Origin: Ferrithrix thermotolerans DSM 19514
GTDB lineage: Bacteria > Actinomycetota > Acidimicrobiia > Acidimicrobiales > Ilumatobacteraceae
Direction: 5' to 3'
NCBI GenBank assembly: GCA_945861025.1
Contig: CAMASN010000030.1
Location: 1 to 38,321 of the forward strand
DNA length: 38,321 bases
Position 1 is the stretch's first letter, and the number at the start of each line of letters is the position of its first letter. Under the pieces are notes generated by a model. The model was not told where the DNA came from. It did not search any database and saw nothing but the letters and a program-made list of their open reading frames with translations. Below, in pieces: positions 1 to 38,321 of the stretch. Both the position numbers and the translations under genes were made by a program.

Positions 1-1646
<1,646 letters not shown>

Positions 1647-1940
1647 TCACTTACCGACGATTGCGAGGACGTCACGGCTGGTGAGGATGAGGTAATCCAC
1701 ACCTTCGAGCGTGACTTCTGTTCCGCCGTACTTGCTGTACAAAACGGTGTCGCCGACTTTGACGTCGAGTGCAGCATGTGCACCCTTGTCGTCGCTCCAG
1801 CGGCCAGGTCCAACAGCGAGCACGGTGCCCTGCTGTGGCTTTTCCTTGGCGGTGTCGGGGATAACGAGGCCCGATGCTGTGGTGAGCTCGGCTTCGTTGG
1901 GCTTGACCACAATGCGGTCGTCCAGCGGCTTGAGATTCAT
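1647..1940 (-). CDS. groES: 10 kDa co-chaperonin GroES
   Basis: Heptameric lid of the GroEL chamber. The 97-residue protein has normal family length. It starts [18 protein letters not shown], has the [17 protein letters not shown] segment that forms the mobile loop and strand, and ends [13 protein letters not shown] ribosome-binding sequence lies upstream of the ATG. It is the first gene of groES-groEL. The 111-base gap to maf holds a CIRCE operator, so HrcA repression and heat induction are expected. Confidence 0.98.
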
Positions 1941-2010
1941 GAGAGAACGCTCCAGGTTTGTTGAGACGTGTTGTCTGGCAGGGCCGAGTGTGGCGACTGC
2001 CGCACGGGCA

Positions 2011-2037
2011 TTAGCACTCGACGAGTGCGAGTGCTAA
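2011..2037 (-). promoter_or_regulatory. CIRCE operator (HrcA binding site) of groESL
   Basis: A perfect 9-9-9 inverted repeat: TTAGCACTC at 2011-2019, nine spacer bases, GAGTGCTAA at 2029-2037. This is the exact consensus of the CIRCE element bound by the HrcA repressor. It lies between maf and groES, about 70 bases before the groES start. The spacer repeats GAGTGC, giving a second nested inverted repeat (2014-2020 with 2022-2028). Confidence 0.97.
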
Positions 2038-2066
2038 TGGTAGGGCCTCACCTACGGCGTTAGCAA
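2037..2066 (-). promoter_or_regulatory. Candidate groESL promoter
   Basis: On the minus strand TTGCTA (2066-2061) and TACCAT (2042-2037) are 18 bases apart and match sigma-70 -35/-10 boxes at four of six positions each. The -10 box abuts CIRCE, so transcription would start inside the operator, the usual layout for HrcA-controlled genes. The -35 box falls in the last codons of maf. Inferred from pattern only. Confidence 0.4.
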
Positions 2067-2645
2067 CCGCAGCAGCGAAACACCCACCTCTGAGAGCAAC
2101 TGCTCGAGCAGGCTCAGGGGCAGACCGATCACATTGGTCACGCTTCCCTGCACAGAATCGACAAATACCGCGGCGGCGCCCTGGATGCCATAGGCACCAG
2201 CCTTGCCATGAGGCTCACCCGTTGCCACATACCAGCGCAGCCACTGGTCGTCGCTGGCCTTCATGCTCACCAACGACGTGTTCACCTCGGCGACCATCCG
2301 ACCCTGATAGCGAATGGCCACGCCGGTATGCACCTGATGGGTTCGTCCGGCAAGCAGCCCCAGCATGCGCAGCGCATCGGCGTCGTCGGCTGGCTTGGCC
2401 AGAATCATTCCATCGAGATCAACCGTGGTGTCGGCAGCAATAACGACAACGTCATCGCCCACTACCGCAGCAAGGGCTTTTTCGATGGCCAAACGGCGCA
2501 CGTATGACACTGGGTCTTCGCCCGGATGCTCGGTTTCGTCGATGTCGGTGGGCATGACCTCAAATGACATGCCGATTTGGGTCAGCAATTCGCTTCGGCG
2601 CGGCGAGGCCGACGCCAACACAACCCGTATCGAATCGTTGCTCAT
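2052..2645 (-). CDS. maf: Maf-family nucleotide pyrophosphatase
   Basis: Maf proteins hydrolyse non-canonical or modified nucleoside triphosphates to monophosphates (house-cleaning, linked to septum inhibition in Bacillus). The 197-residue protein has the family length. It opens with the substrate-loop motif LASASPRRSELL and has the AADTTVDLDG segment with the conserved acidic residue, then ILAKPADDADA. Its ATG overlaps the dusB stop (ATGA), so it is the last gene of the long rplM-to-maf run. The substrate class cannot be fixed from sequence. Confidence 0.94.
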   Translation of the reverse strand: MSNDSIRVVLASASPRRSELLTQIGMSFEVMPTDIDETEHPGEDPVSYVRRLAIEKALAAVVGDDVVVIAADTTVDLDGMILAKPADDADALRMLGLLAGRTHQVHTGVAIRYQGRMVAEVNTSLVSMKASDDQWLRWYVATGEPHGKAGAYGIQGAAAVFVDSVQGSVTNVIGLPLSLLEQLLSEVGVSLLRLLTP

Positions 2646-3772
2646 CCGCCGCTGAGCGCCATCACATGTCCATCGTCGGGCGGAGTCGCGTCGTCGAGGT
2701 CGTCGAGATAGCCCTCAGGTAGAACCACACGAATGGGTCCGTTGGTGTGGCCACGTCGGATGCGCTCGCCGCCGGGCACAACCACCAAGGTGGGGTCGAG
2801 CGCCGCAATGAGGTGATCGAGTTCGGCAATCGAGTTGATCTTGCTGAAGTTGCCACGAGCCTCGCCACCCACTGGGTAACCAGTGAGGTACCACGAGGTG
2901 TGCTTGCGGAAGTCGCGCACCGCATGGTCTTCGCCAAGATGCTCGGCAAGAAGCCGACAGTGGTCGGCCATCTGCTGGCCAACGAAACCAAGCGGTGGCG
3001 ATTCGGGCACGGGTTCGCCGTTGAACGCAGCCACGAGATGGCCGAACAACCACGGGCGGCCGAGACAACCGCGGCCGATGACCACGCCGTCGCAGTTCGT
3101 GTGCTCAACCATCTTGAGCGCATCGGTGGCTTCCCAAATATCGCCGTTGCCGAGCACCGGGATACCCATGACTGCTGCCTTGAGTTCGGCGATGGCATCC
3201 CAGTTGGCGGTGCCGGCGTAGTGCTGCTGCGCGGTGCGGGCGTGCAACGCAATGGCCGCCACACCTTCTTCTTCGGCAATCTGGCCAGTGCGGATAAACG
3301 TAAGCAGTTCGTCGTGAATGCCCATGCGGAACTTGGCCGTGACCGGAATGCCATAAGGCGATGCGCCAGTGACCACGGCGCGCAAGATAGCGCGTAACAA
3401 GTTGGGCTTCACCGGCACTGCTGCGCCGCCGCCGCGACGGGTGACCTTTTGCGCAGGGCAACCGAAGTTGAGGTCGATGTGATCAACGCGATCTTGCGAA
3501 CACAGCAAACGCACGGCCTCACCGATGATGGCGGGATCGCTGCCATAGATCTGCAGGCTTCGCGGCGATTCGTGGGCACCGAAGGTGGCCATGCGCGCTG
3601 TCTTGGCATTGCCATGCACCAACGCCGTGGCCATCACCATTTCGTTGACATAGATGAGGTCGGGCGCAAAGCGTCGACACATCGTGCGGAACGGCGCGTT
3701 GGTGACACCAGCCATCGGTGCAAGCACCACGGGTGGCCAGACCTGATACGGGCCGAGCTGCAGCGGTTTCAC
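2642..3772 (-). CDS. dusB: tRNA-dihydrouridine synthase, DusB type
   Basis: FMN enzyme that reduces specific uridines of tRNA to dihydrouridine. The 376-residue protein has the TIM-barrel opening VVLAPMAGVTNAPFR (residues 15-29), the catalytic-loop motif NFGCPAQKVTRRGGG with the proton-donor Cys105, and the FMN-phosphate segment GNGDIW followed by GVVIGRGCLGRPW. Start choice: GTG at 3772, whose GTGA overlaps the stop of the upstream methyltransferase. The tail of about 45 residues after the C-terminal helical domain is acidic and has no recognised function. Neighbours are other RNA-modification genes. Confidence 0.95.
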   Translation of the reverse strand: MKPLQLGPYQVWPPVVLAPMAGVTNAPFRTMCRRFAPDLIYVNEMVMATALVHGNAKTARMATFGAHESPRSLQIYGSDPAIIGEAVRLLCSQDRVDHIDLNFGCPAQKVTRRGGGAAVPVKPNLLRAILRAVVTGASPYGIPVTAKFRMGIHDELLTFIRTGQIAEEEGVAAIALHARTAQQHYAGTANWDAIAELKAAVMGIPVLGNGDIWEATDALKMVEHTNCDGVVIGRGCLGRPWLFGHLVAAFNGEPVPESPPLGFVGQQMADHCRLLAEHLGEDHAVRDFRKHTSWYLTGYPVGGEARGNFSKINSIAELDHLIAALDPTLVVVPGGERIRRGHTNGPIRVVLPEGYLDDLDDATPPDDGHVMALSGG

Positions 3773-4866
3773 CCCGAAAACGCTACCCGCGCGAACTGCA
3801 CAGCAAGGCCACCATTACTGGTGGCGAGTGTGTCGTCGAACTCGCGCTTCAACGACGGAAGGCTTGACGTAGGTGCAACCACCGCGAGTCGTTCGGCCTT
3901 GCCGAGTTCAAGGTAGAGGGCACGCTGGTTGGCCGCGCTGAGGCGCTCGCCATACGGAGGATTCGTAACCACTGCAACGCCAGCACCGCCCGTTGGTCCG
4001 CTGAAAAGCTTGGTTGCATCGCCAACCTCGAACACAATGTCATCAAGCACACCGGCGCGCTCGGCGTTGGCCTGAGCCTTGGCGATCATGTCGCCCTTGA
4101 GATCGCGGGCCACATACTTTTTCTTCAATGGACCGCGCACATCGGCGTCGGATGCGGCCAGCAACTTCGGCCACTGCGCTGGGTCTACCGGCATCCAGTT
4201 TTCGAAGGCAAACGAACGATTGCGTCCGGCTGGCATGCGGCGCGCCATTTGCGCAGCCTCGATCATGATGGTGCCAGCGCCACAACACGGATCGGTGAGC
4301 ACACCTTTATGTGTTGATGCGCCGCTCCATTGCAACAATGCAGCAGCAAGAGTCTCGCGAATAGGGGCCGGACCTGATTCGGTGCGCCACCCACGCTGAT
4401 ACAGCGGATCGCCAGTGGCGTCGATGCTGACCGTGCAGATGTTGCGCGACATCCGAACGTGCAACGTGTGCACGCCACCTTCGTACTCATACGCGGGGTC
4501 ATACGAACGACGCACCACCGCACGCACTCGCTCTTCGATAGCACCGGTGTGGTTCAAACGAGACGCCGAGGCCGACACGCTGATGTTCAGCGCACAACGC
4601 TTCGGCAGCCACTCGTGAAATGGAATCTCTTTGAGCCCGGCCTGAAGATCGCCGAAGCCGCTGGCCTCGAATCGACCAATTCGGATCAAGATTCTGGTCG
4701 CAGTGCGCAGATGCAAGTGAGCCAGCATCAACTGCGACCACGTGATCGACGCAGTGAGACCGCCGACTCCGAGGTCGACCACCTTCAGGTCGAGACGCGC
4801 CATTTCTGCTGCGGTGACCTGCTCAAGGCCAGGTGCTGTGACGATGTACGCGGCAAGTCGACTCAT
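3769..4866 (-). CDS. THUMP-domain class I RNA methyltransferase (RlmL/Trm-like)
   Basis: Predicted SAM-dependent N-methyltransferase acting on RNA guanine, of the COG0116 type. The 365-residue protein has an N-terminal THUMP/ferredoxin-like RNA-binding part (about 1-160). A Rossmann methyltransferase part follows, with TDPCCGAGTIMIEAA (191-205, SAM site) and the catalytic NPPYGERL motif (302-309). It resembles the N-terminal half of RlmL and stand-alone Trm14-like enzymes, so the target (23S rRNA or tRNA) is open. The ATG at 4866 makes an ATGA overlap with tsaD; the upstream in-frame extension lies inside tsaD and was rejected. Confidence 0.9.
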   Translation of the reverse strand: MSRLAAYIVTAPGLEQVTAAEMARLDLKVVDLGVGGLTASITWSQLMLAHLHLRTATRILIRIGRFEASGFGDLQAGLKEIPFHEWLPKRCALNISVSASASRLNHTGAIEERVRAVVRRSYDPAYEYEGGVHTLHVRMSRNICTVSIDATGDPLYQRGWRTESGPAPIRETLAAALLQWSGASTHKGVLTDPCCGAGTIMIEAAQMARRMPAGRNRSFAFENWMPVDPAQWPKLLAASDADVRGPLKKKYVARDLKGDMIAKAQANAERAGVLDDIVFEVGDATKLFSGPTGGAGVAVVTNPPYGERLSAANQRALYLELGKAERLAVVAPTSSLPSLKREFDDTLATSNGGLAVQFARVAFSG

Positions 4867-5888
4867 GGGGTATCCGACTGTACCAGCGGTAACCGCAGGC
4901 CCGGATAAGCGCCGCAGTCGAGCGACGTGGGTCCGTCGCTCTTGAGGCGATACCAACCAGCGGCGGCGATCATCGCCGCATTGTCGGTGCACATCGCCCG
5001 ACTCGGCACAAACGCCTGAATACCGTCTTCATCACACGCGGTGGCCCAACGCTGTCGAAGCAGTGAGTTGGCGGCAACGCCGCCGCCGAGCACCAGTCCT
5101 TTGGCCCCCACCTCGCGAGCCGCGCGGCGAGCCTTCAGCACAAGCGAATCGACCACGGCCGTCTGGAACGACGCAGCGATGTCGGCGGTCACCGAATCGG
5201 GGTGCTTGCGCACATGATTCATGACTGCAGTCTTTAACCCGCTGAAACTGAAGTTGAGCGACTCAGGAATAGCTCGCGGAAACGCCACCGCAGTGGGGTC
5301 GCCGTACTGCGCTTCTCGATCGATTGCTGGCCCACCGGGATAGCCGAGACCCAAGAATCGAGCCACCTTGTCGAAGGCTTCACCAGCGGCATCGTCGATG
5401 GTTTCGCCGAGCAAACGGTACTGACCGTGCGCGCTCATTTCGATCAACATCGTGTGTCCGCCCGAAACGAGCAGCACCACAAGCGGTAGCTCAAGCGACG
5501 GATCTTCGAGCAGCCCGGCATAGAGGTGTGCTTCGAGATGGTTCACACCGACAAACGGCACGTCCCACACCAACGCCAACGCCTTCGCTGCCGCAACCCC
5601 AACCAGCAGCGCGCCAATGAGACCAGGACCCACCGTTGCCGCCACTGCATCAATGCGCGTATCGGCAAGACCCGACTCTTCGACGGCCTGGGCGATGACC
5701 GGAGCGATCATCTCAACATGAGCACGACTGGCGATTTCAGGAACAACACCACCGAATGGAACGTGCTGTTCGATCGATGTGTTGATGACACTGCTCAGCA
5801 CATCGCTGCCGCCCATCACCACTGAGGCAGCGGTCTCATCGCAACTCGTCTCAAGGCCCAAGACCACTGTTGAATCGTCAACCTTCAT
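4863..5888 (-). CDS. tsaD: tRNA N6-threonylcarbamoyladenosine transferase TsaD
   Basis: Transfers the threonylcarbamoyl group to A37 of ANN-decoding tRNAs, working with TsaB and TsaE. The 341-residue protein starts MKVDDSTVVLGLETSCDETA. It has the ASKHA nucleotide-binding fold and the metal-binding HLEAH motif (His117, His121; a variant of HxEGH), followed by VLLVSGGHT and GLVLGGGVAANSLLR. CTDNAAMIAAAG near the C-terminus supplies the acidic metal ligand. The ATG at 5888 overlaps the rimI stop as ATGA. tsaE, tsaB and tsaD share the operon; the TsaC/Sua5 partner is not in the window. Confidence 0.97.
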   Translation of the reverse strand: MKVDDSTVVLGLETSCDETAASVVMGGSDVLSSVINTSIEQHVPFGGVVPEIASRAHVEMIAPVIAQAVEESGLADTRIDAVAATVGPGLIGALLVGVAAAKALALVWDVPFVGVNHLEAHLYAGLLEDPSLELPLVVLLVSGGHTMLIEMSAHGQYRLLGETIDDAAGEAFDKVARFLGLGYPGGPAIDREAQYGDPTAVAFPRAIPESLNFSFSGLKTAVMNHVRKHPDSVTADIAASFQTAVVDSLVLKARRAAREVGAKGLVLGGGVAANSLLRQRWATACDEDGIQAFVPSRAMCTDNAAMIAAAGWYRLKSDGPTSLDCGAYPGLRLPLVQSDTP

Positions 5889-6445
5889 GACACTCCTCGG
5901 ATCTCGGCGACATCGGGGCACAGCAAGCGGAGCCTCGCCGCGTACTCGGGCGAATCGATGTTGTGACACCACATCACAATTGCGTCTTCAGAGTTCTCGT
6001 AGTACCTCGGACGAACGCCAGCGGGCTCAAATCCAAACAGGTGATAAAGCCCCTGCGCCGCCACGTTGCTGATGCGCACCTCAAGCGTGAGCCCGGTGCA
6101 GCCATTACTGCGAGCTTCCCACGCAAGGTCGGCGAGCAGATGCCGAGCGATACCGCTGCGTCGGCGTTTTGGATCGGTAGCGATATTGGTGATGTGCGCT
6201 TCTTCGAGCACCAGCATCATCCCGGCGTACCCCATCAGTTCGCCGCCGCGGTAACCCACGGTGTAGTAACGCTGGCCCTGCTTGGCGAGTTCGAGTTCGT
6301 TGAGAAATACGTTGATCGACCACGGCTGTGGGTACACCTGATGCTCGATCACCTGAATCGCGGTGAAGTCGCGACGACGCATCGGCAAGATCTCAAGACC
6401 GCGTGCCGGTATGTCTCGATGCAACAGGCGCGACAGCACACTCAT
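5885..6445 (-). CDS. rimI: Ribosomal-protein-alanine N-acetyltransferase RimI-like
   Basis: GNAT-family acetyltransferase; RimI acetylates the N-terminus of ribosomal protein S18 and other proteins. The 186-residue protein has the acetyl-CoA pyrophosphate loop ATDPKRRRSGIARHLLADL, then LEVRISNVAAQGLYHLFGFEPAGVR-type strands and YYENSEDAIVM, a close RimI pattern. It is longer than E. coli RimI (148) by about 20 residues at each end. It sits between tsaB and tsaD with ATGA overlaps on both sides, the common bacterial tsaB-rimI-tsaD order. The acetylated substrate is inferred from family only. Confidence 0.92.
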   Translation of the reverse strand: MSVLSRLLHRDIPARGLEILPMRRRDFTAIQVIEHQVYPQPWSINVFLNELELAKQGQRYYTVGYRGGELMGYAGMMLVLEEAHITNIATDPKRRRSGIARHLLADLAWEARSNGCTGLTLEVRISNVAAQGLYHLFGFEPAGVRPRYYENSEDAIVMWCHNIDSPEYAARLRLLCPDVAEIRGVS

Positions 6446-7146
6446 CGTGTGGTCCAGTTGATCTGAGCATCGGGCGCACGCAGATACATCGGTTGCACAG
6501 ACTCAAGGTTGGCTGCACCGGCTTGCCCAACATCGGCGCGCAGGGCGCGTGCTCTGGCCAAATGAACAAGCGGCGCCGCCGACGGATGGGCGAGGTCGTC
6601 AACCTCGATCGAGGCATCGAGCTGATCGCGATACCGATGGGCTCCGTCGCCCACCGCAAGAACGTTTTGCCCACGCGCCATCACATCGGCGTTGAAGTCT
6701 TCGACGCTGCACGCAATCGGCTCGCTCACCCGCTGTACGCCACCGGGTGAGGGAAGGTAGAAGGCGTAGAACACTTCGCCCTTGCGAGCATCGATGAGGC
6801 TGGCAATGACCTTCGAGGTGTGTCGCAGCGGAAATGCCAACAGGTCGAGCGACGAGATGCCTACAAGCGGCACGTCGAGTGCTTGGGCCATGGTCTTAGC
6901 GGTAGCTATACCCACGCGCATACCGGTGAACAGGCCGGGACCAATATCGACACCAACTGCGCCAATCTGAGAGATAGCTACACCCGCCTGACGGCACACG
7001 AACTCGATAGCCGGGGCCAGCACCTCAGCGTGACGGCGGCCCTGCATAATCTCGACAAGGCCAATCACGCCGTCGTCACCGCCAAGGGCCACGCTGACAA
7101 CCTGAGTCGCTGTTTCAATTCCGAGCGTGATCACGACACGGTCCAT
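6442..7146 (-). CDS. tsaB: tRNA t6A modification protein TsaB
   Basis: Inactive ASKHA-fold partner that dimerises with TsaD for threonylcarbamoyladenosine formation. It has the TLGIETATQVVSVAL start, GRRHAEVLAPAI, GVDIGPGLFTGMRVGIATAK and ALDVPLVGISSLDLLA, all typical. Start: ATG at 7146 gives 234 residues and overlaps tsaE by 16 bases. A GTG at 7134 would give a cleaner GTGA overlap with the tsaE stop and a more typical short N-terminus; the two cannot be separated by eye. It ends with an ATGA overlap into rimI. Confidence 0.95.
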   Translation of the reverse strand: MDRVVITLGIETATQVVSVALGGDDGVIGLVEIMQGRRHAEVLAPAIEFVCRQAGVAISQIGAVGVDIGPGLFTGMRVGIATAKTMAQALDVPLVGISSLDLLAFPLRHTSKVIASLIDARKGEVFYAFYLPSPGGVQRVSEPIACSVEDFNADVMARGQNVLAVGDGAHRYRDQLDASIEVDDLAHPSAAPLVHLARARALRADVGQAGAANLESVQPMYLRAPDAQINWTTR

Positions 7147-7631
7147 TCTTCGACCGCTGCTTCGAGTCGTTCCCAGCGCGGCAGCCAACGCTTATCGCTC
7201 GAGGTGATGCATATTTCGCGTTGGTCGACATCGACATCTGACCCATCGAGGGCCTCATCGGTGAGCCGAAGTTCAATGTGTAAGTGGGGCCCGAGATCGA
7301 CCACATCGCCCCACTCGACCAACACGATGGCGTTGTCCTCGAGTAACTCGGCAAGCGCCAGATCGTCGACTTCAGCGGTGTGCTCGAGGCGATACAGATC
7401 GGCGTGATGCAGCGTTGTTGAACCGGCGGTGTAGCTGTGCACCAACGTATAGGTGGGCGATGTAACGGGCTCATGAATGCCCAGTTCGCGCGCAAACCCT
7501 TGAGCGAATGCCGTCTTGCCGGCCCCCATCTGACCCGCCAACACAATGAGGTCTCCGGCACGCGCCAACGTGGCCACGCCCGCGGCGATCGCCCGCGTTT
7601 GTTCAGCAGAGTGAGAAACCAATTCGATCAT
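7131..7631 (-). CDS. tsaE: tRNA t6A ATPase TsaE
   Basis: P-loop ATPase that recycles the TsaB-TsaD complex in t6A biosynthesis. The 166-residue protein has the Walker A loop GQMGAGKTAFAQG and the typical following segment VTSPTYTLVHSYTAG. ADLYRLEH and LVEWGDVVD come next. ATG at 7631 was chosen because MIELVSHSAEQT matches the family start; the longer in-frame reading runs back into alr. It lies 25 bases after alr and overlaps tsaB. Confidence 0.95.
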   Translation of the reverse strand: MIELVSHSAEQTRAIAAGVATLARAGDLIVLAGQMGAGKTAFAQGFARELGIHEPVTSPTYTLVHSYTAGSTTLHHADLYRLEHTAEVDDLALAELLEDNAIVLVEWGDVVDLGPHLHIELRLTDEALDGSDVDVDQREICITSSDKRWLPRWERLEAAVEEWTVS

Positions 7632-7656
7632 TGGAGTGCAGCCATCTCGTGAGAGT

Positions 7657-8781
7657 TCATGGGTAGTGACGTTCGATCCGCCGGCTGATGCCGCACAGTA
7701 TTTCGTAGGCAATTGTGCCAAGGCGAACCGCCCACTCCTCGGCCCTGATCTCGTCGGTCAATGCCTCGTGAGTCTGACGGCCGATCAGCACAACTTCGTC
7801 GCCTACCGAGACCATGTCGTTACCGCAATCAACCATCAACTGGTCCATCGTCACGACTCCAACGATTCGGCGTCGAACGCCGCCGATCAACACCTCGCCG
7901 CCAACATCAAACAAGCGGCGGGGCACGCCATCGGCGTATCCGAGAGGCACCGTTGCAACAGTTGTTGCATCTGCAAATACATGCCGAAGGCCGTAGCTGA
8001 TGCCCTCGCCAGCTGCCACCGTCTTCACGAAGCTCACCTTTGCGCGCAACGACAAAGCAGGCCGCAACTCGGTGCACAACGCTGCCACCCCCGGGCCGGG
8101 CTCTGCGCCGTACATCGCAATTCCGAGCCGCACCAACCCGCGACGAGACGCAGCGATACCAAGTGCCCCGGCCGAGTTAGCCACATGAACCAGCGTCGGT
8201 TCGTGGCCAGCGGCGATGAGCGCGTCGACCACGTCGTTGAACAGCGCAAGCTGGCGACCATTTGATGCAGAATCAGGCTGGTCGGCCAGAGCAAGGTGGG
8301 TGAAGACCCCCTGCAGCTCAAGCTGTGGGTGCGCGGCAATTGCATCGGCCAACTCGACACCGTGCTCGGGCGCCGCACCCACGCGATGCATCCCGGTATC
8401 GATCTTCAGGTGCACCGGATAATCAGCTTGCCCCGCTCTCGCTGCAGCTTGGGCCAACGCCTCAATCGACTCGCGGCAATACACAGTGGGCGTGAGTTGA
8501 TGCGCCACCACGAGATCGAACTCTTCGGAGGGCGACTGGCTCAAGATCAAGATCGGAGCGGTCAGCCCCGCAGCGCGAAGCTCGATGCCCTCGGACACCA
8601 GCGCCACGCACAGTCCCTCAGCACCGGCACTCAGCGCCGCGCGGGCCACCGGCACGGCGCCGTGACCGTAGGCATCGGCCTTCACGACAGCCCACACCAC
8701 AGACGGCGCGACGACATCACGAATCAGACGAACATTGTGCGCGACGGCTTCGAGGTTCACCTCGGCCCATGCCCACCTCAT
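7657..8781 (-). CDS. alr: Alanine racemase
   Basis: PLP enzyme that makes D-alanine for peptidoglycan. The 374-residue protein opens MRWAWAEVNLEAVAHN and has the PLP lysine in AVVKADAYGHG (Lys34). HLKIDTGMHRVG follows, and the second-domain motifs GEGISYGLRH and VPLGYADGVPR mark the active-site region with the catalytic Tyr. The ATG at 8781 overlaps the nnr stop as ATGA, so the two are translationally coupled. The nnr-alr-tsaE order is common in bacteria. Confidence 0.96.
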   Translation of the reverse strand: MRWAWAEVNLEAVAHNVRLIRDVVAPSVVWAVVKADAYGHGAVPVARAALSAGAEGLCVALVSEGIELRAAGLTAPILILSQSPSEEFDLVVAHQLTPTVYCRESIEALAQAAARAGQADYPVHLKIDTGMHRVGAAPEHGVELADAIAAHPQLELQGVFTHLALADQPDSASNGRQLALFNDVVDALIAAGHEPTLVHVANSAGALGIAASRRGLVRLGIAMYGAEPGPGVAALCTELRPALSLRAKVSFVKTVAAGEGISYGLRHVFADATTVATVPLGYADGVPRRLFDVGGEVLIGGVRRRIVGVVTMDQLMVDCGNDMVSVGDEVVLIGRQTHEALTDEIRAEEWAVRLGTIAYEILCGISRRIERHYP

Positions 8782-10142
8782 TGCAGTGAGTCCAGAACCT
8801 GTGGAATCAGCGGCAACAAATCGCTGGCGATGAGCCCGCGGCGAGACCCCAGACGACCAGCCCGACCATGGATCCACGCTCCTGCCGCCGCTGCCTCAAA
8901 CGCCGAGAGACCTTGCGCAAGTAGTGCGCCGATAATTCCCGACAGCACGTCCCCGGTTCCGGCAGTGGCCAGACGCTCGTCGCCAGCAGTGACCACGAGC
9001 ACGCGACCATCGGGATCGGCCACCACGGTTGCCGGGCCTTTGAGTAACACGACAACGCCGAGTTCAAACGCCATCAAGCGAGCTTCCATGATTCGATCAG
9101 ATCCAACTTTGGCGCCAGCAAGCAACGCGAATTCGCCATCGTGCGGCGTGAGCACTGTTGGTGCCTCGCGAGCCTTGAGCACCGAGGCCGGGCCCTCGCT
9201 GCTCCACGCTAAGGCGAACAGACCATCGCCATCGATCACCGTGGGAACCAACGATTTGCTCACCACTGTCCGGATCGCAGCAACGTTGCCCTGGCTGCGG
9301 CCGAGGCCGGGTCCAATCACCAACGATTGAAAGCGATCAAGACTGGCAAGCGCTTCGCGTGCCCAGTCACCGCCACCCAACGGGCGCTGCACGTACTCGT
9401 GATCGCCGCTGCTGGGCACGGCACCAGGAACTGAGAGGTGCACCATGCCGGCTCCACTTCTTTGCGCGGCGCTCGCAGCCAAGTGAGCAGCACCGGTCAT
9501 CCCCGGGCTACCGGCGATGATCTGCGTGGCCGTGCTCCACTTGTGTGCGTCGGCCTCACGCGGCTCCCACCATTCGGCGACATCGCTTTGCTGCACGAGG
9601 TGAACCCTGACATGGTCGGCCGATAGCCCGATGTCGACCACCTCGACAGAGCCCGCCAGCGCGGCTCCCGGCTCGAACAGCAGCCCAGGCTTCAACGCGA
9701 CAAAGGTCACCGTGTGATCGGCCTGCATGACGCCCGAACCCGCTGCTCCGGTGAGGCCATCGACCCCCGAGGGAATGTCGACCGCGAGCACAAGCGCTGA
9801 GCCCGGATCGGGAGCCTGCCACAATCCATGAAACCCGGTTCCGTACGCAGCATCGATCACAAGGTCACACTCAGGCAACACCTTGGGGCAATCGGCTACT
9901 GAGAACACGGTCACCTGCACGCCCTTAAGCGCAAGCTTGCGTGCGGCAACTCGACCATCGGCACCGTTATTGCCTGGGCCAGCCACCACCACGACACGGC
10001 GGCCATACGACCCGCCCAACATTCGCAACGCGGCCCACGCAACTGCAGAGCCTGCTCGCTCGATAAACACGTTCGCTGGGGTGTTTCGCGAAGCAGTCGC
10101 GTCGATGTCTCGCATCTCGTCTGGCGTCACGATCGACAACAT
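8778..10142 (-). CDS. nnr: Bifunctional NAD(P)H-hydrate epimerase / ADP-dependent dehydratase
   Basis: Repairs hydrated NAD(P)H. The N-terminal YjeF_N domain (about 1-200) epimerises NAD(P)HX and carries VVVAGPGNNGADGRVAARKL. The C-terminal ribokinase-like domain dehydrates S-NAD(P)HX and carries GPGLGRS, VLTPHDGEFALL and the catalytic GTGDVLSGIIGALLAQG (from residue 395). The 454-residue length is a little short for the fused form. It starts at ATG 10142, 51 bases after acpS, and ends in an ATGA overlap with alr. Confidence 0.95.
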   Translation of the reverse strand: MLSIVTPDEMRDIDATASRNTPANVFIERAGSAVAWAALRMLGGSYGRRVVVVAGPGNNGADGRVAARKLALKGVQVTVFSVADCPKVLPECDLVIDAAYGTGFHGLWQAPDPGSALVLAVDIPSGVDGLTGAAGSGVMQADHTVTFVALKPGLLFEPGAALAGSVEVVDIGLSADHVRVHLVQQSDVAEWWEPREADAHKWSTATQIIAGSPGMTGAAHLAASAAQRSGAGMVHLSVPGAVPSSGDHEYVQRPLGGGDWAREALASLDRFQSLVIGPGLGRSQGNVAAIRTVVSKSLVPTVIDGDGLFALAWSSEGPASVLKAREAPTVLTPHDGEFALLAGAKVGSDRIMEARLMAFELGVVVLLKGPATVVADPDGRVLVVTAGDERLATAGTGDVLSGIIGALLAQGLSAFEAAAAGAWIHGRAGRLGSRRGLIASDLLPLIPQVLDSLQ

Positions 10143-10193
10143 GTCGTTGAGCGTAGCTAGTACGCGCCCTCACCACCGGCGAGGCCACCGCGC

Positions 10194-10559
10194 CTACTCG
10201 GCGATCACGTATGCAATGGCAAGCAGGTCGCTGTGCGTCAGCGAAACATGCCAGCGCGTAACACCTGCGTCTCGGGCCAGTTCGGCGGCGCGCGCCGAGA
10301 CGCGTAACGACGGCGCACCCGAGTCAATTCGGGTGACCGACACATCGTGAAAACCAAACGCACCAAGCCCCACCCCGAGCGCCTTCATCACTGCTTCGCG
10401 AGCAGCAAAGCGAACTGCAAGCGACGGCACCGGATCGACCTTTGCGGCCACGTACTCAAGTTCGTCTGCGGTGAACAATCGTTCGCGCATGGTTGGCGTG
10501 CGTTGCAGCGAGCGCCGAAACCGTTCTATCTCAATGGCGTCGACCCCGATGCCGATCAT
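10194..10559 (-). CDS. acpS: Holo-[acyl-carrier-protein] synthase
   Basis: Attaches the 4'-phosphopantetheine arm of CoA to acyl carrier protein, activating fatty-acid synthesis. The 121-residue protein has the Mg-binding GIGVDAIEIERF start (Asp7) and the RFAAREAVMKALG motif with the second acidic ligand. WHVSLTHSDLLAIAYVIAE closes the fold. It begins 3 bases after the glmS stop, so the two are probably read from one message. The acpS-nnr-alr order is widespread in bacteria. Confidence 0.96.
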   Translation of the reverse strand: MIGIGVDAIEIERFRRSLQRTPTMRERLFTADELEYVAAKVDPVPSLAVRFAAREAVMKALGVGLGAFGFHDVSVTRIDSGAPSLRVSARAAELARDAGVTRWHVSLTHSDLLAIAYVIAE

Positions 10560-10562
10560 GAT

Positions 10563-13500
10563 CTAGCGACGCCAGCGATCGGCCATCTCGCTGATGGGCA
10601 AGATCAACAAATCGCCCACCGGCAGCTCACCGAGCAAATCGTCGCTGAATCCACCTTCGGTTTCGGCCACCCAGTCGACGAGACGGTTGTATCGGCGGTC
10701 GTAACCCTGCAGAACCCCACGCATGACGGCGGCCGGCAAGCGATCGTGGAACCGCACGTGCAACAACGTGATTCCGGTGATCTGCGCACCCTTGAGTTCG
10801 GGTACAAAAATCACGGTTCGGCCGTCGCTGCGCCCACGGGCCACGAGCACATCTCGCTCGGCAGCAACGCGGCGCTTGGTGCCCACCAGCGAATGGTTGC
10901 GCTCGACACGAGATGCGACATCGCGCGACAAGCCCCCGCGGTCGACGATGGTGATGGTTGCGCTGGTGGAGTCGGGATCGCCCTCGATGCCGTACCGGGT
11001 GAACCCAACAACCTCGGCAACGGCCGGGTCGAGATCGGCAAGCACCTTCATCGAGCGATACGACAGGCGATCACGACCAACCCCAAGAGAGAGCACTGAT
11101 TGCACCAAGCGGCGGTCGAGCACACCTTCGTCATTGCGACTGATGCCGACGGTAACGGTCTTGGCCTGATGTTTGATTGCATCGATGGGGCGAGTGAGTT
11201 CTTCGATCGCCCGCGTCAGTGCGGAAGTGAGATCGTCGATGAGCGCGCTTGGCGTGCCCACCTTGCCGGTATCGGCGTGATACGACTCGAGCGGCGCATC
11301 GCTGAGCGCATCGCGCAACATCGCCACCACCCGGACAGCTGTAGACGCTTCCATCTGACCGTCGTACACACCTGTGCGCAGCGCAATGAAGAACCGATCG
11401 GCGATGGGCTCAAGCTCCTTGCGCACCAACCGCATCACTTCATCGCCAACATCGGTGGTCGAGATTGCCCGCTCAATGAGCTCGCGGGCCTCGCGCAGCG
11501 GACGAGCCGATGCGTCGATAGCCAGCGCCGCCTCATAGCCAAAGAGGTGGCCCACCATCGCCGACAAGATGAAGGCAAGTGCGCCATCTACGGCAGGCAC
11601 TCCGATCACTTGAGCAGCAGCCGAAAAACGCATGTCGCCCTCGGTGGCAATCACAATCGGCAGCGCCTTGTGGGCGCGGAAGATGGCCACTTCTTTAGCG
11701 ACATCGTCGGCCGTGCCGCCAACCAAGCCCGCCGCACAAACGATGATGAGCGGCTCGCACGAGAGGTCGATGTGCTTTTTATCTTCGGTGACATCGCAGG
11801 CGATGCTCTTGTAGCAAAGCTCGCTGAGCTTGATGCGCACTTCTTGCGCAGCCACGGCATTCGCGCCATTGCCGACCACGGTCCAATATCGGCGCTGCGG
11901 CGCGAACCGACGAGCGGCCTCGCCAATCTGGTCGCGGAGCCCAAGCACCGACACAAGCGCATCAGGAATCTCACGCAGCGACGAGAGCAACTGATGCCTG
12001 CGTTGCGCCGAACCAAGGCCTGCTGCCTCGCTGATCGCACACGCAAGCAACGCACCGGCGGCGACTTGAGCGTAGAACGCCTTCGTTGAGGCAACACTCA
12101 TCTCGACGTCGCGACCATCAGAGGTATACAACACGCCATCGGCCTTGTCGGTGAGATCGCTGTTGCGACGATTCACGATGCCAATTACGCATGCACCGCG
12201 GCCCCGAACGAGATCGACCGTGCGGTTGGTGTCGGTGGTCGTGCCGCTTTGGCTCACGGCCACCACAAGCGTGTCGCTCATGTCGAGACGCATACCAAAG
12301 CCACTGAGTTCAGTAGCCACCACGGGGTCCACATCGAGGCCGCCCTCGGTGAGCGTTGCGAGCGTTGCTGCCATGCTGCGCCCGGCGATGGCGGCGGTGC
12401 CCTGCCCAATCACAAGCACACGGCGAATGGCTCCCGTGGCCAGACGCTCAGCAATAAATGCGGGAAGCGATCGAGCCCCAACGACTGCGCGCAACATGGC
12501 GTCGCTCTCGATGATCTTGCCGCGCAATGTCTTGCGGAAGCTCTCGGGGGCTTCGGTGATTTCCTTCAGTAAGAAGTGTGGGGCCGCGCCACGATCGATG
12601 TCGCGGGTGGTTACCTCGGCCACAACAACGTCTCGCGCTGCGAGCGGTAACTCAGTGCCGCTATACGACAAGCGGCGGATGCCTTCGAGTTCGCCAGCGT
12701 GGGCCGCCGATAATGCGAACACCTGACCTCGGCTTTCGGGCTGATCTGGATCACTTGGAGTCTCGCCGTCCATACGCACATAACGACTGGTCTCTTCGAC
12801 CACGCCGTAGGGTTCGCTGGCAACGATGAACGCATCGTCGGCGAGGCCCACATACAGCGCCTGGCCACTGCCGCGCAGAGCAAACAACATTTGCTCCGGC
12901 TCGTCGGCACTGGCCGCACCGATGGCAACACTGCCCTCAAAGCCGGCCACCGTGCGTCGGAACGCTTCAACAACGTCGCCGTTCGACGCGGCAGAAAAAC
13001 GCGAGACCAACGCCGGAATCACCTTGGCATCGGTGGTGATGGGCCCAGCGATTCGCAGGTTGTGCTCGATCTTCAAGTCGGCATGGTTATCGACATCGCC
13101 GTTCAGCGCCGCCACCAAATATGGCCCCGACTCGTAACCCGCTTCGAGTTCATCGCTGTTCAGCGGATGGCAATTTGGCTCGCTGATAATGCCCACACTT
13201 GCCCAGCGCGTGTGGCCTAAAACGTTGAGTCGCGCTGACGGCGAAGACAGCGCGAGGCGCAACAGGTCGTCGCCAATCACTGCTGAGCGCAACGCACGGG
13301 TGTTGTCGCCAAGCTCACCGATCTCAGCAGCGGCTTTGTACACGAAGCTCAAACATTGCCCGGCAACACGCACCGAACCGCCGGTGAACAATGAGTTGTC
13401 GTTGCGCCCGGCCAGCAAGCTACGCACTGCAGGATCATCGCTCGACAGGTTGTGGCCCCATACGAACAGGTGCAAACCGGCCGAGTCGCGGCCGCGCACC

Positions 13501-13967
13501 TCGAGTCGATCGAGCGCAGAAAACGCCTGCTGCACTGCGAAGTAAGCAGCCACCGCGGCGGGCGCAGCGTCGCGACCCGCAAGTTCGTGAACCGCGCGCG
13601 CCGCGCGCAGGCGATCGTTGCGAATCGACCACAGAGCATCGCGCAAACGACCGATGACCACGTTGGTGGCCTCAACCACGTCGGGCGTGAGATCGGTACC
13701 AAGCTCAAGTGTCGACTCTGCACTGGCCAACGCTGCCTCGAGTTGGTCGACGCGGGCGATGATGCTCGCCGCCAACTCGTGGCGACCCATCAGTGCCTGA
13801 ACGCCCGCAATACCGCGCAGCGTGTGGTCGAGCGCAGCACAGGCATCGGCCATTGCCGCAGTACTCGGACTCAGGCCAAGCGCCTCATCGAGCGCAGCAA
13901 TGATGCTGGCCGAGGAAGGTGCCAATCGCGTGGTCGGCTTGCTCAAAATCGCAATGATCCCGCACAT
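10563..13967 (-). CDS. glmS: Giant GlmS-like glutamine-fructose-6-phosphate aminotransferase
   Basis: Expected to make glucosamine-6-phosphate from fructose-6-phosphate and glutamine; it sits directly after glmM. ATG 13967 gives MCGIIAILSKP, with Cys2 as the N-terminal nucleophile after Met removal. At 1134 residues it is nearly twice the usual GlmS (about 600). An alanine-rich helical insert (about 11-150) interrupts the glutaminase domain, which resumes at LEVRGRDSAG. GHTRWASVG (251-259), LNGDVDN (288-294) and TTDAKVI (311-317) follow. The first SIS domain has SQSGTTTDT (572-580) and MSVASTKAF (623-631); the second has QEVRIKLSELCYK (708-720). About 100 extra residues follow, then AKTVTVG (935-941), resembling the canonical C-tail, then about 190 unrecognised residues. 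The canonical THG after RWA is SVG, and KHGPLAL is replaced. GlmS activity is likely, not certain. Confidence 0.85.
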   Translation of the reverse strand: MCGIIAILSKPTTRLAPSSASIIAALDEALGLSPSTAAMADACAALDHTLRGIAGVQALMGRHELAASIIARVDQLEAALASAESTLELGTDLTPDVVEATNVVIGRLRDALWSIRNDRLRAARAVHELAGRDAAPAAVAAYFAVQQAFSALDRLEVRGRDSAGLHLFVWGHNLSSDDPAVRSLLAGRNDNSLFTGGSVRVAGQCLSFVYKAAAEIGELGDNTRALRSAVIGDDLLRLALSSPSARLNVLGHTRWASVGIISEPNCHPLNSDELEAGYESGPYLVAALNGDVDNHADLKIEHNLRIAGPITTDAKVIPALVSRFSAASNGDVVEAFRRTVAGFEGSVAIGAASADEPEQMLFALRGSGQALYVGLADDAFIVASEPYGVVEETSRYVRMDGETPSDPDQPESRGQVFALSAAHAGELEGIRRLSYSGTELPLAARDVVVAEVTTRDIDRGAAPHFLLKEITEAPESFRKTLRGKIIESDAMLRAVVGARSLPAFIAERLATGAIRRVLVIGQGTAAIAGRSMAATLATLTEGGLDVDPVVATELSGFGMRLDMSDTLVVAVSQSGTTTDTNRTVDLVRGRGACVIGIVNRRNSDLTDKADGVLYTSDGRDVEMSVASTKAFYAQVAAGALLACAISEAAGLGSAQRRHQLLSSLREIPDALVSVLGLRDQIGEAARRFAPQRRYWTVVGNGANAVAAQEVRIKLSELCYKSIACDVTEDKKHIDLSCEPLIIVCAAGLVGGTADDVAKEVAIFRAHKALPIVIATEGDMRFSAAAQVIGVPAVDGALAFILSAMVGHLFGYEAALAIDASARPLREARELIERAISTTDVGDEVMRLVRKELEPIADRFFIALRTGVYDGQMEASTAVRVVAMLRDALSDAPLESYHADTGKVGTPSALIDDLTSALTRAIEELTRPIDAIKHQAKTVTVGISRNDEGVLDRRLVQSVLSLGVGRDRLSYRSMKVLADLDPAVAEVVGFTRYGIEGDPDSTSATITIVDRGGLSRDVASRVERNHSLVGTKRRVAAERDVLVARGRSDGRTVIFVPELKGAQITGITLLHVRFHDRLPAAVMRGVLQGYDRRYNRLVDWVAETEGGFSDDLLGELPVGDLLILPISEMADRWRR

Positions 13968-14019
13968 GGCTTGCAGGTTACCGCGCTGGGCTACGTGTAG
14001 ATCTTTGTTGGCGCGTCGC

Positions 14020-15342
14020 TTAGCTGAAACGGGCCCGAACGATGTTGGCCAACCCATTAGCAACATCGTGCGCCACGGCATCAGTTGCGGCCTCGACCAT
14101 CACCCGTACGAGCGGCTCAGTGCCGCTGGCCCGCAACAGCACCCGGCCCTCGCCGCCGAGCGCAGCTTCGGCTTGCGCCAACTCGCTGGCGAGTTCGATC
14201 GCAATATCGGGATGACGATCGGCCACGCGCACATTCACGAGCACCTGGGGGAACGCTGTCATCACATCGCGCGACATCTCGGCCAACGAACGGCGCGACG
14301 AGTGCGTGTGATGCAGCAGTCGAAGGCCCGCAAGTAGACCGTCGCCGGTAGTAGCCAGGTCTCGGTAAATCACATGCCCGCTCTGTTCGCCACCAATTGC
14401 GTAACCACCCGCGTCGAGTGCTTCGAGCACATAGCGGTCGCCCACCGCAGTGGCTACCACTGTGATTCCTGCTGCCTGCATCGCGCGATGAAACCCAAGA
14501 TTGCTCATCACCGTGACAACCACGGCGTTGCCGCTGAGGCGGCCCTCGGCCTGCAACTGCAACGCAGCCAACGCAAGCAGGCGGTCGCCATCGACGATGT
14601 GTCCCTCGTTGTCTACCGCAATCACGCGGTCACCATCGCCGTCGAAGGCAAGACCTGCGTGGGCTCCGTGCTCAAGCACTGCCTGCACAAGCGATGATGG
14701 ATGTGTTGCACCGCATTTGGCGTTGATGTTCGTGCCGTTGGGCGTGGCGTGCATCACAATCACGTCGGCACCGAGCGCAGCCACCGCTGCCGGACCAGCA
14801 ACACTCATTGCGCCGTTGGCACAGTCGAGCACCACGCGCACGCCAGCGAGGCAATCGGGCGGAAATAGCGACACAACGTGTTGCACGTACTCGGTCACTG
14901 CCTCGACAAATACATCAGCAGTCGCCTTCGACGCCGACGCGACTGAGCGTTCCTCGAGCACTGCTTCAAGGTTGGCTTCTATCGACGCTTCGACATCGTC
15001 AGTGAGCTTCAGCCCACCGGCGGCGAAAATCTTGACGCCATTATCGGAATACGGATTGTGTGAGGCCGTGATCATCGCTGCGGGTACACCGCGGCGAGCC
15101 GAAAAAAATGCCAGCGCAGGGGTGGGTAGCACTCCACACGATTGCACCGTTTGAGCCTGCGCGTGTAAGCCCAGAATCAATGCAGATTCGAAAAGCTCAC
15201 CAGACTCGCGGGTATCGCGACCAATGAGCCATGTTCCACCGTCGAGCACTTGGGCCGCGGCAACGCCGAGGGATCGCACGTAGGCGGTGGTGAGTTCGGT
15301 GAGCGCAACGCCGCGCACGCCATCGGTGCCGAAGCGCAGCAA
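14020..15342 (-). CDS. glmM: Phosphoglucosamine mutase
   Basis: Converts glucosamine-6-phosphate to glucosamine-1-phosphate for UDP-GlcNAc. The 440-residue protein has the start LRFGTDGVRG, the phosphoserine loop ITASHNPYSDNGVK (Ser94) and the Mg-binding FDGDGDR. GGEQSGHVI binds sugar and RASGTEPLVRVMVEA the phosphate. Start choice: TTG at 15342 gives the family-typical N-terminus and lies one base after the rpsI TGA. The upstream GTG at 15418-15420 would add 26 residues read from within rpsI with no family match. No strong ribosome-binding site precedes the TTG, so termination-reinitiation coupling to rpsI is inferred. Confidence 0.95.
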   Translation of the reverse strand: MLRFGTDGVRGVALTELTTAYVRSLGVAAAQVLDGGTWLIGRDTRESGELFESALILGLHAQAQTVQSCGVLPTPALAFFSARRGVPAAMITASHNPYSDNGVKIFAAGGLKLTDDVEASIEANLEAVLEERSVASASKATADVFVEAVTEYVQHVVSLFPPDCLAGVRVVLDCANGAMSVAGPAAVAALGADVIVMHATPNGTNINAKCGATHPSSLVQAVLEHGAHAGLAFDGDGDRVIAVDNEGHIVDGDRLLALAALQLQAEGRLSGNAVVVTVMSNLGFHRAMQAAGITVVATAVGDRYVLEALDAGGYAIGGEQSGHVIYRDLATTGDGLLAGLRLLHHTHSSRRSLAEMSRDVMTAFPQVLVNVRVADRHPDIAIELASELAQAEAALGGEGRVLLRASGTEPLVRVMVEAATDAVAHDVANGLANIVRARFS

Positions 15343-15343
15343 A

Positions 15344-15739
15344 TCAGCGCTTGGTGTACTGAGGAGCCTTACGGGCCTTCTTGAGACCGTACTTCTTGCT
15401 TTCCTTGCGACGTGAGTCACGAGTGAGCAAGCCGGCCTTCTTCAGCGCTGCGCGCTGCTCAGGATCGAGCTCAATCAACGAGCGGGCAATGCCCATGCGC
15501 AATGCGCCGGCCTGGCCGCTGATGCCGCCACCATGGATGGTTGCGTCGATGTCGAACGCCTCTTCGGTGTTCGTGAGACGGAGCGGTTCGCTCACGGTCA
15601 TACGAGCCATCGCCGTTGGGAAGTAGTTCTCGAAACTACGACCGTTCACGGTGACGATGCCCGTGCCAGGGCGCAAGCGCACCCGAGCGACAGATTCCTT
15701 ACGACGACCAGTTGTTTGAGTAAGCGGCTTAGTGCCCAT
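15344..15739 (-). CDS. rpsI: 30S ribosomal protein S9
   Basis: Small-subunit head protein whose C-terminal tail contacts P-site tRNA. The 131-residue protein contains [34 protein letters not shown] and the basic tail ending QYTKR, all S9 hallmarks. It follows rplM by 23 bases, the universal L13-S9 pair. Its stop is one base from the proposed TTG of glmM. Confidence 0.98.
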
Positions 15740-15762
15740 GGTGATTCACATTCTCCGAATAC

Positions 15763-16209
15763 TTAGCGCGACTTGGCCGCTGAAAGATCAAATACGACTG
15801 GCATCTGTGCTGCGTGTGGGTGCTCGGCGCCGCCGTACACCTTGAGTTTCTTGATCATCTGACGACCAAGCGGGCCCTTTGGCAACATGCCCCGGATGCT
15901 GTTGCGGATTGCCTCTTCAGGCTTACGCGACATGAAGTTGGCATACGTCTCAGTCTTGAGGCCGCCTGGGTAACCGCTGTAGCGGTGCACTCCTTTGAGT
16001 TCGGCCTTGTTTGACGTGAGCACAATCTTGGCCGCATTGACGATGATGACATGGTCACCTGTGTCAATGTGTGGGGCGAAGGTTGGCTTGTGCTTACCGC
16101 GCAGCACGCGTGCTGCCTCGGTGCACATGCGACCAAGCACCAAGCCTTCGGCATCAATGACATGCCAGGCTGCGGTGATTTCACTTGCTTTGGGACTGTA
16201 TGTACGCAT
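15763..16209 (-). CDS. rplM: 50S ribosomal protein L13
   Basis: Early-assembly 23S rRNA-binding protein. The 148-residue protein has [49 protein letters not shown] and [21 protein letters not shown]. Start at the second Met of a Met-Met pair (16209), by match to the family; the first at 16212 is also possible. It opens the run rplM-rpsI-glmM-glmS and has a leader of roughly 155 bases from a candidate promoter. Confidence 0.98.
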
Positions 16210-16369
16210 CATAAGAGCTTCTTTCAACCGGGCGCCGACCGGCAGCCTCAGGGAACTCAACAAGGATAGGGGCGGAGATGTCGAATCAGCAATCAGATCG
16301 GTCGCGAATTCCCGTCCTTTTCGCCGATAACTCAGCAGAAGTCACCTATCGCACTCATGTCGGCCATCT

Positions 16370-16398
16370 TTTACAGGATTGCGTGGCTCGAACTACAA
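16370..16398 (-). promoter_or_regulatory. Candidate promoter of rplM-rpsI operon
   Basis: On the minus strand TTGTAG (16398-16393) and TGTAAA (16375-16370) are 17 bases apart, a reasonable sigma-70 match. It lies about 160 bases before rplM in the gap after truA. An 8-base inverted repeat sits just upstream. Pattern evidence only. Confidence 0.35.
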
Positions 16399-16406
16399 CA
16401 GCGTTA

Positions 16407-16426
16407 TTTGTAGCCGGCGCTACAAA
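16407..16426. repeat. Inverted repeat in the truA-rplM gap
   Basis: TTTGTAGC (16407-16414) and GCTACAAA (16419-16426) form a perfect 8-base inverted repeat with a 4-base centre. It lies 8 bases upstream of the candidate rplM -35 box and 4 bases before a short plus-strand reading frame. It has no T-tract on either side, so it looks more like an operator than a terminator. Confidence 0.5.
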
Positions 16427-16430
16427 CGAC

Positions 16431-16529
16431 ATGACATCGCGTGTTCTGGTCGGCGCAATCGGCGCTGTGATGCTTGTCGCGGCCGGCTTCGGGCTGCGCG
16501 ATTATCTTGGTCGCTACCGCAAACGCTGA
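16431..16529 (+). CDS. Possible 32-residue single-pass membrane microprotein
   Basis: Short plus-strand frame opening MTSRVLVGAIGAV, with a hydrophobic stretch at about residues 5-22 and a basic tail ending GRYRKR: a plausible single membrane span. It fills part of the 304-base gap between rplM and truA and overlaps the truA 3' end by 16 bases in convergent orientation. The same frame extends upstream to ATG 16278 (83 residues), where AGGGG lies about 7 bases before the start, but that N-terminal part is not convincing. No family recognised; it may be chance. Confidence 0.25.
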   Translation: MTSRVLVGAIGAVMLVAAGFGLRDYLGRYRKR

Positions 16530-17335
16530 TCCGAAACCACCGTTTCGGGATAGCCCACTTCCCACAACACCAGCCCGCGAGCTGGCGCAATTTCTGGGGC
16601 GGCCTGGCGATCGCGACCCAACATCAACGAGCGCATCTCGCCCGCGTGCATTCGACCGAGCCCGACATCTACAAGCGCGCCGACAATCGAGCGCACCATC
16701 TGATGGCAAAACGCATTCGCTCGAATCTCGAAACGCAAGACACGTGCCTCGCCTGCGCTCGGACCGATCGCATCGGTAGTGCCAGTCACGTCGGAGATGT
16801 TGGCCAGCATCACCCGACGCCGCAGCGACCGCTCGGCTTGCCCTTCAGCCACCTGAGGTTTCCGACAGAACGACGAGAAGTCGTGCTCACCAATCAGTGG
16901 ATCGCATGCGAGCTGCATTGTGGGCAACAACAGCGGGCGCGTCACGTGCCACGCTCGATCGGTCAAAAACGGATTCGCAGTGGGGCCGTTGTAGATGGTG
17001 TAGCGATAGTGCCGCCATTGGGCACTAAAACGCGCGTTGAATTGGTGGGGCACCCAGTCGCCACTGCGCAGCACCACCCGCGGGCCGCACATGCGATTCA
17101 CGCGATGCACAAGGTTGCTCAACACCGTATTGCCCGGCAGATCGCAACTGATCACCTGACCCCATGCGTGCACACCTGCATCGGTTCGGCCGGCGCCAAC
17201 GAGGTCTACATCGTGGCGGGCAATCAGCGACATTGCCTCAGTGAGCACACCCATCACCGTGTCGACATTGGGGTTCACCGCAAAGCCGTGAAATCCTGCG
17301 CCGTCGTATGCGACAACGAAACGAGCCCGCCGCAT
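16514..17335 (-). CDS. truA: tRNA pseudouridine(38-40) synthase TruA
   Basis: Isomerises uridines 38-40 in the anticodon arm of many tRNAs. The 273-residue protein starts MRRARFVVAYDGAGFHGFAV and has the catalytic motif VGAGRTDAGVHAWGQV (Asp52), then RHYRYTIYNG, FCHQMVRSIVGALVDVG and the closing LVLWEVGYPE. The ATG at 17335 was chosen by family match; a longer frame reaches into rplQ. It follows rplQ by 49 bases, a common bacterial order, and probably ends this transcription unit. Confidence 0.95.
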   Translation of the reverse strand: MRRARFVVAYDGAGFHGFAVNPNVDTVMGVLTEAMSLIARHDVDLVGAGRTDAGVHAWGQVISCDLPGNTVLSNLVHRVNRMCGPRVVLRSGDWVPHQFNARFSAQWRHYRYTIYNGPTANPFLTDRAWHVTRPLLLPTMQLACDPLIGEHDFSSFCRKPQVAEGQAERSLRRRVMLANISDVTGTTDAIGPSAGEARVLRFEIRANAFCHQMVRSIVGALVDVGLGRMHAGEMRSLMLGRDRQAAPEIAPARGLVLWEVGYPETVVSDQRLR

Positions 17336-17384
17336 AGCGACGGGCTCGTTCACGTTCTCGATAGCGCCGTTATCCGGCACCGTT

Positions 17385-17756
17385 TTAGACCAGTTCGATG
17401 CGCGCCATTTGGGCGTTGTCGCCGTGGCGCGGGCCGAGCTTGTAAATGCGAAGGTATCCACCTGGGCGCTGGATGTAGCGAGGTGCCACTTCGTTAACCA
17501 ACTTGGCGGTCATCTCGCGGTCGCCCAAGTAGCCCTGAATCTGACGAATGCGATGGATACGCATTGGGTCATCCTCAGTCGCCTTCTTGGCCTTGGTGAT
17601 CAACTTCTCGGCGATTGGGCGCAATGCCTTTGCCTTGGCCTCGGTGGTCACAATTGCCTCGGCGGCAATCAACGACGCAGCCAAGTTGGCCATCATGATC
17701 TTTTGGTGTTGTGAGCTGCCGCCGAAGTTGCGGGCTCTACGTGGTGTAGCTGGCAT
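17385..17756 (-). CDS. rplQ: 50S ribosomal protein L17
   Basis: Large-subunit protein near the exit tunnel. The 123-residue protein has an actinobacterial-style start (MPATPRRARNFGGSSQHQKI), the core ANLAASLIAAEAIVTTEAKAK and the end GPRHGDNAQMARIELV. It follows rpoA by 28 bases, the standard alpha-operon order. Confidence 0.97.
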   Translation of the reverse strand: MPATPRRARNFGGSSQHQKIMMANLAASLIAAEAIVTTEAKAKALRPIAEKLITKAKKATEDDPMRIHRIRQIQGYLGDREMTAKLVNEVAPRYIQRPGGYLRIYKLGPRHGDNAQMARIELV

Positions 17757-17784
17757 TAGGGGTCTCCCTCAATGACTTTCTTGG

Positions 17785-18717
17785 TCAGCCGCGCAGCGTG
17801 AGGCCGCGCTCGTCGAGCTTCTGCTTGACCTCGTCGAGGCTCTTCTGACCAAAGTTGGTGATGTTCAGAAGGTCGTCTTCGGTCTTGGTGAGAAGCTCGC
17901 CAATGGAATTGATCTGTGCCCGCTTGAGGCAGTTACGGGGGCGCTCAGACAGATCGAGGTCTTCGATCGGCAAGTCGAGGTCTGGCGATGAAGCGCTGCT
18001 TGCAGCAACTTCGCCAAGCTCGAGACCCTGTGGCTCATCGCTGAGGTTGGCCACAAGATCGACCAACGAACGCAAGGTTGCGCCGGCCGAGGCAAGTGCT
18101 TCGCGAGGGGTGATCGAGCCATCGGTCTCGATGTCGAGAACCAAACGATCGTAGTTCGTGCTCTGCTCGACGCGAGTCGGCTCGACTTCGAACATCACGC
18201 GACGCACTGGCGAGAAGATCGCGTCGATCGGGATCACACCAATGGTGCGGCTCTCGTTTTCGCGATGGCTCGACAGGTAACCACGACCACGCTCGACGGT
18301 GAGGTCGATAGCAAGACGGCCCTTGGTGTTGAGCGACGCAATGTGCAACTCGGTGTTGAGGATCTCAACATCGCTTGAACACTTGATGTCGGCTGCGGTG
18401 ACCTCGGCTGCGCCACGAATGTCGAGACGAATCACGACGGCTTCGTCGCTCAAGCTCGTGAGCACGATGTCTTTGAGGTTCAAGATGATGTCGGTGATGT
18501 CTTCGCTGATACCAGTGATGGTGTCGAATTCGTGCAAAGCATCGTCGAATCGAACGGCCGTGATAGCTGCGCCCGGGATGGACGACAACAAAGTACGACG
18601 CAATGAGTTACCAATCGTGTGGCCGAAGCCAGGCTCGAGTGGACCAATGAAGAATCGTTGGCGGTTGTTGGTTTCTTCGCCGATTGCCTCGACGGTGGGG
18701 CGCTGAATGACGAGCAT
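17785..18717 (-). CDS. rpoA: DNA-directed RNA polymerase subunit alpha
   Basis: Assembly platform of RNA polymerase and contact point for UP elements and activators. The 310-residue protein has the N-terminal dimerisation domain (about 1-230), with EPGFGHTIGNSLRRTLLSSIPGA-type helix 1 and FSPVRRVMFEVEPTRVE. An acidic linker rich in Ser/Asp/Leu follows. The helix-hairpin-helix C-terminal domain has NCLKRAQINSIGELLTKTE and LLNITNFGQKSLDEVKQKL. It lies between rpsD and rplQ. Confidence 0.98.
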   Translation of the reverse strand: MLVIQRPTVEAIGEETNNRQRFFIGPLEPGFGHTIGNSLRRTLLSSIPGAAITAVRFDDALHEFDTITGISEDITDIILNLKDIVLTSLSDEAVVIRLDIRGAAEVTAADIKCSSDVEILNTELHIASLNTKGRLAIDLTVERGRGYLSSHRENESRTIGVIPIDAIFSPVRRVMFEVEPTRVEQSTNYDRLVLDIETDGSITPREALASAGATLRSLVDLVANLSDEPQGLELGEVAASSASSPDLDLPIEDLDLSERPRNCLKRAQINSIGELLTKTEDDLLNITNFGQKSLDEVKQKLDERGLTLRG

Positions 18718-18747
18718 GAAAGTCGCCTGAGTCCTTTCGGGGTTCGG

Positions 18748-19365
18748 TTACTTTGAGTACAGCTCAACGATGAGCTGTTCGCGGACGGGCACATCGATGT
18801 GCTCGCGTTGGGGCAGTTCACGAACTGTGACTTGCTTGCCCTCGTCGCCCTTTTCGAGCCACCCGACGGTGACGCGATCGAGTGTGTCGAGATTGTGTTG
18901 CACGATGATCATGCCGCGGGCCTTCTCGGACAGGCTCACAACATCGCCACGCTTGACGCGGGCGCTAGCGATATCGACGCGCTTGCCGTTGACCAAGATC
19001 TTGCCGTGGCTCACGAACTGGCGAGCCTGCGGACGGGTCTCGGCCCAGCCCGCGCGGTACACCACGTTGTCGAGGCGCTGCTCAAGCAAACGCAACAGGT
19101 TCTCACCGGTTGGGCCTTGCAGACGGTTGGCCTCTTCGTAGGTGCGACGGAACTGACGCTCGAGCACTCCGTAGATGAACTTGGCCTTCTGCTTCTCCTG
19201 CAACTGAGCGAGGTATTCGCTGCCGGCATTGCGACGGCGGGTACGGCCGTGCTGACCTGGTGGGAAAGGACGACGCTCAAGCGCCTTGCGGCCCTTTTCG
19301 TTCTCGAAGATGTTGGTCGCTAGGCGGCGCGAGATGCGCACCTTTGGTCCGGTGTAACGAGCCAT
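18748..19365 (-). CDS. rpsD: 30S ribosomal protein S4
   Basis: Primary 16S rRNA binder that starts 30S assembly. The 205-residue protein starts MARYTGPKVRISRRL and has the S4 RNA-binding domain ETRPQARQFVSHGKILVNGK. It has no N-terminal cysteines, so it is a zinc-free S4. Start at ATG 19365 by family match; the longer frame reads into rpsK. It lies 2 bases after rpsK. Confidence 0.98.
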   Translation of the reverse strand: MARYTGPKVRISRRLATNIFENEKGRKALERRPFPPGQHGRTRRRNAGSEYLAQLQEKQKAKFIYGVLERQFRRTYEEANRLQGPTGENLLRLLEQRLDNVVYRAGWAETRPQARQFVSHGKILVNGKRVDIASARVKRGDVVSLSEKARGMIIVQHNLDTLDRVTVGWLEKGDEGKQVTVRELPQREHIDVPVREQLIVELYSK

Positions 19366-19367
19366 GT

Positions 19368-19766
19368 CTAGTTCCTCTTGCGCTTCGGCTGGCTGCAACC
19401 GTTGTGAGCCAACGGTGTGACATCTTTGATCGAGGTGACCTCGAGGCCAGTGTTCTGAATTGAGCGCACTGCGGTGTCGCGGCCGGAGCCTGGACCCTTC
19501 ACCTGAACTTCGACTCGGCGCAAGCCATGCTCCATTGCGGCGCGGGCTGCCTTGTCGGCTGCCATCTGCGCGGCGAATGGTGTGCTCTTGCGCGAACCCT
19601 TGAAGCCAACTGCGCCCGACGACGCCCAGGAAATGACGTTGCCCTGGGTGTCAGTGATGCTGACGATGGTGTTGTTGAACGAGCTCTTGATGTGCACGAC
19701 ACCGACAGTGACGTTCTTGCGTTCGCGCTTGCGGGGACGCCGTCCCCCTGGCTTTGGCTTTGCCAT
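19368..19766 (-). CDS. rpsK: 30S ribosomal protein S11
   Basis: Platform protein of the 30S subunit. The 132-residue protein shows [39 protein letters not shown] and the end [16 protein letters not shown] (canonical PHNGCRPPKRRRV-like). It has a basic N-terminal tail typical of the family. It sits 2 bases after rpsM and 2 bases before rpsD. Confidence 0.98.
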
Positions 19767-19768
19767 CG

Positions 19769-20146
19769 CTACTTCCTCACGGCCTTCTTCTTGTTGGCAA
19801 CGGTCTTCTTCGGGCCCTTACGGGTGCGAGCGTTGGTGTGGGTGCGCTGGCCACGAACAGGAAGGCCTTTGCGGTGGCGGATGCCTTGGAGGCAACCGAT
19901 TTCGATCTTGCGCTTGATGTCGCGCTGCACTTCGCGACGAAGGTCGCCTTCGACCGTGAGCTTTTCGATCTCGGCACGGATGCGGTTCACCTCGTCTTCG
20001 GTGAGGCTGCGTACGCGGGTGTTTGGATCAAGGGCCGCGTCGACACAGATCTTCTGTGCGGTTGGCTTACCGATTCCATAGATGTAGGTAAGGGCGATTT
20101 CCAGCCGCTTTTCGCGGGGAATGTCGACACCAGATATACGAGCCAT
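19769..20146 (-). CDS. rpsM: 30S ribosomal protein S13
   Basis: Head protein that bridges to the 50S subunit and P-site tRNA. The 125-residue protein has [51 protein letters not shown] and a lysine-rich tail. It follows rpmJ by 16 bases, the usual infA-rpmJ-rpsM order. Confidence 0.98.
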
Positions 20147-20162
20147 CGTTGTTTCCTATTCC

Positions 20163-20276
20163 TCAGCCCTGGCGCTGCTTGTGACGTGGGTTTTCGCAGA
20201 TCACCATGACGCGACCGTGCCGGCGGATGACCTTGCACTTCTCGCAAATTTTCTTGACACTCGGTCGGACCTTCAT
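20163..20276 (-). CDS. rpmJ: 50S ribosomal protein L36
   Basis: Smallest large-subunit protein, 37 residues: it opens [20 protein letters not shown] and closes [14 protein letters not shown]. Zinc ligands Cys11, Cys14, Cys27 and His32 are all present, so this is the zinc-binding form. It begins 9 bases after infA. Length and every landmark fit the family. Confidence 0.97.
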
Positions 20277-20285
20277 GGGGTGCCT

Positions 20286-20510
20286 TTACTTGTAGCGGTA
20301 CGTAATTCGACCCCGGGTGAGGTCGTAGGGGGTGAGCTCTACCTGAACCTTGTCGCCAGGCAGAATGCGGATGTAGTGCATGCGCATCTTTCCGGAGATA
20401 TGAGCCAAGACTTTGTGGCTATTTTCGAGTTCGACTCGGAACATGGCGTTCGGAAGCGACTCGACAATGGTGCCTTCAAGCACAATGGCATCTTCTTTAG
20501 GCTTGGCCAG
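20286..20510 (-). CDS. infA: Translation initiation factor IF-1 (probable CTG start)
   Basis: OB-fold factor that binds the 30S A site during initiation. [46 protein letters not shown] and [17 protein letters not shown] match IF-1 throughout. No ATG lies near the expected start. CTG at 20510, read as fMet, gives 74 residues beginning MAKPKEDA, the standard length, and has GAGGAGG five bases upstream. The alternative is TTG at 20537 (83 residues), with a weak ribosome-binding site and a nine-residue extension (MSAAVEEAT) lacking family resemblance. Product identity is certain; the start is about 60:40 in favour of CTG. Confidence 0.95.
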
Positions 20511-20522
20511 GGTGGCCTCCTC
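20508..20522 (-). promoter_or_regulatory. Strong Shine-Dalgarno and CTG start of infA
   Basis: On the minus strand GAGGAGG (20522-20516), then CCACC, then CTG (20510-20508). A full anti-16S match at this spacing inside what would otherwise be coding sequence of a TTG-started infA argues that ribosomes start at CTG. Confidence 0.6.
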
Positions 20523-20589
20523 AACAGCGGCGGACAAAAGGCTCTCGCGAGGGCTGCGTGCGCGCAGACTTCGTTAGGGCCGAGTGGCA

Positions 20590-20618
20590 ATGCTATCGGC
20601 AACGATTCCGAACGCCAA
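20590..20618 (-). promoter_or_regulatory. Candidate infA promoter
   Basis: TTGGCG (20618-20613) and TAGCAT (20595-20590) on the minus strand are 17 bases apart, each with four of six matches to sigma-70 boxes. A second -10-like TATAAC lies at 20686-20681 with no clear -35. Both are in the 231-base region between map and the CTG of infA, the largest break inside the superoperon after rplC. Pattern evidence only. Confidence 0.3.
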
Positions 20619-20741
20619 GCGTCAGCCGACAGTTCTGGGAGAGAAATCGTCGCAAATCCGCTGCTGGCGGTCGCAGATCTGTTATACGAGCACGCGACAC
20701 CCCCATTACAGCGAGCTGACCTGCACCTTTAGATGTCATGG

Positions 20742-21509
20742 TCACGCCCGAGTAAGTATCTCGGGCCCATGCGGCCCAACAAGAATTGTGTGCTCGGCGT
20801 GTGCCGCAAGCGATCCGTCGGCGGTGACGATGGTCCAACCGTCGGAAAGCTCGTAGACATCGTCGTCGCCACTCGCAATGAGCATGGGCTCCACGGCCAA
20901 AACCACCCCCGACTCGAGCAGCGGTCCTTTACCGTGACGTCCGCGGTTTTCGACGTCGGGCTCCTCGTGCATTGCTTGTCCGATGCCGTGTCCGCAGTAG
21001 TCGTGCGGGCTGCCGTATCCGGCGAGCGACACCACTGCATCGATAGCTGCGCCAATATCACCAAGATGTCCGCCCGGGACCATCGCTGCGATGCCGGCTG
21101 CGAGGGCTCGATCGGCGGTATCGATCAGCAACTGAGCGGCAGCCGACCCGCTTCCGACGAGCATTGAGAACGCAGCATCTCCGTGCCAACCGTGCACGAT
21201 TGCTCCACAGTCGATGGACAACAGGTCACCTTCGTCGAGAACACGCTCGCTGGGAATGCCATGGATTACTTCGTCGTTGACCGACGCACAAATGACCCCA
21301 CTAAAGCCACGATGCCCCAAGAAATTCGAAGCTGCTTGGCGGCGTCGCAGTACCTCGCGGGCGACTGCGTCAAGATCGAGTGTGGTCACGCCGGGCCGCA
21401 CTGCTTGACGGATTGCTTCGTGCATCTCGGCCACTACTCGACCAGCGGCACGCATGTGCTTAATCTCTTCAAGACTCCGGCGAGGAAGCCCTGCCTTTCG
21501 GCGGCGCAT
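20742..21509 (-). CDS. map: Methionine aminopeptidase, type I
   Basis: Removes the initiator methionine from nascent proteins. The 255-residue pita-bread-fold protein has all five metal ligands: Asp100 (SIDCGA), Asp111 (GWHGDAA), His174 (YCGHGIG), Glu207 (LAVEPML) and Glu239 (AEHTIL), plus His83 in VIHGIP. It has no N-terminal zinc-finger extension. Its ATG shares one base with the adk stop (TAATG). The secY-adk-map-infA order is typical of high-GC Gram-positives. Confidence 0.97.
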   Translation of the reverse strand: MRRRKAGLPRRSLEEIKHMRAAGRVVAEMHEAIRQAVRPGVTTLDLDAVAREVLRRRQAASNFLGHRGFSGVICASVNDEVIHGIPSERVLDEGDLLSIDCGAIVHGWHGDAAFSMLVGSGSAAAQLLIDTADRALAAGIAAMVPGGHLGDIGAAIDAVVSLAGYGSPHDYCGHGIGQAMHEEPDVENRGRHGKGPLLESGVVLAVEPMLIASGDDDVYELSDGWTIVTADGSLAAHAEHTILVGPHGPEILTRA

Positions 21510-22171
21510 TACTTGCGCCGACTGGCTTCGACCGCTGCGGTGAGCCGGGCGAAGACCTCGTCGGGGCTGGCGACGCCATCGACAACCGTGAGCCGACCAG
21601 TTGCTTGGTAGTAGTTGATCAACGGCGATGTTTGCTGCTCATAGAGGTCGAGTCGGTTGTTGATTGCGTCGGGGGTGTCGTCGGCGCGATACATCACGTC
21701 GCCGCCACACACCTCGCAAATCCATGGTTGACGCTCGTTGCCACTGGCCACATAATTCGTGCCGCAGTCACGACACACGCGCCTCGCCGAGAGGCGCTCG
21801 AGCACCAAACTTCGGGGCACGTCGAGGTCGATGACAGCGTCGAGTGGACGCTCGCCAGTCACCAGATCGAGGGCCTCTGCTTGGCCAACGGTGCGTGGGA
21901 ATCCGTCGAGGATGTAGCCGCGGGTGCGGGCGTCGTCGCTGCTGAGTCGTTCGCTGACAATGCCGACCATGGTGCTGTCGCCGACGAGTCCACCAGAATC
22001 CATGACTTCTTTAGCGGCCTGCCCGAGCGGAGTTCCCTCACGAACGGCAGCGCGCAGCATGTCTCCAGTGGAGATATGCGGTACAACAAAGTGTCGCGAC
22101 AAACGTACGCATTGCGTACCTTTCCCCGCACCCTGCCTACCGAGGATGATGAGCCGAGCACCGGGGATCAT
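21509..22171 (-). CDS. adk: Adenylate kinase (zinc-LID form)
   Basis: Interconverts ATP + AMP and 2 ADP. The 220-residue protein has the P-loop GRQGAGKGT (11-19), AMP-site ISTGDMLRAAV, and GYILDGFPRTVGQAEAL. Its long LID domain has four cysteines (Cys133, 136, 152, 155) that fit a structural zinc site. Many actinobacteria have a short, LID-less Adk, so the long zinc form is of note. It begins 7 bases after secY and overlaps map by one base. Confidence 0.97.
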   Translation of the reverse strand: MIPGARLIILGRQGAGKGTQCVRLSRHFVVPHISTGDMLRAAVREGTPLGQAAKEVMDSGGLVGDSTMVGIVSERLSSDDARTRGYILDGFPRTVGQAEALDLVTGERPLDAVIDLDVPRSLVLERLSARRVCRDCGTNYVASGNERQPWICEVCGGDVMYRADDTPDAINNRLDLYEQQTSPLINYYQATGRLTVVDGVASPDEVFARLTAAVEASRRK

Positions 22172-22178
22172 CGTTTGG

Positions 22179-23498
22179 CTACTTCAGGAAGCCCTCGTAG
22201 TTGCGCAGCGTCAACTGACTGTCGATCTGGCGCATGAGTTCAAGGGCAACGCCAACAGCGATCAACACGGTGGTACCGGCGAACGGGAAGTTCTGAACAC
22301 CGAAGATCCACAGCAAGATATATGGCAGCAGCGCAATCGTGGCAACGAACAACGCTCCCGGAAGGGTGATGCGGTTCACGACCTTGCCGAGGTAGCGCTC
22401 GGTCTGTGGTCCGGGGCGAATACCGGGAATGAAGCCACCCTGCTTACGAATCTGATCAGCCTGACGAATTGGGTCGAAGGCGATCGAGTTGTAGAAATAA
22501 GCAAACGCAACGATGAGCACGGCGAGGATTACTGCGTGCAACACGTTCTGAGTGTTCACGATGTAGCGGTTCACAAAGTCGGTAATACTGCCACGCCAGC
22601 CCTCGGCTGAACCAAGCACATTGGTGAGCAACACGGGCAAGAGCAAGACCGAACTAGCGAAGATGATCGGCACGACGCCGCTCTGGTTCACCTTGAGCGG
22701 AATGTAGGTGTTCTGGCCGCCATACATGCGGCGCCCAACCTGGCGCTTCGCGAACGAAACGGGGATTCGACGCTGTGCAAGCTCGACTCGCACAACCGCA
22801 AAAACGATGCCAATCACCAAGGCGACGAGCAGAACGAACAACACCTTGCTCTCTTCTTGCCAGATGCGCAAGAAGTTCACCGGCAGGCTGGAAACGACCG
22901 ATGCGAAGATGATCATCGACATACCATTACCAATGCCGCGCTGGCTAATGAGCTCGCCCATCCACATGATGAGAGCGGTACCAGCCACCAAGGACACGAT
23001 AACGAGCAGCGCTCGTGGCATGAACTCAGGCAACAGCTTCACATCGGGGGCGTTACTCGCGGCACCAAAGAATGCGCTGCCTCGACCCTGCCCGAAGATA
23101 AACGTAAGGCCAGCCGCTTGCAGGGTGGCGATAGCAACGCCGAGATAACGCGTGTACTGCGTGATCTTGCGTTGGCCAACTGCACCTTCTTGTTGCAGCT
23201 GCTCGAGCTTGGGAATGACCACGCCCAACACCTGCATGATGATGCTGGCGGTGATGTACGGCATGATGCCCAACGCAAAAATCGAGAAGCTGCTAAAGGC
23301 TCCACCTGAGAACAGGTTCAAGAATCCGAGCGCACCGCCGCCCTCGGCCTGGTCGCGAAGTTGCTGAACTGCTAACTGATCGACACCTGGCACTTGGATC
23401 GCAACACCGAGGCGATAGAGCCCCACGATGCCGATTGTGAACAGGACCTTGTTTCGCAGATCGGCAACCTTGAAGATGTTCTTCAAGTTTGAAAACAC
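22179..23498 (-). CDS. secY: Preprotein translocase channel subunit SecY
   Basis: Ten-span inner-membrane channel for Sec-dependent export. The 439-residue protein has the start MFSNLKNIFKVADLRNKVLF and plug-region GFLNLFSGGAFSSFSIFALG. IMPYITASIIMQVL and the C-terminal loop ADQIRKQGGFIPGIRPG are also present. Start is GTG 23498, supported by GAGGAG six bases upstream. It follows rplO by 67 bases. Confidence 0.98.
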   Translation of the reverse strand: MFSNLKNIFKVADLRNKVLFTIGIVGLYRLGVAIQVPGVDQLAVQQLRDQAEGGGALGFLNLFSGGAFSSFSIFALGIMPYITASIIMQVLGVVIPKLEQLQQEGAVGQRKITQYTRYLGVAIATLQAAGLTFIFGQGRGSAFFGAASNAPDVKLLPEFMPRALLVIVSLVAGTALIMWMGELISQRGIGNGMSMIIFASVVSSLPVNFLRIWQEESKVLFVLLVALVIGIVFAVVRVELAQRRIPVSFAKRQVGRRMYGGQNTYIPLKVNQSGVVPIIFASSVLLLPVLLTNVLGSAEGWRGSITDFVNRYIVNTQNVLHAVILAVLIVAFAYFYNSIAFDPIRQADQIRKQGGFIPGIRPGPQTERYLGKVVNRITLPGALFVATIALLPYILLWIFGVQNFPFAGTTVLIAVGVALELMRQIDSQLTLRNYEGFLK

Positions 23499-23565
23499 TA
23501 GTAACTCCTCGACGAGACGATGAACAACGACACGCTAGAGCCACGCAGGTGGCCAGAGCGGGCAA

Positions 23566-24057
23566 TCAACGGTTGGTGAACTGGTTGCCGTTGGCCGCTG
23601 GGCGAACCTTGAACGGCATTGGAACGATGGTTACCGTGCCACCGAGGGCGACAATGGCGGCTTCTGCGGACTTCGAGACTGCATGAGCCGTGACATCGAC
23701 CTTTGCGGTGAGCTCTCCATAACCGAGCACCTTGACGTAATCGCCCTTGCGCAACAGGCCGCGAGCAACGAGAATCTCAGGGCTAATTTCGCCGACCTCG
23801 AGCTTCGCAATCGAGTGCAGGTTGACTGCGGTGTACTCGACGCGGAATGGGTTATTGAAGCCCTTGAGCTTTGGCACTCGTTGCTTGAGCGGCATCTGGC
23901 CGCCTTCGAAGCCACGCGCAACCTTGCCGCGACCACGAGACTGCTGGCCCTTGGTACCACGGCCTGCGGTCTTGCCGCCCTTGCCGCCGATACCACGACC
24001 GACTCGTTGTCCGGCTTTGTTGGCGCCAGGCGCCGGTGAAAGTTCGTCTACGCGCAT
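23566..24057 (-). CDS. rplO: 50S ribosomal protein L15
   Basis: Late-assembly 50S protein. The 163-residue protein has MRVDELSPAPGANKAGQRVG, the glycine-rich GRGIGGKGGKTAGRGTKGQ and FEGGQMPLKQRVPKLKGF, as in the family. The C-terminal domain carries VTAHAVSKSAEAAIVALGG. It follows rpmD by 33 bases and precedes secY. Confidence 0.97.
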   Translation of the reverse strand: MRVDELSPAPGANKAGQRVGRGIGGKGGKTAGRGTKGQQSRGRGKVARGFEGGQMPLKQRVPKLKGFNNPFRVEYTAVNLHSIAKLEVGEISPEILVARGLLRKGDYVKVLGYGELTAKVDVTAHAVSKSAEAAIVALGGTVTIVPMPFKVRPAANGNQFTNR

Positions 24058-24090
24058 TGTGTTGCTCTTTCGAATCCGTTACCGAACGCC

Positions 24091-24285
24091 TCAGGCGTCG
24101 GTGCTTTCCTCAACCGAAATAAGGTGAGGTACCCGTGCGATCATTCCCCGAATTTCGGGGCGATCGGGCAGGGTGTTGGTGTCACCAATCTTCTTCAAAC
24201 CAAGGGCGCGCAGCGTGCCGCGACTCTTTGGCTTTGCGCCGATGCTTGAACGCACCAGCTTTACGAACAATGTCTTTTCGCTCAT
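24091..24285 (-). CDS. rpmD: 50S ribosomal protein L30
   Basis: Small 50S protein of 64 residues: [35 protein letters not shown] and [11 protein letters not shown] all fit L30. The ATG overlaps the rpsE stop (ATGA). The last few residues (SVEESTDA) are an acidic extension. Confidence 0.95.
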
Positions 24286-24878
24286 GAGTGAGTTTCTCCT
24301 GCAGCCATCGACTTCTGACGGTCGTTGTATGCCTTGAGAAGACCCTTCGGCACGAACTCATCGGCGTTCAAGCCGCGACGCTTGGCCACTTCATCGGGGC
24401 GCTGCAACGACTGCAGACCCTGAATCGTGGCGCGAGCCACGTTGATGGCGTTCGCTGAACCGAGCGACTTACACAAAATGTCGTGCACGCCTGCCTCTTC
24501 AAGAATGACTCGAGCTGCACCGCCGGCGATAACGCCAGTACCGGGAGCAGCTGGCTTCATCAACACTCGACCCGCGCCGGTGATACCGAGCACTGGGTGA
24601 ATGATGGTGCTGCCTGCAAGAGCTACATCGAACAAGCTCTTCTTGGCTTCTTCGGTGCCCTTCTGGATTGCGAGAGGCACTTCTTTCGCCTTGCCATAGC
24701 CGAGACCGACGCGACCGTTGCCATCGCCAACCACTACAAGAGCGGTGAACGAGAAACGACGGCCACCCTTGACGACCTTGGCGACTCGGTTAATCGCAAT
24801 CACTCGCGACTCACGGAGGCCACCTGGTTCGGGTGGGGCTGCGTTTGGATTGTTGTTGCTATACGACGGACCAGCCAT
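24282..24878 (-). CDS. rpsE: 30S ribosomal protein S5
   Basis: 30S protein involved in decoding accuracy. The 198-residue protein has [20 protein letters not shown] (double-stranded RNA-binding domain), [20 protein letters not shown] and the C-terminal domain [20 protein letters not shown] with [19 protein letters not shown]. An N-terminal Asn/Pro-rich stretch of about 20 residues is disordered-looking. It shares one base with the rplR stop. Confidence 0.97.
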
Positions 24879-25249
24879 CAGAACTCCAGACCTGCTTCAC
24901 GAGCGGCATCGGCTGCCGCGGCGACCCGACCGTGGTAGGCAAAGCCACCACGATCGAACACTACTTTTTCAATGCCAACCGCTTTGGCGCGCTCGGCAAC
25001 GAGTTGGCCCATGCGCGTAGCGGCGGCAACGCTGCTGCCATTGCCATCGGCGGCACGCTCGGTTGGCTCGTTGGTTGACGCTGCAGCCAGCGTGCGGCCG
25101 GCCTCGTCGTCGATCAACTGCAACACGAGATGCTTGTTGGAACGAAACACTGCCAAGCGCGGACGCGCAGCGGTGCCGTGGATCTTCTTGCGCACGCGTC
25201 CGTGACGACGGATACGTGATTCGCGACGAACTTTTGAGTTATCACTCAT
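24878..25249 (-). CDS. rplR: 50S ribosomal protein L18
   Basis: Binds 5S rRNA with L5 and L25. The 123-residue protein has [60 protein letters not shown] and [20 protein letters not shown]. It follows rplF by 20 bases and overlaps rpsE by one base. Confidence 0.97.
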
Positions 25250-25269
25250 GGTTTTGCCCTCCTTGGGTC

Positions 25270-25812
25270 TTACTTCTTGCCGGTCTTGCCGGCCTTACGT
25301 AGGACCTTCTCACCGAGATAGCGCACACCCTTACCCTTGTAGGGTTCTGGCTTGCGGATGCTACGAATGTTGGCGGCCACTTGGCCAACAACTTCTTTGT
25401 CAATACCTTTGACGATGACTCGTGTCGGCACCGGAACTTCAAACGTGATGCCCTCAGGGGCGGTCACGATGACCGGATGGCTGAATCCGAGCGATAGACG
25501 AAGTGAAGTAGGAGTCTGAGCCTCGGCGCGATAACCCACGCCGATGATCTCAAGTTCCTTGGTGAATCCGGTTGTTACGCCGACCACCATGTTGTTCACA
25601 AGGGTGCGGGTGAGGCCATGCAACGAGCGATTATCGCGCTCGTCATTTGGACGCTCTACCAACAAGTTGGCTTCGTCACGGCGAACCGTGATGGCGCCGG
25701 GTACTCCGAAAGACAACGTGCCTTTTGGTCCGGTGACCGTGACGGTTCCCTGCACGAGTGTCACGTCGACACCCGCTGGAACGTTGATTGGGGCTTGTCC
25801 GATACGGCTCAT
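25270..25812 (-). CDS. rplF: 50S ribosomal protein L6
   Basis: Two-domain 50S protein near the factor-binding site. The 180-residue protein starts [19 protein letters not shown] and has [44 protein letters not shown] and the C-terminal signature [17 protein letters not shown]. Start at ATG 25812 by family match; the longer frame runs into rpsH. Confidence 0.97.
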
Positions 25813-25825
25813 GTGAGTTCCTCGA

Positions 25826-26227
25826 TCACCAGACGTAGCACAGGACTTCGCCGCCCATGTTGCGCTTGCGCGCTTCACGGTCGCTCATCAGTCCAGAACT
25901 GGTGGATAGGACGGCCACGCCGAGACCGCCGAGCACGCGAGGTACTGCGGTTGCCTTGCGATACACGCGAAGGCCTGGCGTGGACACTCGCTTGATACCG
26001 CTGATGGTGCGGGCCCGCTCGTGTGAATACTTCATGTGCACAGTCAGTACGTCGCCGGGGCCCTTCATAGCCGGAGCAACGGTGAACCCTGCGATGTAAC
26101 CCTCTGATTGAAGGATCTTCGCGAGAGCAACCTTTTGCTTCGACGATGGCATTGGGACCTCATCATGCATCGCCGTGTTGGCGTTGCGGATACGGGTCAG
26201 CATGTCTGCGATGGGATCAGTCAACAT
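25826..26227 (-). CDS. rpsH: 30S ribosomal protein S8
   Basis: Central-domain 16S rRNA binder and, in E. coli, the translational repressor of the spc operon. The 133-residue protein has [36 protein letters not shown] and the C-terminal [20 protein letters not shown] followed by GGEVLCYVW. It begins 9 bases after rpsN. Confidence 0.97.
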
Positions 26228-26236
26228 AGTTGCCCC

Positions 26237-26422
26237 TCACCAGCTCGCCTTGGTCACGCCCGGAACTTCACCGGCGTGAATCATCTCTCGAAGACACACA
26301 CGGCAAAGGCCGAACTTACGGTAAACGGAGCGCGCCCGCCCGCAGCGGCGACAACGGGTGTAGCCGCGCACTTTGAACTTCGGCGTAGCTGCCGCCTTAT
26401 TGATCTGAGATTTCTTGGCCAT
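26237..26422 (-). CDS. rpsN: 30S ribosomal protein S14, type Z (zinc form)
   Basis: Head protein of the 30S subunit. The 61-residue short form has the zinc ribbon Cys24-x2-Cys27 and Cys40-x2-Cys43 ([20 protein letters not shown] region) and ends [11 protein letters not shown]. It lies 21 bases after rplE in its standard place. It is the zinc-dependent form, not the longer zinc-free paralogue. Confidence 0.97.
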
Positions 26423-26443
26423 TGTTCTAGTTGCCTTTCCCGA

Positions 26444-27100
26444 TCACTTCTTCTTCGCTTTGGCAGCCGGCCTGGCTGCCTTACCACCGCGGACCGGGCC
26501 GCGGCGCTTGGTTGCCTTGGGAGGCGCTCCTGCATCGGCGCCCCGCTTAAACGGGAATCCGAACGCATCGAGCAACGCCTTGCCCGCTGCATCAGTGGTT
26601 GCAGTGGTGACGATGGTGATGTCCATCCCGTGAGGGGCGTCGATCTTGTCATAGTCAATTTCTGCGAACACGATCTGATCAGCAAGACCGAAGGTGTAGT
26701 TACCACGGTTATCCCACGAGTACGCAGGAAGGCCACGGAAGTCACGGATACGTGGGATGGCAACTGCGATCAACCGATCGAAGAACTCCCACATGCGGTC
26801 GCCACGAAGCGTGACCTTGCAACCGATTGCCTGGTTCTCACGAAGCTTGAACGCTGCGATCGACTTCTTTGACTTGGTGATGATCGGCTTTTGGCCGGCG
26901 ATCTTGGTCAAGTCGGCGACGGCGCCTTCGAGCAGCGAAGGCTGCTGTGTTGCCCGACCGACGCCCATGTTGATCACGATCTTTTCGAACGTGGGCACCT
27001 GCATCACATTGGTGATTCCGAGCTGCTCCATCAGAGCAGCCTTGACCTCGTCGTTGTACTTCTGCTTGAGGCGAGGTACGTATGCGGTCTCTGTGGTCAT
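26444..27100 (-). CDS. rplE: 50S ribosomal protein L5 with basic C-terminal tail
   Basis: Binds 5S rRNA and contacts P-site tRNA and the S13 bridge. The 218-residue protein has [51 protein letters not shown] and [20 protein letters not shown]. After the normal end (about residue 185) there is a Lys/Arg/Pro/Ala tail of about 33 residues ending PAAKAKKK, not part of the usual L5. It has an ATGA overlap with rplX. Confidence 0.96.
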
Positions 27101-27402
27101 GAGATCACCTCACCCGTGCTCTTGGCGATGCGCACCTTGGTGCCATCTTCTTGAATCTTGTAACCCACGCGGGTGGGCTTGCCCTTGTGCACGAGCATCA
27201 CGTTGCTTGCATGCACTGGCATATCGCGATCGATAATGCCGCCCTGCATGGTCTGCTTGGTCTGCTTCTGGTGCTTCTTGGCGATGTTGACGCCGCTGAC
27301 GACGACCTTGTTTTCACGAGGCAAAGCGCGAATAATTTCGCCTTCTTTGCCTTTGTCCTTGCCAGCGATGACGAGAACGGTGTCACCCTTTTTGAGTTTC
27401 AT
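27097..27402 (-). CDS. rplX: 50S ribosomal protein L24
   Basis: Assembly-initiator protein at the tunnel exit. The 101-residue KOW-domain protein starts [20 protein letters not shown] and continues with REVNKVVV-like strands, [20 protein letters not shown] and [20 protein letters not shown]. The ATG at 27402 is preceded by GGAGG, which fixes the start; the longer frame lies inside rplN. Confidence 0.97.
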
Positions 27403-27404
27403 GG

Positions 27405-27773
27405 TCACAACACCTCCGGGGCGAGCGACACGATGCGCATGAACTTCTTGTCGCGCAACTCGCGGCCGACTGGGCCAAAGATGCGCGTTCCACGCGGCGT
27501 GAGGTCGTCTTTGATAATGACTGCTGCGTTTTCGTCGAAGCGGATGTAGCTGCCGTCTGGACGACGCTTTTCCTTCTTGACGCGAACAACGACGCACTTG
27601 ACGACGTCGCCCTTCTTGACACCAGCACCTGGGATGGCATCTTTGACGGTGGCGACAAAGATGTCACCGATCGACGCATAGCGACGACGGGTGCCACCGA
27701 GCACCTTGATGCACAACACTTCTTTACCGCCGCTGTTGTCAGCGACGCGTAGGCGAGACTCTTGCTGAATCAC
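27405..27773 (-). CDS. rplN: 50S ribosomal protein L14
   Basis: Subunit-interface protein, 122 residues. [59 protein letters not shown] and [20 protein letters not shown] are full-length L14 motifs. Start is GTG 27773, which overlaps the rpsQ stop as GTGA and gives the normal N-terminus; the longer frame adds sequence from rpsQ. Confidence 0.97.
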
Positions 27774-28072
27774 TTGGCACGCTCCAGAACCTCTGTGACT
27801 CGCCAACGCTTGTTCTTGCTCATTGGGCGAGTCTCCATCAAGCGAACGCGGTCGCCGATATTGACGTCATTGGTTTCGTCATGGGCGTACAACTTCTTGG
27901 TACGCATCATGAACTTGCCGTACTTCGGGTGACGCACGCGCTCGATAACGGCGATGACTGCGGTCTTGTCCATCTTGTTGGACACAACCACGCCTTCGCG
28001 CACCTTGCGAGCATTGCGCTCTTCACCAGCGGCATCTGTTGTTGATGTTTCGTCAGCCATAGCTGCACTCAC
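27770..28072 (-). CDS. rpsQ: 30S ribosomal protein S17
   Basis: Primary 16S rRNA binder. The 100-residue protein has the OB-fold core [61 protein letters not shown] hydrophilic N-terminal extension of about 20 residues (Asp/Glu/Thr-rich) precedes the core, as in several actinobacteria. ATGA overlap with rpmC and GTGA with rplN. Confidence 0.97.
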
Positions 28073-28284
28073 TTCCCGGCCTCGGCCAACGCAATTTCGC
28101 GCTGACGGATGAGGGTGTTAAGACGGGCGATATGACGGCGAACCTTGCGGATTTCCGCAACGTTTTCCAGCTGACCCGTCGCGTTGCGGAATCGGAGGTT
28201 CAACGACTCCTGCTTGGTAGCGCGAAGCTCTTCGACCAACCCGGCCAAGTCGAGCTCACGTAGTTCTGTAATCGATGTAGCCAT
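28069..28284 (-). CDS. rpmC: 50S ribosomal protein L29
   Basis: Helical-hairpin protein at the tunnel exit, 71 residues. [40 protein letters not shown] and [18 protein letters not shown] fit L29 closely. It begins 1 base after the rplP stop and overlaps rpsQ by ATGA. Confidence 0.97.
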
Positions 28285-28285
28285 G

Positions 28286-28702
28286 TCAGATCACCTCGTC
28301 GCGTGTGATCACGCGAGCCTTGATGGGGAGCTTCTGAATTGCCTTTTCGAGCGCGGCGCGTGCCTGCTCTTCGTTCGGGAAGCTGAGTTCGAACAACACG
28401 CGACCTGGGCGAACCACGGCTACCCAGAACTCGGGGTTGCCCTTGCCTGAACCCATGCGGGTCTCAGCTGGCTTCTTGGTCACGGGCTTGTCTGGGAACA
28501 CATTGATCCAGACCTTGCCACCACGCTTGATCGCGCGGGTCATAGCAATACGAGCGGCTTCGATCTGACGAGCGGTAAGCCAACATGGCTCGAGAGCCTG
28601 AATGCCGTACTCGCCGAAGCTGAGCGACGAGGCTCCCTTGGTCATACCTGTCATACGGCCGCGGTGCTGCTTGCGGTGTTTAACTTTACGGGGCATCAAC
28701 AT
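28286..28702 (-). CDS. rplP: 50S ribosomal protein L16
   Basis: 50S protein near the A-site tRNA elbow. The 138-residue protein begins [20 protein letters not shown] and contains [60 protein letters not shown] and [17 protein letters not shown]. It begins 6 bases after rpsC; the Met at 28696 is a second possible start. Confidence 0.97.
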
Positions 28703-28708
28703 CTGAAA

Positions 28709-29584
28709 TCAGTCCTCCCCACGAAAGTGCGGTGCTTCGTGCCCGGCATTGGTGCGGCGGGCGATTTGCTCTTCTTCATCAAGCAACTTCTCGAACTCGG
28801 GATCTGCTTCCTTCAACAAAGGAGTGGTTTCGATCTCGGCGACTTCGTCGGCCTTCTTGCGGCCAGCAGACGACACGACCTTGCGGGGTGCGCCTGATGT
28901 CTCGCCAACGGCCATGGCTGCTTCACGGATGATCTTTTCGTCGTTCTGTGGCTTGTAGGGCAAGATGTCGCCCTTGTAGATCCAGACCTTGACGCCAACG
29001 CGGCCGCTTGTGGTCTTGGCCTCACGGAAGCCATAGTCGATGTCGGCACGAAGGGTGTGCAACGGCACCCGGCCTTCGCGGTACCACTCGGTGCGGCTCA
29101 TTTCGGCGCCGCCCAAACGACCTGAACACTGCACTCGGATTCCGAGAGCGCCAGCCTTTTGTGCGTTCTGCACAGCACGCTTCATGGCACGGCGGAACGC
29201 GATGCGGTTGATCAATTGGTCGGCCACACCCTGAGCAATGAGCGCCGCATCAAGCTCGGGAGACTTAATCTCGACGATGTTGAGCTGCACCTTTGGGTTG
29301 CCAGTGATCTCGGTGAGCATCGAACGAAGCTCGTCGGCCTGAGCACCACGACGACCGATGACAATTCCTGGACGCGCTGTGTGAATGTCGACGCGAACCT
29401 TGTCACGTGTGCGCTCAATCTCGATGCGGCTAATTGCCGCAGTCTCGAGCTTGGTCATGATCGCACGGCGAATCTTCCAATCCTCGGTGAGATATTCCTT
29501 GTAGTCACGCTCGCTGAACCAACGGCTCTTCCAGTCGGTGGTAATGCCGAGACGGAAGCCGTATGGGTTGATCTTTTGACCCAT
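28709..29584 (-). CDS. rpsC: 30S ribosomal protein S3 with acidic C-terminal tail
   Basis: Forms part of the mRNA entry channel. The 291-residue protein has [20 protein letters not shown], the KH domain [38 protein letters not shown] and [20 protein letters not shown]. The core ends near residue 215 ([11 protein letters not shown]). A tail of about 70 residues, rich in Glu/Asp/Lys, follows. Its ATG shares one base with the rplV stop (TGATG). Confidence 0.97.
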
Positions 29585-30258
29585 CAGTTGCTCTCTTCTG
29601 CTGCGGGCTCGTCGCCGGCGCTTTCCTCGTTGCCGGCGGCGGCTTCGAGGGTGTCGGTAATTACTTCATCAGAAGCAGCCGAATCTTCGGCGGCATCAAC
29701 TTCGTCGAGAACCTCGGCGTCGTCGAGATCAGTTGACTCTGACGTAAGGCCTTGGGCACGCTCACGACTGCGCTCGACGCGATCACGACGGGCAGCAGTG
29801 CTGCTGACGGCGCCACGACGGCGGCCAGCGGCGGTGCGGTTAGCGTCCTTGGCCTGCAACACTGCGATGCGGTCGTCACTGAGACGAGCAACGATCACGG
29901 TGATGTGGCAAGTGCGCTTGTTGATTCGGGTTCCGCGGCCACGAGCACGGGCTGCGAAGCGGCGAAGCGTTGGGCCCTCATCGGCGAAACAGGCCAGCAC
30001 GAACAACTCGTCTGGATCCTGCTCGTCGTTGTGCTGAGCGTTTGCTACAGCACTGGCGAGCACCTTGCGGACAGTGATTGCAATTCCCTTATCGGTGAAC
30101 TGCAACACTTCGTCAGCGTGCTTGACCGGGAGTCCGCGGATGATGTTGAGCACAAGGCGCGCCTTGCTGGCAGAGCTACGCACGTACAGCGCTGAGGCCT
30201 TGGTACCGACCTTTGAGCCAGCGACGTAATTCTTTTCGTTGAGCTTTGGACCGGTCAT
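29584..30258 (-). CDS. rplV: 50S ribosomal protein L22 with long acidic tail
   Basis: Large-subunit protein lining the exit tunnel. The 224-residue protein has a normal core (about 12-125): [40 protein letters not shown] and [20 protein letters not shown], including the tunnel loop. A basic stretch (about 126-168) and then an acidic, Lys/Arg-free tail (about 172-224; some 20 Asp/Glu) follow. Core L22 is about 110-115 residues, so the protein is twice that length; some actinobacterial L22 proteins also carry tails. One-base overlaps on both sides (rpsS, rpsC). Confidence 0.96.
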
Positions 30259-30542
30259 TATCGGCGACCCTTCGTGTTCTTCTCTTGGCCGGCGTGGTAC
30301 CGGAAGGTACGCGTCGGCGAGAACTCACCAAGCTTGTGGCCAACCATTGACTCGGTGACATACACGGGGACGTGTTTGCGACCGTCGTGAACGGCAATCG
30401 TGTGACCGACCATGTCGGGGATGATGGTGCTGCGGCGCGACCAGGTCTTGATGACCTTCTTGTCGTTCGCCGCGTTCATCGCATCGACCTTCTTCAACAG
30501 ATGGTCGTCGACGAATGGACCCTTCTTCAGGCTGCGGGACAT
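30258..30542 (-). CDS. rpsS: 30S ribosomal protein S19
   Basis: Head protein that forms the S13-S19 bridge. The 94-residue protein is [72 protein letters not shown] and a basic end. It begins 2 bases after rplB and shares one base with the rplV start (TAATG). Confidence 0.98.
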
Positions 30543-30544
30543 GA

Positions 30545-31381
30545 TTACCTCCGACCCTTGCTGGTACGGCGGCGGCGAACGATGAGCTGCTGCGACGCCT
30601 TCTTCTTGTTGCGAGTACGACCTTCTGGCTTACCCCAAGGCGACACTGGTGGGCGACCGCCCGAAGTACGACCCTCACCACCACCAAGTGGATGGTCAAC
30701 TGGGTTCATGGCCACACCGCGGGTTTGTGGGCGAACGCCCTTCCAGCGGTTACGACCGGCCTTGCCGATGGTGACGAGTTCGTGCTCGCTGTTGCCGACT
30801 TCGCCAACAGTTGCACGACAATCGATGAGCACACGGCGCATTTCGGTGCTCGGCAGACGAACCGTTGCGAAACGGCCATCCTTGGCGACGAGCTGAATGG
30901 CCATACCGGCCGAACGCCCCATCTTGCCGCCCTGTCCTGGACGCAACTCAACGTTGTGGATGACGGTACCGACTGGGATGAAGCGCATTGGCATTGCGTT
31001 GCCTGGCTTGACATCACTGCCCTGACCGCTTTGCACGTGATCGCCGACGCTAAGGCCCTTCGGAGCCAAGATGTAGGCCTTCTCGCCGTCGGCGTAGTGC
31101 AGCAATGCAATACGGCAGGTGCGGTTTGGATCGTATTCGATGGCCGCGACCTTGGCGATAACGCCGTCCTTGACGCGACGGAAGTCGATGATGCGGTACT
31201 GACGCTTGTGCCCGCCACCGCGGTGGCGTGCAGTCTTGCGACCGTAGACGTTGCGACCGCCGGTGCGGGCGCGTGTTGCGATGAGTGTCTTTTCCGGAGT
31301 CGACTTAGTGATTTCGGAGAAATCAGACGACGTCTGGAAGCGGCGACCTGCGCTCGTAGGTTTACGTGAACGAATAGCCAT
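30545..31381 (-). CDS. rplB: 50S ribosomal protein L2
   Basis: Primary 23S rRNA binder needed for subunit joining and peptidyl-transferase assembly. The 278-residue protein has [31 protein letters not shown] and [40 protein letters not shown] holds the conserved functional His. It follows rplW by 7 bases. Confidence 0.98.
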
Positions 31382-31388
31382 TGCGATC

Positions 31389-31679
31389 TCAGTTCTCGAA
31401 CAGCGGGATGTCGTTGCCCGCTGCCAGGGTGACGATGGCCCGCTTGGTGTCAGGCTTCTTACCGTTGCGATTGCTCTTGCGCGCCCGGGTGACCTTGCCC
31501 AGACGGTTGAGCGTGTTGACCTTGACGACCTTTACGCCCCAGATTGCCTCGATTGCATCGTGGATCTCTGGCTTGCTGGCCGATGGGTGCACCTTGAAGG
31601 TGTAAACACCTTGCTCGATGAGTGCGTAGCTCTTCTCAGACACAACTGGTGCCAAGATGATGTCGCGGGGATCTTTCAT
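31389..31679 (-). CDS. rplW: 50S ribosomal protein L23
   Basis: Tunnel-exit protein that docks trigger factor and SRP. The 96-residue protein has [55 protein letters not shown] and the Lys/Arg-rich [16 protein letters not shown]-like end. ATGA overlap with rplD. Confidence 0.97.
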
Positions 31680-32377
31680 GACTGCTCCGTTTCAGCGGTC
31701 TCATCGGCTTGAGCTGCCTTCTTGGCCGGAGCCTTCTTGGCGGCCTTGGCAGGTGCCTGCACGTCGCCAGCCTCACCAGGAAGGTTGTCCTTGGTGAAGA
31801 CGATGATCTCGTTGCACAAGATGTCGTAGGCATTGAGTTCGGCAACTTCGAGCAGTTGCACCGAAGGAAGGTTGCGGAAGCTCTTGATTGCGTTGATGTC
31901 TTCGCGACCATGCACGATCAAGACCGAGCCGTTGATGCCGAGCGCTGCCAGCGCTGCTGAGGCCGACTTGGTGCTTGGAGCGTCGAAGCCCCATGAATCG
32001 ATAACGATGATCTTGCCTTCATTGGCGCGGTCGGACAGTGCCGAACGCAGCGCAAGCTTGATCATTTTCTTTGGTGTTTTTTGGCTGTACTTGCGAGGCT
32101 TTGGCCCGAGTGCAACGCCACCACCACTGAAGTGTGGGGCACGGGTTGAACCCTGACGTGCGCTACCGGTGCCCTTTTGCTTGAGTGGCTTCTTGCCACC
32201 GCCGCGGACTTCGGCACGGGTCTTGGTGCTCTGCGTGCCGGCACGACGGTGGGCCAGCTGAGCCGTGACCACTTGGTGCATGACAGGCACGTTGGGCTGG
32301 ATGCCGAACATCGCGCCATCGAGCTCGAGGCTACCGACGTCGCTGCCCTTGGCAGATTTGAGTGCTACGGAAGCCAT
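31676..32377 (-). CDS. rplD: 50S ribosomal protein L4
   Basis: Early-assembly 50S protein; in E. coli it also represses its own S10 operon through the leader RNA. The 233-residue protein has the tunnel-loop region [40 protein letters not shown] and the C-terminal [21 protein letters not shown] tail of about 35 residues (Ala/Lys, then Glu/Asp/Thr) extends beyond the core. It begins 4 bases after rplC. Confidence 0.97.
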
Positions 32378-32381
32378 GAGG

Positions 32382-33020
32382 TCACTTCCCCTTCACTGCG
32401 TTACGGACGATGACAACGCCACCGTTGGGGCCTGGAATTGAACCCTTGATGAGCAGCAGACCGCGCTCGAGGTCAGCCTCGACAATTTCGAGGTTCATCG
32501 TGGTGACCTGCTCGTTGCCCATGTGACCAGCCATCTTGAGGCCCTTGAGCACTCGACCTGGGTAGCTACATGAACCGATTGAGCCCGGTGCACGGTGATG
32601 CTTGTGGTTACCGTGGCTGGCGCCTTGGCCCTTGAAGTTGTGACGCTTCATAACGCCTGCGGTGCCCTTACCACGGCTCACAGCCGTGACATCGACCTTT
32701 TGGCCCTTGACCAGGGTGTCTACCGTGATCTCTTGACCAACGGAGAACCCATCGACTGACTCGAGGCGCAGTTCAACAAGGCGACGACCAGGGGCTACCC
32801 CAGCTGCTGCAAAGTGACCCGCTTCGGGCTTGGTGAGCTTTTTTGCGTCCTTGTGGCCATACGTAACCTGAAGGGCCGTATAGCCGTCGCGCTCGGTGGT
32901 CTTCACTTGGACCACGCGGGCCGGCTCGACGCGCAGGACTGTGACCGGGACAATTCGATTGTCCTCGGCCCATACCTGGGTCATGCCGACTTTTTCGCCG
33001 ACGATCGCTTGTTGTGCCAT
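32382..33020 (-). CDS. rplC: 50S ribosomal protein L3
   Basis: Early 23S rRNA binder close to the peptidyl-transferase centre. The 212-residue protein starts [20 protein letters not shown] and has [12 protein letters not shown]-type core motifs, [20 protein letters not shown] (central extension, with the residue methylated by PrmB in E. coli) and [23 protein letters not shown] 33020 has AAGG about eight bases upstream; the longer frame runs into untranslated leader. It is here the first gene of its unit because rpsJ is 4.8 kb away. Confidence 0.97.
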
Positions 33021-33348
33021 GGCGGCAGCCTTTTCGTCCGGACCGGAGTTACCCGGATACTGGTGTGATACGTGTATGCGCTCGTGATGCCTTGCGGCCG
33101 AGCGCCATTCACGCAAATGCTCCGAGGGCGTGGCCCACGGAGCATCAGTTTCGGTTGTCGCCGTGCGGTTCCGGGCAGAATCTGCTCGGCGCACACGGAC
33201 TTCAGTTCAAACACTTCAAAATCGTGCATCAGCGAGGCGGAAAGCCCTTCTGACACGAGTGTGAAATGCTACCCCCGGTTTATTCAGATGCCACTCCGAT
33301 GCGCGCCTTTTCGCAACCGGCCATCCCGCCACCGCTCTTCGGCGAACC
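33021..33348 (-). other. Leader / intergenic region before rplC
   Basis: A 328-base stretch without a convincing gene between the alpha/beta hydrolase stop and rplC. It holds a long stable inverted repeat (33117-33145), about 100 bases before the rplC start. An open frame of 91 codons crosses it but runs into rplC out of frame and is not credible. No clear -35/-10 pair could be chosen, although a promoter for the largest ribosomal operon should lie here. Confidence 0.6.
33117..33145 (-). promoter_or_regulatory. Leader hairpin upstream of rplC
   Basis: ATGCTCCG (33117-33124) pairs with CGGAGCAT (33138-33145). Inside, GGGC (33126-33129) pairs with GCCC (33133-33136) around a 3-base loop, with one A-A mismatch between the stems. 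Twelve base pairs in 29 bases is a stable RNA stem. It is followed on the minus strand by TTGCGTG, not a T-tract, so it reads as a leader structure or weak attenuator rather than a clean terminator. Confidence 0.6.
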
Positions 33349-34545
33349 TTAGGGGAAGCGCGTGCGCAGCCATTCGGCCACGATGCCCAACGCCTCGGGG
33401 CGATGGCCTTCGAGGTAATGGGGCGCACCCTTGAGTTCGACATACGTCTTGTCGACGGCGCCCGAGTTATCAACGATCTCTTTTGCTTGCCGTAGCCGAA
33501 TCTCGGTGTCGGCTGTTGGGTGCACCAAGATCGTTGGAACCTTCACGTGAGGCATCGTGTCGGCCAGCCTGGCGTGGCTACTTAATCCGGACCATGTGCT
33601 GAGCCAACCCCGGGCCGTCATCGTGCGGGCGAGCCCACCGCGGCCGTAGTTCGCATCGAGCGGATCGGGGAAGGCAAACAGTGATCCCACTGGCCTGTCG
33701 TCGGGATCAATAGACAAGTCAAGATAGGCGGGGTCGGCGAGCGTGCGATAAATCGTGAGGTACTTCGTGAATACCGCTCGGCGGCGCTGCTCGCGCCACA
33801 CGGACGCATCGCTCTTATCGATGGCGCGCAGTTGGCGACCCGCTGCCTCGGCCTCGGCGATGGAAGCCTTGGCAATGGCATCGATACGCGCAACGCGCGC
33901 AACCTGTGCGGCTCGATAACGAACGAGCCACTCTGGGTCATATTCGCAGCGACCCGGCCACGGCTGCCAGCCGTTGTCGGGGTTGTACATGTCAAACTCG
34001 GGAACCGTGGAGAACGGATCGGTCTCGTCGGCCACGCTGGGATCGATGACCTGCAGCATGAACACACCCTCGCCGGGGTGCGCCGCGATACCGATCCATC
34101 CATCGCCGATGCCAAGTTGAGCTTGGGCCATGGCCATCAACGAACCGCCACCAGAGTTGCCGAGCAACACCACTGCCTCGGCGCCGCGTCGCTTCATTTC
34201 GTCGTGCGCTGTCTGCACGTCGATGATGCACGACTCGTGCAAGCAGTCGGTGTCGTTGTTCATGTAGCGAGTGCCGAAGCCCAGCACTGCATACCCTGCG
34301 GCAGCTAACAACGGGCAGGCATAGTGCACGCTGAAGTCGCCACGTGGGTGGCTGAGGATTACTGCTGTCTTCCACGGCGTACCCACCGGTGGGGTCCACA
34401 ACACGCCGCGCACCAGCGAACCATCTGGCGACACGAGGCGAATGGATTCGCGTTGCACATCGACGTTTGGCTTGTCCTCAGGCAGTGGCCAATAGTTCAA
34501 TCCAAACGGACGGCGGCCACCGAGATGAGCATCAAGTTCGAGCAT
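33349..34545 (-). CDS. Alpha/beta hydrolase of unknown substrate
   Basis: 398-residue predicted cytosolic serine hydrolase with an alpha/beta fold. [20 protein letters not shown] contains the oxyanion strand. The nucleophile elbow is GNSGGG (Ser131), the acid probably Asp346 (HPTADTEI) and the base His376 or His381 (GAPHYLEGH). A lid of about 150 residues (about 165-315) between strands includes a helical, Ala/Arg-rich part and sets it apart from small esterases. There is no signal peptide. It lies 34 bases downstream of the methyltransferase-rhodanese gene on the same strand, so co-transcription is likely. Esterase, thioesterase or C-C hydrolase activity are all possible. Confidence 0.85.
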
Positions 34546-34579
34546 GCACGCAGACTATGCATGCAGGTTCGCCGCTGGC

Positions 34580-35596
34580 TCAGTGAGCGCCAGGCACGCC
34601 GACGGTTGGAAGGCCAGCGCGAACCCACGCACGGAACCCGCCGATTACATCGGTGGCGCGACCGAAACCAAGCCGGTGCAGCGTTGCCGCAGCCAGGCTC
34701 GACGAATAGCCGTCGTTGCACACCAAGACGATTCGTTGGTCGAACCCACTGATGCCCGAATGGGTGTAACCACTGGCGGGGTCAACGCGCCACTCGACTA
34801 CCGACAATGGGACATGCACGCTGCCATTGATATAGCCGTCGCGTTCGCGATCACCGATTTGGCGGGTGTCGAGCACTACAAGTTCGCCATCGCTAGAAAG
34901 CTCGCGCTGAAGATCGGCTGGCGAAAGGCGCTCGAGGGTAGAACGCGCCTCGGCCACAAGATCGTGCACGGTGAATCGATCGGCGCGACGATGCACCGAC
35001 ACGTGATAGTCGCCGGGGCGGACAAATGGCTGGCGATCCCATGTGCTGAATCGCTCGCTCAGGTCGAAGCCGCTCGCCGTGCAGTCGTCATCCCACTGCT
35101 GCAACGAGTAGCCACCGGGCTCAAGAGAAAAGCCGGCGATGAGCACCCCAGTGGGCTCAAGATGCTGAGCCATGTTGTGAACAATGAGACGACGGTCGTT
35201 GGGCTCACAAAAAATCATCACGTTGCCGGGCATCGCGATGGTGGTGAAGCGGCGGCGCAACTGCATGCGCGCAAGGTCGTCAACGAACCATTGCATATCG
35301 GGCTGCTTGCGACGAGCGGCACTCACCATGTCGGCATCAAGATCGACGCCAACAACTTCGTAACCGCGCCGATCAAGTTCGATGCCGATGCGCCCGGTGC
35401 CACAACCGGCATCAAGCACACTCGACTGCACGTAAGACGCAATGAAATCTGCCTCGCCATGCACATCGTGTCCAGCCGCGGCCATCTGCTCGAAACGCCT
35501 GTCGTACGCGCCGATATCGAGCTTGCGACGCCACTCAACCCAGCGCGCTGACACCGCTGCGGCATTCGAGAGATCGATCGCTCCGGATTCAGCCAC
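34580..35596 (-). CDS. SAM methyltransferase-rhodanese fusion protein
   Basis: 338-residue two-domain protein. The N-terminal class I methyltransferase has VLDAGCGTGRIGIEL (60-74, SAM loop), VVGVDLDADMVSAARRKQPD (acidic ribose ligand) and WFVDDLARM. The C-terminal rhodanese domain (about 222-338) has LVVLDTRQIGDRERDGYING, GSVHVPLSVVEW and the active-site loop CNDGYSS (Cys293), which resembles the GlpE type, then GFRAWVRAGLP. Start: GTG 35596, 57 bases before the preferred start of the divergent dioxygenase; the longer frame overlaps that gene. Substrate unknown; a sulfur-linked methylation is possible but is inference. Confidence 0.85.
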   Translation of the reverse strand: MAESGAIDLSNAAAVSARWVEWRRKLDIGAYDRRFEQMAAAGHDVHGEADFIASYVQSSVLDAGCGTGRIGIELDRRGYEVVGVDLDADMVSAARRKQPDMQWFVDDLARMQLRRRFTTIAMPGNVMIFCEPNDRRLIVHNMAQHLEPTGVLIAGFSLEPGGYSLQQWDDDCTASGFDLSERFSTWDRQPFVRPGDYHVSVHRRADRFTVHDLVAEARSTLERLSPADLQRELSSDGELVVLDTRQIGDRERDGYINGSVHVPLSVVEWRVDPASGYTHSGISGFDQRIVLVCNDGYSSSLAAATLHRLGFGRATDVIGGFRAWVRAGLPTVGVPGAH

Positions 35597-35653
35597 GGTC
35601 GAGATTCTATGACGTCTGTGCCCCCGGAGATCTGGTCGGCCTACGATGCCCCC

Positions 35654-36493
35654 ATGAAGCCCGGCGACATCGAGACGTTCCAACGCGATGGTGTGGTGGT
35701 GCTGCGCAACGTCGTCGATAGCGCTCTACTCGACAACTTGGCCGAGGCCATTGAACAGAACCTGGCAGAACCTGGCGAGTGGGCAAGCGATTACACCCCG
35801 GCTGGTTCAACCGGACGGTTCTTCGGTGACTACGTGAACTGGCCCCGAATTCATGGCTACCGCCGCGCTGCCCTCGATTCGGCGCTGCCGTTCGCAGCCC
35901 GCCAGCTCATGCGCAGCTCTACCGCCCGCTTCTTTCATGAGCACGTCTTAGTGAAAGAGCCGTGTACAGCCGAGGTCACTCCGTGGCATCACGACGAGCC
36001 GTACTACTGCGTCGATGGCGCTCAGAACGTGAGTCTGTGGATCTCGCTCGACCCTGTGCCCAAGGCCGCCGGAGTTGAATTCGTCGTGGGGTCGCACCTC
36101 TGGGGCCGCCGCTTCGTACCGCGCCGGTTTGCCGACTCGGTGGCGTACGCCGCTGCCGAAAGCGGATTCGAACTGGTGCCCGACATCGATGCGAACCGCG
36201 AGGAGCACGAGATCGTGTCCTTCGACATTGAGCCCGGCGACGTCTTGGCCTTTCATTTTCGAACACTGCACGCAGCGCCGGGTACGGCCGGGCTGACCCC
36301 ACATCGTCGGCGTGCAGTGAGTCTGCGATACCTCGGCGACGACGCCGTATATGCACTACGTCCGTGGCTGCATTCACCACCATTCGCCCAGCACAAACTC
36401 TCTCTTGGCGCGCCGCTCGACGATTGGCGCTTTCCACTCATCGCCTCGAGCGCTGCACCGCCAGCGCACGGGTCGCACGCAGGCCAGCTGTGA
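35654..36493 (+). CDS. PhyH-type Fe(II)/2-oxoglutarate dioxygenase
   Basis: 279-residue double-stranded beta-helix oxygenase, likely hydroxylating a small molecule. It starts MKPGDIETFQRDGVVVLRNV, typical of phytanoyl-CoA dioxygenase-like proteins. It has the iron-binding WHHDEP (His112, Asp114), SLWISLDPVPKAAGVEFVVG, the distal His in HFRTLHAAPGT (His206) and a 2-oxoglutarate arginine in the HRRRAVSLRY stretch. ATG 35654 was preferred to ATG 35609, which leaves only 12 bases to the divergent methyltransferase. It is the only confident plus-strand gene of the window and converges on htrA with a 28-base gap. The substrate cannot be predicted. Confidence 0.88.
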   Translation: MKPGDIETFQRDGVVVLRNVVDSALLDNLAEAIEQNLAEPGEWASDYTPAGSTGRFFGDYVNWPRIHGYRRAALDSALPFAARQLMRSSTARFFHEHVLVKEPCTAEVTPWHHDEPYYCVDGAQNVSLWISLDPVPKAAGVEFVVGSHLWGRRFVPRRFADSVAYAAAESGFELVPDIDANREEHEIVSFDIEPGDVLAFHFRTLHAAPGTAGLTPHRRRAVSLRYLGDDAVYALRPWLHSPPFAQHKLSLGAPLDDWRFPLIASSAAPPAHGSHAGQL

Positions 36494-36521
36494 CCAGAGG
36501 CGGCGTCAGCATCGACATGAG

Positions 36522-37706
36522 CTAGTTCGTGGAGCGAGCCACCAACCTGGTTGTGCCCGTGAACGCCTTGTCACCTCGCGCATATTCGATGGCGACGGAA
36601 TCGCCGGGCGACAGATCGCGAATTGAGGCGATGAGCCCAGCCTGGCCGTCGATGACCTCGCCATTCACTTTGCGCACAATGTCGCCGTCTTGAAGACCCA
36701 ACTCGGCTGCCGGCGATCCGGGCTGGATGCGAGCAACCACGGCGCCACGGCCGCCATCGGAGCGATCTTCTACGGATACGCCGAGGTAGCCCTCGACGCG
36801 AGCTGCTCCATTGCCTGCCGCGCGCAGCTGAGCGACCACCTTCTGGATCTCTTTCATTGAAATCGAAAAGCCAATGTTGCTCGCGATACTGGCTGCGCTG
36901 CTGCGGGCGACCGCCGTGTTGATTCCGATGACCTGACCGGCCGCGTTCACAAGTGGGCCACCCGAGTTACCCGACGAGATGGCAGCGTCGGTTTGCAAGA
37001 GTCCATTGAGCGCGCCGGTTTCGGTGATCATCGTGCGACTCAGCGCCGAGATAATGCCCGAGGTCACTGAAGCCTCGCCTGGCAGGTCGAGCGCGAAGCC
37101 CATCGCCACCACTTGATCGCCCACCCGGACGCTGTCGATTGCCGCAAACTGCGAAACCGTGAGAGCCGAACTCTTCACGCGTAGCAGGGCGAGGTCGTTG
37201 CCGACATCAGTGCCAACGACCTCGGCGGAGATGGGCTCAGTAGTGCCGGGCAACAAAACCCGCACTGCAACAGCGTCCAAAACAACATGAGCGTTTGTCA
37301 CAATTTCACCATCGGCCGAGATCACCACGCCGGTTCCGACGCCCTCGCCGAGGCCTAACGGACCATCGACATCTACCGAAACCTTGACCACTGATGGCCC
37401 GATAGTCGACACGACATAAGCGACATCGAGGCTCTTGGCGAGCTCTGCTGGACGGGCACCTTCGATGGTCACTGAAGCCACCGACGACGGCTGCGCCTGC
37501 TGATCGGAATCTGCCGAACTGCCAACGACGCTGGCAACGGTAACCACGACGCCTGCAATGAGCAGCACCGCCACCACTACCTTGGCCATTCGGCGGTCGC
37601 CGGCAGAGCGCCGAGCCGGTGCAGGCGAAGCAACGACGACCGACGGCGAGGGCCACTGCGCTGAGGCTGATGGCTCTGAACTGAACGAATCAAGTGGTTG
37701 AGTCAT
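36522..37706 (-). CDS. Membrane-anchored HtrA/DegP-like serine protease
   Basis: 394-residue extracytoplasmic quality-control protease. A Pro/Ser-rich cytoplasmic N-terminus (1-40) leads to one membrane span (about 41-62), a linker and a trypsin-like domain. The full triad is present: His140 (TNAHVV), Asp171 (GNDLALLRV) and Ser248 (SGNSGGPLV). One PDZ domain (about 303-390) has EGYLGVSV, GSPAAELGLQDGDIVRKVNG. The architecture is that of actinobacterial HtrA/PepD. It starts at ATG 37706, downstream of the rpsJ terminator, and converges on the dioxygenase gene. Confidence 0.94.
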   Translation of the reverse strand: MTQPLDSFSSEPSASAQWPSPSVVVASPAPARRSAGDRRMAKVVVAVLLIAGVVVTVASVVGSSADSDQQAQPSSVASVTIEGARPAELAKSLDVAYVVSTIGPSVVKVSVDVDGPLGLGEGVGTGVVISADGEIVTNAHVVLDAVAVRVLLPGTTEPISAEVVGTDVGNDLALLRVKSSALTVSQFAAIDSVRVGDQVVAMGFALDLPGEASVTSGIISALSRTMITETGALNGLLQTDAAISSGNSGGPLVNAAGQVIGINTAVARSSAASIASNIGFSISMKEIQKVVAQLRAAGNGAARVEGYLGVSVEDRSDGGRGAVVARIQPGSPAAELGLQDGDIVRKVNGEVIDGQAGLIASIRDLSPGDSVAIEYARGDKAFTGTTRLVARSTN

Positions 37707-37765
37707 GGTTCGTGTTTATCCGACCAGCACCTACTTCGGCAGCGCGCTGCGCCCAAATTTACCGA

Positions 37766-37784
37766 ATTCTCACGAAATGAGAAT
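37766..37784. repeat. Inverted repeat upstream of htrA-like gene
   Basis: ATTCTCA (37766-37772) and TGAGAAT (37778-37784) form a perfect 7-base inverted repeat with a 5-base centre. It lies about 60 bases before the protease start and 3 bases from the rpsJ terminator. It could be an operator for the protease gene or a second stem of the terminator region. Confidence 0.4.
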
Positions 37785-37787
37785 GAC

Positions 37788-37815
37788 AAAGGGCGGCCCC
37801 GAAGGGCCGCCCTTT
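37788..37815 (-). terminator. Intrinsic terminator after rpsJ
   Basis: A perfect 12-base-pair stem, AAAGGGCGGCCC with GGGCCGCCCTTT, closed by a TTCG tetraloop on the minus strand (stable UUCG in RNA) and ending in TTT. It lies 29 bases past the rpsJ stop and would end the tuf-rpsJ transcript before the protease gene. The run of A at the other end makes it potentially bidirectional. Confidence 0.8.
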
Positions 37816-37844
37816 ACGCAGTGCTGCAGATCAGATCAGCTTGT

Positions 37845-38159
37845 TCAGCTGCCCTGAATCTTGATTTCGATGTCGACGCCAGCAGGCAACTCAATGCGCT
37901 GCAGGCTGTCGATGGTCTTTGGATTTGGATCAATGATGTCGATCAGACGCTTGTGGATGCGCATCTCGAAGTGCTCGCGTGAGTCCTTGTCAATGTGTGG
38001 TCCGCGAATCACCGTGTAGCGATGCTTGTCGGTGGGCAATGGAATCGGGCCACGAATGGTCGCCGAGGTACGGGTGACCGTCTCGACGATCTTCTTGGTC
38101 GACTGATCGATGATCTCGTGATCGAACGCTTTGATACGAATGCGGATGCTCTGTGCCAT
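37845..38159 (-). CDS. rpsJ: 30S ribosomal protein S10 (NusE)
   Basis: 30S head protein and transcription antitermination factor. The 104-residue protein has [40 protein letters not shown] and [20 protein letters not shown]. It begins 11 bases after tuf, as the last gene of the str-type operon. Normally rplC follows directly; here a terminator and four unrelated genes intervene. Confidence 0.98.
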
Positions 38160-38170
38160 GTTGTTTCAGC

Positions 38171-38321
38171 TCACTTCAGGATCTTGACGACGCGGCCGGC
38201 GCCAACAGTACGACCACCCTCACGGATAGCGAAACGCAAGCCCTCATCCATCGCAATTGGCTTACCCAACTCAACCGTCATCGACACATTGTCACCAGGC
38301 ATCACCATCTCAGTGCCCTCA
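38171..38321 (-). CDS. tuf: Elongation factor Tu, C-terminal end (5' part outside window)
   Basis: Only the last 49 codons are inside the window. They read [20 protein letters not shown], then [20 protein letters not shown] and AGRVVKILK before the TGA stop at 38173-38171, the third beta-barrel domain of EF-Tu. The rest lies beyond the right edge. The gene is followed closely by rpsJ. Confidence 0.97.

Follow-up and report, generated by a model that had tools for sequence, protein, structure and literature searches.

A probable GlmS of nearly double length with a C-terminal extension, encoded beside glmM in Acidimicrobiia

The genes around the long glmS in the window (the whole stretch of 38,321 nucleotides that was analysed) are arranged in the order glmM - long glmS - acpS - nnr - alr, and their positions are listed in Table 1 together with the parts of the long GlmS protein. 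As the original prediction had it, the long glmS gene comes directly after glmM and encodes 1134 residues plus a stop codon; the plus-strand frame holds stops. The open frame itself reaches back to position 14081 (1172 residues), with its first 62 bases overlapping glmM, whereas the start at 13967 reads ATG TGC GGG, places the catalytic Cys right behind the initiator Met and agrees with the MCG[IV] start used for trimming the relatives. The length of 1134 residues was therefore preferred over 1172. A search of the window for regulatory RNAs of known Rfam families gave none at the gathering threshold.

GlmS makes the first dedicated cell-wall precursor and is usually treated as a uniform enzyme of about 608 residues. 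The 42 canonical sequences examined measure 606-617 residues, so that the predicted description of the window protein as nearly double in size is justified. Similar lengths are found among its relatives on named contigs (the best 80 of 552 matches): 77 of the 80 contain an open frame of more than 900 residues (the other three have none such), and 74 of these 77 measure 1110-1183 residues, the remaining three (978, 1064 and 1067) running off their contigs. The window genome is a draft assembly of 104 contigs, and the long frame might be regarded as an artefact, i.e., a frameshift fusion or mis-assembly of glmS with an unrelated frame. Equal length and the same order of parts recur, however, in dozens of assemblies, including the one-contig genomes G012, G019 and G200 as well as Aquihabitans sp. 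G128, whose chromosome is complete (locus L133). An assembly fusion is ruled out by these relatives, and an artefact of any such kind has a negligible probability.

Table 1. Genes around the long glmS and parts of its product. Residues are numbered from Met1 of the window protein; 51/51 refers to the 51 long proteins checked.
Feature	Position	Strand	Evidence or remark
glmM (phosphoglucosamine mutase)	14020..15420	-	TIGR01455 483.8 bits (cut-off 447.55); directly upstream
long glmS	10563..13967	-	ATG 13967; TIGR01135 215.1 bits; PF01380 and PF13522 over cut-off
acpS (holo-ACP synthase)	10194..10559	-	directly downstream
nnr, NAD(P)H-hydrate repair gene (epimerase/dehydratase type)	8778..10142	-	
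alr (alanine racemase)	7657..8877	-	
Residues 1-7, N-terminal strand, nucleophile Cys2 (canonical Cys1)	13947..13967	-	Cys in 51/51
Insert A, residues ~8-140, helical, within the glutaminase fold after the Cys strand	13548..13946	-	alignment with canonical GlmS; helices in model
Residues 141-170, DRLEVRGRDSAG, canonical R-loop with Arg26	13458..13547	-	Arg158 in 51/51
Insert B, residues ~171-235, from R-loop strand to HTRW motif	13263..13457	-	alignment with canonical GlmS
Residues 236-455, remaining glutaminase and linker	12603..13262	-	HTRW 252-255, NG 289-290, TD 312-313; PF13522 29.5 bits (cut-off 27)
SIS1, residues 456-655 (GQGTAA, SQSGTTTDT, SVASTKAF)	12003..12602	-	PF01380 62.6 bits
SIS2, residues 656-825 (E709, K713, E716, H732)	11493..12002	-	alignment; four residues 51/51; structural match
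Insert C, residues 826-925, helical, SIS2 to C-tail	11193..11492	-	alignment; model
C-tail, residues 926-944, RPIDAIKHQAKTVTVGISR	11136..11192	-	equivalent of canonical PRNLAKSVTVE, Lys603 -> Lys936; internal
C-terminal extension, residues 945-1134	10566..11135	-	PAS/GAF-like five-strand domain and helical end; own model

The modular composition follows the prediction of a glutaminase and two SIS domains, with MCGIIAI at the start and SQSGTTTDT (572-580) and SVASTKAF (624-631) further along. The domain order, the N-terminal Cys glutaminase and the two SIS domains are common to the long form and canonical GlmS (TIGR01135; E. coli, PDB 1jxa and 2j6h), as are nearly all of the catalytic residues checked, the C-tail motif with its Lys and, within the class, the glmM neighbourhood. 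The long form differs in two glutaminase inserts, about 100 residues ahead of the C-tail, 190 residues after it and a core identity of only about 29%. Each of the additional segments proposed in the original prediction was located: a helical N-terminal insert of about 130 residues directly after the Cys strand (insert A), some 100 residues linking SIS2 to the tail (insert C), and a further 190 residues beyond GISR. A second glutaminase insert of about 65 residues (insert B) had been left unseparated at that stage. Conservation was assessed in alignment A2, which consists of the window protein and 50 of the 56 non-redundant long-form loci. Insert A is weakly conserved (mean majority frequency 0.50), and an NCBIfam scan of residues 1-140 gave no match; insert B is invariant at 14 of its 65 positions. 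Pfam and NCBIfam scans of the inserts were unproductive.

Examination of the catalytic residues shows that Cys2, Arg158, His252, Arg254, Trp255, Asn289, Gly290 and Asp313 of the glutaminase, Ser572-Gln573-Ser574, Thr577 and Ser627-Thr628-Lys629 of SIS1, as well as Glu709, Lys713, Glu716, His732 and Lys936, are present in all 51 long proteins. Some modifications are evident. The position of canonical His77 (258) is occupied by Val in 40 and Ile in 11 of the long proteins, canonical Thr76 by Ser, Ser303 by Ala (525) and Tyr28 by Arg (160); the replacements at His77, Ser303 and Tyr28 could alter substrate handling. The protein nonetheless has the features of an N-terminal-Cys Ntn glutaminase (PF13522 over the cut-off, and glutamine-site residues kept save His77 and Thr76) and of a pair of SIS domains, namely PF01380 for SIS1, a structural match for both domains, the acid-base residues and the C-tail Lys. 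In its AlphaFold model (pLDDT 88), residues 2 to 943 superpose on E. coli GlmS (1jxa_A, 608 residues long) with Z 42.8 over 597 residues, so that the predicted structure includes the whole GlmS/GFAT fold.

The eukaryotic GFAT/Gfa1 enzymes (human GFAT-1, PDB 6r4j, and others) match the model over 614 residues (Z 43.3). GFAT is not known to have a helical insert after the Cys strand or a domain after the C-tail, and the matched chain ranges fit this. Extra sequence ahead of the isomerase half of GFAT has been proposed to be regulatory (PMC7948480); the extra 46-residue loop of human GFAT2 (Lys211-Val256) lies in another place than the inserts of the long form. The SIS enzymes NagB-II, AgaS and FraB resemble the SIS1-SIS2 fold (Z ~28-35), lack a glutaminase domain and have much lower profile scores (62.5 bits for NagB-II against the window protein).

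The TIGR01135 score of the window protein lies below the cut-off of 418.05 bits, and hence the gene is not called glmS by the curated rule; in the other genomes sampled, the long form scores about 130-254 bits. The median core identity between long and canonical GlmS is 29.3%, compared to 43-49% between actinobacterial canonical GlmS and the enzymes of Bacteroides, Paenibacillus and haloarchaea. Such divergence, together with the sub-threshold score and the three replaced residues, would be in keeping with a relative with a changed reaction, acting on another sugar phosphate, yielding another amine product, or performing isomerisation or deamination only. This alternative, raised in the original prediction, found no support and is very improbable: the canonical acid-base residues and most of the glutaminase residues are retained, the long and canonical forms are strictly exclusive in the class sample (see below), and no other GlmS-like protein was found in the genome, even though glmM adjoins the gene and a GlmU-type uridylyltransferase is present. 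We consider it very likely, on the basis of what is known of the family, that the long protein catalyzes glucosamine-6-phosphate synthesis.

A distinctive property of the long form is the position of its C-tail. In ordinary GlmS the C-tail, a free end, is thought to close the active site and seal the ammonia channel, and all 42 canonical sequences end at LAK[ST]VTVE. The long form does not end there: its motif (IKHQAKTVTVG in the window protein) is internal, and 191-211 residues follow HQAK in all 51 proteins. The C-tail is the best conserved segment in A2 (mean 0.97, 15 of 19 positions invariant), and the confidence of the model is low at 934-947, in the same region. Modelled alone, the extension gives a confident prediction (pLDDT 95.3, pTM 0.91) with an order of strands and helices that fits PAS/GAF domains. 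Its portion 945-1073 shows a mean conservation of 0.69 in A2, as compared to 0.68 for the glutaminase, with 15 of 129 positions invariant, seven of which are basic or aromatic (R965, Y970, R991, Y992, R1020, K1031 and R1050). This conservation is more than would be expected of a spacer.

The closest fold match of the extension is the PAS-containing N-terminal segment of the 180-kDa glutamate dehydrogenase of M. smegmatis (7jsr_A; Foldseek E 5.5e-4 at probability 1.00, query TM-score 0.54). The match is near full length, model residues 8-190 corresponding to 174-358 of the dehydrogenase with the terminal helices included, and ranks above all other rows (Z 9.3, 163 residues, rmsd 4.7); at 12% identity it represents likeness of fold only. 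This dehydrogenase is likewise an oversized enzyme of nitrogen metabolism for which sensor domains have been proposed (PMC8175468). The two segments nevertheless belong to different enzymes and opposite ends, show no profile similarity, and the 7jsr structure is at 6.27 A. Generic GAF, PAS and Cache folds reach only Z ~6-7 (for GAF and PAS at best about 7, across 80-100 residues), and scores of this size also occur between unrelated folds.

In sequence searches of the extension, no Pfam-A or NCBIfam family exceeded the cut-off for the window protein. Alignment A3 (50 members, comprising 49 of the 50 loci of A2; L109 was left out as it lacked the exact cutting motif) contained no PAS or GAF match at E 0.1; its best Pfam or NCBIfam matches were DUF7124 in three members (E 0.0018), followed by single hits. 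Run against the sequences of the PDB, the extension profile gave a best E of 0.35, and comparison of A3 by hhalign with 20 L-GDHs from actinobacteria gave probabilities of 0.5% for the segment and 0.2% for the whole protein (E 0.12 and 0.39). A likeness by eye between the extension and the glutamate dehydrogenases in an ET.P..D motif, located close to the end of both, was dropped for lack of hhalign support.

The distribution of the two forms was examined in 148 Acidimicrobiia genomes, in which a match of more than 500 bits was counted as the long form and a score over the curated cut-off as canonical GlmS. The long form occurs in 57 genomes, canonical GlmS in 83 and both in none. The eight genomes with neither form are seven small genomes of genus g47 (70-87% completeness) and G146; one of the seven, G183, contains a 152-residue fragment of canonical GlmS. 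Of the 10 families sampled in the window's order, 7 have the long form in place of the canonical one, as do 12 of the 26 sampled in other orders of the class; within the window's own family, 98 of 101 genomes match it. Outside the class, one genome (G276; 6.5 Mb, 5% contamination) carries both. In the window genome (95.6% complete) no second GlmS was found. Its second SIS protein is, on reading of the sequence, a MurR/RpiR-type regulator, and the TIGR01135 match on C41 is a 497-residue frame whose match is confined to the glutaminase part of the model (positions 1-213).

Among the best 80 of the 552 matches, the named long-form loci contain glmM in 73 cases and acpS in 65; among 20 additional long-form loci, 7 showed neither gene. 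The canonical glmS genes of the class have glmM in 16 of 20 loci and acpS in 11 (flanks of up to 1.5 kb). In seven loci from the canonical-GlmS families of the window's own order, glmM adjoins canonical glmS throughout, with acpS in five and about 2.3 kb further away in the other two. The long and canonical forms thus usually share the glmM-acpS slot.

The best reading of these observations is that the long GlmS is the sole glucosamine-6-phosphate synthase of these bacteria and a deep sister branch to the canonical enzyme. The original suggestion of a lineage-specific GlmS is upheld by its occurrence as the only GlmS found, the exclusivity across the 148 genomes, the common neighbourhood, the largely retained residues and the GlmS/GFAT fold. 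Glutamine would be hydrolysed at Cys2, Trp255 and the C-tail would line the channel through which the ammonia travels, and the two SIS domains would convert fructose-6-phosphate to glucosamine-6-phosphate for use by the neighbouring GlmM. The C-tail would be held from both sides, by the helical insert after SIS2 and by the C-terminal PAS/GAF-like domain, and the latter may govern closure of the tail, and hence ammonia transfer or synthase activity, in response to a metabolite or partner.

The predicted built-in regulation is plausible in this form, given a modelled PAS/GAF-like domain joined to the channel-closing tail; the sequence of the protein points to no ligand. Alternatively, the additional parts may be structural, setting the oligomer or docking a partner such as GlmM, with no ligand sensing. 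The weakly conserved long helices of insert A are as expected of a scaffold, the sharing of the locus with glmM would suit a docking function, and no known sensor family exceeded its cut-off in searches with the window's extension. Weighed against this are the 15 invariant positions of residues 945-1073, their glutaminase-like conservation and their fixed attachment to the C-tail; a structural role is a serious possibility, though short of probable. We regard a regulatory role of the extension as evenly balanced, and direct control of the tail as doubtful. Taken as a whole, the explanation that the protein is the only GlmS found in the genome, a separate long type whose extension controls tail closure, is moderately favored. 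A more elaborate version can be put forward tentatively, and is rather unlikely: a separate, deep GlmS class whose ammonia-channel lid, instead of being a free end, spans from a helical arm to a PAS-like sensor domain, in which a bound metabolite directly controls ammonia transfer, and which on two or more occasions within Acidimicrobiia changed places with canonical GlmS next to glmM.

In many Acidimicrobiia, canonical GlmS has apparently been replaced by a divergent version of nearly double length, of which we found no published description in the literature searched. A second GlmS architecture, farther from canonical GlmS than the actinobacterial canonical enzymes are from those sampled from Bacteroides, Paenibacillus and haloarchaea, suggests the exchange of an essential enzyme throughout a large group of environmental bacteria. 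The presumed sealing of the ammonia channel by the C-tail makes a protein whose tail is attached to an additional domain a natural experiment on the control of channel closure. In practice, annotation by the curated glmS cut-off alone would miss GlmS in the long-form genomes.

For the core GlmS tree, 10 of the 20 canonical and 7 of the 21 long loci of the class were taken. The accompanying rpoB tree contained 27 rows from 30 genomes (G170, G131 and G101 gave no rpoB match, G141 contributed two copies and G108 was lost to the motif filter). A plasmid-borne long form was rejected, since in none of the 269 matching plasmid records does the match extend over 80% of the query; among the 15 listed, 14 carry a glmS annotation and the remaining one is in a record with hardly any annotation. 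A pairing of the long GlmS with a shortened GlmU was likewise dismissed, as the short GlmU tracks the order, whichever GlmS is present.

The long glmS gene lies on the minus strand, from an ATG at 13967 to a stop at 10563, and encodes 1134 residues. A longer open frame on this strand starts at 14081, but it shares its first 62 bases with glmM and would place the catalytic Cys inside the protein, so the start was taken at 13967. The anatomy listed in the table comes from aligning 28 long with 16 canonical GlmS proteins, all from Acidimicrobiia, and bears out the original prediction of a 1134-residue GlmS-like product with an N-terminal insert (insert A), extra residues between SIS2 and the tail (insert C) and a C-terminal extension. 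The top NCBIfam matches are GlmS models, both below cut-off (237.1 of 381 and 215.1 of 418.05 bits). The long protein is treated as GlmS-type on the strength of its residues, fold and context, and it falls outside the curated canonical family.

Features of the long GlmS (residues, Met = 1) and a protease frame (window nucleotides)
Feature	Position	Source
Cys strand	residues 1-7	alignment with canonical GlmS
Insert A	residues about 8-140	alignment with canonical GlmS
R-loop	residues 141-170	alignment with canonical GlmS
Insert B	residues about 171-235	alignment with canonical GlmS
Remainder of glutaminase and linker	residues 236-455	alignment with canonical GlmS
SIS1	residues 456-655	alignment with canonical GlmS
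SIS2	residues 656-825	alignment with canonical GlmS
Insert C	residues 826-925	alignment with canonical GlmS
C-tail	residues 926-944	alignment with canonical GlmS
Extension	residues 945-1134	alignment with canonical GlmS
HtrA-type protease	36522-37706	among ten further frames scanned

Residues were mapped to E. coli GlmS via alignment to 1jxa_A, using the E. coli residue numbers and roles. Cys2, Arg158, His252, Arg254, Trp255, Asn289, Gly290 and Asp313 are identical in all 51 long proteins, as are Ser572-Gln573-Ser574, Thr577, Ser627-Thr628-Lys629, Glu709, Lys713, Glu716, His732 and Lys936. The canonical His77 position is occupied by Val (40 proteins) or Ile (11), and canonical Thr76, Ser303 and Tyr28 are replaced throughout by Ser, Ala and Arg, respectively. 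The core would probably yield GlcN-6-P like any GlmS. Insert A, the least conserved part of the protein, may serve in oligomer formation or docking.

The full-length AlphaFold2 model, built with 51 sequences, has a mean pLDDT of 88 and a pTM of 0.76, with pLDDT <50 at residues 216-219 and 934-947. Foldseek against the PDB placed human GFAT-1 (E 1.7e-28) and E. coli GlmS at the top, and VIA-align gave Z 43.3 for GFAT-1 (6r4j_B; rmsd 3.2, 614 aligned) and Z 42.8 for E. coli 1jxa_A (rmsd 3.5, 597 aligned, model residues 2..943). The model thus has the GlmS/GFAT fold, in agreement with the GlmS-like enzyme originally proposed, and the canonical enzyme is predicted to be nearly whole within the long protein, C-tail included.

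Modelled alone, the extension forms a five-strand sheet with helices (pLDDT 95.3, pTM 0.91). Its best match by both Foldseek (E 5.5e-4, probability 1.00) and VIA-align (Z 9.3, rmsd 4.7, 163 aligned, GDH residues 174-358) is 7jsr chain A, the 180-kDa glutamate dehydrogenase (GDH) of Mycobacterium smegmatis; GAF, PAS and Cache sensor domains follow at Z about 6-7, which is within reach of unrelated folds. A profile comparison of the extension with 20 actinobacterial large GDHs detected nothing (probability 0.5% with the segment and 0.2% with the whole protein), and the window's genome yielded no large GDH. The relation is therefore graded as an apparent fold resemblance of a predicted model, and homology is not claimed.

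What is new in the long form is the position of the C-tail. All 42 canonical proteins checked end at the C-tail (LAKTVTVE in 28, LAKSVTVE in 14), whereas its equivalent in the long form is internal, with 191-211 residues after HQAK in the 51 proteins. No part of the long proteins is better conserved than this stretch (HQAKTVTVG in the window), with 15 of its 19 positions invariant. According to PMC7948480, the hydrophobic ammonia channel of E. coli GlmS is formed by the C-tail and Trp74, and a domain fixed to the C-tail would therefore be in a good position to open or shut this channel. Nine residues of the PAS-like part (Arg965, Tyr970, Arg991, Tyr992, Arg1020, Lys1031, Asp1048, Arg1050 and Glu1057) are invariant among the 51 proteins, and only Tyr992, Lys1031, Asp1048, Arg1050 and Glu1057 remain so in a wider set; such residues might suit an anionic ligand.

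The window's genome (95.6% complete, 104 contigs) encodes two PF01380 proteins, the long GlmS and a 287-aa protein read from its sequence as a MurR/RpiR-type regulator; a normal-length GlmS elsewhere in this genome, raised as a possibility in the original prediction, was not found, and the long protein is read as the GlmS of this genome. In a sample of 148 Acidimicrobiia genomes, the long form (matched at >500 bits, full or split) occurs in 57 and canonical GlmS (over the TIGR01135 cut-off) in 83, with no genome carrying both. The eight with neither comprise G146 and seven of genus g47 (70-87% complete), among them G183, in which a canonical fragment of 152 aa was found. Within the window's order, 23 of 37 sampled genomes have the long form (families f1, f3, f6-f10) and 14 the canonical one (f2, f4, f5). 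Of 101 genomes in the window's family, 98 match the long form, a few via split or short pieces alone, and this distribution upholds the proposal of a lineage-specific GlmS.

To look beyond the class, 396 genomes of the phylum were searched with the C-terminal part (query residues 811-1134), which matched in 33. Of these, 22 belong to the class; outside it, nine match strongly and two marginally (E about 5e-4). Among the nine, canonical GlmS passes the cut-off only in G276, the sole genome seen with both forms (contigs C155 and C313); given its 6.5 Mb and 5% contamination, it is possibly a mixed bin. Its long GlmS lies near an alpha-mannosidase-like frame. Among the best 80 of 552 relatives, long GlmS at 57-68% identity also occurs in four public MAGs (L098, L116, L137, L167) titled Bifidobacterium breve (two), Thermoanaerobacterales and Acidobacteria, titles that appear wrong for their content.

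The window's gene order is glmM, long glmS, acpS, nnr, alr, tsaB, rimI, tsaD. At the long-form loci of these 80 named relatives (flanks up to 4 kb, some ended by contig ends), glmM is present in 73 and acpS in 65. Twenty further long loci have both genes in 13 cases and neither in seven (L075-L078, L080, L081, L091), six of these from genomes outside the class and five (L076-L078, L080, L081) from family f72; such loci may mark gene transfer between lineages. In L091, for example, an IMPDH-like frame adjoins the long glmS, and in L076 its neighbour is an M24 peptidase frame. Another outside-class locus, L074, has the window's gene order. Canonical glmS of the class is accompanied by glmM in 16 of 20 loci and by acpS in 11 (flanks <=1.5 kb). 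In seven canonical loci of f2, f4 and f5 it always adjoins glmM; acpS follows directly in five and about 2.3 kb on in two, both of f2 (L204, L208).

Over 601 shared core columns (42 canonical proteins of the phylum, 21 long), median identity is 29.3% (24.1-33.1) between the forms, 50.7% (minimum 41.1) among canonical and 64.3% among long proteins. GlmS of a Bacteroides, a Paenibacillus and a haloarchaeon, each from plasmid records, has median identities of 45.1, 48.8 and 43.1% to the actinobacterial canonical proteins; against the long form the values are 27.6, 28.4 and 28.6%. In a 42-row core tree the seven long rows are set apart from all others by a 100/100 branch; the seven canonical rows of f2, f4 and f5 group (98/96) with nine of ten other class rows and two other rows of the phylum. 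The long form thus appears as a deep branch relative to canonical GlmS, with an inner branch of such length (4.71 + 3.04 changes per column around a midpoint root) that an old origin and fast evolution look alike. In the rpoB tree (27 rows) f2, f4 and f5 lie inside the window's order (100/100 clade, forks within partly open), and the long/canonical label needs three changes, two forced by well-supported branches. With the shared glmM neighbourhood, this single marker gene points to in-place exchange of the two forms at least twice, in either direction. One genome, G141, has two different rpoB genes (loci L177 and L201), one placed firmly with in-class genomes and the other weakly with outside-class ones; it may be a mixed bin or have a second copy.

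Among the matches listed in the open-licence literature (GlmS in Acidimicrobiia, Ilumatobacter glucosamine, and extension, domains, signatures, PAS and allostery of GlcN-6-P synthase), no description of the long protein was found. In the main text of the Acidimicrobiia molecular-marker paper PMC5962788 no match was found to fructose, glutamine or SIS domain, and passages from PMC12263773 and PMC6113628 are unrelated.

GlmU of the window's genome (contig C17, L279:2374-3486, minus strand) has 370 residues and matches TIGR01173 positions 2-344 of 452: it has the uridylyltransferase part and a short left-handed helix but lacks the C-terminal stretch that carries the acetyltransferase site. The gene after it looks like prs. 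The TIGR01173 match ends at 333-362 in 32 of the order's 37 genomes (two with an internal stop); among the other five, the match is partial in G035, and no clear glmU was seen in four. The cut-off is passed in 0 of 37 genomes of this order versus 100 of 111 in other orders of the class sample, and the short GlmU does not track the GlmS type. No tRNA was found in the 38,321-nt window, and frame 20121-20732 (plus strand) has no family match. Among the ten further frames scanned, 15344-29584 holds an ordinary block of ribosomal-protein and housekeeping genes (rpsI, rplM, truA, rpoA, map, adk, secY, rpsC).
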